DNA of 64,000 nucleotides from Amycolatopsis sp. WQ 127309 (lineage in GTDB: Bacteria > Actinomycetota > Actinomycetes > Mycobacteriales > Pseudonocardiaceae): the NCBI RefSeq assembly GCF_023023025.1, contig NZ_CP095481.1:8631001-8695000 (forward strand). The letters are read 5' to 3'. Both the position numbers and the translations under genes were made by a program. Shown piece by piece: positions 1 through 64,000 of the stretch. Position 1 is the stretch's first letter. Each line of letters opens with the position of its first letter. The notes beneath the pieces were generated by a model. The model was not told the origin of the DNA and searched no databases. It worked only from the letters and a program-made list of their open reading frames with translations.

Positions 1-21
1 CCAGTGCGTGGAACGACGGCG

Positions 22-732
22 TCAGCCGCCGAACATGACCTTCCACTCGTCGAGCGAGCGCGGCCGGTAGACGAAGTTGGTGCGCTTCACTTCCGACAGC
101 GCGGCCGACGGTTCGGCCGAATACTGGTGGCCCGGGTAGACGACGGGGTCGCCCGCCAGCCCGGCAAGGGCCTGCAGGCTGCGGTAGATCTCCTCGGCGT
201 CCCCGCCCGGGAAGTCGGTGCGGCCGCAGCCTTCGAGGAACAGCGTGTCGCCGGAGACGAGCTTGTCCTCGACGAGGAAGCACTGGCTGCCCGGCGTGTG
301 CCCGGGGGTGTGCAGCAGCCGGATCGGGATGGACCCGACCTCGAGGACGTCGTCGTGGTCGTGCGCGCGCAGATCGGTCGCCGACACGCCGGTGACCCGC
401 CGCACCCACTCGGTCTCGGCGCCGTTGACGTGGATCGGCACCGGCTCGACGGCGAGCAGCTCGGCGATCCCGGGCAGTGAGAACCCCATCATCTCGCCAC
501 CGACGTGGTCCGGGTGGTGGTGCGTCGCGAGCACGCCGGTGAGCCGCATCCCGTCGGCGGCGAGCACATCCAGCAGATCCCGCACGGCGTAGGCCGGGTC
601 GACGATCACCGCGTCACCGGTCTCGCGGTCGCCGATCAGGTAGGCGAAGTTCACCATCTGCGTGGCCACCGGGTCCCCGACCGCGAAGTCGCGGCCGGCC
701 AGGAGCTGCCGGAAGTAGAGCCGATCCGTCAT
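22..732 (-). CDS. MBL-fold metallo-hydrolase, glyoxalase II-like
   Basis: This is a 236-residue cytosolic hydrolase of the metallo-beta-lactamase fold. The metal-binding motif THHHPDHVGG lies at about residues 70-79. Further metal ligands are visible in HTPGHTPGSQ (about 140), the aspartate in SGDTLFLEGCGRTDF (about 160) and the histidine of YPGHQYS (about 200). This pattern is that of hydroxyacylglutathione-hydrolase-like and persulfide-dioxygenase-like proteins. The substrate cannot be told from sequence. The gene is monocistronic as far as can be seen: about 170 bases without a recognisable gene separate it from the next gene on the same strand. Confidence 0.85.
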   Translation of the reverse strand: MTDRLYFRQLLAGRDFAVGDPVATQMVNFAYLIGDRETGDAVIVDPAYAVRDLLDVLAADGMRLTGVLATHHHPDHVGGEMMGFSLPGIAELLAVEPVPIHVNGAETEWVRRVTGVSATDLRAHDHDDVLEVGSIPIRLLHTPGHTPGSQCFLVEDKLVSGDTLFLEGCGRTDFPGGDAEEIYRSLQALAGLAGDPVVYPGHQYSAEPSAALSEVKRTNFVYRPRSLDEWKVMFGG

Positions 733-904
733 GCGCCCACCCTACGGGGTCGGTCCGCGGCCCTGCCGAAGCCGATCAAGCGAACATCAAGACGCAGCTC
801 AGCCGACCAAGGCGGGCGCCGGAACCCACTGGCATCGGCGAAAGGCCACGGCACTCCGCGACAAACGGCAACACCCCGGCACCAACCCGCGTGTCACCCT
901 GCCT

Positions 905-1417
905 TCATTCGCCCACCTCCCCGTCGGCCAGCTCGCGCAGGACGTCCAGGTGCCCGACGTGCCGCGCCGTCTCCTGCACGACGTGCGCCACCACCCACCG
1001 CACGGTGAACTCCGAGCGACGCCGGGTGCGGTCGTCCGGGCCGAGGCCGCTCAGCGCCTTCTCCACCCGTGCCCACTCCGCCTTGTACGCCGCGACCACC
1101 GACGCCGGCGTGTCGTCCTCGGTCAGGTCCCAGCTCGGGTCCGGGGAGCCCGCCCACAACGACGGCAGGTCCGCGCCGCCCGCCTCGATGGCCAGCCACC
1201 AGCGTTCGACCGCGGTCAGGTGCTTCACCACGCCCAGCACGCTCAGCCGGGGTGACGTCGGCAGCGGCGTCGCGGCGGCGGTCGCGCGGCTCAGCCCGGC
1301 GACCTTGTTCACCGCCGTGGCGCGCAGGAACTGCAGGAAGTCCAGCTGCAGGCGCAGCTCCTCCCAAGCCAGGCGAGCGGGCCAGGACCGGCGGGTCTTC
1401 GAACTCGTGTTCGACAT
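905..1417 (-). CDS. DinB/DUF664-like four-helix protein
   Basis: A 170-residue soluble protein of the DinB-like superfamily. It has the usual helix-bundle pattern with histidines that can bind a metal: VKHLTAVERWW near residue 65 and HVVQETARHVGHLDVLREL near the C-terminus, the second resembling the DUF664 signature. Some relatives are mycothiol- or bacillithiol-dependent S-transferases, which would suit an actinomycete, but the specific reaction is unknown. It is transcribed away from the membrane-protein gene that follows on the other strand. A second DinB-like protein occurs at 30642-31127. Confidence 0.75.
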   Translation of the reverse strand: MSNTSSKTRRSWPARLAWEELRLQLDFLQFLRATAVNKVAGLSRATAAATPLPTSPRLSVLGVVKHLTAVERWWLAIEAGGADLPSLWAGSPDPSWDLTEDDTPASVVAAYKAEWARVEKALSGLGPDDRTRRRSEFTVRWVVAHVVQETARHVGHLDVLRELADGEVGE

Positions 1418-1536
1418 GAACGCAACCTAGCGCGAGGGTCCGACAATTTCCGGGGACCGTGCCAGACTCGTGATCATGAGCCCCGACGCACCGCACGCAC
1501 AGCGCTTCCGCCCGCGGCGGTCATAGGGTGGGCGAC

Positions 1537-2382
1537 ATGTGGTGGGGACTCCTGTGCGCCTTGGGCGCGGCGTGCGCGTACGGCGTCGCTTCGGTGATGC
1601 AGTCGGTCGCCGCGCGCGCGACCGACACCGGGGCCGACGGCCTCGACCCGAAACTGCTCGTGCGCGTCCTCGGCCAGTGGAAGTTCGTGCTCGGCCTCTC
1701 GCTGGACGTCCTGGGGTTCGTCGCGCAGATCGTCGCGCTGCACGTGCTGCCGCTGTTCGTCGTGCAGGCCGCGCTCGCGGCCAGCCTCGCCGTGACCGCC
1801 GTCGCCGCGCGGTTCCTCGGCGTCCGGCTGGGCAAACGGGAGTGGGGCGCGATCGTCGTCGTGTGCGCCGGCCTGGGCCTGCTCGGCGCGGCCGCCGAAA
1901 GCGAGGGCTCCGATCCGGTCGGGCTCGGGTTCCGGCTGGTGCTGATCGGCGCGGTCGTCGTGCTGGCCGGCGCCGGGATCGTCGCCGGGAAGGCGAACCG
2001 CCGGGTGCGGACGCCGGCGCTCGGGCTGGTCGCCGGGCTGTGCTTCGGCGTCGTCGCGATCGCCGGGCGGATCATCCCGAGCCTCGCGCCGCTCGACCTG
2101 CTCAAGGACCCGGCCACCTACACGGTCGCGGTCGCGGGCGGGATGGCGATGCTGTTCTACGCCACGGCGTTGCAGCGCGGCAGCGTCACGACGTCGACCG
2201 CGATGATGGTGCTGGGCGAGACGGTGTTCCCGTCACTGGTCGGCGTACTGGTGCTCGGCGACCGCACCCGGCCCGGGTTCGTGGTGGTCGCGCTCGCCGG
2301 GTTCGTCCTGGCCGTCGCCGCCGCGCTCGCGCTGGCCCGGTTCGGAGAACCGGCGACCGATCCCGTAGCAGCCACGAACTGA
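1537..2382 (+). CDS. EamA/DMT-type multi-spanning membrane protein
   Basis: A 281-residue integral membrane protein with nine or ten hydrophobic segments and short loops. The N-terminal segment beginning MWWGLLCALGAACAYG and the later AALAASLAVTAVAARFLGVRLGKREW motif are typical of the drug/metabolite transporter (EamA-like) superfamily. The substrate is not predictable. I chose the ATG at 1537 because GGGTGGGCGAC precedes it at ribosome-binding distance. A GTG nine bases upstream would add three residues and has no good Shine-Dalgarno sequence. Confidence 0.7.
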   Translation: MWWGLLCALGAACAYGVASVMQSVAARATDTGADGLDPKLLVRVLGQWKFVLGLSLDVLGFVAQIVALHVLPLFVVQAALAASLAVTAVAARFLGVRLGKREWGAIVVVCAGLGLLGAAAESEGSDPVGLGFRLVLIGAVVVLAGAGIVAGKANRRVRTPALGLVAGLCFGVVAIAGRIIPSLAPLDLLKDPATYTVAVAGGMAMLFYATALQRGSVTTSTAMMVLGETVFPSLVGVLVLGDRTRPGFVVVALAGFVLAVAAALALARFGEPATDPVAATN

Positions 2383-2421
2383 ACTGAGACGAAGCCGACC
2401 GTTTCCCCGCAAGTGATTTAC

Positions 2422-2440
2422 TTAGACTAGCCTTACCTAT
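2422..2440 (+). promoter_or_regulatory. Iron box (DmdR/IdeR-type operator) of the exporter operon
   Basis: TTAGACTAGCCTTACCTAT matches the 19-bp DtxR-family consensus TTAGGTTAGGCTAACCTAA at most positions. It lies 26 bases upstream of the GTG of the first exporter gene. By family knowledge, the iron-loaded repressor would bind here and shut the operon down when iron is plentiful. Confidence 0.75.
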
Positions 2441-2465
2441 CCCACGACAGGACAGGGAGGCGCGG

Positions 2466-4136
2466 GTGAGCACGACCGGACGGGAAGTCCTCCGCCGTTC
2501 GATCGCCGGGCAACGCAGGTCGGTGGCGCTCGCGTCAGCGCTGACCGCGTGCCACCAGGGCGGTGAGGCGCTGGTCCCGGTGGTGATCGGCGTCGTGATC
2601 GACCAGGCCGTAGCGGGCGGCTCGGTCTGGACCCTGCTGCTGTGGCTGGCGGTGCTGGGCGTGCTCTTCGCCGGCCTGTCGACCAGCTACCGGCTCGGCG
2701 CCCGCTCCGGCGAGCGCGCCGCGGAGCGCGCCGCCCACGACCTGCGCCTCGACCTCGGCCGCCGCGTGCTGCACCCCGGCGGCGGTGCCGAAGCCGGCAA
2801 CCTCGCGGGCGAGCTGGTGAGCATCGGGACGTCGGACGCGAAGCGCGTCGGCCAGCTCAACGGCGTGCTGCCCTTCGGTGTCGCCGGGCTGGCCGGGCTG
2901 CTGGTCAGCGCCGTCGTGCTGCTCACCATGTCGATCCCGCTCGGGCTGCTGGTGCTGCTCGGCACGCCGCCGATGCTGTACCTCGCGCACCTCATCGGAA
3001 AGCCGCTCGAACGCCGCAGCGAGGCCGAGCAGGAACGCTCCGCCTTCGCCTCCGGGATCGCGACGGACCTCGTCGCCGGTCTGCGCGTGCTCAAGGGCGT
3101 CGGCGCCGAGCGCGCGGCCGTCGACCGCTACCGCCGGACCAGCCAGGACTCGCTGAAGGCGACCCTGCGCGCGGCCCGCGCCCAGGCCTGGCACAACGGC
3201 GCGCTGCTCGCGCTCACCGGCATCTTCATCGCGCTGGTCGCGCTCGTCGGCGGCACCCTCGCCGCGGCGGGCGACATCACCATCGGCGACCTCGTCGCCG
3301 CGGTCGGGCTCGCCCAGTACTTGATCACGCCGTTCTCGATCTTCGCGTGGGTCAACGGCGAGCTCGCCCAGGGCCGGGCGTCGGCCGGGCGGATCGCCGA
3401 CGTCCTCAACGCGCCGCCCGCGGTCGGCGAGGGCACCGCGACGCTGCCGGAGCCGGCGGCCGGGCACGTGCGGCTGTCCGCGCTGAGCCGCGGCGCGCTG
3501 CGCGACGTCGATTTCGAGGCCCGGCCGGGGGAACTGCTCGGCGTGGTCGCCACCGACCCGGCCGCCGCGACCGACCTGCTCGACTGCCTCGGCCGCGCCG
3601 CGGACCCGGCCACCGGGTCGGTGTCGGTCGACTCGGTCGACCTGTCCACTGTGGACCCGCGGCGGATCCGGGAGGTCGTGCTGGTCGCCGCGCACGACGC
3701 GGACCTGTTCGCGGGCACCGTGGCCGAGAACCTCGAGCCCGGCCCCCGCGTCGCCGAAGCGATGACCGCGGCCGCCGTCGACGAAGTGGCCAGCGCGCTG
3801 CCCGACGGCGTCGCGACCGCCGTCAGCGAACGCGGGAGATCGCTTTCCGGCGGGCAACGCCAGCGCGTCGCCCTCGCGCGGGCGCTGGCCGTCGACGCGC
3901 CGGTGCTCGTGCTGCACGACCCGACGACCGCCGTCGACACCGTCACCGAGGCCCGCATCGCCGCGGGCCTGGCGCAGCTGCGCCGCGGCCGCACGACCAT
4001 CCTCGTGACCACCAGCCCGGCCCTGCTCGCCGCGACCGACCGGGTCGTGCTGCTCGACGACGGGCGCATCGCCTGCCAGGGCAGTCATGCCGAGCTGGCC
4101 GGCCGGGCCGACTACCGGGCGGCGGTGCTGTCATGA
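2466..4136 (+). CDS. ABC exporter half-transporter with degenerate ATP site
   Basis: A 556-residue transmembrane-plus-ATPase half transporter: six-helix domain (residues about 15-300), nucleotide-binding domain (about 330-556). The Walker A position reads VVATDPAAATDLL, so the GxxGxGK[ST] loop and its lysine are gone. The Walker B end reads VLVLHDPT, with HD where DE is expected. The signature LSGGQRQR is intact. This is the complement of the downstream partner, so the two should form a heterodimer with one working and one dead ATP site. The GTG start has GGGAGG six bases upstream and the stop overlaps the next start (ATGA). Iron-box control suggests siderophore export or IrtAB-like handling; substrate is inferred. 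Confidence 0.85.
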   Translation: MSTTGREVLRRSIAGQRRSVALASALTACHQGGEALVPVVIGVVIDQAVAGGSVWTLLLWLAVLGVLFAGLSTSYRLGARSGERAAERAAHDLRLDLGRRVLHPGGGAEAGNLAGELVSIGTSDAKRVGQLNGVLPFGVAGLAGLLVSAVVLLTMSIPLGLLVLLGTPPMLYLAHLIGKPLERRSEAEQERSAFASGIATDLVAGLRVLKGVGAERAAVDRYRRTSQDSLKATLRAARAQAWHNGALLALTGIFIALVALVGGTLAAAGDITIGDLVAAVGLAQYLITPFSIFAWVNGELAQGRASAGRIADVLNAPPAVGEGTATLPEPAAGHVRLSALSRGALRDVDFEARPGELLGVVATDPAAATDLLDCLGRAADPATGSVSVDSVDLSTVDPRRIREVVLVAAHDADLFAGTVAENLEPGPRVAEAMTAAAVDEVASALPDGVATAVSERGRSLSGGQRQRVALARALAVDAPVLVLHDPTTAVDTVTEARIAAGLAQLRRGRTTILVTTSPALLAATDRVVLLDDGRIACQGSHAELAGRADYRAAVLS

Positions 4137-5884
4137 CCCGTGAACTCCTCCCCGTGGCCGACGGGCGGCGCATCCGCGCCGTCGTCGGCGAGCTGATCGG
4201 CCGCTCCAAGGGCCGCGCCGCGGCCGCGTTCACCACGCTGGTGGCGGCCACCGCGATCGGCCTGCTCACCGCTCCCCTGCTCGGCCGGGTCGTCGACCTC
4301 GTCGCGTCGAAGCAGCCGGCGACCGAGCTCGTCACGCCGGTGGTCGCGCTGGTGCTCGTCGCGCTGGCGCAGGCGGTCGCGACCGCGCTCGGTGTGTCGA
4401 TGGTGTCGCGCCTCGGCGAGACGATCCTGGCCGAGCTGCGGGAACGCTTCGTCGAGCGGGCCCTCGGCCTGCCGCTCGAACAGCTGGAACGCGCCGGCTC
4501 GGGCGACCTCACCGCGCGCGTGACGAACGACGTCTCCGTGGTCGCGGAGGGCGTCCGGGAAGCGCTGCCCGAGCTGGGCCGTTCGGTCCTGACGGTGGTC
4601 CTCACCCTCGGCGCGCTGGCCGTGCTCGACTGGCGGTTCTTCCTGGCCGCGCTGATCGCCGTGCCGATCCAGCTGTGGACGGTGCGCTGGTACGTGCCGC
4701 GCGCGAAGCCGTTGTACGCCAGCCAACGCGAAGCCGTCGGCGCGCAACAGCAGCAGCTGCTCGACACCATCGGCGGCGCGAAGACCGTCCGCGCGTTCAG
4801 CATGGGCGACGCGCACATCGAGCGGGTGCGCAAGCGCTCCGACAGCGCCGTCGAGCTGGCGCTGCGCGGGATCCGCCTGGTGACGCGGTTCTACGCGCGG
4901 CTCAACCTCGCCGAGTTCGTCGGCCTGTCCGCGATCCTGGCGATGGGCTTCCTGCTGGTCGGCGCGGACGCGGTCACGGTCGGCGTGGCGACGGCGGCGG
5001 CCCTGTACTTCCACAGCCTGTTCGGCCCGATCACGACGGCGCTGGCGCTGGTCGACGACGCGCAGGCGGCCGCGGCCAGCCTCGCGCGCCTGATCGGCGT
5101 CGCCGACCTGCCCGCCGAGGCCCAGCCCGCGCGGCCGGGGCGGCCGCTCGACGCGTCGGTGAAGACCGCGGGCGCGGGTTACTCCTATGTGGACGGTCAC
5201 CCGGTCCTGCGCGAGATCGACCTCGGTGTCGCCCCCGGCGAGCGGGTGGCGCTGGTCGGCGCGAGCGGCGCCGGGAAGACGACGCTGGCCAAGCTGATCG
5301 CCGGGATCCACCGGCCGGGCTCGGGTTCGGTCACGCTCGGCGGCGTCCCCTTGGACGAATTGGGCCCGGAGACCACGCGCCGCACAGTGGCCTTGATCAG
5401 CCAGGAGGTCCACGTCTTCGCCGGCCCGCTGGCGGAAGACCTGCGCCTGGCGCGGCCGTCGGCGTCCGACGACGACCTGCGGGCGGCACTGGCGAAGGTG
5501 GGGGCGCTGACCTGGGCGGAGGCGCTGCCGGAGGGCCTCGCGACGGTCGTCGGCGAAGGCGGCCACCAGCTGACGGTGACGCAGGCGCAGCAGCTCGCTC
5601 TGGTCCGGCTGGTGCTGGCGGACCCGCCGATCGCGATCCTCGACGAGGCCACGGCGGAGGCGGGCAGCGCGGGCTCCCGCGTCCTGGAGTCGGCGGCCGC
5701 CGCGGCCCTGGAAGGCCGCACGGCGCTGGTGGTCGCCCACCGCCTCACCCAGGCGGCGGCGTCCGACCGCATCGTGGTCCTGGACGCGGGCGCGGTGGTG
5801 GAGTCGGGCACCCACGACGAACTGGTGGCCGCGGACGGCCAGTACGCCAAGCTCTGGGCGGCCTGGTCCGGCCAGCGCGTCTGA
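4133..5884 (+). CDS. ABC exporter half-transporter with intact Walker motifs and degenerate signature
   Basis: A 583-residue half transporter translated from an ATG overlapping the previous stop. Membrane domain about residues 20-320, ATPase domain about 345-583. Walker A (GASGAGKTT) and Walker B (IAILDEAT) are canonical, but the signature LSGGQ is replaced by LTVTQ. Paired with the upstream protein, the functional site would use this subunit's Walker motifs and the partner's LSGGQ, while the opposite site is degenerate on both faces. This asymmetry is well known in heterodimeric ABC exporters. The likely role, from the iron box and the NRPS nearby, is moving the siderophore out of the cell or handling the returned ferric complex. 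Confidence 0.87.
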   Translation: MTRELLPVADGRRIRAVVGELIGRSKGRAAAAFTTLVAATAIGLLTAPLLGRVVDLVASKQPATELVTPVVALVLVALAQAVATALGVSMVSRLGETILAELRERFVERALGLPLEQLERAGSGDLTARVTNDVSVVAEGVREALPELGRSVLTVVLTLGALAVLDWRFFLAALIAVPIQLWTVRWYVPRAKPLYASQREAVGAQQQQLLDTIGGAKTVRAFSMGDAHIERVRKRSDSAVELALRGIRLVTRFYARLNLAEFVGLSAILAMGFLLVGADAVTVGVATAAALYFHSLFGPITTALALVDDAQAAAASLARLIGVADLPAEAQPARPGRPLDASVKTAGAGYSYVDGHPVLREIDLGVAPGERVALVGASGAGKTTLAKLIAGIHRPGSGSVTLGGVPLDELGPETTRRTVALISQEVHVFAGPLAEDLRLARPSASDDDLRAALAKVGALTWAEALPEGLATVVGEGGHQLTVTQAQQLALVRLVLADPPIAILDEATAEAGSAGSRVLESAAAAALEGRTALVVAHRLTQAAASDRIVVLDAGAVVESGTHDELVAADGQYAKLWAAWSGQRV

Positions 5885-5904
5885 CGACGCCCGTCAGGCG
5901 CTTG

Positions 5905-6777
5905 TCAGGCGGTTGTCACGGCGGCTTCGGTCAGCGCGTCCAGGACCGCGGCGATCGCCGGCGGGTCGGGCGGGTCGCCGTAGGTCGCGGCGTGGATCCG
6001 GCGGCGGAACCCGGTGAGCTCGGTCGTGTGGACGTCCGCCCGGCGGTGCGCCCGTAGCGCGAGGCCGGGCAGGATGGCGACCCCGATCCCGGCGGCGACC
6101 AGGGACTGCACGACGACCATGTCGTCGCTGAACGAGCCGATCCGCGGGGTGAAGTCCGCCCGGCGGCACACGGCGTCCAGCTCGGCTCGGCACTGGTCAC
6201 ACCCGCCGATCCAGGCGGAGTCGCGGTGGTTCGCGAGACTGTCGCCGGGGTGGCGGCTGACGAGGTGGATCGCGTCGTCACCGAGGTGCCGGAGCCGGAA
6301 CCCCTCCTCCGGCACCGGAACATCGCCGTGGCCGAAGACGAGGGCGACGTCGATCTCGCCGTGCCTCAGCAGTTGCCGCGCTTCGACCGGGTGCCGGTCG
6401 AACAGGCACAGCTCGACTCCCGGGTGGGCCCGGGCCAGCAAGCAGGCCGCCGCCGGCACGATGGTGCCGAGCGCGGAGGCGTTGGCGGCCAACCGGACCT
6501 TTCCGGCCTGCAGCCCGGCCTGGGCGGCCAGCTCGGTGGTCGCCGCGTCGACCCGCCCGACGATCTCGGCGGCCCGGTCGGCCAGCAGCCGCCCTTCCGG
6601 CGTCAGCCGGATTCCCCGCCCGACCCGCTGGACGAGCTTGACGCCGGTGGTCACCTCCAGCCGGGCCAGGTGGTGGCTCACCGACGGCTGCGAATAGTGC
6701 AGCTCCCGTGCGGCTTCGGTGACCGACCCGTGCCGGGCCACCGCGGCCAGGACCTTGAGGTGGACCAGGTTGAGCAT
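5905..6777 (-). CDS. LysR-family transcriptional regulator
   Basis: A 290-residue LysR protein. The N-terminal winged helix is clear in residues 1-60 (VHLKVLAAVARHGSVTEAAR followed by SQPSVSHHLARLE). The rest is the periplasmic-binding-like effector domain (about 90-285). It faces a divergent RibD/DHFR-like gene at 6873 across a 95-base gap, the usual LysR arrangement, so that gene is its most likely target. It sits between the exporter and the binding-protein genes of the siderophore locus, but I see no sequence evidence that it controls them. The effector is unknown. Confidence 0.88.
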   Translation of the reverse strand: MLNLVHLKVLAAVARHGSVTEAARELHYSQPSVSHHLARLEVTTGVKLVQRVGRGIRLTPEGRLLADRAAEIVGRVDAATTELAAQAGLQAGKVRLAANASALGTIVPAAACLLARAHPGVELCLFDRHPVEARQLLRHGEIDVALVFGHGDVPVPEEGFRLRHLGDDAIHLVSRHPGDSLANHRDSAWIGGCDQCRAELDAVCRRADFTPRIGSFSDDMVVVQSLVAAGIGVAILPGLALRAHRRADVHTTELTGFRRRIHAATYGDPPDPPAIAAVLDALTEAAVTTA

Positions 6778-6872
6778 CCATCAAGGATATCAATGGGTCC
6801 GGCGCGATTCTGGCATTGGACGTCATGCGTCCGCTCTCCCATGCTGGTGGTCACGCAACGGAAGAGAGAGCG

Positions 6873-7493
6873 ATGACCACAGCGGACGGCAAGGTGACGT
6901 GCGACCTCACGATCTCGGTCGACGGGTTCGCGGCCGGGCTCAACCAGACGGAGGAGCGCCCGTTCGGCGACGACGGCGGCGACGGCTGGGGCGACAAGCT
7001 GCACGCCTGGTACTCCGAAGGCCCCGAAGCGCACCCGGCCGAGTTCGCCAGGATGCTGACGGCGAAGGCGTTCATCATGGGGCGCAACATGTTCGGCCCG
7101 GTGCGCGGCGAGTGGGACCGGCCGTGGCCGGGCTGGTGGGGTGACGACCCGCCGTACCACGGCCCGGTCTTCGTGCTCACCCACCACCCGCGCGATCCGC
7201 AGCCGATGGCGGGCGGGACCACGTTCCACTTCGTCACCGACGGCATCGACGCCGCGTTCGAGCGCGCCCGCGAAGCGGCCGGGGACGGGGGCATCTCCAT
7301 CCACGGTGGCGCGACCACCGTCAACCAGTACCTCGCCGCGGGCCTGATCGACGAGCTGCGGATCCACATCGCGCCGTTCACGCTCGGCGCCGGCACCCGG
7401 CTGTTCGACGGCGTCCCGCCGCTGAACCTCGAGCAGGTGGAGGTGCGCGCGGCGGGCTCCGTCACGCACCTGACCTACCGCGTGCTGCGCTGA
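6873..7493 (+). CDS. RibD C-terminal/DHFR-like reductase family protein
   Basis: A 206-residue protein of the dihydrofolate-reductase-like RibD C-terminal family. The family pattern is seen in TCDLTISVDGFAAG at the start, AFIMGRNMFGPVRGEW near residue 70, and ISIHGGATTVNQYLAAGLIDEL near 150. Members are NADPH-binding reductases or of unknown function; this one is not a genuine DHFR. I chose the ATG at 6873 because GGAAGAGAGAG sits just upstream. A longer reading from 6816 adds 19 residues that do not look like the family. It is divergent from the LysR gene and ends in a strong terminator shared with the mbtH gene. Confidence 0.78.
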   Translation: MTTADGKVTCDLTISVDGFAAGLNQTEERPFGDDGGDGWGDKLHAWYSEGPEAHPAEFARMLTAKAFIMGRNMFGPVRGEWDRPWPGWWGDDPPYHGPVFVLTHHPRDPQPMAGGTTFHFVTDGIDAAFERAREAAGDGGISIHGGATTVNQYLAAGLIDELRIHIAPFTLGAGTRLFDGVPPLNLEQVEVRAAGSVTHLTYRVLR

Positions 7494-7503
7494 CGGAAAG
7501 ACG

Positions 7504-7535
7504 ACACGCCGGGAGCCTCGTGGCTCCCGGCGTGT
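7504..7535. terminator. Bidirectional hairpin terminator
   Basis: A perfect 14-bp inverted repeat (ACACGCCGGGAGCC at 7504-7517, complement at 7522-7535) with a four-base loop lies between the convergent RibD-like gene and the mbtH-like gene. It can end transcription from both sides. Confidence 0.8.
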
Positions 7536-7550
7536 TGTGCTGGAGAAGGG

Positions 7551-7760
7551 TCAGTTGTCCATGGCGTCGGCCAGGGACTTCGGGCGCATGTCCGTCCAGT
7601 TCGCTTCCACGTGGTCCAGGCACGCTTGGCGGGCGGCCGGGCCGAAAGTGACGTTCCAGCCGGCCGGGACGTCGACGGACTCGGGCCACAGGCTGTGCTG
7701 GTTCTCGGCGTTGACGAGGACCAGGTACGTGCCTTCGGGGTCTTCGAACGGGTTGGTCAC
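7551..7760 (-). CDS. MbtH-like NRPS accessory protein
   Basis: A 69-residue MbtH-family protein. The diagnostic conserved residues are present: NPFED at the N-terminus, NAENQHSLWPESVDVPAGW (about 18-36) and NWTDMRPKSL near the C-terminus. MbtH proteins bind adenylation domains and are needed for their folding or activity, so this one should serve the 6,030-residue NRPS upstream. The GTG start at 7760 has GAGGAGG at good distance. It follows the binding-protein gene after 11 bases, so the two are co-transcribed from the iron box near 8818. Confidence 0.93.
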   Translation of the reverse strand: MTNPFEDPEGTYLVLVNAENQHSLWPESVDVPAGWNVTFGPAARQACLDHVEANWTDMRPKSLADAMDN

Positions 7761-7771
7761 GGTGCGCCTCC

Positions 7772-8797
7772 TCAGGCGGTGATGTCGGTGCGGGCGCCCT
7801 TCACGACTTCGGCCAGCTTCTGGATGACCGGGGCCGCGAGCACCGGGTTGAACCGCGGCTCGGTCGACCAGTCGGCGAGCTGGCTCGCCTTGACCGCGGG
7901 CAGCTGCGCCCACGTCGGGATCGCCGCCAGCTGCTGGCGGGACAGGGCGAAGGTGCGGCTGTCGCTGAGGATCAGGTCGGCCGGGTACTTGCCGGCCTGC
8001 TCCCAGCTGAGCGTCTCGAAGTAGTCGTCCGCGCCGGCGCCGTTGATGATGTCCAGGCCCAGGTCGCGGTAGTACGCGAGGTCGGCGAAGAACTCCGGCT
8101 TGCAGACGTACAGGTTGTCCTTGTCGCTGGACACCACGAGCACCTTCAGGCCGGGCTTCGACTTGATCGCGGCCTTCAGGTCGTCGGACGCCTTCTGGAA
8201 GTCGTCCTTGCCCTTCTTGATCGCGTCGGAGTTCGCGTCGCCGCCGAGGGCCACGGCGAGCTGCTCGTAGCGTTCGATCACCTTCGGCAGCGTGACCTTG
8301 TACTCCGACAGCGCGACGATCGGCGCGATCGCCTGGACCTTGGGGCCGAGGTCGTCCTTCAGCACCCACAGGTCGGTCGGCTTGGTACCGGTGAGGCCGG
8401 TGACGACCAGGTCCGGCTTCAGCGCGGCGAACTTCTCCATGCTGAAGTCGTCCCACGCGTTGCCGATCGAGGTGACGGCGTTCAGGTCGATGTTGCCGGC
8501 CTGGATCTCCTTGGCGCCGTCGGCCGTCTTCTGCGGGCCGAAGACGCCGATCGGGCGGACGCCGTAGTCCCAGAGCGCGGCGGCCGAGCTGGCGTAGGCC
8601 ACGACGCGCGACGGGCGCTGGTCGCGCGCCGCCTTCTGGTTGCGGTCGTCGGTGAACTCCCACGGCCCGGAGGCGGCGGCCGCCGGCTTGTCGTCACCGC
8701 TGCCGCAGGCGGTGAGCGCCGCGGCCGCGGCGAGACCGCCGGTCCCGATCAGGAATCCACGCCGGGTAAGACCGGCACCGCCTTGAAACACCGACAT
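7772..8797 (-). CDS. Siderophore-binding lipoprotein of an ABC importer
   Basis: A 341-residue periplasmic-binding-protein-like lipoprotein (FepB/FhuD/CeuE type). The signal region has a twin-arginine motif (TRRGFL, residues 11-16) followed by a lipobox LTAC with the lipidated Cys at 31. The rest is the two-lobed fold joined by one long helix typical of ferric-siderophore receptors. It should capture the ferric complex outside the membrane for the FecCD-type permeases at 27520-29608. The ATG at 8797 has GAGAGG upstream; a reading from 8830 adds 11 residues and runs into the operator. Two iron-box-like sequences precede it, so it forms an iron-repressed unit with mbtH. Confidence 0.9.
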   Translation of the reverse strand: MSVFQGGAGLTRRGFLIGTGGLAAAAALTACGSGDDKPAAAASGPWEFTDDRNQKAARDQRPSRVVAYASSAAALWDYGVRPIGVFGPQKTADGAKEIQAGNIDLNAVTSIGNAWDDFSMEKFAALKPDLVVTGLTGTKPTDLWVLKDDLGPKVQAIAPIVALSEYKVTLPKVIERYEQLAVALGGDANSDAIKKGKDDFQKASDDLKAAIKSKPGLKVLVVSSDKDNLYVCKPEFFADLAYYRDLGLDIINGAGADDYFETLSWEQAGKYPADLILSDSRTFALSRQQLAAIPTWAQLPAVKASQLADWSTEPRFNPVLAAPVIQKLAEVVKGARTDITA

Positions 8798-8817
8798 GAG
8801 AACCTCTCGCCAAACCT

Positions 8818-8855
8818 TTAGGGTAGGCACACCTTATTTAGGCGAGCCTGTCTAA
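8818..8855 (-). promoter_or_regulatory. Two adjacent iron-box-like operators upstream of the binding-protein gene
   Basis: TTAGGGTAGGCACACCTTA (8818-8836) and TTAGGCGAGCCTGTCTAA (8838-8855, one base short of the consensus) lie back to back between panD and the binding-protein gene. Both resemble the DtxR-family box. The spacing allows cooperative binding. This gives the binding-protein/mbtH pair its own iron-controlled promoter. Confidence 0.72.
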
Positions 8856-8895
8856 CGCAACCGCCGTGGCCTACCTGTGTCCACGCCCACCTGTG

Positions 8896-9306
8896 TCACT
8901 TCCGACCGGACAGCTGGGCTTCCGCGCCAGGGACCGGCTCGGCCGGGTCGTGTCCCAGGTGGACCTGCCGGTTGCCGGCGTCGACGTGCACCACCCGCGG
9001 CCGGTGCCCGGCGCGCTCGGTCTCGTGGACCTGGGCGTAGGTGATGATGATGACCAGGTCACCCGGGTGCACCAGGTGCGCGGCCGCGCCGTTGATCCCG
9101 ATCACGCCGGTGCCGGGCTCGCCGGTGATCGCGTAGGTCTCCAGGCGGGCGCCGTTGGTGATGTCGACGATCTGGACCTGCTCGCCTTCGACGATGTCCG
9201 CGGCGGCCATCAGGTCCGCGTCGATGGTCAGGGAGCCGACGTAGTGCAGGTCGGCCTGGGTCACCGTGGCGCGGTGGATCTTGGCGTTCATCAGGGTGCG
9301 GTGCAT
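8896..9306 (-). CDS. panD: Aspartate 1-decarboxylase (pyruvoyl enzyme), NRPS-associated
   Basis: A 136-residue aspartate alpha-decarboxylase, which makes beta-alanine from L-aspartate. The self-cleavage site Gly-Ser is at residues 24-25 (HYVGSLTID), and the active-site motif [19 protein letters not shown] (about 70-88) is intact. The start overlaps the last 16 bases of the NRPS gene, so the two are translationally coupled. This placement, and a beta-alanine-type specificity code in NRPS module 4, argue that it feeds the siderophore assembly line rather than only pantothenate synthesis. That link is inference. A separate housekeeping panD elsewhere in the genome would be expected but cannot be seen here. 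Confidence 0.9.
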
Positions 9307-12300
9307 CGGTTTCCTCGTGTTTCGGTCAGCAGGGCGGCTAGCCCGGCCACGGTGGGGGTGCGGAAGAACTCGGCGATCGGGAGCTCGGTCCCGGTCCGTT
9401 CGGTGATCCGGTTGCGCAGGACCACCAGCAGCATCGAATGGCCGCCGAGGGCGAACAGGTCGTCGTCGGCACCGACCGTGCCGACGTCCAGGACCTCCGC
9501 GAACACCTCGCAGAGGGTCTTCTCCAACGGTGTCTCGGGAGCCCGGCCGCGCTGCTCGAACGCCGGCGCCGGCAGTGCGGCCTTGTCGAGCTTCCCGTTG
9601 GCGGTCACCGGAAACGCGTCGAGCGGCACGATCGCCGCGGGCACCATGTACGCCGGTAGCGAGCGGGCCACGAACTCCCGCAGCCGCGCCGGATCGGCGT
9701 GGCCCGGGGTGGTGTAGGCGACCAGCTGCTTCTCCCGGTCCTCGCGGACGATGACCAGGGCCTGGTCGACGTCGTCGTGCCGGGTCAGCGCCGTCTCGAT
9801 CTCGCCCGGCTCGATCCGGAAGCCTCGGACCTTCACCTGGTCGTCGGTGCGGCCGAGGTACTCGAGCTGGCCGTCCGGGCGCCAGCGCACCAGGTCGCCG
9901 GTGCGGTACATCCGCTCCCCCGGTGGCCCGAACGGGTCCGCGACGAACCGGTCCGCGGTGAGCGCGGGCCGGTCGTGGTAGCCGCGGGCGAGCCCGGCGC
10001 CGGCCAGGTACAGCTCGCCGGGCACGCCGGCCGGGACCGGGGTGAGCCCGCCGTCGAGGACGTAGGCCCGGGCGTTGTGCACCGGACGGCCGACCACCGG
10101 CCGCTCGCTGTCCGCGACCCGGCCGACCAGGGCGTCCACGGTGGCTTCCGTCGGGCCGTACAGGTTGTAGGCCTCGGTGCCCGGGAACGACCGCAGCTCC
10201 TCCCACAGCGACTGGGAAACGGCTTCACCACCGACGCCGACGACGCCCAGGGCGCACGAACCGTCCTCGACCACCCCGGCCGCCGCGAGCTGCGCGAAGT
10301 GCGACGGCGTCAGCTCGAGGAAGTCGAGCCCGCGCTCGCGCACCACTGCGGCGAGCCGGTCCGGGTCGCGGCGGGTGTCGTCGTCGACGACGTGCACCTC
10401 GTGGCCGTCCAGCATCCACAGCTGCGGCTGCCAGGACGCGTCGAAGAAGAACGCCCACGCGTGCCCGACCCGCAACCGCCGTCCGCCCGCCGCGGCGACC
10501 GCCGGGCGGTAGAGCGTCTCGCGGTGGCTGTGGAACAGGTTCACCAGCCCGGAGTGCGGGATGACGACGCCCTTGGGCTTGCCGGTCGAGCCGGAGGTGT
10601 AGAGCACGTACGCCGGGTTCGCCGGTGCCGGCGGGATCAGCTGAGCCGCACTGTCCACAGTGTCCTCAAGCAAGTCCTCGACGAACAACGCCCCCGGCAC
10701 CGGCGCGGCCAGCGCACGGCTGGTCAGGACCAGCGCCGCACCCGAGTCGGCGAGGACTGCCGCGATCCGGTCCGCCGGCTGGTCCGGGTCCACCGGCAGG
10801 TACGCCGCGCCCGACTTGAACACGCCGAAGATCGCCTCGACGACCGCCGCCGAGCGCGGCAGCACCAGGGCCACCACCCGCTCGGGCCCGGCGCCGTGCG
10901 CCGTCAGCCAGCGAGCCAGCCGGTCGGTCCGCGCGGCGAACTCCGCGAAGGTGCTGCTCGACCGCGCGTCGCTCAGCGCGGTCGCGTCCGGGGTCGCCGC
11001 CACCTGCGCGGCCAGCCGGTCGACGACCGTCGGCGCCGCCGTGGTCACCGGCGCGCCGGTGCCCCACTCGCCGAGGATCCGTTGCCGCTCAAGCGGTTCC
11101 AGGACGTCGATGCGGCTCAGCGGCCGGTCCGGGTCGGCGACGACGGCGCTCATCAGCCGCACCAGGCGCTCGGTGAGCGTCCGGGCGGTCGGCTCGTCGA
11201 ACAGGTCGAGGCTGAACTCGAGGTCACCCTCGATGCCGTCGGGCGTCTCGACCAGGTCGAAGGACAGGTCGAACTTCGCCTGTCGCAGCCCGGTGTCGCG
11301 GTAGGCCGCGTCGAGCCCGAGCAGCTTTTCCGGCTCGGAACCCGAATGGTAGACCGCGAGCATGACCTGGAACAGCGGGTGCCGGGCCAGGGACCGGGCC
11401 GGGTTGAGCAGCTCGACGAGGTGCTCGAACGGCAGGTCCTGGTGGGCGTACGCGGCCAGGTCGGCCTCGCGGACCCGGGCGAGCAGCTCGCGGAACGTCG
11501 GGTCGCCCTCGGTGTCCGTGCGCAGCACGAGCGTGTTGACGAAGAACCCGGCCAGGTCCTCCAGGGCGTGGTCCATCCGGCCGGCCACCGGGGTGCCGAG
11601 CGGGATGTCGGTGCCCGCGCCGAGCCGGGTCAGCAACGCGGCCAGCGCCGCCTGCAGGACCATGAACGTGCTGGTGTCGCTGCCGCGGGCGAGGTCGCGC
11701 AGGCCGCGGTGCACCTCGCCGGACACGGTGAACGGCACCGCCGCGCCGCGGTTGGTCGAGCGCGCCGGGCGGGGCCGGTCCGCCGGGAGGGCCAGCTCGT
11801 CCGGGATGCCGGCAAGGGTGTCGCGCCAGAACGCCGCTTGCCGGCCGAGCAGGCTGTCCGGGTCGTCGGCGCGGCCGAACATCTCCCGCTGCCACAGCGT
11901 GTAGTCGGCGTACTGCACCGGCAACGGCGTCCACTGTGGACGCTCACCGCGCCGGCGGGCGGCGTAGGCGGTGTCGAGGTCGCGCTTCAGCGGCGGGAGT
12001 GACCAGCCGTCGCCCGCGATGTGGTGCACCAGCAGCACGAACACGTGCCGCTCCGGGCCGGCGGAAACGAGCGTGGCCCGCACCGGGATCTCGGCGTCGA
12101 GGGTGAAGCAGTACGACGCCGCCGCGACGACGCGTTCGTCGAGGTCGCCTGCCGTTTCCGTGACCAGCACCGGCCGAGCGCGGTCGTCGCCGACGGCGAG
12201 GACGACCTGGCTGGGCGTGCCGTGGTCCTCGACCAGGATCGTCCGGAGGACTTCATGCCGGGCGACGACGTCGCCGAGGGCCGCCCGCAGCGCGTCGGCG

Positions 12301-15300
12301 TCGACCGGACCGGTCAGCTCCCACGCCCACGGGATGTTGTACGTCGCGGACAGGCCGTCCAGGCGGTCGAGGAACCACAGACGCTGCTGGGCGAACGACA
12401 GCGGCAGCACCTCGGGCCGGTCCGCCGGGATCAGCGCGGGACGGCTCTGCCGGCCGGGGTCGAGGAGCTGAGCCAGGCGGGCCGGGGTCGGCGCGTCGAA
12501 CACCGCCCGGATCGGGACCTCGACGCCCAGCAGCGCACGGATCCGGCTGACCAGCCGTGTCGCCAGCAGGGAGTGGCCGCCGAGGGTGAAGAACCCGTCG
12601 TCCGGGCCGACGGCCGGGACGCCGAGGACGTCGGCGAAGAGATCGCCCAGCGCCTGCTCGGCCGGGGTCCGCGCGACCCGGCCCGAGGTCCGGACCTCGG
12701 GGTCGGGCAGCGCGGCACGGTCGAGCTTGCCGTTGGCGTTCACGGGCAGCTCCGGCAGCACGACGATCGCCGACGGCACCAGGTACTCCGGCAGCCGCGC
12801 GGTCAACGATGCGCGCAGCGCGGCCGGGTCACCGGCCGGTGCGACATAGGCGATCAACCGGTTCTCACGCGCGATCACGACCGCGCGAGCGACCGACGGG
12901 TCGGCCGTCAGCACGGCTTCGACCTCACCCGGTTCGACGCGGAAGCCGCGGATCTTGATCTGCTGGTCGGCGCGGCCGAGGAACTCCAGCGCGCCGTCCG
13001 GACGGCGCCGGACCAGGTCGCCGGTGCGGTACATCCGCTCCCCCGGCTCGAACGGCGAAGCCACGAACCGCTCGGCGGTGAGCGCCGGCCGGCCGAGGTA
13101 GCCCCGGGCGAGCCCGGCCCCGGCCAGGTACAGCTCGCCCCGCACGCCCGGCGGCACCGGGCGCAGCGCGGCGTCGAGGACGTACGCGCGGGTGTTCGCG
13201 ACGGGCCGTCCGATCGCCACGGGCCCGCAGACCTGCGCCAGGCTGTCCCCCGCGACTTCCGAGCAGCCGTACAGGTTCACCAGCTTCGCCGACGGCCACC
13301 GCCGGGCCACCTTCTCGGCCAGCGCCGCGGAAAGCGGCTCACCACTGGTGATCCACGTCGTCACCGAGTCGACTGCGGTGTCTTCCACGTCTTCCACGAA
13401 GGTGTCGAGCAGGCTGGGCACGACGGTCAGCACCTGGGCGCCGCTGCTGCGCACCAGGTCGGCGAGGGCGTGCGGGTCGGTGGCCGTCGCGTCGTCGGCG
13501 AGGACCACCGGGTCGCCCGCGACGAGCCCGCCGAGCAGCTCGGTCGATCCGTCGATGAACGTCAACGCGCTCTTGGCCACGCGCACGCCCGGAGCGAGAT
13601 CCCGGCCCCAGTGCAGCCGGTTGGCCAGCGCCAGCTGGGTGCCCGCGACCGCCTTCGGCCGGCCGGTCGAGCCGGACGTGAAGATCACGTACGCCGGGTT
13701 CTCCGGGCTGATCTCCGGCCACGCGGCCGGTTCCGCCGCAGTCTCGTCGGGCCGCACCAGGCGATCGCCGAAGCTTTCGTGCGCGACGACCAGGTGCGGC
13801 GCGGCGTCGGTGAGCATCAGGTCGACGCGTTCGGCCGGGTGGTTCAGGTCCAGCGGGAGGTAGGCGGCACCGGTCTTGAGCACCGCGACGAGCGCGGTCA
13901 CCAGCTCGACCGACCGCGGCAGCGCCACCGCGACCACCTTCTCCGGGCCCGCGCCCCGAGCGAGGAGCGCGCGAGCCAGCGTCGTCGCCCGACCGTCCAG
14001 TTCCGCGTACGTCAAGCGGTCCGGGCCGAACACCAGCGCCGTGGCGTCCGGGGTGCGAGCCACCTGCGCGGCGAACAGCTCCGCGACCGTCTCCGCGGGC
14101 AGCGGAGTCGCGGGATCGGCAGCGAGCTGCTCGTGCTCGGCGTCGGTGAGGAGGTCGACCGCGCCGATCCGGGTGTCCGGGTCGGCGACGGCCGCGCACA
14201 GCAACGCGCGGAGCCGCCCCAGGATCGCTTCGACGCTCGCGCGGTCGAAGACGTCGCTGTTGTACTCGGCGGTGCCGCGGATGCCGGTCCGGTTGCCGGG
14301 CCGCTCGCCGACGAAGAGCGTCAGGTCGGCGCGAGCGGTGCCGGTGCGGACCGGCTCCTCCTCGACGGTCAGGCCCGGCAGGCCGAGGTCGGCGACGGCG
14401 TTGTTCTGCCAGGCCAGCATCGTCTGGAACAGCGGCGCGTACGCCAGCGAACGGACCGGGTTGAGCGCCTCCACCAGGCGTTCGAACGGGACGTCCTGGT
14501 GCGCGTACGCGTCCAAGCTGCGGTCGCGCACCCGGGCGACCAGATCGCGAAACGACGGGTCGCCGTCGGTGCCGACGCGCAGGACCAGGGTGTTGACGAA
14601 GAACCCGACGAGGTCGTCGAGGGCCTGGTCGGTGCGCCCGGCGATGGACGTGCCGATCGGGACGTCGGTGCCCGCGCCGAGCCGGGTCAGGACGGCGGTG
14701 AGGCCGGCGTGCACGACCATGAACACGCTGGCGCCGCACGAACGGGCGAGCTCGACGAGTCCACCGTGGAGGTCGGCGTCCCAGCCGAACGAGAACTGTT
14801 CGCCCTGGTAGGACGTTTCCGCCGGGTGCGGCCGGTCGGTCGGCAGCTCGATGCGTTCCGGCAGGTCCGCGAGGGTCTCGCGCCAGTAGGCCAGCTGCGG
14901 TTCGATGACCTGCTCGCCGAGGACGTCGCGCTGCCACAGCGTGTAGTCCGCGTACTGCACCGGCAACGGCGTCTGCTCGGGACGTTCGCCGGCGCGGCGG
15001 GCGGTGTAGGCCGTGGCGAGGTCGCGCCACAGCGGCGCGGTCGACCAGCCGTCCGAGGCGATGTGGTGGAACACCAGCGCCAGGACGTGTTCACGGGCGC
15101 CCAGGCGCAGCAGCTCCGCGCGCAACGGGACTTCCGACTCCAGCTCGAACACCGTGCGGGCCACGTCGGACACCGCGTCGGCGAGCGTCGCCTCGGTGAC
15201 GTCGCGGGTGTGCAGCGGGATCTCGACGTCGTCGAGGATCAGCTGGCGGGCTTCGCCGTCGATCTCCGGGAAGACGGTCCGCAGGGCTTCGTGCCGCTCG

Positions 15301-18300
15301 ACGACGTCGGACAGCGCGGCCCGCAGTGCGGTGACGTCGAGGTCGCCGGTGAGGCGGACCGCGGTCGGCATGTTGTACGTCGCCGACGGGCCTTCCAGCC
15401 GGTGCAGGAACCACAGCCGCTGCTGGGCGAACGACAGCGGCAACGCGTCGGGCCGCGGGTCGGCGCGCACGAGGGCGGGCCGGGCGACCGACGAGTCCAG
15501 TGTGGACAGCAGCGCGGCGAGCCCGGCCACGGTCGGCGTCTCGAACACCGACCGCACCTGCAGCTCGACGCCGAACACCGCGCGCAGCCGCGCGACCAGG
15601 CGCGTCGCCATCAGCGAATGGCCGCCGAGGGCGAAGAAGTCGTCGTCGACGCCGATCGACGCAGCGTCGAGGACTTCGGCGAAGAGGCCGCAGAGGACTT
15701 CTTCGGCCGGGGTGCGCGGGGCGCGTCCGGTCGTGGCTTCCTGCTTGTCCGGGCTCGGCAGGGCACGGCGGTCGAGCTTGCCGGAGGCGAGCAGCGGCAG
15801 CCGGTCCAGCACGACGAACGCCGAGGGCACCATGTACTGCGGCAGCCGGTCGCGGACGTGCGCCCGCAACGCCGTCACCAGCGCACTCGTGTCGCGCCGG
15901 CCCGCCGGGTGGTTGCCCAGGGTGCCGAGCGCGGCCCGCACCGAGCGGGCGCGGTGGATCCGGACCGGGTCGCCGGTGGTGAACACGACCTCCAGCGCGC
16001 CCTCCTGCGCCGTGACCGTCGAGTACACCCGGTAGCCCAGGCGCGAGCCCAGTTCCTGCAACGTCTCGGGGTCCACTCCGGACGGCTCACCGTCCAAAGC
16101 GGACAACGCCGCGTCCGCGTCGCCTGCGGCCAGCGCGGCGACGGCAGCCAGTTCGCCGGACAGGCGCGCGTTCGGCACGCCGGTGACGCGCAGCCGCGCG
16201 GGGTGCTCGGCCAGCAGCCGCTCCAGCTCGGCGACGGACTCGAACGTGACGACCTGCTCGTCGACCGGAGCCGGCTTCGGCGCCTTCCGCAGGACGACGT
16301 CGTAGCGGTGCCGGGTCAGCTCGTTGTGCGCGTGGCCGCGCTTGAACCACAGGTCGACGTCGTCGAAGCCGGCCAGCTCGCGGGCCACCGCGGTGAAGAA
16401 GTCGGGGTCGAGGACGAGTTCGCCGTCACGAGCGACGGCCTGGTCGACCGCGGCGGCACTCCGGCGGCCGTGCCGCAGCTCGGTCGCCGTGCGGAACGCC
16501 CGCAGCGAGCGCAGGTTCCGGATGTCGCCGAGGAAGAGCACGCCGCCGGGCCGGACGCGCGCGGCGGCGGTCCGGATGACCTCGGCGAGGTAGTCGACGC
16601 TCGGGAAGTACTGCGCGACGGAGTTGACGATCACGGTGTCGAACGGCTCGTCCGGCAGCTCGCCGAGGTCGTGCGCGGGCCGGGCCGCGACGTGCACCTT
16701 GCCCGCCAGGTCGGGGCGTCCGGCCAGCTCGCGGCGCAGGTTGGCGATCGCCTTCTCGGACAGGTCGACGCCCCAGTACGCCTCGGCGTCCGGCGCGATC
16801 CGGGACAGGATGAGCCCGGACCCGACGCCGATCTCGAGGACCCGCTTCGGCCGCAGCGCCTGGATGCGCTCGATCGTCGCCGCGTGCCACTCGCGCATCT
16901 CGCCGAGGGGGATCTCCGAGCCGTCGTAGCTGGAGTTCCACCCCGTGAAGTTCTCCTCGAAACCACCGGACGCGGCGTCGTCGAAGACGTTCTCGTGCAG
17001 TTCACGCCACTCGCCGACGTGGTCCAGCTCCGCTTCTTCGTCGCGGCTCGCGGCCGGGACGGCGTAGGCGATGAGCCGCCCGTCCTGGGCGAGCACGACG
17101 GACTGCGCGACGGCCGGGTGCTCGGTGATGACGGCTTCGATCTCGCCCGGTTCGATGCGGTAGCCGCGGATCTTGACCTGGTCGTCGGCCCGGCCCAGGA
17201 AGACGAGACGGCCGTCCGGCAGCCATTTCACCAGGTCACCGGTGCGGTAGAGCCGTCCGCCGGACCCGAACGGGTCGGCGACGAACCGCTCCGACGTCAG
17301 CCCGGCCCGCCCGAGGTAGCCACGGGCCAGGCCGGAGCCGGCGAGGTACAGCTCCCCCACCACGCCCGGCGGGACCGGCCGCAGTCCGGCGTCGAGGACG
17401 TACGCGCGGGTCCCGGGGTCGGGGATGCCGATGGGCACGACGGTCGCGTCGGCGAGTTCGACCGGGTCGCTCTCGCCGAGCGTCGAGTTCGTGGTCGCCT
17501 CCGTCGGGCCGTAGGCGTTGAACATCCGCCGTCCCGGCGCCCAGCGCCGGATCAGCTCCGGCGACACGCGCTCGGTGCCCGCGAGCAGGACGCTGTCACG
17601 CGGCAGGTCGCAGTCCGCCGGCATCGCGTCGAGCAGCGCGGGCGGGAGGATCATGAAGTCCGCGCCGTGCTCGTGGGCGTATTCGGTCAGCGCGGGCCCG
17701 GCGACCCGGCGCTCGGCCGGGACCACGATCAGCCGGCCGCCGGAGAGCAGGCCGAGGCAGAGGTCCCAGAACGCGACGTCGAAGCTCGGCGACGCGAACT
17801 GCAGGACGCGGCTGTGCGGCCCGATCCCGAACCGCTCCTTCTGGGTCGCGACGAGCTTCGCGACGCCGGAGTGCTGCAGCACCACGCCCTTGGGACGGCC
17901 GGACGAGCCGGACGTGTAGATCACGTACGCCGCGTTCTCCGGCTTGACCGGCACGGCCGGGTCCACTGTGGACATCGTGGGCAGGTCTTCCAAGAGCACG
18001 CGCGGCACGTCGGCGGGCAGCTTGCCGTCGATCTCCCGCGTGGTCACCACGCACACCGGCTTGGCGTCGGAGACCATGAACGCGATCCGGTCGCCCGGGT
18101 AGTCGACGTCGACCGGCAGGTAGGCGGCGCCGGCCTTGAGCACGGCCAGCTCGGCGACGATCATCTCGACCGACCGTGGCACGGCCAGCGCGACGACCTT
18201 CTCGAGCCCGGCCCCGCGCTCGATCAGCAGGTGGGCGAGCTGGTTGGCTCGCGCGTCGAGTTCGGCGTAGGTCAGCTCGACGTCCTCGAAGACGAGCGCC

Positions 18301-21300
18301 ACGGCGTCCGGAGCCTCGTCTACACGCTGGGCGAAGAGACCGGGGAACGTCTCCGTTCCCGCCGGTTCAAGGGACCCGGCCCAGCGGGTCAGCACCAGAT
18401 CGCGTTCGTCACCTTCGAGGAGGTCCAGGGCGCCGACCGCGCGGTCGGGCTCGGCCAGGGCCGCGCGCAGGAGGACTTCGAGACGGCGCAGGATCGCGTC
18501 GGCACCCGGGTGGTCGAAGACGTCGGCGTTGAACTCCAGGACGCCGTCGATCCCGGCTTCGCGCTCGGTCAGCGAAATCGAGAGGTCGAACTTCGACGTC
18601 CCGGTGGTCACCGGGATCTCGGTGACGGTCAGCCCGGGCAGGGTGACTTCGGCGCGGGTGTTGTTCTGCCCGGCGATCATCACCTGGAACAGCGGGTGGT
18701 ACGACAGCGACCGCGCCGGGTTGAGGATCTCGACCAGGCGCTCGAACGGGACGTCCTGGTGAGCGTACGCGTCGAGGTTGCGCTCGCGGACGCGGCCGAC
18801 CAGGTCGCGGAACGTCGGCTCGCCCGCGGTGTCGACGCGCAGCACCAGCGTGTTGACGAAGAACCCCACGAGGTCGTCGAGGGCCTGGTCGGTGCGCCCG
18901 GCGATGGGTGAGCCGATCGGGACGTCCGGGCCCGCGCCCAGCCGTGTCAGCAACGCGGCGAGGGCCGCGTGCACGACCATGAACACGCTGGCGCCGCACT
19001 CGCGGGCCACAGTGGACAGTCCGGTGTGGAGGTCGGCGTCCCAGGTGAAGGTGTGCAGTTCACCGCGGAAGGTCGCGGTGGACGGGTGCGGCCGGTCGAG
19101 GGGCAGCTCGATGCGGTCGGGCAGGCCGTCGAGGGCCTCGCGCCAGTAGTCGAGCTGGGCGGTGAGGACGCTGTCCGGGTCGTCCTCGCGGCCGAGCAGG
19201 TTCTGTTGCCACAGCGTGTAGTCCGCGTACTGCACCGGCAGCGGCGTCCATTGGGGACGCCCGCCGGCGCGGCGGGCGGTGTAGGCCGTGGCGAGGTCAC
19301 GCCACAGGGGGGCCATCGACCAGCCGTCGGAGGCGATGTGGTGGAACACGAGCGCGAGCACGTGCTCGCCTTCGGCCAGGCGCAGCAGTTCCGCGCGCAT
19401 CGGCGCGTGCTGTTCGAGGTCGAACGAGCCCCGGACGAGGCCGGTCAGGGCGCTGTCGAGGTCGGTGACCTGACGGACCGGCAGGTCGACCGCGGACGGC
19501 GGGAGGATGTCCTGGTAGGGCACGCCGTCATGCTGCGGGAAGCGGGTCCGCAGCGCCTCGTGGCGCTCGACCACGTCGGACAGTGCCTCCCGCAGAGCGT
19601 CGACGTCCAGGTCGCCGTCGAGGCGCATGATCAGCGGCACGTTGTAGGTGGCCGACGGGCCTTCGAGGTGGTGCAGGAACCACAGCCGCTGCTGGGCACC
19701 CGACAGCGGCACCAGGGCCGGCCGCTGCACCGGGACCAGCGGTGGCCGGGCGGGTCCGCTGCCGGCGGAGATCAGCTCGGCCAGGCCCGCGGCGGTCGGC
19801 GTCTCGAACACCGACCGGACTTCCAGTTCGGCGTTCAGGGTCGTGCGGATGCGCGCGATGAGCCGGGTGGCCAGCAGCGAGTGGCCGCCGAGGGTGAAGA
19901 AGCTGTCGTCCGGGCCGACGCGCGGCAGGCCGAGGACGTCGGCGAACAGCTCACACAGCTGTCGCTCGACGGGCGTGCGCGGCGCGCGGTCGGACGTCGG
20001 TGCGACCGGGTCGGGTGAGGGCAGGGCGCGGCGGTCGAGCTTGCCGTTGGCCGTCACCGGGAGCGCGTCGAGCACGACGATCGCCGACGGCACCATGTGC
20101 TCCGGCAGGCTCTCGGCGGCCAGCGCGCGGAGGTCGGCGGACAGCGTGCTGATCCGGCGGAAGCGGCCGGGGTTGCCGGTGTAGGCCAGCAGCGGTTCCG
20201 GTCCGGGCCGGAAGGCACCGGCGGCCGAGCCGGTCGTGAACACGACGTCGACCGAGCCGTCGCCTTCGGCCGACCAGGTGACGGCCGTGGTGTAGCCGTG
20301 GGCGTCACCCAGGTCGTACCAGTCCTGCGGGTTGACGCCGTCGATGGTGCGCCCGTTCGGCACGCCGTTGATCCGGACACCACCATCGAGCACGACCTCG
20401 TCCGCTGAGGACACATCGGTGCCCCAGGTCAGGACCTCAACCGTCGGCGCTTCGACGGGTGACGTGTGGAGGACGACGTCGTAGCGGAACTGGGTGAGTT
20501 CGTTGACCCCACGCCCACGCTTGACGCGGATGTCCGCCGTGACGCCCTCCAGCCCGGCGAAGAACTCCGGTGCGACAAGGAGTTCCTTCTCCCGCAACAA
20601 GGCCTGCTCGACGTCTCCCCCGCGCTGCCGGGCGACCTCGGTGTGGAACGCCCGGACCTGCCGCAGGTCGCGGACGTCGCCGACGAACACGGTCCCGCCC
20701 GGAGCGAGGAGGCTGACGGCCTTCTCCAGAACATCCAGGAGATACGTCCCGCTGGGGAAGTACTGGACGACCGAGTTGAGCACGATCGTGTCGAAGTAGC
20801 CGGAAGGCAGGCCGGAGACGTCGGCGGCGTCACCGGTGCGCAGCTCGACGTAGTCCGCGAGCGCGGGGTCGGCCGCGACCCGGTGACCGAGGGACGCGAT
20901 GACCTCGGCGGAGAAGTCCGTGCCCCAGTAGGACTCGCAGTGCGGGGCCAGCTCGGTGAGCAGCAGGCCGGTGCCGACGCCGAGTTCCAGCACGCGCCGC
21001 GGCCGCGTCTCGCGGATCCGCGTGACGATGGCGTCGCGCCACTCCCGCATCTCGTCCCGCGGGATCGGCTCGCCGGTGTAGCTGGAGTTCCAGCCTTCGA
21101 AGTCGTCGGTCGCGCCGGAGTACATCGAGTCGTACAGCTCGCGCCACTCGCCGACCTGCTCGGTCTCGTCCGTGGCCGACGCGGGGGTTTCGGCGGGCAC
21201 GACGTACCCGACCAGGCGGACGTCGCCCGGCCGGTCCTCGCGGGCGACGACGACGGCGTGGGCGACGTCGTCGTGCGCGGCGAGCGTCGCGGCGATCTCG

Positions 21301-24300
21301 CCCGGTTCGACGCGGAAGCCGCGGATCTTGATCTGCTCGTCGCCGCGGCCGAGGAACTCAAGGACACCGTCGGCGCGGAACCGGGCGACGTCACCGGTGC
21401 GGTACATCCGCTCCCCCGGCTCGAACGGCGAGGCGACGAACCGCTCCGCGCTCAACCCCGGCCGCCCGAGGTAACCGCGGGCGAGCTGGACTCCGGCGAG
21501 GTACAGCTCACCGGGCGTACCCGGCGGGACCGGTCGCAGCGCGGCGTCGAGGACGTACGTGCGGGTGTTCCACACCGGACGTCCGATCGGGACGGTCGCT
21601 TCGCCGGGCGAGGTGTGCCAGGACGTGACGTCGACCGAGGCTTCGGTGGGGCCGTAGAGGTTGTGCAGCTCGGCGTCCAGCACCTGCCCGAACCGCGCGA
21701 CGGCCTCGGGCGGCAGCGCCTCACCACTGCACAGGACCCGGCGCAGGCTCGTGCACTCCGCCGCGGTGGGCTCCTGGAGAAACACCTGCAGCATCGACGG
21801 GACGAAGTGGACGGTCGTGACGTCGTGCTCGCGGATCAGCCGCGCGAGGTAGGCCGGGTCCTTGTGGCCGTCGGGCCGGGCCACGACCTCGGTGGCGCCG
21901 GTGAGCAGCGGCCAGAGGAACTCCCAGACCGAGACGTCGAAGCTGGACGGCGTCTTCTGCAGCACCCGGTCGTCGCCGGTCAGGCCGTATTCGTGCTGCA
22001 TCCACAGCAGGCGGTTGACGATGCCCGCGTGCGGCACGACAACACCCTTGGGCCGGCCCGTCGAGCCGGAGGTGTAGATGACGTAGGCCGGGTTTTCCGG
22101 CCGGAGCACCACGTCCGGCGCCTTGGCCGGGAACCCGGCGGCCGTCACGGGCTCGTCCAGCAGCAGCGCGCCGGGGACAGCGGTCTCCGTCGTGGCCAGC
22201 ACCAGGGTCGGCTGGGCGTCTTCGAGCATGAAGGCGATCCGCTCGGCCGGGTAGCCGGGGTCGAGCGGCAGGTAGGCGGCGCCCGCCTTGAGCACGGCGA
22301 GGATGGCCGTGACCAGGTGCGTCGACCGCGGGAGTGCGAGGGCGACCACCTTCTCGGGTCCCGCACCGCGCGCGACGAGGGCCTGGGCGAGGCGGTTCGA
22401 CGCGGCGTCCAGCTCGGCGTAGGTGAGCCGGTCGTCCTCGAAGACCAGGGCCGGGTGGTCCGGCGTCCGCGCGACCTGCGCGGCGAACAACTCGGGCACG
22501 GTGACCGCGGGGACGTCCTCGACGGCGCCGGACCAGACGGCATCCAGGCCGTCACGCTCGGCCTCGGTGAGCACGTCGAGGGAGCCGAGGCGGCGGTCCG
22601 GGGCCGAGACCACCTGGCGCAGCAGGACTTCCAGACGCGCCAGGAGCGCGTCCACAGTGGAGCGGTCGAAGACCTCGGCGTTGAACTCGGCCTGGCCGGT
22701 GATGCCGTCGGCGTGCTCGGTCAGGGAGAACCAGAGGTCGAACTTCGCGGTGCCGGTGCCGACGGGCTGCTCGGTCACCGTCAGCCCGGGCAGCTCGACG
22801 CCGGAGCCGGGGGTGTTCTGCCAGGCCAGCATGGTCTGGAACAGCGGGTGGTGCGCCAGCGACCGTGCCGGGTTCAGCGCTTCGACGAGCCGTTCGAAGG
22901 GGACGTCCTGGTGGGCGTACGCGTCGAGGCTGCGCTCCCGGACGCGCGCGACGAGGTCGCGGAACGTCGGGTCGCCGCCGGTGTCGACGCGCAGGACGAG
23001 GGTGTTGACGAAGAAGCCGACGAGGTCGTCGAGGGCCTGGTCGGACCGGCCGGCGATGGGCGTGCCGATCGGGATGTCGGTGCCGCCGCCGAGCCGGGAC
23101 AGCAGCGCGGTCAGGCCCGCGTGAACGACCATGAACGGGCTGGCGCCGCACGCGCGCGCGAGGTCGCCGAGCCCGGCCTGGAGGCCGGCGTCCCAGGCGA
23201 AGGTGAAGAACCCGCCGCGGTAGGCGGACACCGCCGGGTGCGGCCGGTCGAGCGGGAGGCTGATCCGCTCGGGCAGGTCGCGCAGGGTCGCGCGCCAGTA
23301 GCCGAGCTGGGCGGTCTCCTCGGTGGCGAGGAGTTCGCGTTGCCAGAGGGTGTAGTCGGCGTACTGGACCGGCAGCGGCGTCCACTGTGGATCTTCGCCC
23401 TGCCGGCGGGCGCCGTACGCCGTGGCGATGTCGCGCCACAGCGGCGACAACGACCAGCCGTCGGCGGCGATGTGGTGGATGACGAGCACGAGGACGTGCC
23501 GGCGCGGGTCGATCGTCAGCAACTCGGCGCGGACGGGCACCCCGGCGCCGAGGTCGAAGACCTCGCGCACGAGAGCGTCCACAGTGGAGTCCACCGCGGG
23601 CTCGGCGACCGTCCGCACTACCAGGTCGACCTCGCCGTCGGGCAGAACGTGCTGGTAGGCCACGCCGTCCGCGACGGGGAACACCGTCCGCAGCGCTTCG
23701 TGGCGGCCGAGGACGTCGTGCAACGCGGTCCGCAGCGCCTCGACGTCCAGCTCACCGGACAGCCGCATGACAAGCGGGACGTTGTAGGTCGCCGACCCGC
23801 CTTCGAGGCCGTGCAGGAACCACAGCCGCTGCTGCGCGAACGACAGCGGGAGCCGCTCCGGCCGTTCCTGGAAGCGTTCGAGCGGACGCCGTTCGGTGCC
23901 CGACGCGGCACCGGCCAGGAGGTCCGCGAGGGCGGCCACGGTCGGCGCGTCGAAGACCGCGCGCACCGGGATGTCGGCGCCGACGGCCGCGCGGATGCGC
24001 TGGATCAGCCGCGTGGCCATCAGGGAATGCCCGCCGAGGGCGAAGAAGTCGTCGTCCGGACCGACCCGCGGCACGCCGAGGACGTCGGCGAACAGCTCGC
24101 ACAGCAGCTGCTCGACGGGGTTGCGGGGCGCACGGCCCGGCCCGGCGGTGAACCGCTCCGGCGCCGGGAGGGCCTTGCGGTCGAGCTTGCCCGAGGCCAG
24201 CACGGGCAGCTTGTCGAGCACGACGAACGCCGTGGGCACCATGTACTGCGGCAGCCGGTCCCGCACGTGCGACCGCAGCGACGCGACCAGCGCGCCGGTC

Positions 24301-27300
24301 TCGCGCCGGGCGGCCGGGTTGTTGGCGTACGACGCCGGGGCACCCGTGCTCCGCACCGGGCGGTAGGCCGCGTCCGGCGCCGACCGGCTGAAGACGGCCT
24401 CCAGCTCCCCGGCCGCGGCAGGCGTGACCGCGACGCAGTAGCCGGCCCGGTCGGCGAGCCGGTGCAGGTCCTCCGGGTCGACGCCGTCACGCACGTCCAG
24501 GGCCCACACCGCCGCCGGGTCACCTTCGTCGAGCGCGCGAACCGCAGCGAGTTCGCCGGACAACCGCGCGTCCGGCACGCCGGTGACGCGCAGCCGCTCC
24601 GGCGTCTCGGCGGACAGGAACCCTTCCACCGCGGCGAGATCGCCGAACGCGATGACCTGCTCGTCGGCGGGCGACGGCCGTGGTGCCTTGCGCAGGACGA
24701 CGTCGTAGCGGTGCCGGGTCAGCTCGTTGTGCGCGTCGCCGCGCTTGACCCACAGGTCGACGTCGAAGCCGTCAAGGCTCCGGGCGAGGGCCGGGAAGAA
24801 GTCGGGATCGAGGACGAGTTCGCCTTCGCGGGCGATCGCCTGGTCGACGGCGGCGACGTCACCACGGTCGTGGCGCAGCTCGACAGCGGTCCGGAACGCG
24901 CGCAGGGAGCGGAGGTTGCGGATGTCGCCGAGGAAGATCGTGCCACCCGGGGCGAGGAGCCCGGCGGCGGTCCGGACGACCTCGGCGAGGTAGTCGGCGC
25001 TCGGGAAGTACTGGGCGACCGAGTTGACGATCACGGTGTCGAACGGCTCGTCCGGCAGCTCGCCGAGGTCGTGCGCGGGCCGCGCGGCGAGGTGGACCTT
25101 GCCCGCCAGCTCCGGCATCGCGGCGACCTCGCGCCGCACGTTCTCGACGGCGCTCTCGGAAAGGTCGACGCCCCAGTAGGTTTCGGCGTCCGGGGCGATC
25201 CGGGAGAGGATGAGCCCGCTGCCGACGCCGATCTCGAGAACCCGCTTCGGCCACAGCGCGCGGATGCGCTCGACGGTCGCCGCGTGCCACTCGCGCATCT
25301 CGTCGAGGGGGATGTCGGAGCCGTCGTAGCTGGAGTTCCAGCCGGCGAAGTTCTCCTCGATGCCGGTGGAGCCGGCGAGCATCTCCTCGTGGACGTCGTG
25401 CCACTCGGCGACGTGGCCCTGCTCGGCCGCGCGGTCCGGGACCGGCACGGCGTAGGCGTACAGGTGTCCGTCCTGCGCGACGACGACGGACTGGGCGACG
25501 CGGGGATGCTCGGCCAGCACGGATTCGATCTCGCCGAGTTCGATGCGGTAGCCACGGATCTTGACCTGGTCGTCGGCGCGGCCCAGGAACACGAGCCGGC
25601 CGTCCGGGAGCCATTTCACCAGGTCACCGGTGCGGTAGAGCCGTCCACCCGAGCCGAACGGGTCGGCCACGAACCGCTCCGACGTCAGCCCGGCCCGCCC
25701 GAGGTAGCCACGCGCCAGGCCGGAGCCGGCGAGGTACAGCTCCCCCACGACGCCGACCGGGACCGGCGCGAGGAACGCGTCGAGCACGTACGCGCGGGTG
25801 CCGGGGTCCGGGACGCCGATCGGGACGGCCGAGCCCGGCGTGATCTCCGGGTCGCAGAGGCCGAGCGTCGAGTTGGTCGTGGCCTCGGTCGGGCCGTAGG
25901 CGTTGAACATCCGCCGGCCCGGCGCCCACCGCCGGACCAGCTCGGGTGAAACGCGCTCGGTGCCGGCGAGCAGGACGCTGTCGCGCGGCAGGTCGCAGTC
26001 CTCGGGGAACTCGGCGAGCAGCGCGGGCGGCAGGATCATGAAGTCGACGCCGTGCGCGTTCGCGTAGTCGGCCAGCTCCGGGCCGGGGACGCGCCGCTCG
26101 GCCGGGACGACCACCAGGCGTCCGCCCGACAGCAGCCCGAGGCACAGGTCCCAGAAGGCGACGTCGAAACTCGGCGACGCGAACTGCAGCACCCGGCTCC
26201 GCGGACCGATCCCGAACCGCTGGGTCTGGGTCGCGACCAGCTTCGCGACACCCGCGTGGGACACGACGACGCCCTTGGGGCGCCCGGTGGAGCCGGACGT
26301 GTAGATGACGTAGGCCGCGTTGGCCGGGACGATCGCCGCGCCCGGGTCCGTCGCCGGCGCGTCGGCCAGGAACGTCTCGTCGAGCAGGAGGACGTCGCCG
26401 TCGAAGCGGTCGGCCAGCTCGCTCGTGGTCACCACGCACACCGGGCCGGCGTCGGCGACCATGAACGTGATCCGGTCGACCGGGTAGTCCTGGTCCAGCG
26501 GCAGGTAGGCGGCGCCGGCCTTGAGCACGGCCAGCTCCGCCACGATCATCTCGACCGACCGCGGCACGGCCAGCGCGATCACCCGCTCCGGCCCGGCGCC
26601 ACGGCCAATGAGGACGTGCGCGAGCCGGTTCGCCCGCGCGTCGAGTTCGGCGTAGGTGATCTCGACGTCCTCCAAGACCAGCGCGACCGAGTCCGGCGCT
26701 TCGCGGACGCGGGCGGCGAACAGCTCCGGCAGCGTCGCCAGCGGCGTGTCGAGGTCGGTGTCGTTCCACTCGTCGAGCATCCGGCGCAGTTCCGGATCCG
26801 GCACCAGGTCGAGTCGCGCGACCGGCCACTGTGGACGTTCCAGCGCGGCGACGAGGAGGTGCTCGAGGTGGCCGAGCATCCGGTCCACAGTGGACTCGTC
26901 GAGGACGTCGGCGCGGTAGTGCACACCACCGGTGGTCAGGTTCAGGTCGAGCGGCAGGTCCGTCTCGGCGCCGAAGCCGACGTTGACGAGCACCGATCCC
27001 CCACGACCGGGCTCGGGCTGCAGCTCGGCGACGAGGTCACCGAACGGAACCCGGTGCGCCAACGCTGCTTCACGCGCCGCGCGCACACGCTCGACCACCT
27101 CGGCGAACCCGGGCGAACCGCCCAGGTCGACCCGCACCGGCACCAGCGCGCCGATCCCGACGACCACGTCCGAGGTGCCCGCGTACCGGGACAGCAGCAC
27201 CGTGAACGCCGCGAGCAACGTCAACTCGTCGACCGGCGGGGACGACCAGGGCAGCCGAGCCGGAACGGGCTCGGCCGGGTACGGGCGGTCGACCGGCAGC

Positions 27301-27383
27301 GGCAGTTCCTTCGGCGCCGACGCGAGGCGATCACGCCAGAACCCGAGGTCCGCGACCTGCTGCACAGCGTCACCGTTGCTCAC
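9291..27383 (-). CDS. Five-module siderophore NRPS (A-MT-T / C-A-MT-T / C-A-MT-T / C-A-T / C-A-T)
   Basis: A 6,030-residue nonribosomal peptide synthetase. Approximate residue positions: partial C 1-200 (no HHxxxDG); A1 211-640, MT1 640-900 inserted before the end of A1, T1 1100-1150; C2 1180-1620 (HHIAADG), A2 1630-2060, MT2 2070-2310, T2 2480-2530; C3 (HHIASDG) 2560-3010, A3 3020-3440, MT3 3450-3700, T3 3900-3950; C4 3980-4420, A4 4430-4880, T4 4920-4960; C5 4990-5440, A5 5450-5920, T5 5960-6010. There is no E or TE domain. By eye, A2 reads DVWHLSLVDK (Ser), A4 IDTVISLGDK (beta-Ala-like, no Asp235), A5 resembles Orn codes, and A1 and A3 share DVWILAATNK, unassigned. MT domains carry [13 protein letters not shown] SAM motifs. 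The GTG at 27383 is chosen because GGGAGG precedes it. Confidence 0.93.
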
Positions 27384-27427
27384 CGGTAGACCAGCCTCCC
27401 GCTGCTTGCGGCACCCCGAACGGGGCG

Positions 27428-27446
27428 CGAACTTAGGTGAACCTAA
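27428..27446 (-). promoter_or_regulatory. Iron box of the NRPS-panD operon
   Basis: The 19 bases end in the perfect palindrome core TTAGGTGAACCTAA (27433-27446), close to the DtxR-family consensus. The site lies 45 bases upstream of the NRPS GTG in the divergent promoter region shared with the permease operon. Confidence 0.75.
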
Positions 27447-27477
27447 CAAACCGAGGGTGAGAATGCACTCCTGTACC

Positions 27478-27496
27478 ATCGGTTAGCCTTACCTAA
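27478..27496 (+). promoter_or_regulatory. Iron box of the siderophore importer operon
   Basis: ATCGGTTAGCCTTACCTAA agrees with the 19-bp consensus at about 15 positions by hand alignment. It lies 23 bases upstream of the first permease start and 31 bases from the NRPS-side box, so one divergent region controls both synthesis and uptake. Confidence 0.75.
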
Positions 27497-27519
27497 AATT
27501 GGTACCAGTCGGAGGTGCG

Positions 27520-28557
27520 GTGCGAACAGACCCCGGAGGTATCGCTCTCACGCGACGCCCGCCACACACGGGCCGCGCGATCGGATTCCTCGCCGCCCTC
27601 GCGGTCCTCGTTCTGCTGTGCCTGCTGAGCGTCTGGCTGGGTTCCAAGGAGATCTCGTTCGGCGCCGTCTGGCAGGTGCTGTGGCACAACGACGGCTCCG
27701 CCGACGCCGTGATCATCCACAGTGTCCGGCTGCCGCGGACGCTCCTCGCGGTGCTGGTGGGCGCCGGTCTCGGGCTCGCCGGCTGCGTGATGCAGGCGCT
27801 GACCCGCAACCCGCTGGCCGACCCGGGCCTGCTCGGCGTCAGCGCCGGGGCCGCGTTCGCCATCGTGTTCTCGATCACCGTGCTCGGCGTCAGCTCGGCC
27901 TACGGTTACATCTGGTTCGCCTTCGCCGGTGCGCTGGCCGCGACGACCGTCGTCTACTTCCTCGGCACCCGCGGCCGCGCCGGGTCGAGCCCGGTCAAGC
28001 TCGCGCTCGCCGGGGCCGCCGTCACGGCGTTGCTCGCCTCGTTCACCAGCGCGATGGTGCTGTCGGACCCGGTGGCGCTCAACCGCTACCGCTTCTGGTC
28101 GGCGGGCTCGCTCGCCGGCGTCGACAGCAGCGCGCTGCTGCAGGTCCTGCCGTTCCTCGTGATCGGCGTGGTGCTGGCGATCGCGAGCGGCCCGGCGCTG
28201 AACAGCCTCGCCCTCGGGGACGACGTCGCGATCGCGCTGGGCCGCAAGCTCGGCCCGCTGCGGCTGCGCGGCGCACTGGCGATCACCCTGCTGACCGGCG
28301 CGGCCGTCGCCGTCGCCGGGCCGATCGTGTTCCTCGGCCTGATCGTCCCGCACGCGGTGCGGTTCGTCATCGGCCCGGACCACCGCTGGCTGCTGCCCTA
28401 CACCGCGGTGCTCGCGCCGTGCCTGCTGCTGGCCGCCGACATCCTCGGCCGGATCCTGGCGCGGCCCAGCGAGATCCGGGCCGGCGTGATCGTCGCGTTC
28501 CTCGGCGCGCCGTTCTTCATCTACCTGGTTCGCCGGCGCAAGCTCGTGGAGTCCTGA
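27520..28557 (+). CDS. FecCD-family ferric-siderophore permease, first subunit
   Basis: A 345-residue integral membrane protein with about nine to ten helices. The family signature RLPRTLLAVLVGAGLGLAG at about residues 70-90 and NPLADPGLLGVSAGAAFAIV just after are typical of FepD/FhuB-type permeases. It pairs with the next gene to form the importer channel. I chose the GTG at 27520 with GGAGG just upstream. A TTG at 27499 would add seven residues and lies almost on the iron box. Only one base separates its stop from the next ATG. Role: uptake of the ferric form of the locus siderophore, inferred from context. Confidence 0.88.
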   Translation: MRTDPGGIALTRRPPHTGRAIGFLAALAVLVLLCLLSVWLGSKEISFGAVWQVLWHNDGSADAVIIHSVRLPRTLLAVLVGAGLGLAGCVMQALTRNPLADPGLLGVSAGAAFAIVFSITVLGVSSAYGYIWFAFAGALAATTVVYFLGTRGRAGSSPVKLALAGAAVTALLASFTSAMVLSDPVALNRYRFWSAGSLAGVDSSALLQVLPFLVIGVVLAIASGPALNSLALGDDVAIALGRKLGPLRLRGALAITLLTGAAVAVAGPIVFLGLIVPHAVRFVIGPDHRWLLPYTAVLAPCLLLAADILGRILARPSEIRAGVIVAFLGAPFFIYLVRRRKLVES

Positions 28558-28558
28558 C

Positions 28559-29608
28559 ATGGCCTTGCTCCCAGCGCGACGCACCTTCCGGCTCACGACA
28601 CCACCGGTGTCGGGCCGTTTCCGGCCGCGGCTGCTGATCGTCTGCCTCGTGCTCGCCGTGCTGACGTTCGTGCTGTTCTGCGTCGGCATGACGATCGGCG
28701 ACGTCCCGATGAGCGTGTCCGACGTCCTGTCCGGCCTCTTCGGCGGCAGCGACAGCGGAAACGGCTACATCGTGCAGGAACTGCGCCTGCCCCGGGCGCT
28801 CACCGGGCTGCTGGCCGGGATCGCGTTCGGCGCGTCCGGCGCGGTGTTCCAGACCATCACGCGCAACCCGCTGGCCAGCCCGGACATGATCGGCATCAAC
28901 GCCGGCGCGGCCACCGCCGTCGTCGCCGGGATCGCGTTCGGCTTCGGCGGCGGCCTCGGCACGACGACGCTCGGCCTGTTCGGCGGGCTGTTCACGGCGG
29001 TGCTGGTGTACGCGCTCGCTTGGCGGCGCGGCACCACCGGCTACCGGATCCTGCTGGTGGGCATCGGGATCTTCGCGATGTGCACCAGCCTGACCGACTA
29101 CCTGCTCAGCCGCGCGCAGATCACCGAGGCGCAGGCGGCGATCGGCTGGATGGTCGGCAACCTCGCCAACCGCGGCTGGGAGCACGTCATCCCGCTGCTG
29201 GGCGCGCTCTGCGTGCTGCTGCCGGTGGTGCTGGCGCTGTCGCGGTGGATGAGCACGCTGCTGCTCGGCGACGAGGTGGCGGCCGGGCTCGGCACGCCGG
29301 TGCAGCCGGTGCGGCTGGGCCTGCTGCTCTCCGGCGCCGGCCTGGTCGCGTTCGCGACGGCGTCCGCGGGCCCGATCTCGTTCGTCGCCCTGACGGCACC
29401 GCAGATCGCGCAACGGCTCGCGCGGCTCTCGTCGCCGCCGATCACGGCGTCCGCGCTCACCGGCGCGGTCGTGGTGCTGGGCAGCGACATCATCGCCCGC
29501 GAGATCACCGCGTCCGCGCTGCCGGTCGGCATCGTCACCGGCATCCTCGGCGCCCCGCTCCTGCTCTGGCTGCTGGCCAGGGCCAACCGATCCGGCTCCG
29601 GAGGCTGA
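28559..29608 (+). CDS. FecCD-family ferric-siderophore permease, second subunit
   Basis: A 349-residue FepG-like permease with the parallel signature LRLPRALTGLLAGIAFGASG (residues about 76-95) and NPLASPDMIGINAGAA after it. It should heterodimerise with the product of the preceding gene in the cytoplasmic membrane. It starts one base after that gene's stop and ends three bases before the ATPase start, so all three are co-translated. The C-terminal part (GPISFVALTAPQIAQRLAR) carries the cytoplasmic loop that contacts the ATPase in this family. Confidence 0.88.
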   Translation: MALLPARRTFRLTTPPVSGRFRPRLLIVCLVLAVLTFVLFCVGMTIGDVPMSVSDVLSGLFGGSDSGNGYIVQELRLPRALTGLLAGIAFGASGAVFQTITRNPLASPDMIGINAGAATAVVAGIAFGFGGGLGTTTLGLFGGLFTAVLVYALAWRRGTTGYRILLVGIGIFAMCTSLTDYLLSRAQITEAQAAIGWMVGNLANRGWEHVIPLLGALCVLLPVVLALSRWMSTLLLGDEVAAGLGTPVQPVRLGLLLSGAGLVAFATASAGPISFVALTAPQIAQRLARLSSPPITASALTGAVVVLGSDIIAREITASALPVGIVTGILGAPLLLWLLARANRSGSGG

Positions 29609-29611
29609 CAC

Positions 29612-30424
29612 ATGACATCCGACGCCCCCTCGCTGCGGGTGGAGCAGCTCCGGGTCGCCTACGACGACCGGGTGGTCATCGACGGCCTCGACCTCGACAT
29701 CCCGCCGGGTGAGATCACCGCGATCATCGGCGCCAACGCCTGCGGGAAGTCGACGCTGCTGCGCACCCTGGCCCGGCTGCTGACGCCGAAAGCGGGCGGG
29801 GTCTACCTCGACGGCCGGTCGATCCACGACCTGCCGACTCGCGAGGTCGCCCAGCGCCTCGGCATCCTCCCGCAGGCCCCGGTGGCGCCGGAGGGCATGA
29901 CGGTGGCCGACCTCGTCGGCCGCGGCCGCGCCCCGCACCAGAGCTGGTGGCGGCAGTGGTCCACTTCGGACGAAGGCGCGGTGCACGACGCGCTGGCGGC
30001 GACCGGGATGACCGACCTGGCCGACCGGCCGGTCGGCGAGCTGTCCGGCGGACAGCGCCAGCGCGCGTGGATCGCGATGGCCGTCGCGCAGGGCACGCCG
30101 GTGCTGCTGCTGGACGAGCCGACGACCTACCTCGACCTGGCGCACCAGATCGACGTGCTCGACCTGGTCGTCGACCTCAACCGCGACGAGGGCCGCACGG
30201 TGGTGATGGTGCTGCACGACCTCCCCCAGGCGTGCCGCTACGCCGACCACGTCATCGCGATGAAGGCCGGCCGGATCGCGGCGGCGGGCAAGCCCGTCGA
30301 GGTGATCACCGAAGAGCTGGTCGAGGAGGTCTTCGACGTCCGCTGCCAGGTGACCCCGGACCCGATCAGCGGCACGCCGATGGTGATCCCGATCAGCCGC
30401 CACCACCCGGCGCCGCTCTCCTGA
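29612..30424 (+). CDS. ATPase subunit of the ferric-siderophore ABC importer
   Basis: A 270-residue FepC/FecE-type ATP-binding protein with all motifs intact: Walker A GANACGKST (residues 40-48), signature LSGGQRQR (144-151), Walker B VLLLDEPT (about 164-171) and the switch histidine in VLHDLPQA. It energises the two upstream permeases, with the lipoprotein at 7772 as receptor. The gene ends a three-gene iron-controlled operon and is followed at once by a very strong hairpin terminator. Confidence 0.9.
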   Translation: MTSDAPSLRVEQLRVAYDDRVVIDGLDLDIPPGEITAIIGANACGKSTLLRTLARLLTPKAGGVYLDGRSIHDLPTREVAQRLGILPQAPVAPEGMTVADLVGRGRAPHQSWWRQWSTSDEGAVHDALAATGMTDLADRPVGELSGGQRQRAWIAMAVAQGTPVLLLDEPTTYLDLAHQIDVLDLVVDLNRDEGRTVVMVLHDLPQACRYADHVIAMKAGRIAAAGKPVEVITEELVEEVFDVRCQVTPDPISGTPMVIPISRHHPAPLS

Positions 30425-30427
30425 AAT

Positions 30428-30480
30428 GCCGTGAAGGCCTCCTTCCCGGCTCTTACGGCCGGTAAGGAGGCCTTCACGGC
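30428..30480. terminator. Long hairpin terminator after the importer operon
   Basis: A perfect 17-bp inverted repeat (left arm 30428-30444, GCCGTGAAGGCCTCCTT; right arm 30464-30480) encloses a 19-base loop that itself can pair CCGGC with GCCGG. It lies four bases after the ATPase stop. Confidence 0.8.
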
Positions 30481-30641
30481 TTTCAAGCCACGGCGGGCGT
30501 GCGTGGCGAGGTGGGCGTTATGCGGGTGACAGGGTGGCGGCCGGCGCGCTAGCCTCGGCGTGTTCTGGCCCCTCCTCGGTTCTGGACTCGGTCCCCGAGG
30601 AACGTCCGGCCGCAACTCCCTCTCACCCGGAAGGCTGCCTT

Positions 30642-31127
30642 GTGTTCGTGCTGCCCGAAATCACCACCGGATCCGAGCGTCTCCTGCTGGAGGCGACGAT
30701 GGACCGCCAACGCCGCGCCGTCGCCGACACCGCGCGCGGCCTGTCCGACACCGACGTCCGGACGCGGCTCGTCGCGTCCCTGACCACGCCGATCGGCCTC
30801 GTCAAGCACGCCGCGATGGCCGAACGCCGCTGGTTCCAGCTCCTGCTGCTGGGCCTCGACGAGGCCGAGTGCGACGGGCCCACGACCCCGGGCGACGCCA
30901 GTTTCGTCGTCGCCGACAGTGAAACCCTCGACGACGTGATCGCCGAGTTCGAGCGGGCCGCCGCACGCTCACGCGAGATCGCGGCCCGCTTCGACCTCGA
31001 CGACACCTGGACCCACGACGTCCTCGGCGAGGTCAACCTCCGGTTCGTCTACCTGCTGCTGATCGAGGACTTCGCCCGCCACGCCGGGCACGGCGACATC
31101 CTCCGAGAGCAGCTCACCGCGCGCTGA
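30642..31127 (+). CDS. DinB-like protein (DUF664 type)
   Basis: A 161-residue DinB-superfamily protein with the helix-bundle pattern and candidate metal ligands (LVKHAAMAERRWFQ near residue 51; DFARHAGHGDILREQL at the C-terminus). The last motif is close to the DUF664 signature. Its function is unknown; mycothiol-dependent transferase activity is possible by family. The GTG at 30642 follows a weak GGAAGG. An upstream reading from 30534 adds 36 residues of improbable composition. Its 3' end overlaps the convergent monooxygenase by 14 bases. It lies inside the siderophore locus but has no iron box of its own, so membership is uncertain. Confidence 0.72.
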   Translation: MFVLPEITTGSERLLLEATMDRQRRAVADTARGLSDTDVRTRLVASLTTPIGLVKHAAMAERRWFQLLLLGLDEAECDGPTTPGDASFVVADSETLDDVIAEFERAAARSREIAARFDLDDTWTHDVLGEVNLRFVYLLLIEDFARHAGHGDILREQLTAR

Positions 31128-32433
31128 CCGCGTACTCCCCCTCCGGCGCCGCGACCACCCGGCGGTCCACAATGGACTGCAGGATCTCGCCCACCCGCAC
31201 CGCGGTGTTGGACAGCAGCGACGACGTGATGCCGTGCGTGTGCTCGGTCCCGCCCTGCAGGTAGATGCCGCCGCGCAGGGCGGGTTCCGTCGTGATGCGG
31301 TAGTCGCGCTCGACGCGCAGCCGGCCCTCGTCGTCACGCGCGCACCGCGGACCCAGCTCGCCGAGCAGCGGCGTCGGGTCGGCGGGGCGGTAGCCGGTCG
31401 CGTAGACGACGGCGTCGGCTTCCAGGACCGTGCGCTCGCCCGTCGTGAGCGACTCGACCGTCGCCGAGACGGCCGCGCCGGTGTCGGTCACCTCGACCGG
31501 GCGGGAGACGTTGAACAGCCGCAGCCGCTCCACGCCCAGCACCTTCTCGCGGTAGACGCGGCGGTAGAGCTCGTCGATCAGCTCGACGTCGACCGCGGAG
31601 TAGTTCGTCGCGCCGTGGTAGCGCATCAGGCGGTCCTTGACCGGTTCACCCGCGCCGTAGAACTGGTCGACGGCCTCCGGGTCGAAGATCCGGTTGGCGA
31701 ACGAGCTGTCGTCGGCCGGGCTGTAGCCGTAGCGCGCGAACACCGCGCAGATCTCGGTGTGCGGGAACTCGTCGTGCAGCAGGGCGGCCACTTCGGCGGC
31801 GCTCTGCCCGGCGCCGACCACGACGAACCGCTTCGGCTCGGTGCCGCGCAGGCGTTCGACGCGGAAGAGCAGCTCGCTGTTGTGCCAGATCCGCTCGCCC
31901 GCGGTGACGCCGTCGGGCAGCTGCGCCCGCAACCCGGTGCCCATGACCAGGTTCCGGGCCCGCAGCGAGGTGCCGTCGGAGATCTGGACGTCGAAGAACT
32001 CGACCTCCGCACCGTCGTGGACCGGCTTCACGGACACGACTTCGGTGCCGTACGAGACGACGTCGTCGACCTTCGCCGCCGCCCACTCGAAGTAGTCGTG
32101 GAACTCGACCCGCAGCGGGAAGAGGTTCTTGTGGTTGATGAAGTCCACCAGCCGCCCGGCGGCGTGCAGGTAGTTGAGGAAGGTGAACTCGCTGGTCGGG
32201 TTCCGCATCGTGACCAGGTCCTTGAGGAAGGAGACCTGCATCGTCGCGGTGTCGATCAGCATCCCGCGGTGCCAGCCGAACCGGGGTTGCCGCTCCAGGA
32301 AGTGCGCGGTCACCGGCTTCCCCGCGCCGGCGTTGTGCTCGGCCAGCGCGATCGCGAGGGCCAGGTTCGAAGGTCCGAAACCCACCCCGACGACGTCGTA
32401 GATCGGGACCTGTTCGCCGGCCTCTGCAGTCAT
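31114..32433 (-). CDS. L-ornithine N5-monooxygenase for hydroxamate synthesis
   Basis: A 439-residue flavin-dependent N-hydroxylating monooxygenase of the CchB/PvdA/SidA family, giving N5-hydroxyornithine from ornithine, NADPH and oxygen. The FAD motif GVGFGPSN is at residues 16-23, the NADPH motif GAGQSAAE at about 207, and the family ATGY motif (VVYATGYRPADPTPLL) at about 365. Lysine hydroxylation is the alternative, but the formyltransferase next door and the Orn-like code in NRPS module 5 favour ornithine. It is divergent from that formyltransferase, with iron-box-like sequences between them. Confidence 0.9.
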   Translation of the reverse strand: MTAEAGEQVPIYDVVGVGFGPSNLALAIALAEHNAGAGKPVTAHFLERQPRFGWHRGMLIDTATMQVSFLKDLVTMRNPTSEFTFLNYLHAAGRLVDFINHKNLFPLRVEFHDYFEWAAAKVDDVVSYGTEVVSVKPVHDGAEVEFFDVQISDGTSLRARNLVMGTGLRAQLPDGVTAGERIWHNSELLFRVERLRGTEPKRFVVVGAGQSAAEVAALLHDEFPHTEICAVFARYGYSPADDSSFANRIFDPEAVDQFYGAGEPVKDRLMRYHGATNYSAVDVELIDELYRRVYREKVLGVERLRLFNVSRPVEVTDTGAAVSATVESLTTGERTVLEADAVVYATGYRPADPTPLLGELGPRCARDDEGRLRVERDYRITTEPALRGGIYLQGGTEHTHGITSSLLSNTAVRVGEILQSIVDRRVVAAPEGEYAVSAR

Positions 32434-32470
32434 GTCGCTCCCTCGCGCACTCCGGTAACGTTCAGGGAAC

Positions 32471-32500
32471 CCTAACCTAACTTAGGCGAGCCTCGCCTAG
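32471..32500. promoter_or_regulatory. Iron-box operators between monooxygenase and formyltransferase
   Basis: TTAGGCGAGCCTCGCCTAG (32482-32500) fits the 19-bp iron box. The adjoining CCTAACCTAACTTAGG (32471-32486) looks like a second overlapping half-site set read on the other strand. The position between divergent genes would let one repressor control both. Confidence 0.72.
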
Positions 32501-32548
32501 TACGTTCGTGGTGATGTTCGTCCCCCGACTACGGAAAGGCATTCTCGA

Positions 32549-33493
32549 ATGCGCGTGGCGATGTTCGGCTACCAGACCTGGGGGCACCGGACCCTCCAAG
32601 CGCTCATCGACGCGGGCCACGAGGTCGCGCTGGTGGTCACCCACCCGAAGAGCGACCACGCGTACGAGCGGATCTGGGCCGACTCCGTCGCGGATCTCGC
32701 CGAGGCGAACGGCATCCGCGTCCTGCTGCGCAACCGCCCGGACGACGACGAGCTGCTGGCCGAGCTGAAGACGGCCGAGCTCGACCTGATCGTGGCGAAC
32801 AACTGGCGCACGTGGCTGCCGCCGGAGATCTTCGACCTGCCGCGCCACGGCACCCTCAACATCCACGACTCGCTGCTGCCGTCCTACGCCGGGTTCTCCC
32901 CGCTGATCTGGGCGCTGGTCAACGGCGAGCCCGAGGTCGGCGTCACCGCCCACATGATGGACGGCGAGCTGGACGCGGGCGACATCGTCCTGCAGCGCGC
33001 GATCCCGGTCGGCCCGGCCGACACGACGACGGACCTGTTCCACCGCACGGTCGACCTCATCGCGCCGATCACGGCCGAGGCGATCCGGCTCATCGAGACC
33101 GGCTACACGCCGGTGCCGCAGGACCGGTCGAAGGCCAGCTTCTTCCACAAGCGTGCCGCGCGCGACAGCCTCATCGACTGGACGTGGCCGGTCGAGGACA
33201 TCGAACGCCTGGTGCGCGCCCAGTCCGACCCGTACCCGAACGCGTTCGCCTACCACCGCGGCCAGGAGCTGCGCATCACGAAGGCGTCGGTCTCGCAGGG
33301 CCACTACGGCGGCACGCCGGGCCGCATCTTCATCAAGGAGGCCGACGGCGTCGTGATCGTGGCGGGCCCGGAAGCCCGCCGCGGCCGGTCCCCCGGCCTG
33401 CTGGTGGAGCGAGTCCGCACGGCGGACGGCACGGAACTCCCGGCGGGCGAGTACTTCACGACCATGGGCGGGTACCTGACCGACCGGCCGTGA
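32549..33493 (+). CDS. N5-hydroxyornithine formyltransferase (methionyl-tRNA formyltransferase-like)
   Basis: A 314-residue formyltransferase like CchA of the coelichelin pathway. It should transfer formyl from N10-formyl-tetrahydrofolate to N5-hydroxyornithine. The catalytic Asn, His and Asp of the family are visible as N104 and H106 (LNIHDSLLPSYAG) and D142 (LDAGDIV). The C-terminal half resembles the Fmt C-terminal domain. It is far too divergent from housekeeping Fmt, and its iron box and neighbour place it in siderophore synthesis. Its presence predicts that at least one ornithine in the product is N5-formyl-N5-hydroxylated. Confidence 0.88.
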   Translation: MRVAMFGYQTWGHRTLQALIDAGHEVALVVTHPKSDHAYERIWADSVADLAEANGIRVLLRNRPDDDELLAELKTAELDLIVANNWRTWLPPEIFDLPRHGTLNIHDSLLPSYAGFSPLIWALVNGEPEVGVTAHMMDGELDAGDIVLQRAIPVGPADTTTDLFHRTVDLIAPITAEAIRLIETGYTPVPQDRSKASFFHKRAARDSLIDWTWPVEDIERLVRAQSDPYPNAFAYHRGQELRITKASVSQGHYGGTPGRIFIKEADGVVIVAGPEARRGRSPGLLVERVRTADGTELPAGEYFTTMGGYLTDRP

Positions 33494-33497
33494 CGCA

Positions 33498-34481
33498 TCA
33501 GCTGTCCTTGCCCGGCCCGGGCTCCGGACCCCGCGGCTCCGCGGCGTCCGGCAGCCCGGGGAGGGTCCGGACGATCGTGTCCTGCGCCCACCGCTCGCTG
33601 AACCCGGCCAAGAATGCGAGCCCGGCGAAGAACAACGACAGCTTCTCGCCCGCCGGAGGGGTCGCGATGGGCAGCAGCCCACCGGCGACGAGGGTGAACA
33701 GGACCGCACCGAAAACCGCGCCGATGATCGCCCGGAAAGCGCCCGACAGCACGGTGACGAACCTCCCCTGATCGATGCCGACCTGAACCTTGCGGCGGTT
33801 CGTGATGCGCACCATCACACTCACCATCGCCCCGATCCCACCGCAAGCCAGGCACACCGCGACCGGCGAGCCCACCTCCAGCGCCGGCGACCGGGCGACG
33901 GTCGCGTAAACGCAGAGCGCGACGACCACCGCGCCGACGAAGATTCCGGCGAGGTACCGGATCAGCGCGGACTTCATCGCGGCGACGTAGGCATACTGCT
34001 CGATCTGCTTGGTTTCCTTCTTCGCCGAATTGGCGGCGGTCGCGATGCGTTCCGCGTCGGCGGCACTCCGGTTCCCGGGCGGCGGCATCGCGTCGAGCAA
34101 GGCCAGCATGTGCACCCCGGTGGTGTAGATGCCCTGGGTCAGAATCTCCTGGACGCGGCCGCGCAACAGCACCGCGTACTTCCGTTCGACCCGCCGGGCG
34201 GATCGGAAGGCGTCGTCGAACTCGGTGGTGCTGTAGCTCGGGTTGTAGAACAGCCGGGTCTTGTAGACCGACCCCGGAGACCACCGGCCGCGGGAATTGG
34301 CCACCAGCAGCAAGGCGGCGGGGAATTCGAGTGCGTAGTACTCCTCGTGGATCTTTCCCTGGTTCTCCACGAAAGCCGAACGAAGCTTTTCGAACCGCGG
34401 ACGGCCGCCTTCTTGATGGGCGACGATCAAGTCGTGCACCGAAGGTGAATTCACGACCGGCTCGACGTTGTTCTCGTCCAT
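33498..34481 (-). CDS. Membrane protein of unknown function
   Basis: A 327-residue protein I do not recognise. Residues 1-165 are soluble, with charged helices including a stretch rich in Ala, Glu and Lys near 140-155. About four hydrophobic segments follow: near 170-195 (LAGIFVGAVVVALCVYATVA), 205-225, 245-275 and 285-300. The C-terminal 25 residues are Pro/Gly-rich. The ATG has GGGGAGGTCGGG upstream. It is convergent with the formyltransferase gene, four bases apart, so it is probably not part of the siderophore locus. Confidence 0.7.
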   Translation of the reverse strand: MDENNVEPVVNSPSVHDLIVAHQEGGRPRFEKLRSAFVENQGKIHEEYYALEFPAALLLVANSRGRWSPGSVYKTRLFYNPSYSTTEFDDAFRSARRVERKYAVLLRGRVQEILTQGIYTTGVHMLALLDAMPPPGNRSAADAERIATAANSAKKETKQIEQYAYVAAMKSALIRYLAGIFVGAVVVALCVYATVARSPALEVGSPVAVCLACGGIGAMVSVMVRITNRRKVQVGIDQGRFVTVLSGAFRAIIGAVFGAVLFTLVAGGLLPIATPPAGEKLSLFFAGLAFLAGFSERWAQDTIVRTLPGLPDAAEPRGPEPGPGKDS

Positions 34482-34602
34482 TTCCCGACCTCCCCGTCCG
34501 ATATCCCGCAGGATCAGCCGCCGGTCGGGCTTTGTTACGGAAGACGGCTCCCACCGCCGATTTCGCGACGAGGAGCACCCTTTCGGCGGAACCGGGTGAA
34601 GG

Positions 34603-35081
34603 TCAGAGCACCTTCACCATGGTGTCGGCGTCCGCGGAACCCGCTCCCACGACCTCGTAGCCCTCCGCGAGGTACAGCCGCTGCGCGAAGTTCTTCCGTT
34701 CGACGCTCAGGCTGATCCGCTCGATCCCCGCCTCGACCGCCCCGCCCTCGACGGCCCGCAGGAGCGCGCGGCCGACACCCCGGCCGCGCCAGGCGGCCAC
34801 CACGCCGATCGACAACTCCGGGACGTCGGCGGCGACGAACCCGTACCCCGGGTCGTCAGCCGTGAAGAAACGCAGCCACGCCGCGCCGACGCGTTCGCCG
34901 TCCGCTTCGGCGACCACGCCCAGGTCGTCCGGCCGCGGCCACCCGGCGACGTAGTGCGCGGTGTCCGGCGCCAGCAGCACCCGGCGGCGGCTCTTCTTCT
35001 TCCACTCCGGCGACCAGTTGACGGCCGCCACGAGCATGTCGGTCAGGAAGTTGCCGTCGTCGCGAGTCGCTTCGCGCAGGT

Positions 35082-35085
<4 letters not shown>
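34603..35085 (-). CDS. GNAT-family N-acetyltransferase
   Basis: A 160-residue GCN5-related acetyltransferase. The acetyl-CoA pyrophosphate loop is VVAAWRGRGVGRALL (about residues 92-106, Q/RxxGxG/A pattern), followed by ISLSVERKNFAQRLYLAEGYEVVG, the usual beta5-alpha4 region. The acceptor is unknown. Its start overlaps the ABC-F stop by four bases (ATGA type), so it is co-transcribed and translationally coupled with that gene. Confidence 0.85.
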
Positions 35086-36719
<1,634 letters not shown>

Positions 36720-36867
36720 GAGGTAGCCGAGTCTACGGGCACGTGGTGAACTGTCAGATCAAGGTCAATGACACCGCCTGTGTGTGTCCGGTGGCGCTTT
36801 GATCACTCAGTGTGGGTAACCTGTTCGGTTGTCGATACCCCGCAGCAGTGAGGTCGGTGAACACAGA

Positions 36868-37779
36868 ATGGGCGAGCCCGCTTCCCCGGTCACCCTCGGC
36901 CGAAGGCCGAAGGCGAGGGAAGGCCGCGCGTCGGCGCCACGGCCGACGGTCAGCCGCCGTCGCGAGGTGAGCCACGCGAGCGCGCGTTCGCTCCTGATGA
37001 CCGTGCTCGGCGAGTACGCGCTCCCCCGCGACAAGCCGGTCTGGACGTCGATGCTGGTCGAGGTCCTCGGGATCCTCGACATCGAGGAGAAGTCGGCGCG
37101 GCAGGCGCTGGCCCGCTCCGCCGCCGAAGGCTGGGTCGTCTCCGAGCGCGTCGGGCGCCGGGTGCGCTGGTCGCTGACGCCGCCGGGGCGCCGTCTCCTG
37201 ACCGAGGGCGCCGACCGGATCTACGCGTTCGGCCGCGAGGCCCGCCCGTGGAACGGGCAGTGGCTGATGCTGATCGTGTCCGTGCCGGAGGCCAAGCGCG
37301 ACCTGCGCCACCGGCTGCGCACCCGCCTGACCTGGGCGGGCTTCGGCTCGCCGGTGGCCGGCGTCTGGGTCAGCCCGGACCTGAGCCGCCAGCGCGAGGC
37401 CCAGCAGATCGTCACCGACCTGGGTCTCGAAGCGCAGGCCATGTCGTTCACGTCGACCTACGGCGAGGTCGGCGAGCAGGAGACGATGGTCGCCCGATCG
37501 TGGGACCTCACCGAGCTGAAGGACCGCTACGAGGACTTCATCGACCGCTTCACCGGCCTGAACCCGACCGGCGGCCGCGCGGTGCTGCGGGCGCAGACCG
37601 AGCTCGTCCACGAGTGGCGGCGGTTCCCGTTCCTCGATCCGCAGCTGCCCGCCGAGCTCCTGCCGGCGAAGTGGAGCGGGACGAAAGCCGGGGAGCTGTT
37701 CCATCACATACACGTCGACTGGCGCCCCGACGCCCAGCAGTATTGGGACGACATCGTCGAAGCCGAAGAAGCAGGGTGA
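36868..37779 (+). CDS. PaaX-family transcriptional regulator
   Basis: A 303-residue PaaX-like repressor. The N-terminal ~40 residues are a basic, low-complexity extension. A winged helix follows (SLLMTVLGEYALP, then EKSARQALARSAAEGWVV near residue 95), then the central and C-terminal PaaX domains. Relatives repress phenylacetate degradation by sensing phenylacetyl-CoA. The next gene, an enoyl-CoA hydratase-like protein two bases downstream, fits control of an acyl-CoA pathway, but the effector here is unproven. The ATG at 36868 is preferred; a TTG at 36829 would add 13 residues without a clear ribosome-binding site. Confidence 0.82.
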   Translation: MGEPASPVTLGRRPKAREGRASAPRPTVSRRREVSHASARSLLMTVLGEYALPRDKPVWTSMLVEVLGILDIEEKSARQALARSAAEGWVVSERVGRRVRWSLTPPGRRLLTEGADRIYAFGREARPWNGQWLMLIVSVPEAKRDLRHRLRTRLTWAGFGSPVAGVWVSPDLSRQREAQQIVTDLGLEAQAMSFTSTYGEVGEQETMVARSWDLTELKDRYEDFIDRFTGLNPTGGRAVLRAQTELVHEWRRFPFLDPQLPAELLPAKWSGTKAGELFHHIHVDWRPDAQQYWDDIVEAEEAG

Positions 37780-37781
37780 GC

Positions 37782-38561
37782 ATGACTGACCAGGTCCGCC
37801 TCGACCGTGACGGCGGGCTCGCCGTCCTGACCATCGACGCGCCGCCGTTGAACCTCTACACGGCTTCCCTGCAGGCCGACCTCGCCGCCGCCATCGGTTC
37901 GCTGGAGGACACCCCCGCGCGGGCGCTGCTGATCCGCGCCGAGGGCAAGATCGTCAGCGGCGGCGTGGACGTCTCCCTGTTCGACGCCCAGGGCTCGCCC
38001 GCCGAGGCGAAGGTGCTGTTCGACGAGATGCTCGCGGTGCCGGACCGGATCGCCGCGCTGCCGTTCCCCACCGTGTTCGCCGCTCACGGCCTGTGCCTGA
38101 CCTGGGCGTTCGAGGTCGCGGTGGCCTGCGACCTCATCCTGGCCGCCTCGCGCGCGAAGTTCGGGCTGGTCGAGAAGGTCGTCGGGCTGACGCCGACCAT
38201 GGGCGGCACCCAGCGGCTCGCCGCGCGGGCGGGCGTCGGGCGCGCCAAGGAGTTCGTGATGACCGGCGACACCTACGACGCGGCGACGATGGAGCGCTGG
38301 AACGTCGTCAACCGCGTCCTGCCGGACGAGGGCTTCGACGCCGCGGCCCGCGCGTTCGCCCAGCGGCTTGCGGACGGCCCGACCCGCGCCCACGCGGCGA
38401 CCAAGCGCGTGCTGGACCACTTCGCCGCGGGCGGCGTCCCGGAGGCCAACGCGCACATCACGACGATCGCGGCGGCGCTGTTCGAGACCGAGGACCTCCG
38501 GGGCGCCGTGAAGTCGTTCCTCGCGGACGGCCCGGGCAAGGCGACGTTCTCGGGGCGTTAA
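37782..38561 (+). CDS. Enoyl-CoA hydratase/isomerase family protein
   Basis: A 259-residue crotonase-fold protein. The CoA/oxyanion-hole segments are visible: SGGVDVSLFD near residue 60 and FAAHGLCLTWAFEVAVACD near 105, followed by AKFGLVEKVVGLTPTMGGTQRLAARAG. In place of the first catalytic Glu the helix reads LTWAFEVA, so whether it is a hydratase or another crotonase cannot be settled. It begins two bases after the PaaX stop, so the two are one operon. Acyl-CoA catabolism is the likely setting. Confidence 0.83.
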   Translation: MTDQVRLDRDGGLAVLTIDAPPLNLYTASLQADLAAAIGSLEDTPARALLIRAEGKIVSGGVDVSLFDAQGSPAEAKVLFDEMLAVPDRIAALPFPTVFAAHGLCLTWAFEVAVACDLILAASRAKFGLVEKVVGLTPTMGGTQRLAARAGVGRAKEFVMTGDTYDAATMERWNVVNRVLPDEGFDAAARAFAQRLADGPTRAHAATKRVLDHFAAGGVPEANAHITTIAAALFETEDLRGAVKSFLADGPGKATFSGR

Positions 38562-38631
38562 CAGTCCGTTCGGACAACGGTTTCCGCCGTTCGGGCGTGC
38601 GCGGATCTCCGGGCACCGGGCTACATTCGGA

Positions 38632-38647
38632 TGTGGTCTAGACCACC
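38632..38647 (+). promoter_or_regulatory. DasR-responsive element (dre) upstream of the chitinase
   Basis: TGTGGTCTAGACCACC contains the perfect palindrome TGGTCTAGACCA and matches the Streptomyces dre consensus ACTGGTCTAGACCACT at all but the outermost positions. It lies 35 bases before the chitinase ATG. By family knowledge, DasR (GntR/HutC type) binds here and is released by amino-sugar phosphates. Confidence 0.8.
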
Positions 38648-38682
38648 ACATTCGTCTGCTTCGTGTCGCTTGGAGAACCGCC

Positions 38683-40938
38683 ATGAGACGCACGCCCGCA
38701 CGACTACGCTCCGCGCTCGCCGCACTGCTGATAGCAGCAGGCGGCGTCGCGGCACTGGCCCCGCCCGCCGCCGCGGCCGGTTCGCTGACCGCCGCACTCG
38801 CCCTGAGCGGCACGACCGGCACCTACACCGTGACCAACGCCGGAACCGCCTCGGTCAGCAACTGGGCGATCACCTTCACGCTGCCCGCCGGCGTCACGGC
38901 CAGTACCGGCGACAACGCGACGGTGACCCAGAACGGCACCCAGGTCACGCTGACCCCGGCTTACTACATCGCGACGCTGGCGCCGGGCCGCACCACCTAC
39001 CCGTACAACCCGACGTTCCGGCTCAGCGCGGCCGCGACGCCGGCGCAGTGCCGCGTCGACAACGCCAACTGCGACGGTTCACCCGACACGCCACCCGGCG
39101 CGCCCGCGAGCCTGCGGCTGGTCGCGAAGACGACGACCACGGCCGCGCTGGCCTGGAACGCGTCGACGGCCGGCTCGCTGCCGGTCACCGGCTACGACGT
39201 CTACCGGGACGGGACGCTCACCACGTCCGTCACCGGCACCAGCGCCACGATCAGCGGGCTGACGCCGAACACGGCGTACTCGTTCACCGTGAAGGCCAAG
39301 GACTCCAAGGGCACGGCGTCGCCGGCGAGCGCGGCGCTGGCCGTCACGACCAACAACCCGGCCAACGACACGCAGGCACCCACAGTGCCCGGCGGTCTGC
39401 GGTCGACGTCGGCCGACGCGGCTTCGGTGTCGCTCGCGTGGACCGCGTCCACCGACAACACCGGCGTCGTCAGCTACGACGTCTACCGCGGGAGCACCCT
39501 GGCGACGACGGTCACCACGACCGCCGCCGTCGTCACCGGCCTGTCACCATCCACTTCATACACGTTCACGGTGCGCGCCCGGGACGGCTACGACAACGTG
39601 TCGGCGCCGAGCGCCGCCGTCACCGCGAAGACCGGCGACATCGTCTCGGGCTACGCGAAGGTCGGCTACTTCGTGCAGTGGGGCATCTACGGCCGCCAGT
39701 ACTTCGTCAAGAACCTCGAGACGACCGGCGCGGCCGCGAAGCTGACGCACCTGCTGTACGCGTTCGAGAACATCGACCCGGTGAACCTGACCTGCCTCTC
39801 CGGCGTCACGAAGGGCACCACGGCGAACCCGCAGGACCCGAGCCAGGGTGACGGCGCCGGTGACGCCGAGGCCGACTACTCGCGCCCGTTCGCGGCGGCC
39901 CAGTCGGTCGACGGCGTGGCCGACACGGGCTGGGAAGCGTTGCGCGGCAACTTCAACCAGCTCAAGAAGCTCAAGGCGAAGCACCCGAACCTGAAGGTGC
40001 TGGTCTCGCTGGGCGGCTGGACGTACTCGAAGTACTTCTCCGACGTCGCGGCCACCGACGCGTCGCGCAAGAAGTTCGTCGCGTCGTGCGTCGACACCTG
40101 GATCAAGGGCAACCTGGCGTCCTACGGCGGCGCCGGCGGCCCGGGCACCGCGGCCGGGCTCTTCGACGGCATAGACATCGACTGGGAGTGGCCCGCCAGC
40201 GCCGACGGCCACCCCGGCAACCACTGGAGCCCGAACGACAAGAACAACCTGACCGCGCTGATGGCCGAGTTCCGCACGCAGCTCGACGCGTACGGCGCGA
40301 CCACCGGCAAGCGGTACCAGCTGCAGGCCTTCACCCCGGCGGACCCGGCCAAGGTCGCGGCCGGGTGGGACCTGTCGAAGATCTTCGGCTACCTCGACGT
40401 CGCGAACGTGCAGGGGTACGACTTCCACGGGTCGGGCAGCGACAACTCGTGGGAGCCGAACCGCACCGGCCACCAGGGCAACCTGTACGCCGACGCGGAC
40501 GACCCGTACAACTTCCACTTCAGCGCCGAGGCGGCGATCAACGCGTACACGAACGCGGGCGTCGATCCACGGCGGCTGACGCTCGGCCTGGCCTTCTACG
40601 GCCGCGGCTGGCAGGGCGTCGCCGCGGGCGGGAAGAACGGCGAGTGGCAGCCGGCGACCGGCGCGGCGCCGGGGCAGTTCCCCGAGGAGGCCGGCACGCG
40701 CGGGTACTCGAACCTCCTCGCGAGCGTCTCCGGGTGCACGGTCTACCACGACACAGCGGCCGTCGCGACGTCCTGCTACACGGGCAACGGCGGCCAGTGG
40801 TGGACGTTCGACGACGCGTGGTCGATCGGGCTGAAGACCACCTGGCTCAAGTCCCGCGGCCTGCTCGGCGTGATGGCGTGGGAGATGTCGGGTGACACCG
40901 GGACGCTGATGAACGCGGTCAGCGCGGGTCTCGGTTAA
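38683..40938 (+). CDS. Secreted GH18 chitinase with N-terminal binding domain and two FN3 domains
   Basis: A 751-residue secreted enzyme. Signal peptide residues 1 to about 28 (ending AAAAG). A beta-rich module at about 29-125 resembles a carbohydrate-binding domain. Fibronectin type III repeats lie at about 135-225 and 232-318. The GH18 catalytic barrel runs from about 323 to the end. The catalytic DxxDxDxE motif is DGIDIDWE, with acid Glu502. The ATG has GGAG upstream. A dre precedes it and a 19-bp-stem terminator follows. It should hydrolyse chitin outside the cell, as part of the DasR chitin/N-acetylglucosamine response. Confidence 0.93.
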   Translation: MRRTPARLRSALAALLIAAGGVAALAPPAAAAGSLTAALALSGTTGTYTVTNAGTASVSNWAITFTLPAGVTASTGDNATVTQNGTQVTLTPAYYIATLAPGRTTYPYNPTFRLSAAATPAQCRVDNANCDGSPDTPPGAPASLRLVAKTTTTAALAWNASTAGSLPVTGYDVYRDGTLTTSVTGTSATISGLTPNTAYSFTVKAKDSKGTASPASAALAVTTNNPANDTQAPTVPGGLRSTSADAASVSLAWTASTDNTGVVSYDVYRGSTLATTVTTTAAVVTGLSPSTSYTFTVRARDGYDNVSAPSAAVTAKTGDIVSGYAKVGYFVQWGIYGRQYFVKNLETTGAAAKLTHLLYAFENIDPVNLTCLSGVTKGTTANPQDPSQGDGAGDAEADYSRPFAAAQSVDGVADTGWEALRGNFNQLKKLKAKHPNLKVLVSLGGWTYSKYFSDVAATDASRKKFVASCVDTWIKGNLASYGGAGGPGTAAGLFDGIDIDWEWPASADGHPGNHWSPNDKNNLTALMAEFRTQLDAYGATTGKRYQLQAFTPADPAKVAAGWDLSKIFGYLDVANVQGYDFHGSGSDNSWEPNRTGHQGNLYADADDPYNFHFSAEAAINAYTNAGVDPRRLTLGLAFYGRGWQGVAAGGKNGEWQPATGAAPGQFPEEAGTRGYSNLLASVSGCTVYHDTAAVATSCYTGNGGQWWTFDDAWSIGLKTTWLKSRGLLGVMAWEMSGDTGTLMNAVSAGLG

Positions 40939-40949
40939 CGGAACGGCTA

Positions 40950-40993
40950 TTCAGCCCGCTGAACGGAAATCGTCTTCCGTTCAGCGGGCTGAA
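40950..40993. terminator. Perfect 19-bp hairpin terminator after the chitinase
   Basis: Arms 40950-40968 and 40975-40993 are exact complements with the six-base loop ATCGTC, starting 12 bases after the chitinase stop. Confidence 0.85.
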
Positions 40994-41052
40994 CATTTCG
41001 CTCTTTCTTTCCTTCACGACACGAAGAAAGGCATTGCCCGCTCTTGACTGAC

Positions 41053-41068
41053 GGTGGTCTGGACCATA
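41053..41068 (+). promoter_or_regulatory. Second DasR-type operator, upstream of the alginate-lyase-like gene
   Basis: GGTGGTCTGGACCATA contains TGGTCTGGACCA, one mismatch from the dre palindrome core. It lies 58 bases before the ATG at 41126, at a promoter-like distance. Confidence 0.7.
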
Positions 41069-41125
41069 AAACTGTCGGGACAGCGCGCTGGTGATCCACC
41101 TCACATCGTCGTCCCGAGGAGAACC

Positions 41126-42304
41126 ATGTCCGCATCCCGCTGGAGGAAAGTCGTCACGCTCGCCGCCGCCGTCCCGCTCGCACTGGGCCTGATCGCCACC
41201 CCGGCACCCGCGGCGCCGGCCACGTTCACCCACCCGGGTGTGCTGGTCAGCCGCCCGCAGCTGGACTTCGTGAAGGCGCAGGTGAACGCCGGCGCCCAGC
41301 CGTGGAAAGCCGCTTACGACCAAGCCAAAGCGAGTGCGTACGCATCGCTTTCGCGCACGCCGAAACCGCGTTCGGTCGTCGAATGCGGCCCGTACTCGGA
41401 CCCGAACCTCGGCTGCACCGATGAGCGGGAAGACGCGATCGCGGCGTACACGGACGCGCTGATCTGGTACATCTCGGGCGACGCCCGGTACGCGCAGAAG
41501 GCGATCGCCCTGATGGACGCGTGGTCGGCGACGATCACCAACCACACCAACAGCAACGCGCCCCTGCAGACGGGCTGGGCGGGCTCGTCGTGGCCCCGCG
41601 CGGCGGAGATCATCAAGTACACGTACACGAGCTGGCCGAACTCGGGCCGTTTCGGCACGATGCTGCGCAACGTCTACCTGAACAAAATCATCAACGGCAG
41701 CAACAGCAACGGCAACTGGGAACTGTCCATGATGGAGGCCGCGGTGGGCATCTCGGTCTTCCTGGAGGACAAGACGAACTACGACAAGGCGGTAACCCGC
41801 TACCGCAACCGCGTCGCGGCGTACGTCTACCTCACTTCGGACGGCGCCTTGCCGAAGACGGTGCCGGGCAGCGGCCTGTCCACACGCGACCAGATCGTGG
41901 GCTACTGGCAGGGCCAGGGCACGTTCGTGGACGGCCTGACCCAGGAGACGTGCCGCGACTTCGTCCACACGGGCTATGGCATAGCGGCGATCGCCGACGT
42001 GGCGGAGACGCTGCGCATCCAGGGCCAGGACGTCTACGGAACGGACGTCGGCGAGCGCCTGCGCCAGGCCTTGGGCTTCCAGTCGAAGTACGAACTGGGC
42101 ACGGCGGTCCCGTCCTGGCTCTGCGGCGGCAGCGTGAAGCGAGGCCTGGGCCCGGTGACAGAGGTGGGCTTCAACGCGTTGCACGGCCGCCTGGGCATCG
42201 CGATGGCCAACACGCAGACGCTGACGGAGAGCAAGCGCCCAGCGGGCACGAACTCGTTGTTCGTGGCGTGGCAGACGCTGACCCACGCGAACAACCCAGC
42301 GTGA
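41126..42304 (+). CDS. Secreted alginate-lyase-domain protein
   Basis: A 392-residue exported protein: signal peptide residues 1 to about 30 (basic SASRWRK, hydrophobic core, then PAPAAP), followed by an alpha-helical (alpha/alpha toroid) domain of the alginate lyase family. The pattern includes HPGVLVSRPQLDFVKAQV, NSNGNWELSMMEAAVGISVF (about 195-215) and the later FVDGLTQETCRDFVHTGYGI (about 275-295), where His and Tyr are candidate catalytic residues. The natural substrate may be another uronate or aminosugar polymer. RBS CGAGGAGAACC supports this start. The dre-like site suggests it is co-induced with chitinase. Confidence 0.82.
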   Translation: MSASRWRKVVTLAAAVPLALGLIATPAPAAPATFTHPGVLVSRPQLDFVKAQVNAGAQPWKAAYDQAKASAYASLSRTPKPRSVVECGPYSDPNLGCTDEREDAIAAYTDALIWYISGDARYAQKAIALMDAWSATITNHTNSNAPLQTGWAGSSWPRAAEIIKYTYTSWPNSGRFGTMLRNVYLNKIINGSNSNGNWELSMMEAAVGISVFLEDKTNYDKAVTRYRNRVAAYVYLTSDGALPKTVPGSGLSTRDQIVGYWQGQGTFVDGLTQETCRDFVHTGYGIAAIADVAETLRIQGQDVYGTDVGERLRQALGFQSKYELGTAVPSWLCGGSVKRGLGPVTEVGFNALHGRLGIAMANTQTLTESKRPAGTNSLFVAWQTLTHANNPA

Positions 42305-42310
42305 CCTGAC

Positions 42311-42373
42311 CCTTGCCCGCCTGCCTCTGCTTAGCCCTGGTTCTTTGGGTTTCCGCAGGTCAGGCGGGCAAGG
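42311..42373. terminator. Hairpin terminator after the alginate-lyase-like gene
   Basis: CCTTGCCCGCCTG (42311-42323) pairs exactly with CAGGCGGGCAAGG (42361-42373) around a 37-base loop. It separates the secreted-enzyme gene from the tRNA gene. Confidence 0.65.
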
Positions 42374-42439
42374 CACCCTGGTTACAGAGCCGTTTCGAGG
42401 GCGCGCTAGAGTACTCACACGCACTGAGAAGTGCGGGTC

Positions 42440-42520
<81 letters not shown>

Positions 42521-42553
42521 AGCCACGTTCACGCAGGTGGACGTGGCTTTTTT
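42521..42553 (+). terminator. Intrinsic terminator of tRNA-Pro
   Basis: AGCCACGT and ACGTGGCT form a stem followed by a run of T. The matching position beyond attR (54898-54930) has GGCCACCT/AGGTGGCC plus T run: different bases, same pairing. Confidence 0.8.
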
Positions 42554-42595
42554 CATTCCTGAGGTAGCTCCGGACGCGACTCAGCCCCGAGGCTG

Positions 42596-42614
42596 CCCAC
42601 ATTTTGCCCACATG
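42596..42614. repeat. Left subterminal repeat of the AICE (candidate integrase arm site)
   Basis: CCCACATTTTGCCCACATG contains two copies of CCCACAT four bases apart. The identical 19-mer occurs at 54733-54751 just inside the right end. It sits in the loop of a hairpin (TCAGCCCC at 42581, GGGGCTGA at 42619) that may terminate int. Confidence 0.7.
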
Positions 42615-42629
42615 CCCCGGGGCTGACCA

Positions 42630-43835
42630 TCACGCCGCCATGCTCGCCAGCGCCTGAGTGCGCCGGGCATCGAGCACGTCCGCGACCTCATCGAGGCGGT
42701 CCGGGAACAGGTGGCCGTACACGTTGAGGGTCATGGCCGCGTCGGCGTGCCCGAGCATCTGCTGAACCACCTTCACGTCGGCGCCGGCCGCGATGGCGAG
42801 GGAGGCCGCCGTATGCCGCAGCTTGTGCGGGGTGAGCCCGGCGACACCGAGATCAGCAGCCTTGAGCGCTGCATTGAACTCTCGGACGCGCCAGTTGTTC
42901 GCCCTCAGCGACTGACCCCGGCCAGTGATGAACAGCAGGTCGTCAGCCTGCCGGCCGGTCACCAGCGGATGCAGCACCGCCACGAGCGACGCCGGGAACG
43001 AGACGGTCCGCTTCTTCCCCGTCTTGGGCGGCCCCTCGTGCTGCACTCCGCCAACCTCGAAGAACGTCACGACGACTCGGATGCGCCGCTTTGCGAGATC
43101 CACGCGCCCGACCCGCAGCGCGGCAGCCTCACCCCACCGGAGACCGGTGTAGGCCAGCAGCAGGATGAGCGCGCGGTTGATCTCGGCTCCCGCTGTCGGC
43201 CGGTCGTACTTCGTCCGAAGGACGGCAGCAGCGTCGGCGAGCGTCTCCACCTGTTCGTAGGTGAGGTACACGTGCTCCGCATCCGGGCGCACCGGCAGTT
43301 TGACCCCGCGCGCCAGGTTGGCCAGGATGCGACGCGGCACGCACCAGTCGAGCACCATCGAGAACACCCGGTACGCGTGCCGGGCCTGCGAGGGTCCGAG
43401 ACCGCTCCCGCCCTTGTCCTTCGACTTCAGGAGGTCCGCCACCCACAGCGCGACGTCTTCGCGGTGGATCGCGTTAAGCGGCCGGCCGCCCCACTTGACG
43501 TTGACGTGGTTGTCGAGGAGACCTCGGTACTTCCACCACGTCGACGGACGCAGGTCGTGACGGCTGTCGAGCCACTTCTCCCCCATCTCGGCGAAGGTCA
43601 CCTTCGACGACTTAGGATCCACATAGGACCCACCACGAAGGCTGTCTTCGAGCTCCGTCCGGCGCGCCTCTGCCTTGTCTTTGTTCGGCGCCGTCTCCGA
43701 TCGGAGCTTGCCGGTCACGTCGTAGTAGCGAACCTCCCAGCGGGCCGGTGGTCGACGCCCAGACGCCTTTGCCTTCGTGACGGCCTCGCGATGTGCTGCC
43801 TTCTTCAGCCGGTCGTAAACCCACGCACGAGCCAT
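42630..43835 (-). CDS. int: AICE tyrosine integrase
   Basis: A 401-residue tyrosine recombinase. The N-terminal SAM-like core-binding region (about residues 75-160) precedes the catalytic domain, with Arg in LAYTGLRWGEAAALRVGR, HKLRHTAASLAIAAGADV (His-x-x-Arg), GHADAAM and the nucleophile Tyr in NVYGHLFPDR. It should recombine attP with the tRNA-Pro attB and, with Xis, excise. I chose the ATG at 43835, which overlaps the xis stop (TGATG), over a longer upstream reading. It ends next to attL, as usual for tRNA-targeting integrases. Confidence 0.95.
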   Translation of the reverse strand: MARAWVYDRLKKAAHREAVTKAKASGRRPPARWEVRYYDVTGKLRSETAPNKDKAEARRTELEDSLRGGSYVDPKSSKVTFAEMGEKWLDSRHDLRPSTWWKYRGLLDNHVNVKWGGRPLNAIHREDVALWVADLLKSKDKGGSGLGPSQARHAYRVFSMVLDWCVPRRILANLARGVKLPVRPDAEHVYLTYEQVETLADAAAVLRTKYDRPTAGAEINRALILLLAYTGLRWGEAAALRVGRVDLAKRRIRVVVTFFEVGGVQHEGPPKTGKKRTVSFPASLVAVLHPLVTGRQADDLLFITGRGQSLRANNWRVREFNAALKAADLGVAGLTPHKLRHTAASLAIAAGADVKVVQQMLGHADAAMTLNVYGHLFPDRLDEVADVLDARRTQALASMAA

Positions 43836-44011
43836 CAGCAGGCCGCCTGTCCGTCGATCCAGGTGTCGACGTCGGACGGTCGATAGCGGACGTACTTGCC
43901 GACGCGGAACCCGGCCGGGCCTTTGCCGGTCTTGCGCCACTGGTAGAGCGTGTTCACCGGAACCTGGAGGTATGAGGACAGGTCTTCAATGCTGAGTAGA
44001 CGGTCATTCAT
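43835..44011 (-). CDS. xis: Excisionase (MerR-type helix-turn-helix)
   Basis: A 58-residue winged-helix protein of the excisionase/MerR-like HTH_17 family. The pattern LSIEDLSSYLQVPVNTLYQW followed by FRVGKYVRYRPSDVDTWID is typical. It should bend DNA at the att sites and steer the integrase to excision. The start lies inside the end of the replication gene (8-base overlap), and its stop overlaps the int start, so rep-xis-int are translationally coupled as in pSAM2. Confidence 0.9.
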   Translation of the reverse strand: MNDRLLSIEDLSSYLQVPVNTLYQWRKTGKGPAGFRVGKYVRYRPSDVDTWIDGQAAC

Positions 44012-45353
44012 GGTCGTTTTCCTTGTTGTATTTGAGTTTGCGGTCGTCTCGGATGCGTTCGGCGATGCCGGCGGCGAGTTCGCGTTCCGCGTCGTCGCGG
44101 TAGCCAGTGCCGTCGAAGGCCCAGTCGTTGACCACGGCGATCGAGTCGACCCGGTCGTCCAGGCCCAGCCGTTCAAGGGTTTCGGCGAGCCGGAAAGCCC
44201 GGCGGTCGCCTCGGATGGCCTTGAACGTCGTGGAGTACGCCAGTGACTTGGTCAGGAAGTGGCCCCGGAAGGCGAGCATGTGCGCCCACCGGCGAAGCTT
44301 CAGGTCCTCGAACGCCGGCAGGTCCCCGAGGTCCCAGGCGGTCTGGATGATGCGGCGGTGGTGCGCGGTCACCTTCAGGTGATCGATGTCGAGCTGCGAG
44401 CGGATCGGCCGGTCCGCGGCTTCGCTCTTGCCGGTGCCCTTGGTGGCGTACTTCGCGATGTACGCGGCGAGCCGGGCCTCGGAGATCTGCCCGTTGTCGT
44501 CTTCCAGCTCGGCCGAGGCGGCCGGTTCGATGCGGCGGACGTCGACCTGCGTGCCCCAGGTGAGCGGCAGCTCCGTCCCGTCCGGGTACGCCGCAGGCAC
44601 TAGCACGGCCCCAGCAGCCGCGTACACGGCGTCTTCCAGCAGATCCGGGTGCGCCCACCGGGGAGCGGGCGACACGGCGCCGTCGGGGCCGTCCAGGCGC
44701 ACGACGGCGTGGAAGTGCACGAGCCCGCGACGCTGGTACTCCGCGACCTTCCCGTAGGACAGGCGGGCTTGTTCGGTGAACTCGCGAGCCTTGAGGCCGG
44801 CGCGTTTGGCGATCTCCCGGCGGAGCCGCGTGGTGAAGCGCTGCCACAGGACGCCGGCGTGGGCCTGCCAGATCACCGACCCGACGTAGTCGTAGGTCTC
44901 CGGGTCCAGCGGGGCGCCGGTGCGGGTGTCGTCGTCGTGGTGGTACTCCCCGCAGCCGCACGGCCGCCGCTTCCCGTTGCGCGTGGTGCGGGCGGTGTGG
45001 ACGGGGCCGAAGGACGGGGCGGTGAGGGTGACGAACGCGCGGGGCCGGTCCCCGACCGTGGTGGGGATGCCCTTGTGGCCGCCGATGAGGCCGGCGCGGA
45101 TGAGGTGGAAGGCGTCGGCGGCGTAGCGGTCGGAGCAGGCGGGGCAGACCCCGGACCGGCGGTTGCCGCACGGGGCGAAGATGTCCCCGCCGTGGTGGTG
45201 CAGGACGGCGCCGGTGGTGGCGTCCTGGAGCTGGTGCGCCCCGGACAGGCGGATGGGGCGGGCGCAGCCGTTGACGGCGCGGACCTTGTTGCGCCAGTCC
45301 TGGTAGTCCAGGGCTTTCACGCGGGCGGCGAGGCGGTCTTCCAACGTCAGCAT
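44004..45353 (-). CDS. RepSA-type rolling-circle replication initiator
   Basis: A 449-residue initiator of the AICE/Streptomyces plasmid family. A zinc-knuckle-like cysteine set (FAPCGNRRSGVCPACSDRY) lies near residues 60-80 and a second (RRPCGCGEYHH) near 130. The HUH metal motif is HFHAVVRLDG at about 211-220, and candidate catalytic tyrosines lie downstream, for example in EARLAAYIAKYATKGTGK at about 295-312. It nicks the double-strand origin for autonomous replication after excision. It opens the rep-xis-int operon. I could not locate the origin itself. Confidence 0.88.
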   Translation of the reverse strand: MLTLEDRLAARVKALDYQDWRNKVRAVNGCARPIRLSGAHQLQDATTGAVLHHHGGDIFAPCGNRRSGVCPACSDRYAADAFHLIRAGLIGGHKGIPTTVGDRPRAFVTLTAPSFGPVHTARTTRNGKRRPCGCGEYHHDDDTRTGAPLDPETYDYVGSVIWQAHAGVLWQRFTTRLRREIAKRAGLKAREFTEQARLSYGKVAEYQRRGLVHFHAVVRLDGPDGAVSPAPRWAHPDLLEDAVYAAAGAVLVPAAYPDGTELPLTWGTQVDVRRIEPAASAELEDDNGQISEARLAAYIAKYATKGTGKSEAADRPIRSQLDIDHLKVTAHHRRIIQTAWDLGDLPAFEDLKLRRWAHMLAFRGHFLTKSLAYSTTFKAIRGDRRAFRLAETLERLGLDDRVDSIAVVNDWAFDGTGYRDDAERELAAGIAERIRDDRKLKYNKENDHE

Positions 45354-45458
45354 GTCGGAGCCTTTCGGTTGGCGGGCAAGAGAAACGGCTCGGGAACCCA
45401 GGCCGGATGGGTGGCCGGGCTCCCGCGCCGTGAGCGGGTGCGCCGTGTACGGAGGCGG

Positions 45459-45677
45459 CTACTTGGTGATGTGCAGGTCGTAGGCCGCGTCGGCCACGCG
45501 CCGCATTTCCGCCGCTTCCTCCTCGTGGATGCGGGCCATCTCGCCGGCCACCTCCGACAGGCGGAGCAGGGCCTCGCGGTTACGGCCACCGGTCGCGTTG
45601 ATCACCGACCCGTTCGCGGTGTCGAACTCCTCCTGGAGGCGGGCGAGCTTGTCCAGATTGGACGTCGATTTCGTCAT
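45459..45677 (-). CDS. Small helical protein, paralogue of the product of 46647-46877
   Basis: A 72-residue, charged, helical protein of unknown function. The core pattern LARLQEEFD...RLSEVAGEMARIHEEEAAEMRRVA is shared with the protein at 46647-46877 in the same operon, so this is an internal duplication. The acidic cluster HEEEAAE is the best-conserved part. It lies between the initiator and the Spd-like gene, among transfer genes, and may be an element-specific accessory protein. Confidence 0.7.
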   Translation of the reverse strand: MTKSTSNLDKLARLQEEFDTANGSVINATGGRNREALLRLSEVAGEMARIHEEEAAEMRRVADAAYDLHITK

Positions 45678-45698
45678 GGGTAGGTCCTTCCGATGTGG

Positions 45699-46382
45699 TC
45701 AGGCGGTGAGGTCGTGCAGGATCTGCGCGGCCATCGGTTCCGGGACGCGGACGACGCGGCGGATCTCCTCGATGGTCAGCTCGCGGCCTTCGCTGCGGGC
45801 GGTCTCGGCCACGGTGTTGATCCGGCTGGTCAGCTCGGCCGGGAGCTTGAGCCGAGGCCGAGCCGGAGCGGCCACGGCGGCCGGTGCCGGGGCCGGGTGC
45901 GTGACGACGTCGGTCCGGGACGCGGTCACGGTGACCGGCTCAGGATCCGCAGCAGGCTCCGGGGGCGCCGAGGTCTCGGGAGCGGGGGTGCGGCGCATGA
46001 GGAGCTTGACGACCACGAGGAACCCGAGTGCCGGCATCGCGGCCACCAGCCACCCGGCCGGGGTGGGTTCGGCGAGCGCGACCTGTGCGGCCATCTGCAC
46101 GCCGAACCCGGCCACCAGCACGGCCAGCGGGAACGTGACCTTGCGGGAACCTGCGCCGGCGCGGTGGTCGCGCTGGATCTCGAACCCGGCGACGATGACG
46201 ATGCCCTCGATCACCACCGCGTCGGCCCACGCGATCCAGCCGAGCTGTCCGTGGTAGACAGCCCAGTCGTGGGTGTGGGTGAACCCGGCCGCCGCGCCGA
46301 TGCTCCCGAGGACCACGGCGACCAGGACACGGACGACGTCCACCAGCCGACGAGTCTTGTTCGAACTGTCCGCAGTGGACAT
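45699..46382 (-). CDS. DUF2637-type (Spd-like) membrane protein
   Basis: A 227-residue protein. Four hydrophobic segments fill residues 14-125 (VVRVLVAVVLGSIGAAAGF, LGWIAWADAVVIEGIVIVAG, FPLAVLVAGFGVQMAAQVAL, GWLVAAMPALGFLVVVKLL). A Pro/Ala-rich linker follows, then a C-terminal helical region (about 175-227) that looks DNA-binding (ELTIEEIRRVVRVPEPMAAQIL). This matches DUF2637 proteins of Streptomyces plasmids and AICEs, which help spread the element within the recipient mycelium. Confidence 0.8.
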   Translation of the reverse strand: MSTADSSNKTRRLVDVVRVLVAVVLGSIGAAAGFTHTHDWAVYHGQLGWIAWADAVVIEGIVIVAGFEIQRDHRAGAGSRKVTFPLAVLVAGFGVQMAAQVALAEPTPAGWLVAAMPALGFLVVVKLLMRRTPAPETSAPPEPAADPEPVTVTASRTDVVTHPAPAPAAVAAPARPRLKLPAELTSRINTVAETARSEGRELTIEEIRRVVRVPEPMAAQILHDLTA

Positions 46383-46400
46383 GATGAATCTCCTTTCAGG

Positions 46401-46613
46401 TCAGTTCTCCCCGCGCCAGCGGCGGGCGTAGGCGCGGTAGTGGTCGGCTTCCTGTTCGAGCTGCACGACGATGTCGTCCGCGAGTTCGGCCAACCGGGCA
46501 CTGCGGAAGGTCGGGCTTTCGCGGTCCGTGGCGCCGATGCTCAGATCGGTCGTGTAGTACTCGTAGATGAGTCGGTCGATGTGGGTCAGGTACCGCATCG
46601 GCATCCTGTCCAT
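46401..46613 (-). CDS. Small AICE protein of unknown function
   Basis: A 70-residue acidic protein starting MDRMPMRYLTH, with helical pattern and the segment RLAELADDIVVQLEQEADHYRAYARR, which loosely resembles the LSELAxEIxxIHEEEA region of its two small neighbours. I chose the ATG at 46613 with GGGGAA upstream; an ATG 21 bases earlier is possible. It is part of the run of small genes upstream of the Spd-like gene. Confidence 0.6.
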   Translation of the reverse strand: MDRMPMRYLTHIDRLIYEYYTTDLSIGATDRESPTFRSARLAELADDIVVQLEQEADHYRAYARRWRGEN

Positions 46614-46646
46614 GTCGTTCCCCTTACTGCTCAACGGTTCCGAACT

Positions 46647-46877
46647 TCACCGGTCTCCCCGTTGCGGGAACATCCCGCAGTCGAGGGCGATGCCGGCGAG
46701 GCGCCGGAACTCGGCCGCCTCCTCTTCGTGGATGCCGGCGATCTCGTCGGCCAGCTCGGACAGCCGCACGAAGGCCGTGTGCCCGTGGTCGTCCGCGTCG
46801 TGACCCTTGCGGCAGGTGTCGAGGAACTCCTCCTGCAACTCGTGGAGCTTGCGCATGTTCGCGTGGGTGTCGGTCAC
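46647..46877 (-). CDS. Small helical protein, paralogue of the product of 45459-45677
   Basis: A 76-residue protein with LHELQEEF, RLSELADEIAGIHEEEAAEFRRLA, closely matching the 72-residue protein 970 bases downstream in the operon. The GTG start at 46877 overlaps the stop of the previous gene (GTGA). Unknown function; helical, acidic, likely soluble. Confidence 0.68.
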   Translation of the reverse strand: MTDTHANMRKLHELQEEFLDTCRKGHDADDHGHTAFVRLSELADEIAGIHEEEAAEFRRLAGIALDCGMFPQRGDR

Positions 46878-47299
46878 GGCGTGCCTCCGAACGGTGCGAG
46901 GTTGGACCAGCGCTGGAGCATGTCCCGGCCGCGTCGGGTCAGTCGCAGCGGCAGGACGGGTTTGCGGACGACACCGTGCAGGCACGAGACCGTCTCACGG
47001 GCCGGGCTGCGTTCGACGTAGCCGACGGACACCAGGTGCATCACCACGTCGTCGTCCTGGGCGGCCCGGCAATGGCCTTCGCCGTCGAGGACCATCACGC
47101 GGTCGGTGTCATCCAGCAGCCCGTACCGGCCGTCGCGGACTTCGGCGAGCACGTCCTTGGCGACCAGCGGGTTGCCGGGCGAGCCCAGTGGCTTGCGGCG
47201 GCCCCGGGCCGGAGGGCACGCGCGGCCGGGGGTCGGTGCCGGCGCGGGGCCGGGGGTGCCGAACAGGCCGAGCTGTCCGGGGTCGGCGCGGCGGCTCAT
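46874..47299 (-). CDS. AICE protein with C-terminal winged-helix-like region
   Basis: A 141-residue protein I cannot assign. It opens with a Pro/Gly/Arg-rich 45-residue stretch (MSRRADPGQLGLFGTPGPAP), followed by a region that reads as a small winged helix (VLAEVRDGRYGLLDD... VVMHLVSVGYVER... VLPLRLTRRGRDMLQRW). That pattern suggests DNA binding. Its start overlaps the previous stop (ATGA) and its own stop overlaps the next start, so translation is coupled throughout this stretch. Confidence 0.65.
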   Translation of the reverse strand: MSRRADPGQLGLFGTPGPAPAPTPGRACPPARGRRKPLGSPGNPLVAKDVLAEVRDGRYGLLDDTDRVMVLDGEGHCRAAQDDDVVMHLVSVGYVERSPARETVSCLHGVVRKPVLPLRLTRRGRDMLQRWSNLAPFGGTP

Positions 47300-47523
47300 C
47301 GGATGTGCTCCCGTCCGATGTCGCCGAACTCGCGGTTGCGGAACTCGGTGATCCCGAGCACCAGGCCGAGCCCGACGCAGCCGAGGACCACGGCCGCGAT
47401 CCAGAACAGCGGGGACCAGCCCTGGGCGAGGTAGATCAGCCAGAGCGTGAGCGCGGCCGGGACGCCGTACTTGGCGTAGATCCAGGCTCGCCACACGAAG
47501 AATCCGAGACGCCACATGGTCAT
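47296..47523 (-). CDS. Small membrane protein of the AICE
   Basis: A 75-residue protein with two hydrophobic helices: about residues 17-33 (YGVPAALTLWLIYLAQG) and 36-57 (PLFWIAAVVLGCVGLGLVLGI). A charged C-terminus (TEFRNREFGDIGREHIR) follows. It is reminiscent of SpdA/SpdB small transfer-spread proteins but has no clear signature. Start at 47523 overlaps the upstream stop; its stop overlaps the next gene's ATG. Confidence 0.68.
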   Translation of the reverse strand: MTMWRLGFFVWRAWIYAKYGVPAALTLWLIYLAQGWSPLFWIAAVVLGCVGLGLVLGITEFRNREFGDIGREHIR

Positions 47524-47894
47524 TCCTCTCCGGACGGTTGGTGACGGGGGCAGAAGACGGTCAGGTGATCGGTGGTGACCCAGGTCGGGCACCAGGTCCG
47601 CAACGCCTCGCGCAGGGCGTCCCAGTCCTCGAACAGGTCCGGCTTGTCCCCGGGCAGTTCGGCACACACCCCACAGCGCGCGAGAAACACCTCGTCCAGC
47701 GCGGCGACGTCCACTTCGTACAAGTCGATGCCGCGAGCCGTGAACTCGTCCACCGCTACGCGCATCTCCCACACAGCACGGGACTTCTCGCGGTGAATCC
47801 GGCCGCTGAGTGGCCGGGGGTAAGACCCGTTCGCGGACACCACGACGTGGTAGTGCCGCTGGTGCAGCCTCGCCGGGTAGGTGACCGTGATCAT
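47520..47894 (-). CDS. AICE protein of unknown function
   Basis: A 124-residue soluble protein. The N-terminal half (ITVTYPARLHQRHYHVVVSANG) is beta-rich. The C-terminal half has a pair of CxxC/C-type residues (ARCGVCAEL and TWCPTW, FCPRHQ) that could bind zinc. It is translated from a start overlapping the Tra stop (TGATG). An adjoining GTG would add one residue. I do not recognise the family. Confidence 0.62.
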   Translation of the reverse strand: MITVTYPARLHQRHYHVVVSANGSYPRPLSGRIHREKSRAVWEMRVAVDEFTARGIDLYEVDVAALDEVFLARCGVCAELPGDKPDLFEDWDALREALRTWCPTWVTTDHLTVFCPRHQPSGEE

Positions 47895-49264
47895 CACGCC
47901 ACCACCGACAGCCCGGTCACAGGCCGGCCGGAACGGATGAACGTGATCAGCTCGTCGATCTCGCGGTCGTCGACGTAGGCGGCGCGGACGCGCTGCGGGA
48001 CGCGGGTGCGCTGCCGCACGACGTAGCCGATGCCGGCGGTGTCCGGGACGTTCGGGATCTCATCCGCCAACGCCCCCCGCAGCCGGGCCCCGTCACCGAG
48101 CACCATGTCCACGTGCGACTGCGCGGTGACCCGCAGGCAAATCCGGGTCGGGAACAGCTCCCGGACCGGAACCGTGTCCTTGGTCGGCTCCTGCACCAGC
48201 GCCGTCATCCCGTGCCCGGTCGCGCGGCCCTGCGAACCCACAATGGCGAGCTGCTTACGCAGGTTCCGGGCGATCGAGCCGTCGCCGTAGGCCAGCAACG
48301 CGCCGATCTCGTCGATGATCAGCAGGTTGAGCGGCGTCTCCCGCGAGATCGTGATCTTGCGGGTGCCTGTCGCGGCGAACTGCTGCTGCACGCAGCGGAG
48401 ATCGTTGACGTAGTCGTCGACCAGCTCGGCACAGTCCTGCTCGTTGTCGGCGTAGCGGTGGGCGACACCGCCGTCGGCGAACTTGCGGAACTCCAGTTGC
48501 TTCGGGTCGCAGACCCACAACCGGACCAGCCCGTCCCGGATCAGCGGCGCCAAGCCCCGCAGCATCGACATCACGATCGAGTTCTTGCCCGCCCCGGTCG
48601 CGCCGGCCACGAACACGTGCGTGCCGGCGACCTTGAGGCGCCAGTCGGTGCCGTACTCGGTGTCGCCGACGTAGATGTCGTTCACGTCGACCGCGTCCAC
48701 GGTGTCGGGCATCTCCGGGGCCGGGATGGTCTCGGTGAACGGCTCGGACCGTTCGATGATCAGCGCGACGTAGCCGGGCTTCGGGTGCTCGAACGCGATC
48801 CGCTGCACCTTCAGCGTGTCCGCGAGCCGCTCCAGGCTCTCCTCGATCGAGCGGCGAGCCTGCCCACGAGCCAGAGCCAGCGTGACGACGTCCACCGACG
48901 GGGAGAACGACCGCAGCCGGGTGATGCGCGGGAACAGGTCCTCGCCGGTCTTGCGGTCGGTGACGTACATGTCGCAGGCCCGCAGTGCCCGGGTGAAGCG
49001 CGGCCCGAAGTAGGCCGACCAGCGGCGGCGCCAGGCCCGAAGCCGCGGGGCCGCGTAGTGGTCGAAGGTGTCCGGATGCGCCCGGTACCAGCAGAGCAAG
49101 GCGCTGGCCGTTCCGCCCGTGATCCCGCCGGTGGCGCTCCAGCCGAGCTCGAGCCCGGTCCCGACGAGGGCGCCCGGTCCTACGGTGGCGCCGGGGTGGC
49201 GCAGCAGCCACTTCAGCGCCTTGATTTCGGTCCCGACCTTGCGGGACGACTTGGGGGTGTTCAT
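47894..49264 (-). CDS. FtsK/SpoIIIE-like DNA transfer ATPase (Tra)
   Basis: A 456-residue septal DNA translocator of the TraSA/TraB type, which pumps double-stranded element DNA to the recipient as a hexameric motor. Two hydrophobic stretches near residues 25-60 anchor it in the membrane. Walker A is GATGAGKNS (about 217-225) and Walker B LLIIDEIGAL (about 311-320). The C-terminal part (DDREIDELITFIRSG) is small and could contact clt-type repeats. The ATG at 49264 has GAGAGG 10-12 bases upstream; a longer form from 49297 is possible. Confidence 0.88.
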   Translation of the reverse strand: MNTPKSSRKVGTEIKALKWLLRHPGATVGPGALVGTGLELGWSATGGITGGTASALLCWYRAHPDTFDHYAAPRLRAWRRRWSAYFGPRFTRALRACDMYVTDRKTGEDLFPRITRLRSFSPSVDVVTLALARGQARRSIEESLERLADTLKVQRIAFEHPKPGYVALIIERSEPFTETIPAPEMPDTVDAVDVNDIYVGDTEYGTDWRLKVAGTHVFVAGATGAGKNSIVMSMLRGLAPLIRDGLVRLWVCDPKQLEFRKFADGGVAHRYADNEQDCAELVDDYVNDLRCVQQQFAATGTRKITISRETPLNLLIIDEIGALLAYGDGSIARNLRKQLAIVGSQGRATGHGMTALVQEPTKDTVPVRELFPTRICLRVTAQSHVDMVLGDGARLRGALADEIPNVPDTAGIGYVVRQRTRVPQRVRAAYVDDREIDELITFIRSGRPVTGLSVVA

Positions 49265-49309
49265 CGGTTGGTGGTCCTCTCGTGCGAAACGGATCATGTG
49301 CGGTTGGTG

Positions 49310-49492
49310 TCAGGACTTGATGGCGGTCCGGGCGTCGGTCAGCTCGGTGATCAGCGTGCCCATCGCGCGGCCCATCCGGTCGTGCGCGGCGCGGAAGCCG
49401 TTGCGGTTGATCGGCATTCCGTGCATCGACTCCTTGAGCTGCACGAGCGCGGTGCCGAGGTCATCGACCACCCGGTCGACCTGGTGCGACAT
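49310..49492 (-). CDS. Small helical AICE protein
   Basis: A 60-residue helical protein (MSHQVDRVVDDLGTALVQL, then RAAHDRMGRAMGTLITEL) with TGGAGG upstream of its ATG. Unknown function. It lies directly upstream of tra in the same direction, two bases after the next gene's stop, so it is in the transfer operon. Confidence 0.6.
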   Translation of the reverse strand: MSHQVDRVVDDLGTALVQLKESMHGMPINRNGFRAAHDRMGRAMGTLITELTDARTAIKS

Positions 49493-49494
49493 GG

Positions 49495-49758
49495 TCAGAA
49501 CCTCCAGTCCCGCGAGATGAGTTCGGCCTCGTGCTTCTTGCCCAGCGTCCGCAGGCGGTCCAGTTCGTCGAACGCCTTGGTACGGAACGCCTTCAGCTCG
49601 TCTTTGGACGCGATGGTCCACGAGTCGGACATGGCCTTGTCGTCGTACTTCGCGATCAGCTTGTCGACCTCGCCGAGGACTTCGGCGATCATGTCCAAGT
49701 TGGTCACGAACGTGGCGTAACGCTGCTGCGCCCGCCGGTTGAGTGCCGCGAACTGCAT
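49495..49758 (-). CDS. Small coiled, charged AICE protein
   Basis: An 87-residue protein, strongly helical and charged (EVLGEVDKLIAKYDDKAM, ELKAFRTKAFDELDRLRTLGKKHEAEL). It is probably a coiled coil. Unknown function; part of the tra operon. Its start is one base from the stop of the 58-residue gene upstream. Confidence 0.62.
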   Translation of the reverse strand: MQFAALNRRAQQRYATFVTNLDMIAEVLGEVDKLIAKYDDKAMSDSWTIASKDELKAFRTKAFDELDRLRTLGKKHEAELISRDWRF

Positions 49759-49759
49759 G

Positions 49760-49936
49760 TCAGCTCCACCTCTCCGGGTTGTGCTCCAGCGACCAGGCCA
49801 GGCCGGACAGTTCGCCGACCAGCCCGCGGACCGAGCGACCGGCCTGCACCTTCGCCTCTTCCGGCGCGTCCGTCGCCCGGAACTTCTCGAACGCGACGCT
49901 CACCACGTCGGTGATCTCGCGGATCTCCTGCTGCAT
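49760..49936 (-). CDS. 58-residue AICE protein
   Basis: A short gene reading MQQEIREITDVVSV...GRSVRGLVGELSGLAW and ending EHNPERWS. It lies in the tra operon with ATG at 49936 and six bases between its start and the preceding stop. The segment xRAxDAPEEAKVQAGRSVRGLVGELS resembles the 55-residue neighbour (YRAFVASEPDREIKVAVGNAVRFLAADL), so the two look like diverged paralogues. Function unknown. Confidence 0.58.
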   Translation of the reverse strand: MQQEIREITDVVSVAFEKFRATDAPEEAKVQAGRSVRGLVGELSGLAWSLEHNPERWS

Positions 49937-49942
49937 TCGCCT

Positions 49943-50110
49943 TTACCCTTCGCGTGTCGCAGCGACCAGGCCGGCCGCCGAAGTGAGGTCTGCCGCCAGG
50001 AAGCGCACCGCGTTCCCGACCGCGACCTTGATCTCCCGATCCGGTTCGGAGGCGACGAACGCGCGGTACGCGTCGTTGGCCGCCGTGATGATCGCCAGAA
50101 TCTCCGGCAT
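49943..50110 (-). CDS. 55-residue AICE protein
   Basis: Reads MPEILAIITAANDAYRAFVA and onward to LVAATREG. It is helical and similar in layout to the 58-residue product downstream (AYRAF.ASEPDREIKVAVGNAVRFLAADL against AFEKFRATDAPEEAKVQAGRSVRGLVGEL). ATG at 50110 with GGAGACTG upstream; the stop of the previous gene is two bases away. Unknown role in the transfer operon. Confidence 0.58.
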   Translation of the reverse strand: MPEILAIITAANDAYRAFVASEPDREIKVAVGNAVRFLAADLTSAAGLVAATREG

Positions 50111-50111
50111 G

Positions 50112-50276
50112 TCAGTCTCCGTTCCGGATCACGTGCTGCGCGTGCTTCAATCCCTCACAGAAACCGGCCTGCCACCCCAAGTCCTCGGTCGCCTCCGTGA
50201 GCGCGGCGGCCCGTTCCCGCTCCAACCGGGCGGCCAGCATCCGGATCACCGTGCCGACCTTCACCGGGCGGCTCAC
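50112..50276 (-). CDS. 54-residue AICE protein
   Basis: A GTG-started helical protein (KVGTVIRMLAARLERERAAA, then GWQAGFCEGLKHAQHVIRNGD). The start overlaps the stop of the 38-residue membrane protein (GTGA). Unknown function. Confidence 0.55.
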   Translation of the reverse strand: MSRPVKVGTVIRMLAARLERERAAALTEATEDLGWQAGFCEGLKHAQHVIRNGD

Positions 50277-50389
50277 CGTCCGGCCTTCCACGCCAGCAAC
50301 AGCCCCGAGACCAGCGCGAGCACCCCGAACACCGGGGCCGCGACGATCAACATGCCGACCAGCACGAGCCACACCAAGTACGTGAACAC
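50273..50389 (-). CDS. 38-residue single-pass membrane protein
   Basis: Reads MFTYLVWLVLVGMLIVAAPV, continuing as GVLALVSGLLLAWKAGR. It is almost wholly hydrophobic with a basic end. GGAGGAGACAAC sits just before the GTG start, a strong ribosome-binding site for so short a frame. The stop overlaps the next start (GTGA). It is probably a real small membrane protein of the element. Confidence 0.55.
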   Translation of the reverse strand: MFTYLVWLVLVGMLIVAAPVFGVLALVSGLLLAWKAGR

Positions 50390-50401
50390 CGTTGTCTCCT
50401 C

Positions 50402-50491
50402 CTACATGTGCCACTGAGTCCCGCACACGGTGCACGTGGCAATCCGTGTCGGTGACAGCCAGAAACTTGCCGAACAGACGTGATCAGCCAT
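50402..50491 (-). CDS. 29-residue cysteine-containing peptide
   Basis: Reads MADHVCSASFWLSPTRIATC then TVCGTQWHM. The CxxC pair with an upstream HVC and a downstream H suggests a tiny zinc ribbon. The ATG follows the stop of the next upstream mini-gene by two bases. Evidence is position and composition only. Confidence 0.4.
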   Translation of the reverse strand: MADHVCSASFWLSPTRIATCTVCGTQWHM

Positions 50492-50493
50492 CG

Positions 50494-50562
50494 CTAGCCC
50501 CGCTTCGGGCCGTGCGGGTCATACGACGACAACCCACCCCGAACCGCGTTCATCCCACCCAT
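50494..50562 (-). CDS. 22-residue peptide at the head of the transfer operon
   Basis: Reads MGGMNAVRGGLSSYDPHGPK then RG. AGGAGAGGCGA directly precedes the ATG, an excellent ribosome-binding site, and the frame ends just before the 29-residue gene. It may be a leader peptide or a true microprotein. Confidence 0.4.
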   Translation of the reverse strand: MGGMNAVRGGLSSYDPHGPKRG

Positions 50563-50830
50563 TCGCCTCTCCTCTCCACTCGTGAACTTCGTGGTGAAAC
50601 CCCAGGACCCCCGGACGGCTTGCCCGGCCGGGAATCGAGGCGCGCCACCACAAACAGCGCGAATTTAGGCATGGATCGGCCCACTCTGTATTTGTCAAAG
50701 AACAAGAAGTGCCCTCGCCCGACTCGAAACGGGCAGCCAACCGACTTGGGAAGGGCTCCAGGGTGGTGAAGACGCGACAGCCGGGGAGGTAGCCGCGCGA
50801 ACCGGTCACCCACCGGTCATAAGGTCAGGC

Positions 50831-51208
50831 TCAGGCGGCGCGCTGCGCAGCACCCATCCCGACAGGCTTCAAACCGAAAGCCTTGAACCACAGACCCGAG
50901 CCGCTGATCCGACCGTCGTCCCCGGTGGTCTGCCACGTGTTGAGGACCGGGTCGATCAACTCGACGTAGGAGCCTTCCTCGAACCCCTCCCCCGGGTCCA
51001 CCGCGAGCGTCACCTTGATCTCTTCGCCCTTGCCCGGCCGGCGCCCCTCCACCTGACGCGGCTTCGCGAACAGCATCACCACGAACGCCTGATTGCCCTC
51101 GCGGTCCACGGCCGGGACCATCTCCCCTTTGACCTCGCGCATCTTCATGATCGGGGACTCGGTGACCATGAACTTGTAGCCCGAGCTGACGAACGGGATG
51201 TCCTGCAT
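50831..51208 (-). CDS. Pra-like AICE activator candidate
   Basis: A 125-residue soluble, beta-rich protein (MQDIPFVSSGYKFMVTESPI; later DREGNQAFVVMLFAKPRQVE and GSYVELIDPVLNTWQTTGDDG). It occupies the place of pra, the activator of replication, integration and excision in pSAM2-type elements, and has a similar size. The assignment rests on position and general pattern. AGGAGGCGAC precedes the ATG. It is divergent from the GntR repressor across three copies of an operator-like motif, so it is probably repressed by that protein. Confidence 0.6.
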   Translation of the reverse strand: MQDIPFVSSGYKFMVTESPIMKMREVKGEMVPAVDREGNQAFVVMLFAKPRQVEGRRPGKGEEIKVTLAVDPGEGFEEGSYVELIDPVLNTWQTTGDDGRISGSGLWFKAFGLKPVGMGAAQRAA

Positions 51209-51228
51209 GTCGCCTCCTAAGTCATCGT

Positions 51229-51327
51229 TAGAACTATCTCTATTAGACACTGGCTGACACCAGCCGTCAATAGAACTATCTCTATCGCACCGTTTGGACG
51301 TTAGACTGCAGGTAGAGATAGAGTTAT
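51229..51327. promoter_or_regulatory. Operator repeats between the Pra-like gene and the GntR repressor
   Basis: TAGAACTATCTCTAT occurs exactly at 51229-51243 and 51271-51285, 42 bases apart. A related inverted copy (TAGAGATAGAGTTAT) lies at 51313-51327, 22 bases before the repressor start. These fit autoregulated binding by the GntR/KorSA-like protein. Confidence 0.72.
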
Positions 51328-51348
51328 CGACCATCGAAAGGAGGCGGT

Positions 51349-52113
51349 GTGACGATCGGTTACCGCGACTTGGCCTCACGGCTCAGGGACGCGATCAAGG
51401 ATGGCGACTACTCGCCGGGCAGCACCCTGCCGAAGCAAGATGACCTCGCCGAGCAGTACGACATCAACGTCAACACGGTGCGCAAGGCGATCAGCGTCCT
51501 CGAAGCCGAAGGCCTCGTGACGTCCGTACGCCGGCGCGGCACGGTGGTCCGGGCACGACCGCCGATGAAGCGGCTTGGTGTCGAGCGCTACGCGAAGAGC
51601 AAGTGGAAGTTCGGCCTGGTCGCGTTCGCCGCCGACCGTGAAGCTTCAGGGCAGACCTGGAACCGGAACGACCAGACCAACCAGGTGCACAAGGTCGATG
51701 CTGACAGTGATGTCGCGCAGGCTCTTGGCATTGAGCCGGGCAGCCCCGTCTACGAACGTGCACGGCTGGTGAAGCAGGACGGGAACCCGACCCACACGCT
51801 CACGAGCTACTACCGCCCGGAGCACGTTGAGAACACTCCGATCGTCGACCCCAAGCCCGGGACGGCCACGCCGGGCGGCGGCTTCGCAGTGCTCACGCTG
51901 CAAGGCCTGGAGCCCGACAGCATGACCGAGACGTTCCACTCCCGGATGCCGACGCCGGACGAGATCGACGAACTCGAACTGCCGGCCGGCGAGCCGGTGA
52001 TGATCCTCGAACGCACGACGCGAACCGCGGACGGCACGCCGATCGAATTCGCACGCGGGGTACACGCCGCGTCCCGCTTCGCCTGGTCGTACACCTTCGA
52101 GATTCCCGAGTAG
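51349..52113 (+). CDS. GntR/HutC-family repressor (KorSA-like)
   Basis: A 254-residue repressor. N-terminal GntR winged helix (GYRDLASRLRDAIKDGDYSP; NTVRKAISVLEAEGLVTS) at residues 3-70, then a UTRA effector domain (about 95-250). KorSA of pSAM2 is of this class and silences the activator gene pra, which matches the layout here. AAGGAGGCGGT precedes the GTG. It starts a three-gene operon with the DUF218 protein and a small HTH protein. Confidence 0.87.
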   Translation: MTIGYRDLASRLRDAIKDGDYSPGSTLPKQDDLAEQYDINVNTVRKAISVLEAEGLVTSVRRRGTVVRARPPMKRLGVERYAKSKWKFGLVAFAADREASGQTWNRNDQTNQVHKVDADSDVAQALGIEPGSPVYERARLVKQDGNPTHTLTSYYRPEHVENTPIVDPKPGTATPGGGFAVLTLQGLEPDSMTETFHSRMPTPDEIDELELPAGEPVMILERTTRTADGTPIEFARGVHAASRFAWSYTFEIPE

Positions 52114-52131
52114 ACAGGCCGAGGAGACGCC

Positions 52132-52797
52132 GTGCCGGCACCAGCCATCCCCGACGACCTACGCGACGACGTCGAGACCCTGTGGAACTTTCATCGCATC
52201 GACGATCCGCTCGCACCTGTCGACGTCGCAATCGGACTTGGAAGCCACGACCCGAGCGTTGCCGTCTACGCGGCTGAGCTCTTCGCCAAGGACCTCTTCC
52301 CCGTCGTCGTGTTCACGGGCGCCAACGCCCCGACTACCGTCGAGCAGTTCCCCCGAGGCGAGGCCGTGCACTACCGGGAGATCGCGATGGAAGCAGGAGT
52401 ACCGGACAGTGCCATCGTGGTCGAGCCGAATGCAACGAACACGGCCGAGAACTTCGAGCGCACTCGCGAGCTGCTCCGGGAACGCGGCACCCCGGTTACC
52501 AGGGCCCTGATCCTCAGCCGCCCTTACCAGCAGCGCAGGGCCTACACCACGGCGATGAAGCTGTGGCCCGAAGTCGACTTCCTGTGTTCGGCGATCCAGC
52601 AGCCCTTGACCGACTACGTCGAGAGCATCGGGGACCCCAAGCGCGTGATCGACATGCTTGTCGGCGACACCCAGCGATTGACCGTCTACGCCGACGCTGG
52701 GTACGCCATCCCCCAGGAGATCCCCGGCGACGTTGAGGCTGCCTACGACCGGTTGATCACCGCCGGGTACGACAGCCGCCTGATCCCGACCAGCTAG
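52132..52797 (+). CDS. DUF218 (YdcF/SanA-like) protein
   Basis: A 221-residue soluble DUF218 protein. The family pattern is visible in DVAIGLGSHDPSVAVYAAEL, VVFTGANAPTT, EGxxYREIAMEAGVPDSAIVVEPNATNTAENFERT and ALILSRPYQQRRAY. There is no signal or membrane segment, unlike SanA/ElyC. Relatives bind nucleotides or sugars; the reaction is unknown. It sits where pSAM2-like elements place accessory or entry-exclusion genes, 18 bases after the repressor. Confidence 0.8.
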   Translation: MPAPAIPDDLRDDVETLWNFHRIDDPLAPVDVAIGLGSHDPSVAVYAAELFAKDLFPVVVFTGANAPTTVEQFPRGEAVHYREIAMEAGVPDSAIVVEPNATNTAENFERTRELLRERGTPVTRALILSRPYQQRRAYTTAMKLWPEVDFLCSAIQQPLTDYVESIGDPKRVIDMLVGDTQRLTVYADAGYAIPQEIPGDVEAAYDRLITAGYDSRLIPTS

Positions 52798-52800
52798 GGA

Positions 52801-53049
52801 ATGGCCACAGTGGATAACGACGAGTTCGCGCGCATTCGCCAGGACCCGGACCCGATCCGCCGGGCGAAGCGTTCAACGGCAATGATCGAGGTCTACATGG
52901 GCCGCATGGCCGAGCTGTCGCACCTGCGCAAGGACGCGATCGAGCAAGCCCACGACAACGGGATGAGTTACACCGACATAGCTGCAGCTCTGGGCATCTC
53001 CAAAGGCCGTGCCACTCAAATCCGCTCTCAGCCACCGCCGTCTTCGTGA
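52801..53049 (+). CDS. Small helix-turn-helix protein
   Basis: An 82-residue protein with a sigma-region-4-like HTH near the C-terminus (DAIEQAHDNGMSYTDIAAAL followed by GISKGRATQIR, about residues 46-76). It starts three bases after the DUF218 stop, completing the repressor operon. Probably an element-specific DNA-binding protein; targets unknown. Confidence 0.75.
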   Translation: MATVDNDEFARIRQDPDPIRRAKRSTAMIEVYMGRMAELSHLRKDAIEQAHDNGMSYTDIAAALGISKGRATQIRSQPPPSS

Positions 53050-53099
53050 CAACTCCCCGGACCTCCAGCATCGGTGTGTTCAGAGTTTCTTTTCTTGTT

Positions 53100-53294
53100 C
53101 AAGGCGGCCCCTCCGGGGCCGCGCCGCTATCGGCCGGATCGCGCGGGGCCCGCCTCCGGCACCCACGCGACCGGCCGGCGGCTGTACCGAGGGCCGCAGC
53201 TCAAGAAGAAGAGAATGTCCTCGCCGGACGGGCAGGTCTCCGAGATGGCCGGGTCGGGTGCGACGGTTGCGTCCGTGTGCGGCCAAACGGCATC
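53100..53294 (+). repeat. 195-bp repeat R1 (second copy at 55879-56072)
   Basis: About 195 bases are nearly identical to 55879-56072, starting with a GC hairpin (CGGCCCC-TC-C-GGGGCCG at 53105-53121) and ending CCAAACGGCATC. A short shared frame reads SPDGQVSEMA and VASVCGQTAS in both copies. The two copies mark the right arm of the AICE and the break point of the truncated integrase. The rest of 53050-53505 holds no convincing gene. Confidence 0.85.
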
Positions 53295-53505
53295 TCGCCG
53301 ACCTCCCGGAGGGCTATCACGCCGCGTCAAGGGGACAGTTGTCGAGGCACGCGCCGGATTGACGGAAGGCGCCCCCTTGACCCGACGTGATCGGGCTGCG
53401 CCAGGTCGACGAGATGCCGAAAGGCCACCCACTTGTATGTATTCAGTAACACCGAGCAGCAGCCAAGCGACATAAAGACACTAGCGATGACGACGAGGGC
53501 TGAAG

Positions 53506-54633
53506 ATGACATTATCCCGGCGTGAAGCCGCACTGACTCTGGCGGAAGAGATCCTGTCTGACATCGAACTTTCACGGCTTCCCGCACCACAGATTGTTCG
53601 AAAGGCGAGCAGGTTAGCACGTCTATCAGACGACGTCGATGCAGTCGACTGGCTATCGCAGGAAGTGTCCGGGTTCGACTTAGTAAACGACAAACTGACG
53701 GCTTCCGGAATTCGCGCGGCAAAACGTTCGCGACGCGAGGCAAAAACTAGCTCAGAAGAGGGTGGGCCAACCTACTGGTCAAGTAACCTAAATCGCCTTC
53801 AAGCCGACATCGATGCAGGCAAGATTCATTTACAAGCCGCCATCGATCGAGACTTAAGCATCTCGTCCGCAAACCCCAAGCAAGTCGTAGTATCGCCACC
53901 TGGAAATGCGAAAGAAAGAGTAGCAATTTCCAACACAATTCGACGCAGCGAAGAACTGCTCGGCAGAATAGTCGGGTCCGTCTACATATACGTCAGCAAG
54001 AAAGAGATAGAACTCCGATTTGGAGCAGCTATAGAGGATGCTTTTACCACGGTGCGAAACGAAGTTGATGGACGAATTGCACAGTTAGCTCCAAGCGCGG
54101 CTACCAAGCTTTCTGCCGCGTTCGAGAACGCGGCTTCAGGAAACCCCGAGCATTGGGCAAACGCCGCTTCTGCTTGTCGCCGACTCCTAAAGGCGATCGC
54201 AGACGAGCTGCGCCATCCCGGAGAACCGGTGGATGGACGGCCAATGACCGACGATAAGTACATCAATCGCCTAATTGACTGGATAGTCAGTCAACACGCG
54301 GTCGGAGATACCCTAAAAGACGTAGTTACGTCCGACCTGGAAGATTTTGGAAAACGTATCGATGCATTCGATGACGCTGGCCACAAAGGTGCCCATGCGG
54401 AGGTCACCAAATACGAGGCATCTCGGTTTATAACCGGCGCTTACCTTCTGATCGGAGATATCCTCCGACTCTGGGCCGAGGTCAAATCCGCCTCAGCTAA
54501 CGCCGAAATCAAAGCGAGCATTACCGCCAGTGCCGAAGTGGTGCAACCAGACTCTGACAACATGGGCCTGACGACCGGACCCGACTTACCCCCGGACTCC
54601 CCAACACTTGCAGCCGACCAGATCAGCTCATAG
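53506..54633 (+). CDS. AbiTii-domain putative abortive-infection protein (AICE cargo)
   Basis: A 375-residue soluble protein. Residues 5-55 (ALTLAEEILSDIELSRLPAP, KASRLARLSDDVDAVDWLSQE) fit the AbiTii domain, found in predicted phage-abortive-infection proteins. A second helical region at about 200-320 (AAFENAASGNPEHWANAASA, then CRRLLKAIADELRHP) is typical of the same proteins and HEPN-like in character. The last 40 residues are Pro/Ser-rich. Base composition is clearly AT-richer than the rest of the element, as for recently acquired cargo. It lies alone next to attR. Defence activity is inferred from the domain. Confidence 0.72.
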   Translation: MTLSRREAALTLAEEILSDIELSRLPAPQIVRKASRLARLSDDVDAVDWLSQEVSGFDLVNDKLTASGIRAAKRSRREAKTSSEEGGPTYWSSNLNRLQADIDAGKIHLQAAIDRDLSISSANPKQVVVSPPGNAKERVAISNTIRRSEELLGRIVGSVYIYVSKKEIELRFGAAIEDAFTTVRNEVDGRIAQLAPSAATKLSAAFENAASGNPEHWANAASACRRLLKAIADELRHPGEPVDGRPMTDDKYINRLIDWIVSQHAVGDTLKDVVTSDLEDFGKRIDAFDDAGHKGAHAEVTKYEASRFITGAYLLIGDILRLWAEVKSASANAEIKASITASAEVVQPDSDNMGLTTGPDLPPDSPTLAADQISS

Positions 54634-54732
54634 TTACGGACACCTCAAACAAGCCCACCCGACGCGAGGCGCCAAGGAGATCGACGCAGCACAGCTGGCC
54701 GCCGGAACACATGATGCACACGAGAGTGGCAA

Positions 54733-54751
54733 CCCACATTTTGCCCACATG
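54733..54751. repeat. Right subterminal repeat of the AICE (candidate integrase arm site)
   Basis: The 19-mer CCCACATTTTGCCCACATG is identical to 42596-42614 and lies about 105 bases inside attR. The stretch 54634-54856 contains nothing else I can identify. Confidence 0.7.
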
Positions 54752-54856
54752 ACATCAGCGAACGACAACGAATGACGACAACCAAGAACCCAGCTCTTCC
54801 CTGCATGGTAGCTAGTTCCGAACAACCGTACAGGTCATCGACCCGGCGAGTAAGTG

Positions 54857-54897
54857 CAAGGGGTCGCAGGTTCGAATCCTGTCAGCCCGACCGGATC
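54857..54897 (+). repeat. attR: 41-bp direct repeat of the tRNA-Pro 3' end
   Basis: A perfect copy of 42480-42520. It is also the left boundary of the second, decayed element, so it is in effect a shared attR/attL. Confidence 0.92.
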
Positions 54898-54930
54898 GGC
54901 CACCTTTACGCAGGTAGAGGTGGCCTTTTT
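54898..54930 (+). terminator. Terminator beyond attR, covarying with the tRNA-side copy
   Basis: GGCCACCT pairs with AGGTGGCC and is followed by TTTTT. Compared with 42521-42553 the stem bases differ on both sides in a compensating way. Confidence 0.75.
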
Positions 54931-55008
54931 CATGTCCAGCAGCTGCCCTGGACGGCAAGAACCCCGGGGCATGCCACATACGTGTCACATAGCCCCGGGG
55001 CTCCCGGA

Positions 55009-55881
55009 TCAAGCGGCCATCCCTGCCAGCGCGGCGGTACGCCGGGCGTCGAGCACGTCCGCGACCTCATCGAGGCGGTCGGGGAACAGGTGCCCGTAGA
55101 TGTTGAGCGTCATGGCCGCGTCGGAGTGGCCGAGCATCTGCTGAATGACCTTCACGTCGGCGCCCGCCGCGATCGCGAGGGACGCTGCGGTGTGCCGGAG
55201 CTTGTGCGGAGTCAGCCCGGCGATGCCGAGTTCGGCCGCCTGCACTGCAGGGTTGAACTCCCGCGTACGCCAGTTGTGCGAGCGTAGCGAGCCACCCCGA
55301 ACCGTGGTGAAGACGAGCGCGTCATCCGGCCGGCCACCGATCACGCGGCGCAGCTCGGGCACCAGGGACGCCGGGATGGAGACCGTGCGGCGTTTGCCGT
55401 TCTTCGGCAGGCCCTCGTGCTGCACTCCCCCGACCTCGAAGAACGTCGACACCACCCGGATGCGTCGCTTGCCGAGATCAACCCGTCCCACCCGGAGCGA
55501 GGCAGCCTCGCCCCATCGGAGGCCTGTGTACGCGAGAAGCAGGATCAGCGCCTTGTTCACCGCAGCCGAAGCCGTCGGCCGGTCGTACTTCGTCCGGAGC
55601 GTCCCGGACGCCTCAGCCAGCCTTTCGACCTGTTCGTACGTGAGGTAGACGTGCTCAGCCTCCGGACGAATCGGCAACGTCACGCCGCGAGCCGGGTTGG
55701 TCAGGATCCGCGTCGGCACGCACCACTCAAGCACCATGGCCAGAACGCGGTAGGCGTGGCGGGCCTGCGAAGGCCCGAGGCCGCTGCCACCGTCGCTTTT
55801 GGAGCGGATCAGCTCGGCCACCCACAGCGCGGCGTCTTCGCGCCGGAGGGCGGTCAGCGGCTGGTCGCCCCACTTGCCCAA
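55009..55881 (-). pseudogene. Truncated tyrosine integrase of the second element
   Basis: The remaining 290 codons match the C-terminal three quarters of the AICE integrase (LAYTGLRWGEAASLRVGR, HKLRHTAASLAIAAGADVKV, GHSDAAM and NIYGHLFPDRLDE). The catalytic residues are intact. The frame loses homology just before GKWGDQPLTALRREDAALW, exactly where repeat copy R2 begins, so about 110 N-terminal residues including most of the core-binding domain are missing. No xis or rep follows. It is probably inactive. Confidence 0.85.
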
Positions 55882-56072
55882 GGCGGCCCCTCCGGGGCCG
55901 CGCCGCTATCGGCCGGCACGCGCGGGGCCCGCCTCCGGCACCCACGCGACCGGCCGGCAGCTGACCGGGGACCGCAGCTCAAGAAGAAGAGTATGTACTC
56001 GCCGGACGGGCAGGTCTCCGAGATGGCCGAGTTGAGCGCGGCGGTTGCGTCCGTGTGCGGCCAAACGGCATC
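55879..56072 (+). repeat. 194-bp repeat R2, joined to the truncated integrase
   Basis: A near-identical copy of 53100-53294. It abuts the break in the integrase gene, suggesting that a recombination event at this sequence deleted the body of the second element. Confidence 0.85.
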
Positions 56073-56100
56073 CCACTACAAGTAGAGGACGAGGTGGCGC

Positions 56101-56613
56101 TTAGCGAGTGCTTTTCCGGATAGCTATCGCCTCTTCCGCCCAATTCGCAATATTCTGAGCAATATAACCATAAGTCTGTTGACTATTTGTAAACGGCGGT
56201 TTGTACACCTTAGCCACCGTCGAAAGTGGCTTACCAGAATACTGGCTATCTTTATTAAATGTCACCTTGTCAAGTGGGCTAGCACCCTGCCAGGACTGGA
56301 AGCCGTTGGAATCTTTGAGATTATGGATATAGACACCAAATACACCGAGGCCATCATTCCACGCCTTAGAGAGCTCATACAGCACCCATTTGCGAGTCGA
56401 GGTTTCCGAACCAATAAGGACAACAGTGCAAGTCTTGCCACTCATCTCCTTGGCAATCCACGCTCTAATGGACCCGTCGCCAGCCCTTTTTACCTGCTCC
56501 CAAGTATTGTCTGATACCGGCTCATTGCCATCCAAGGCTCCAATACTTCGCACCGTGCCGGCTCGCCAGCTATCCGGCTTGAAGTGAAAGCTAAAGAACG
56601 TCTTCCTTGTCAC
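56101..56613 (-). CDS. ThsB-like TIR-domain protein (DUF1863/MTH538 type)
   Basis: A 170-residue soluble protein. The opening MTRKTFFSFHFKPDSWRAGTVRS, then WIAKEMSGKTCTVVLIGSET and KWVLYELSKAWNDGLGVFGVYIHNLKD, is the pattern of the TIR-like domain of Thoeris ThsB, a phage sensor that makes a cyclic ADP-ribose-type signal. The candidate catalytic Glu lies in LYELSKAW. No ThsA effector is nearby. Composition is far AT-richer than the chromosome. It is divergent from a broken membrane-protein gene. Defence function is inferred from family only. Confidence 0.7.
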   Translation of the reverse strand: MTRKTFFSFHFKPDSWRAGTVRSIGALDGNEPVSDNTWEQVKRAGDGSIRAWIAKEMSGKTCTVVLIGSETSTRKWVLYELSKAWNDGLGVFGVYIHNLKDSNGFQSWQGASPLDKVTFNKDSQYSGKPLSTVAKVYKPPFTNSQQTYGYIAQNIANWAEEAIAIRKSTR

Positions 56614-56762
56614 TTACCCTCTCCAAGTCGCGCAAACATCCAAGAAGGCTAGCACAGCCCTCAGTACAGTCGTGACCGGCGTCACAGGCATCCAATTGAT
56701 CATTGGCGAGATAGAGTGAGAGACCGAACAAGACCTGCCAGAGCAACAAGATACAATCCACC

Positions 56763-57228
56763 ATGACGTGGCACAGCCGGAAGTCGACCGAGCAGACCCC
56801 GACCGACATGATCAAACATCTCGAGATGATCCAGGCCGTCGTCACGCGCCTAGCCTCGAACTCATTCTTGATCAAGGGTTGAACACTGACTATCTCATCG
56901 GCCTTCTACGGGTTCACGGTCAACAAGTCCGACTGGAGACTCGGCGCCATGGGATCAGCCACTGGCGTAACCTTTTAGTTTCTAGATAGCTACTACCTGC
57001 GCCAGGAGCGCATGTTCCGTGGTCTATACGACGAAGTACGATCTAAAGACAGCTCTGTCCCAAAGTTTTCACTTAATACACGTAAATATCATACGAAGAT
57101 TACTCGAAGAGGGGCGTTTTCTCGACAACCCTGACATCTTTCTACTTGCCCGCAATTGCAGTCGGACTAGCTCTGGCCGCAATTTATTTCGACATCAATC
57201 TATAAACGTAGCTCCCTTGAAAGTTTAG
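56763..57228 (+). pseudogene. Broken gene for a multi-helix membrane protein
   Basis: From the ATG at 56763 one frame reads MTWHSRKSTEQTPTDMIKHL, EMIQAVVTRLASNSFLIKG, a TGA at 56878, TLTISSAFYGFTVNKSDW, then a TAG, FLDSYYLRQERMFRGLYDEV, and further. A shift near 57120 then gives TTLTSFYLPAIAVGLALAAI and a stop at 57226. This pattern (IKHLEMIQ, NSFxxKGW, FWxLDxYYLxQERxFRxLY) matches a widespread family of about 160-residue membrane proteins often found by TIR genes. Both stops fall where the family has Trp. It is a decayed gene, divergent from the ThsB-like gene. The overlapping minus-strand frames here are not convincing. Confidence 0.6.
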
Positions 57229-57634
57229 CAGCCAAGCCATCGAGTTCATTTTCTGGCCAATCTCTATCTTTTGGCCAAATCTCGCCCATTCGATCATCTT
57301 GCCAGCGAGGGACGAAGTGAATGTGAAGGTGACCTACAGTTTGAGAGGCTGCGCCACCATTCGAGTTAATGATATTCATGCCATCAGGACTAAGGGTTGC
57401 ATTTACAACATTCGCCAACTCTAAACTATATACGCTAAGCTGGCGCGCAGTTTCAACGTCAAGCGACCAAATATCAGGGATATGCATATTTGGTATCAAC
57501 AACGTGTGCCCAAGAGTTGCAGGAGAAAGCGGAAAGAACGCAGTCGCGCCATTCCAACGCTTAACAACTCTTGCAAGCCCTACACCTGCCGCTACCCGAC
57601 AGAATGGACAGTTTTCCATACAGTCACTCAACAT
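57200..57634 (-). CDS. HIT-family nucleotide hydrolase/transferase
   Basis: A 144-residue histidine-triad protein. The HIT motif is VGHLHIHFVPRW (H-x-H-x-H). A Cys pair in ENCPFCRVAAG near the N-terminus matches the zinc-binding start of many HIT hydrolases. Members cleave phosphoramidate or dinucleotide substrates. The ATG at 57634 (or 57619) is plausible; the frame itself is open from 57670. It lies downstream of the kinase-like fusion on the same strand, among AT-rich remnants. Confidence 0.75.
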   Translation of the reverse strand: MLSDCMENCPFCRVAAGVGLARVVKRWNGATAFFPLSPATLGHTLLIPNMHIPDIWSLDVETARQLSVYSLELANVVNATLSPDGMNIINSNGGAASQTVGHLHIHFVPRWQDDRMGEIWPKDRDWPENELDGLAAKLSRELRL

Positions 57635-57710
57635 CCGTCCTTGACTAATAACTCCACCCCAATCGAACACGCGCTAGCAAAGGCCCCACTTAGGGAACCT
57701 CATAGAGTCT

Positions 57711-58800
57711 TCATATTTGCTGAAGACGTCGGATTGTGTTTTGTATAACTTGCTCAAGCACCAACATGCCCTTAGGAGTGTACTCATACCGAATATGTCG
57801 CACATGCTGCAAGTCAAACGGCACTGACTTATCCTGAGTTATTATGATTACATCCTTATTGAGCGCATGACATATTCCTACCTCGTACAGTACATTGGGA
57901 TTCCCTTCAGTCAGATCCGCAACGATATAGCGAGCAGAAGTCACAGCCTCGAGAATGTCATCGGCCACACGACCAGTCGAAAAAGATTTGATCTGATCGA
58001 GCTAAGGAGATTCCAAGCTTTTTGAATACCGGCACCAGATGATCTTCATACACCGGGAGCATGCGATCGCTGAATGGCATCAATACGAAGCAGCCGCCCC
58101 CCTTTCGCACCGACTGCCTCATGCTCAAGTGAGCACTAGTACGCCTTACCTTTTGAAACCTATCGATTGCCGTAGCGGTCTGATTGTGGAAATCAGGTAT
58201 CACGTGCAAGGTTTCAGCACTACGTAACCTTGCATTCGCAGCTGCTATATCGACAAAATTGTCGACCATTCGCTTACGAATAAAAGAGACATCGCCCAGG
58301 CTATCTTTCTCATACTCCGAAAATCCGTCATCGCCCAGCTTCTTGTTTATTCTCCACGTAAGCTCGGCAACCTCTGGGAAGTCCGGGTCGAGGCAACGAG
58401 GATCCATCAAACTTAAGCGGTCTCCCGTCCAGAGATACAACGGCACAATTCGAATACCATACGTCGCAGCAAGCCTTGCGGATCCAAATACTGACGCAAG
58501 AACTATGCCATCATTGTCTGACTCGAGAACGTCTTCAATCGAACGAGTTTCGATCGCCTGGTAATAGTCTCCCCATTTCTCAAAGTGAATAAAGTCAGAT
58601 GCAAAGACTTTATGCAACAAGCCTCTGTGAGTTGTGAAATGGTACTCGAATCCTTCCCGTTCATCTGAACGAATCGGGCGATCCGTGTATCGAGGAATCA
58701 ACAGCACGCCTTCAGACTCGCCAGAATCCGAGAAAAGCTCTTGAAGGAATGTGGTCTTTCCCACTCCAGAAGGGCCCGACAAGGTAAATATATTACCCAA
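57711..58800 (-). pseudogene. Guanylate-kinase-like/TIR-like fusion, broken by one frameshift
   Basis: From a TTG at 58800 the frame begins with a P-loop (LSGPSGVGKTTF, Gly9-Thr17) and the guanylate-kinase-like RYTDRPIRSDEREGFEYHF. It then runs through a helical middle into CFVLMPFSDRMLPVYEDHLVP (about 232-252), stopping at 57958. The second half of that C-terminal domain (VADDILEAVTSARYIVADLT, NPNVLYEVGICHALNKDV) continues in another frame to 57711. Dropping one base of the A5 run at 57980-57984 restores DQIFSTGRVADDI, the family sequence. The repaired product would be about 363 residues: kinase-like domain plus a TIR-like/nucleoside-deoxyribosyltransferase-like domain. It could be a mutation, a base-calling error or a frameshifting site. 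Confidence 0.72.
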
Positions 58801-59386
58801 TTAGAGACTCCTAACACCGCGACCGTGCCGCATTCAGCTCAGACCATCTGGTTTGCCAACAAAGACTAGAGTCCATCCAGACCACTTATCGTCTTCACTG
58901 AAGCCGCACACCCCTTTTCCGCCTCTGCGTTCAATACTACTGACGTTCCTCAAACATCCTCTCATGCTTCTACGATGAGAACCGCCAAGGACCCACGTCT
59001 ACTACACTGTGTAACTGCCGACCGTGCAACGGGATTCGCGCGGGCTGCGAAGCGACCACCCGAGCACCTGCTGAGCCGCAGCGGCATGCCACACTCCAGT
59101 ACTGAGCGACGACTGATGACTATCAAGGTTAACCCGAGCTTACCCAGGTCAACAGCCGTTTCGAGGGATCAAGCGCACGTCCAGTCGTCGCCAGATTAGA
59201 GCAAGGGGTCGCGTTGCCAGCTTTACCGCGCATCATTGGCGCAGCTCGGCTCCGAATGGACCACTTCACGCCCGCGGGCTAAACCACTCACGGGGTGAGG
59301 CGTGTGGAGATTGGACGTCGCTTCGTCGGTTCGTCCTGGGCCGGCGTGCAGATCCGATGGAAACTGAGCTCAGAGGGGCGCACAAG
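58801..59386. other. Gene-free stretch with a possible att remnant
   Basis: I find no supportable gene in these 586 bases. Composition rises from AT-rich back to chromosomal GC. At 59201-59212 GCAAGGGGTCGC repeats the first 12 bases around the att core as seen at 54856-54867. Confidence 0.6.
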
Positions 59387-59908
59387 ATGAAACTACGGAC
59401 AACCATCGTCAGCGTGGCTGTTGCAGCGGCCACCGTCTTCGTCATGCCGACTGCGGCCGTGGCGAGTGCGGGCACCGGCTCGTACTGTGTTCAGGACCTC
59501 GCGGGTGGCCCGAAGGCGTGCTTCACGACCGAGCGGGCACTCGAGTCCTACCAGGCGAAACTGTCGCTGAGCCCGCTGCTCACAGTGTTCGACAACACCG
59601 GCTGGAGCGGCGCGGGTGGTTACCTGAACTTCGTCAGCGCTTACGGTCGTACCTACTGCGACGCCGCCAAGGACAAGAACGAAGCGTCTGAGGGCAACCT
59701 CGGCGTACGGCAGTTCTCCACCGGCCTGAGCGCAGCCGGCCGCATCAGTTCGTACGTCATCAAGGCCGGCTCCGGATGTTTCGTCACGTTTTGGGACCAG
59801 ACGGGCTTCAACGGCACCGGTGTCACCTGGAATCAGAACTGCGACGACATGGCCAGGTGCTTCGGCCCCTACTTCGACAACCGCGCACATTCGCTCGCCG
59901 TCACCTGA
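59387..59908 (+). CDS. Small secreted protein, beta/gamma-crystallin or inhibitor-I36 type
   Basis: A 173-residue exported protein. Signal peptide residues 1 to about 27 (KLRTTIVSVAVAAATVFVMP, then AVASAG). The mature part has four to six cysteines and two crystallin-like turns: TVFDNTGWSGAGGYLNFVS and VTFWDQTGFNGTGVTWNQNC. That matches the peptidase-inhibitor I36/beta-gamma-crystallin family of actinomycetes. The binding partner is unknown. The ATG at 59387 has GAGGGG upstream. Confidence 0.75.
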   Translation: MKLRTTIVSVAVAAATVFVMPTAAVASAGTGSYCVQDLAGGPKACFTTERALESYQAKLSLSPLLTVFDNTGWSGAGGYLNFVSAYGRTYCDAAKDKNEASEGNLGVRQFSTGLSAAGRISSYVIKAGSGCFVTFWDQTGFNGTGVTWNQNCDDMARCFGPYFDNRAHSLAVT

Positions 59909-60019
59909 GCCGACCGCGATGGCGTCTCGCCCTGCAGAGTCCCGAGCCGGTCTTCCGCCGTGTAACAGGTCTCCCGCTCCGTGCGACCGCGCCTTTACAC
60001 GGCTTCGAGGGAGCGACTC

Positions 60020-60268
60020 ATGGCGGACAGCTTGATCGAACTCGGTATGGTCACGCCATTCGAGATGCGCGGGCCCGAGTTGGGGCCGGTCGTCGACCGG
60101 ATTCTTCAGGCCGATGACGCCGACGAAGCCGACATGCAACTCAAGCTCGAGACGCTCCTGGCGATCTACAAGCTGAAACGAATGCTGTTCATCGTGCTCG
60201 TCGTGGTGCCACTTCTGGTGGCGGTGGCGACAGTTGTGATCATCGTGACCTCACGCAACCAGATCTGA
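60020..60268 (+). CDS. Small membrane protein, tail-anchored type
   Basis: An 82-residue protein: acidic, helical N-terminal half (LGPVVDRILQADDADEADMQ, LKLETLLAIYKLKR), then one hydrophobic helix (residues about 55-76, MLFIVLVVVPLLVAVATVVI) and a short basic tail. GAGGGAGCGAC precedes the ATG. I do not recognise the family. Confidence 0.6.
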   Translation: MADSLIELGMVTPFEMRGPELGPVVDRILQADDADEADMQLKLETLLAIYKLKRMLFIVLVVVPLLVAVATVVIIVTSRNQI

Positions 60269-60321
60269 GCGTCCGGCCCGCCAGATGCTGCCAGCGAAGT
60301 GACCTCGGCTGAGCCTGTCGA

Positions 60322-60678
60322 TCATTCCTCGCCGGAGAAACGTTCCCATGCCGATTGGCGGGTCATTCCTAAAGCAGCACCTATCTGGGTCCACGTGCCG
60401 CCCAGGGCACGCGCTTTGCGGACCCACGCCGTCAGGTTCTGCTGCACCTGGGCGCCTGACGACGCAACCGGGGCCAGGCGGGACAGGACCTCCTCCAGTG
60501 TCAGCTCTTGGTCCCACGGGGCCACCTTCGGCATCGACGCCGGCTTTCCCGCGATCACTGCCGCGCACAGGGCGACACAGCCGTCGCAGATGAAGACTCC
60601 GGGGCCGCTCACCAGCGTCTCCACCTCGGTGTTCGGGCGGGCGCAGAACGAACAGTGGGCCAGGACCGCAGCTGTCAT
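60322..60678 (-). CDS. ClpX-type C4 zinc finger protein with C-terminal HTH
   Basis: A 118-residue protein. Residues 9-40 form the ClpX N-terminal zinc finger (CSFCARPNTEVETLVSGPGV, FICDGCVALC; four cysteines). The C-terminal part (LTAWVRKARALGGTWTQIGA, then ALGMTRQSAWERF) reads as a helix-turn-helix. There is no ATPase domain, so it is not ClpX; it is probably a regulator or adaptor. Convergent with the small membrane-protein gene. Confidence 0.78.
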   Translation of the reverse strand: MTAAVLAHCSFCARPNTEVETLVSGPGVFICDGCVALCAAVIAGKPASMPKVAPWDQELTLEEVLSRLAPVASSGAQVQQNLTAWVRKARALGGTWTQIGAALGMTRQSAWERFSGEE

Positions 60679-60722
60679 GGAGCCTCCCAGAATAGAACCT
60701 GTCAGGCTGGACCTTACGCGCG

Positions 60723-61112
60723 TCAGGGGTGGCCTGACAAGGTCAGTGAACCCAGGAACGACGATGTCCAGCCCGAGAGTTCCTCCAGGCGGGACATCAA
60801 GCCCTCGATCTCCGCCCAGCGGCGGTGTTCGCGCTCCAGGTCCGGGACCAGGGAGTCGCCTACCAACAGCAGTAGCGTGGCTGTCTCGTACGCCACGTCC
60901 GCCAGCTGCAGGAACGGGCGGTACTCCGGCTCCGTCCCCGTGCCGTGGCAGGACGCCCACGAGCGGGCGGCGTGGCCGGTGAGGCGGCAGGTCTCCTCGA
61001 TCGTCGCGCGCAGGGTGGAGCGGCGGGATGTCGGCGATGGTTCCAGCAGCGGGGCTATGTTCCAGGCCACCGACAGCAGGCAGCACCCCGCGTCGTCCAT
61101 CGAGTTGTTCAT
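60723..61112 (-). CDS. Hypothetical protein
   Basis: A 129-residue protein I do not recognise. Helical, with EETCRLTGHAARSWASCHG and LADVAYETATLLLLVGDSLV. The ATG at 61112 (or 61100) is uncertain. It is upstream of, and in the same direction as, the zinc-finger gene 44 bases away, so they may be co-transcribed. Confidence 0.5.
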   Translation of the reverse strand: MNNSMDDAGCCLLSVAWNIAPLLEPSPTSRRSTLRATIEETCRLTGHAARSWASCHGTGTEPEYRPFLQLADVAYETATLLLLVGDSLVPDLEREHRRWAEIEGLMSRLEELSGWTSSFLGSLTLSGHP

Positions 61113-61168
61113 CACGCGACGTACTTTGCTCAGCGGTCCGCACGTGAAAGGCGTTCGACTCGGCCCTT

Positions 61169-62404
61169 TCACCCCATCGTGTGGGAAGTTGACCCGGCCG
61201 TGAGCATCGGGATCGAGATGAAGTCCGCCAGTGCTTGCTGGCCTGCCGCGTTCGCGTGGATTCCGTCGCCGTTGTCGTACGCCGGGTTGATGCTGTTCGG
61301 CTTCAGGGGATCCTTCAGGACCTCGTCGAAGTCGAGGATGCCCGTGCACAGGCCGCCGCAGGTGTTCCAGCGTTCCACGAACAGCGCTATCTCGTGCCGA
61401 TCCAGGTTGTTCTTGTCGCTGTAGCCCGGACGTGGGGTGCTCGGGGTGACGTAGATGGCGATGCCCGCCGCGCGGAGGCGGGCGAAGACCGCTCGGTAGC
61501 TGTCCAGGACCGCCGTCGCGTCGCAGCCGTACGCCAGGTCGTTCGTTCCGTAGTAGTAGATCACCGACTTGACGCCGTGCAGGGCCAGGACGTCTCGGTC
61601 CAGGCGGCTCGCTGCGTCCAGGCCGACTACACCCGGCGGGATGCTCGGGCACGTAGGAGCGCTTGTCGTGCCCGAGACTCCGGCGTTGGCGACGGCCAGG
61701 CCCGAAGAAGCGGCTCGACGCGCCAGGTCGTCCGTCCAGCGGCGGTCGGCGCCCAGCTGGGTGCAGCCGGGGCCGCAGTTCGTGCTGCCTATTCCGTCGA
61801 CCACCGAGCTGCCGAACGGGACCACCGTGCCCTTCAGCGCCGTGTTGTGCACGTCCACCGCGCTGACGACGTACGTGGAGCCCACCGTCTGCGCGAATGC
61901 CGAACCGTCGGCGTCACCAGCGTGGTCCCCCGCGCCGGTGGCCGCCAGGTAGTTGTCGCGCAGGGCCGCGCCGTGGCGGCCGACCACCGCCGTGCCCGGT
62001 ACCGACATGCTCACGGCTAGGTTCGTGTCCGGCTTGGTGGTCAGGCGCAGCTCGTCGCTCCAGGCCTCTCCCCCGGCTGGGATGGTGACATCCCGGGCGC
62101 CCGCGAACGTGAGGTCGCGGGGCGCGGTCACCGCCGCTCCACCGGCGCTCACGCCCGCCGTGGCGTGGCCCACCGACAGCGGGCCCGTGCCGAACGTGTT
62201 CTGCAGGCGGACGCGGATCGCGTCGCCGCCCTGGCTCAGGTGCGTGATCATCCGCAGGGACTGCGCGTTCAGCGGGGTGTCCGCGCGGCCGTCCTGCGAC
62301 TGGGCCCACGAGGTGAACCACGCCTGCGCGGCTCCCGCGGCGACCGGTGCCGCCGCGAACGCCAGGGCCGAGACCGCCGCCAGAACCGCCACCTTGCCGC
62401 GCAC
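61169..62404 (-). CDS. Secreted SGNH/GDSL hydrolase
   Basis: A 411-residue exported esterase-like protein. Signal peptide residues 1 to about 25. A beta-rich N-terminal domain (about 30-190) precedes the SGNH hydrolase domain: block I is VPFGSSVVDGIGST (Gly-x-Ser nucleophile), block III YYYGTNDLAYG, and the C-terminal catalytic pair is DGIHANAAGQQALADFI (Asp-x-x-His). It should deacylate sugars or lipids outside the cell. I chose the GTG at 62404, five bases after GGAGG; a TTG at 62425 would add seven residues. Confidence 0.85.
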   Translation of the reverse strand: MRGKVAVLAAVSALAFAAAPVAAGAAQAWFTSWAQSQDGRADTPLNAQSLRMITHLSQGGDAIRVRLQNTFGTGPLSVGHATAGVSAGGAAVTAPRDLTFAGARDVTIPAGGEAWSDELRLTTKPDTNLAVSMSVPGTAVVGRHGAALRDNYLAATGAGDHAGDADGSAFAQTVGSTYVVSAVDVHNTALKGTVVPFGSSVVDGIGSTNCGPGCTQLGADRRWTDDLARRAASSGLAVANAGVSGTTSAPTCPSIPPGVVGLDAASRLDRDVLALHGVKSVIYYYGTNDLAYGCDATAVLDSYRAVFARLRAAGIAIYVTPSTPRPGYSDKNNLDRHEIALFVERWNTCGGLCTGILDFDEVLKDPLKPNSINPAYDNGDGIHANAAGQQALADFISIPMLTAGSTSHTMG

Positions 62405-62465
62405 AGGCACCTCCGTAGTCCACAAAGGACGAAACGAAAACCGTGACAGTACCGAGAATAGGGAG

Positions 62466-62497
62466 CCGCCCCCGCGCGGACAACAGCGCGGGGGCGG
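62466..62497. terminator. 12-bp GC-rich hairpin terminator
   Basis: CCGCCCCCGCGC (62466-62477) pairs exactly with 62486-62497 over an eight-base loop, 16 bases after the stop of the alpha/beta hydrolase gene. Confidence 0.75.
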
Positions 62498-62512
62498 TCC
62501 TGTCCGATCTTG

Positions 62513-63196
62513 TCAGCCGGCGGCGCGCTCGATCAGGTCGGCGATCGCGACGGGCTGGGACGCCAGCGACGCGTGCCCGGACTCGAGCTCGATCGTCTCG
62601 CGGGCGCCGATGCGGGCGGCCATGCGGCGCTGGTTGTCCGGGGCGATCATCCGGTCCTGGGCCGAAACCTGGTACCAGGACGGCTTCTGCTTCCACGCCG
62701 GATCGGTCACCGGGTCGCCGAACGTCGAGCCGACCGGTGCCTTCTGCGTGACGGCCATGACCCGGGCCTCGTCCTCGGGCAGGTCCTGGCAGAAGCTCTC
62801 GTGGAACTTGTCCTGCGCGATCCACAGGTAGCCGTCGGAGTCCGGCGCGATGTTCGCGCCGCCCGGGGCGTCGTGGCCCTCGCTGACCGTCGCCAGGCTC
62901 TCCCCCGCGTCGGGTGCGAACGCCGCGACGTACACCAGGCCCGTCACGTTCGGCAGCGTCCCGGCCTCGGTGATGACGGCGCCGCCGTACGAGTGGCCGA
63001 CCAGCAGCACCGGACCGTCGACCTGCGCGACCATCTGCCGGGTGCGGGCCGCGTCGGCGGCCAGCGACGTCAGCGGGTTCTCGACCGCGTGCAGCGACCC
63101 GAAACCGCGCTTGTCCAGCTCTCCGATGACCTTCGCCCAGTGCGCGGCGCCACCCCAGAAGCCGTGGACCAGCACCACCGTCGGCTTGGCAGACAT
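62513..63196 (-). CDS. Alpha/beta hydrolase
   Basis: A 227-residue alpha/beta-hydrolase-fold protein. The oxyanion region is VVLVHGFWGGAAHW (residues 7-20), the nucleophile elbow GHSYGG (about 67-72), and the late His lies in LESGHASLASQP. Close in pattern to salicylate-esterase/arylesterase-like small hydrolases. Substrate unknown. GGAGGAAACC precedes the ATG. Divergent from the AraC-type regulator, which may control it. Confidence 0.85.
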   Translation of the reverse strand: MSAKPTVVLVHGFWGGAAHWAKVIGELDKRGFGSLHAVENPLTSLAADAARTRQMVAQVDGPVLLVGHSYGGAVITEAGTLPNVTGLVYVAAFAPDAGESLATVSEGHDAPGGANIAPDSDGYLWIAQDKFHESFCQDLPEDEARVMAVTQKAPVGSTFGDPVTDPAWKQKPSWYQVSAQDRMIAPDNQRRMAARIGARETIELESGHASLASQPVAIADLIERAAG

Positions 63197-63295
63197 GATG
63201 GGGTTTCCTCCTCGATCAGGCGCGCCGGGTCCGCTCGTGCGGACTCGCTCGCGCATACTGCCTTCGCAGCCTATGAGGAGGTTCGAGCAAGAACC

Positions 63296-64000
63296 ATGGC
63301 CCAGAGACCGGAAAACTTTGCCGATTCACCGCCGCTGCCCGCGTACGGCGAGCAGGACGCGCTCTCCGACGTCCTGCAGGCCATCCACCTGCAGGGTGGC
63401 GACGTGCGCCGGCACACCGACGTCGTCGAGCGCTACCCCGCCGGGACGCGGTCACTGCACCTCGTGGGGGCGGGGCGGGTCCGCCTCGAGGTCGAGGGCG
63501 AGGCGCCCGTCGAGCTGGACCACGGCGACATGGCGCTGCTCGCCCGCGGGGACGCGCACGTCGTCCGCCCGCTCCCGGCCGCGGACTGGGTGACCGGCGA
63601 GTTCCTCGTCGAAACCGTGGTCGCCGCGCCGCTGCTCGGCGTCCTCCCCGCGGCGATCGTGATCCGCGGCGACGCCGGGACGGCGGCGTGGCTCCCGCTG
63701 AGCCGGGACCTGCTCCTGTCCGAGGTCACCCGGCCCGAGCCCGGCGCCCGCGTGATGGTGTCGCGGCTGCTCGACCTGCTCTTCATCCGCGCGCTGCGGA
63801 CGTGGGCGGCCTCCGGCGACGCGGCGCACCCCGGCTGGCTGACCGCGGCGATGGACCCGGCGCTCGGGCCCGCCCTCACCGCGATCCACCGCGACCCCGG
63901 GCGTGATTGGCCGGTCGACGAGCTGGCCCGGCTGACGTCGCTGTCACGCTCGGCCTTCGCCGCCCGGTTCGCCGAGTCGGTCGGGGAACCGCCCGGGGCG
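63296..64000 (+). CDS. AraC-family transcriptional regulator, N-terminal part (runs off the window)
   Basis: The 235 codons present cover a cupin-type N-terminal sensor (HTDVVERYPAGTRSLHLVGA, DHGDMALLARGDAHVV, about 40-95) and the start of the AraC DNA-binding domain (DWPVDELARLTSLSRSAFAA, RFAESVGEPPGA). The sensor layout is that of the cupin_6/AraC_binding regulators. The start is an ATG at 63296; GAGGAGG lies about 14 bases upstream, somewhat far. The gene is cut by the window end. It is divergent from the alpha/beta hydrolase, a usual target arrangement. Confidence 0.85.
   Translation, partial: MAQRPENFADSPPLPAYGEQDALSDVLQAIHLQGGDVRRHTDVVERYPAGTRSLHLVGAGRVRLEVEGEAPVELDHGDMALLARGDAHVVRPLPAADWVTGEFLVETVVAAPLLGVLPAAIVIRGDAGTAAWLPLSRDLLLSEVTRPEPGARVMVSRLLDLLFIRALRTWAASGDAAHPGWLTAAMDPALGPALTAIHRDPGRDWPVDELARLTSLSRSAFAARFAESVGEPPGA

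What the first reader, a model, noticed from the sequence alone, without database searches (positions are those of the whole stretch)
8896..27383. NRPS module with a beta-alanine code next to a dedicated aspartate decarboxylase
Module 4's adenylation domain lacks the near-universal Asp235: its core reads FIDGSTELL, and the hand-derived code is IDTVISLGDK, close to the published beta-alanine pattern VDxVISxxDK. The very next gene, overlapping by 16 bases, is an intact aspartate 1-decarboxylase, which makes beta-alanine. Two independent signs therefore predict a beta-alanine residue in the siderophore and an on-site precursor supply.
Basis: partly seen in the sequence, partly recalled or inferred. 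Interest (0 to 1): 0.85.

Follow-up and report, generated by a model that had tools for sequence, protein, structure and literature searches.

The report
Siderophore assembly line with beta-alanine supply
A soil bacterium's iron-scavenging peptide assembly line appears to insert beta-alanine at its fourth position and carries, directly behind it, its own gene for making that building block; relatives of this gene pair are found in several families of actinobacteria.

Summary
Module 4 of the five-module NRPS lacks Asp235 and has Asp one place later; aligned to GrsA its code is IDTTISLGD(K), not IDTVISLGDK. An intact PanD-type aspartate decarboxylase overlaps the NRPS end by 16 nt.

The beta-alanine reading is well supported. 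The same code sits at the beta-Ala position of a madurastatin-type line in Actinomadura madurae. A PanD lies on the same contig within 37 kb for 63 of 79 related loci. The genome has another PanD in a panC-panD-coaX operon, so the window copy is a paralogue; cluster-borne PanDs form one clade. In Kibdelosporangium G147 a sister line has a serine core at module 4, and the decarboxylase is gone but for a probable short remnant between the same neighbours.

The kind is not new: madurastatin and cahuitamycin clusters are published with a beta-Ala module and an enzyme proposed to make beta-Ala. This is a new predicted hydroxamate member in Amycolatopsis, held by 28 of 80 genomes. Nothing was shown biochemically.

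The parts
8896..9306 (-). PanD-type aspartate 1-decarboxylase (pyruvoyl enzyme), cluster-borne paralogue
   Evidence: PF02261 E 7.3e-50; key residues present; solved PanDs matched; second copy in panC-panD-coaX operon elsewhere; tree
9291..27383 (-). Five-module NRPS: partial C-A1-MT-T / C-A2-MT-T / C-A3-MT-T / C-A4-T / C-A5-T, no thioesterase seen
12645..14072 (-). Adenylation domain A4, code IDTTISLGD + K, predicted beta-alanine
13233..13580 (-). A4 core used as query (FIDGSTELL ... [11 protein letters not shown])
7772..8830 (-). Siderophore-binding lipoprotein (Peripla_BP_2)
7551..7760 (-). MbtH-like protein
27478..27496 (-). Iron-box-like palindrome in the divergent promoter, 3 mismatches to TTAGGTTAGGCTAACCTAA
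   Evidence: none in 100 shuffles; consensus recalled
27499..30424 (+). FecCD, FecCD and ATPase of an iron-siderophore importer (27499-28557, 28559-29608, 29612-30424)
31114..32433 (-). L-ornithine/lysine N-monooxygenase
   Evidence: PF13434 E 5.5e-109
32549..33493 (+). Formyltransferase (N- and C-terminal domains)
2466..5884 (+). Two ABC exporter half-transporters (2466-4136 and within 2642-5884)
   Evidence: relatives of the first lie close to the NRPS end in several related loci

Best explanation
Iron-starvation siderophore cluster. PanD (8896-9306) cleaves itself at Gly24-Ser25 and turns aspartate into beta-alanine and CO2. A4 adenylates that beta-alanine, with Asp236 instead of Asp235 holding the amino group, loads it on T4, and C4/C5 join it between two N5-hydroxyornithines. 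The line would read hOrn(N-Me)-Ser(N-Me)-hOrn(N-Me)-beta-Ala-hOrn, with formylation by the formyltransferase and release, in the absence of a thioesterase, by cyclisation of the last hydroxyornithine. Shown by sequence: domain order, codes, gene order, PanD integrity, linkage, the A4-core exchange between sister lines. Inferred: substrate, pocket role of Asp236, formylation sites, release, function of each MT.
For: Code anchored on GrsA. A. madurae L127 has C-A(Gly code)-T-C-A(IDTTISLGD)-T-C-A(hOrn code)-MT-T-C-T, the layout described for Mds37/ReneL, whose product has beta-Ala between Gly and N-Me-hOrn. Streptomyces loci hold PanD, IDTT, DAQEGG and Ser modules, the same set as CahF, CahD, CahC and CahB. 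Linked PanD: 50 of 79 in held DNA, 13 more on the same contig 11.5-37 kb away. In the window's family 17 of 21 within 25 kb (10 of 21 within the 20 kb held) versus 0 of 18 NRPS loci without the code, whose PanDs lie on other contigs or more than 700 kb off. 28 of 28 Amycolatopsis orthologues have the code and 27 of 28 the PanD, the 28th being at a contig end. 70 of 98 PanD rows form one clade, 98/90 support: all 65 cluster-borne rows and 5 unplaced ones, none of the 25 other copies. PanD and A-domain distances correlate, r 0.84, 0 of 999 permutations as high. Kibdelosporangium G147: same line but Ser core at module 4 and PanD apparently reduced to a short remnant. Monooxygenase, formyltransferase, importer, MbtH, iron box.
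Against: No enzyme assay or product. Positions 235 and 278 differ from the quoted beta-Ala code. 16 of 79 loci have no PanD shown on the same contig; five of those genomes have no PanD match at all (L137, L138, L146, L149, L151). L051, L052, L053 and L055 in the family have none linked. PanD paralogues also stand near NRPS-like A domains without this code. The published layouts were compared by reading passages, not by aligning their sequences.
Confidence: 0.88

Rival explanations
1. A4 activates another beta- or omega-amino acid, such as beta-aminoisobutyrate or 4-aminobutyrate, alone or besides beta-alanine.
For: Kasichelins carry beta-aminoisobutyrate or beta-Ala at one position from one NRPS (PMC12305651, passages read), so beta-amino acid A domains can be relaxed.
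Against: PanD makes beta-Ala from Asp (recalled); in kasichelin a CdeT-like dehydrogenase is linked to supply and the A domain was predicted as Ile-like, unlike this code; a madurastatin-type line with this code has beta-Ala in the product.
Confidence: 0.07
2. The PanD is an extra pantothenate/CoA supply gene whose place behind the NRPS is incidental.
For: PanD paralogues lie near A domains lacking the code in 6 of 10 further places examined; G040 has only the cluster copy.
Against: Overlap with the NRPS, one clade of cluster PanDs, code-PanD linkage, and PanD loss where module 4 is Ser.
Confidence: 0.04
3. A4 activates an ordinary alpha-amino acid through an unusual pocket, or is inactive.
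For: Only that no assay exists, and that one phmmer alignment can pair the Asp with Asp235 by a gap.
Against: Conservation of the code in several actinobacterial families and its place in lines whose products hold beta-Ala.
Confidence: 0.01

Closest known systems
Madurastatin clusters (mad, rene, mds), Actinomadura
   Same: beta-Ala module followed by hydroxyornithine, cluster-borne aspartate 1-decarboxylase (mds23), N-methylated hOrn, no thioesterase reported (PMC10779116 and PMC10951976, passages read)
   Different: Salicylate-oxazoline start, Gly before beta-Ala, last module lacks A; in A. madurae PanD lies 18 kb away, not overlapping the NRPS
Cahuitamycin cluster (cah), Streptomyces gandocaensis
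   Same: CahD predicted for beta-Ala, CahF proposed to form it from Asp, Gln-like CahC code at the hydroxyornithine-derived residue (PMC4757757, passages read)
   Different: Beta-Ala is C-terminal, NRPS split over four genes, salicylate start; I did not see the gene order in the text
Albachelin / albisporachelin / amychelin, Amycolatopsis
   Same: Cyclised C-terminal hydroxyornithine, formyl-hydroxyornithine, Ser (PMC6024995, passages read)
   Different: Ser is said there to be the only other amino acid; the window line has a beta-Ala code and PanD
Exochelin MS, mycobacteria
   Same: NMR spin systems of beta-Ala, Thr and ornithine (PMC5343307, passages read); L140 has codes of hfOrn - IDTLISSGD - hOrn - Thr type with PanD 11.5 kb away; residue order of exochelin recalled
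   Different: Different scaffold and code variant
Kasichelins, Streptomyces
   Same: beta-Ala or BAIBA linker to a C-terminal hOrn lactam (PMC12305651, passages read)
   Different: Different proposed supply gene and A-domain prediction

Membership tests
PanD, pyruvoyl-dependent aspartate 1-decarboxylase | PF02261 over nearly full length | tested here: met
   1-113 of 115 positions, 168 bits
PanD, pyruvoyl-dependent aspartate 1-decarboxylase | Gly24-Ser25 self-cleavage site and active-site residues | tested here: met
   K9, H11, Y22, G24, S25, R54, T57, Y58, N72 present; positions recalled
PanD, pyruvoyl-dependent aspartate 1-decarboxylase | Decarboxylates aspartate | not testable with these tools
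   needs assay
Beta-alanine-activating NRPS A domain | Asp at 236 instead of 235 | tested here: met
   and one of two LgrA alignments
Beta-alanine-activating NRPS A domain | Match to the quoted code VDxVISxxDK | tested here: inconclusive
Beta-alanine-activating NRPS A domain | Same code at a known beta-Ala position | tested here: met
   A. madurae line with the layout described for madurastatin
Beta-alanine-activating NRPS A domain | Beta-Ala-dependent exchange | not testable with these tools
   needs assay
Siderophore cluster with beta-Ala module and own PanD (madurastatin/cahuitamycin kind) | Linked PanD paralogue besides a housekeeping panD | tested here: met
Siderophore cluster with beta-Ala module and own PanD (madurastatin/cahuitamycin kind) | Hydroxyornithine supply, siderophore uptake and iron control genes or sites | tested here: met
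   (by sequence only)
Madurastatin cluster proper | Cy domain / phenyloxazoline start in the line and Gly before beta-Ala | tested here: not met
   first domain is a partial C, the four full C domains carry HHxxxD, no Gly code; a separate starter gene was not sought
Albachelin-type cluster | Ser as the only non-ornithine residue | tested here: not met
   A4 code is not a Ser code

The most novel reading that the evidence does not exclude
A-core and panD form a co-inherited beta-alanine cassette that entered several unrelated siderophore lines of actinobacteria, and it can be undone: in Kibdelosporangium G147 the module-4 core was overwritten by a module-2 serine core, probably the line's own, and the now useless panD collapsed to a remnant, so that NRPS substrate choice and precursor gene evolve as one unit.
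Probability: 0.6. Interest if true: 0.6.

Novelty: new member of a known kind. Interest (0 to 1): 0.5.

Why it matters
It predicts an undescribed beta-Ala hydroxamate siderophore in 28 of the 80 Amycolatopsis genomes searched, supplies a beta-Ala code variant (IDTTISLGDK) tied to a known product type, and offers a matched natural pair (beta-Ala + panD versus Ser + probable panD remnant, most of the rest of the line 80-97% alike) that shows where nature cuts an A domain to change a substrate.

Tried and rejected
Literal search for the code in print: VDWVISLADK and six code stems gave 0 papers, so the published pattern could not be cited from the library. Searches for decarboxylase or panD with siderophore terms gave one and 13 papers, seen as listings, none of them evidently on this. 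A first pairing of A and PanD sequences lost 27 rows to a too narrow regular expression; it was redone on the code and kept all 65. The listing FDWEGGLVD / FDWNLGLIN for A5-type domains is an alignment artefact of a one-residue indel; read by eye they are DAQEGGLVD and DMENLGLIN. I considered that PanD beside an NRPS is by itself diagnostic and rejected it: 6 of 10 further PanD sites have A domains without the code nearby. In the shuffle test the two pieces of the G147 remnant scored only just above or equal to the best of 300 shuffles (31 against 25 and 28; 24 against 22 and 24, same stretch tested twice), so the remnant rests on its place between the same neighbours and on both ends matching, not on score alone. 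No structure was predicted.

That moved the linked loci from 62 to 63 of 79 (L144 added) and gave the PanD places for all 18 control loci; I corrected the code tally to 65 of 98 and added the gapped LgrA alignment.
Full report
WHAT IS THERE. The window lies in a single 11.13 Mb contig of the genus Amycolatopsis: a genome that the tool calls the same genus, G141, has contig C62 of 259493 bases, the length of the Amycolatopsis sp. CA-126428 record. On the minus strand an NRPS of about 6030 residues ends at 9291; it has five A domains, four full condensation domains with HHxxxD, a partial one at the N-terminus, methyltransferase domains in modules 1-3 and no thioesterase that I saw (Pfam was run on the N-terminal half only, the rest was laid out with motifs and BLAST). 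A PanD-type aspartate decarboxylase follows with a 16-nt overlap, then a siderophore-binding protein and an MbtH protein. Divergently lie two FecCD permeases and an ATPase; an ornithine monooxygenase and a formyltransferase are near. An iron-box-like site stands at 27478-27496, with none in 100 shuffles.

THE CODE. I anchored nine positions on GrsA (1amu). A1 and A3 read DVWILGATN, A2 DVWHLSLVD (Ser), A4 IDTTISLGD, A5 DAQEGGLVD after allowing for a one-residue indel. The Lys of the A10 motif is present in all five. One of two phmmer alignments to LgrA pairs the A4 Asp with Asp235 through a gap; the other and MAFFT do not. Substrate names for A1, A3 and A5 are recalled from related siderophore lines; for the DAQEGG type the cahuitamycin paper describes the CahC domain as Gln-like at the hydroxyornithine-derived residue.

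WHY BETA-ALANINE. (i) A scan of named genomes (87 relatives found, the best 80 kept, 79 distinct loci). In Actinomadura madurae (L127) the line is C-A(DILQLGMIW)-T-C-A(IDTTISLGD)-T-C-A(DMENLG)-MT-T-C-T. The madurastatin papers describe four modules, Gly, beta-Ala, N-methylated hOrn, and in rene and mds a last module without A and TE, with an aspartate 1-decarboxylase in the mds cluster and beta-Ala in the isolated compounds (passages read; the module assignments there are predictions, and one earlier paper had given the last module of mad an A domain). (ii) 23 loci, nearly all Streptomyces, have PanD upstream of the IDTT gene, in most followed by DAQEGG and Ser, the same set as CahF, CahD, CahC and CahB (passages read; gene order there not seen). 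(iii) A Mycolicibacterium locus (L140) reads DINYWGGIG - IDTLISSGD - DMENLG - DFWNVGMVH, the residue order of exochelin MS as I recall it; a paper reports beta-Ala, Thr and ornithine signals in that compound (passages read). These are matches of layout and code; I could not align the published proteins themselves.

LINKAGE. In the window's family, of 150 genomes searched (only 10 candidate domains scored per genome), I examined 21 loci with this code type: the window, L037-L055 and L068. PanD lies directly behind the NRPS in 10, on the same contig 13-25 kb away in 7, and is not linked in 4 (L051, L052, L053 on other contigs, L055 far off). As control I took 18 further NRPS hits without the code down the list: 0 had PanD in the 20 kb held, and none of the PanDs of those genomes lies on the same contig within 700 kb. 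Among the 79 named loci, 50 have PanD in the held DNA. L144's genome has only this one PanD, so that copy may be its housekeeping one. For 16 no linkage was shown: in 11 PanD is on another contig, often of fragmented assemblies, and in 5 (L137, L138, L146, L149, L151) the genome has none. Some of the 21 and the 79 are the same genomes. In Amycolatopsis, 28 of 80 genomes have the orthologous line at 86% identity or more including the window; 28 of 28 have IDTTISLGD and 27 of 28 the PanD directly behind, the other ending at a contig edge.

DEDICATED? The same genome has a second PanD in a panC-panD-coaX operon (panC and coaX named from their sequence by eye). A tree of 98 different PanDs puts 70 rows, all 65 cluster-borne ones plus 5 of uncertain contig, in one clade with 98/90 support; outside it lie all 25 rows labelled housekeeping and 3 uncertain ones. 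Only L001 was checked for panC-coaX; the other 24 bear the label because they are copies away from such a line or top hits. The alignment is short and the bootstrap had not settled. PanD and A-domain distances over 65 pairs correlate with r = 0.84, 0 of 999 permutations as high; shared species history contributes to this.

A NATURAL SWAP. Its congener G147 (L056) has the same line and exporter but a Ser code in module 4 and no PanD there. The two NRPSs are mostly 80-97% identical per 40-residue bin, with some bins at 65-77%, falling to 50-65% before the A domain and 27-50% over the A4 core, then returning to 72% and more. For comparison L042 and L043, both beta-Ala but of different genera, keep 82, 85, 75 and 55% over the same core bins, with 40% in the bin before. 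The G147 module-4 core is 92% identical to the line's own module-2 Ser core, its best match among 95 Ser fragments apart from a second copy of the same locus; the likeness stops abruptly at motif A8. Other lines' module-2 cores follow at 89% and less, so copying from the own module 2 is likely but a module-2 core of a near relative is not excluded. Between the NRPS stop and the exporter G147 keeps sequence that matches both ends of the K. persicum panD with the middle missing. The pieces alone are barely above shuffles; their place and order make the case. If right, beta-Ala came first in this lineage and panD decayed once Ser was used. Two more Ser-type lines of the genus (L226, L227) have no PanD and no remnant detected. 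G147 keeps two PanDs elsewhere.

AGAINST. Further PanD paralogues, 56-71% identical to the window's, lie near A domains of other codes in 6 of 10 places (L248, L249, L251, L253, L256, L257; L254 holds one doubtful A-like match that I did not count), so adjacency alone proves little; two of these ten (those of L256 and L257) were in the tree and fell outside the siderophore clade. Five genomes have this code type, or its VDWVISLAD cousin, without any PanD, so beta-Ala would come from elsewhere or the substrate differs there. One Kibdelosporangium pair (L054, L068) shows PanDs 98% alike but A domains only 53% identical, perhaps because different modules were compared.

NOVELTY. The pairing of a beta-Ala module with a cluster-borne decarboxylase is published for madurastatins, and a beta-Ala-forming enzyme is proposed for cahuitamycin. 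In the library I found no paper on a beta-Ala siderophore from Amycolatopsis (25 papers, 20 listed, listing seen; passages of PMC6024995, say that the known Amycolatopsis siderophores of 2018 have Ser as the only other residue). The library holds only open-licence papers. I therefore file this as a new member of a known kind; the swap with the panD remnant is the part that a specialist might not expect, and I searched only once for A-domain recombination in general (listing seen), so I cannot say that it is unreported.

Noticed in passing
window 26789-27383: The NRPS starts with only the C-terminal part of a condensation domain, without HHxxxD; the iron box just upstream suggests this is the true start and not a frameshift.
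   Followed up: partly
window A1-A3 (residues 240-3930 of the NRPS as translated from 27479): Methyltransferase domains sit in all of modules 1-3, also in the Ser module; modules 1 and 3 are 73% identical, up to 93% in parts.
   Followed up: no
L248, L249, L251, L253, L256, L257: Further PanD paralogues lie near A domains of other codes, so PanD recruitment to biosynthetic clusters may be wider than beta-Ala modules.
   Followed up: partly
L131 and L148: Two beta-Ala-type A domains in one locus (Peterkaempfera griseoplana; a Rhodococcus MAG).
   Followed up: no
   Followed up: no
L137, L138, L146, L149: Lines of Roseibium, Microvirga and Chelatococcus with IDTT(I/V)SFGD codes; none of the four genomes has a PanD match.
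   Followed up: partly
window 56001-60000: G+C falls to 50-56% where most of the window is near 70%, suggesting foreign DNA.
   Followed up: no
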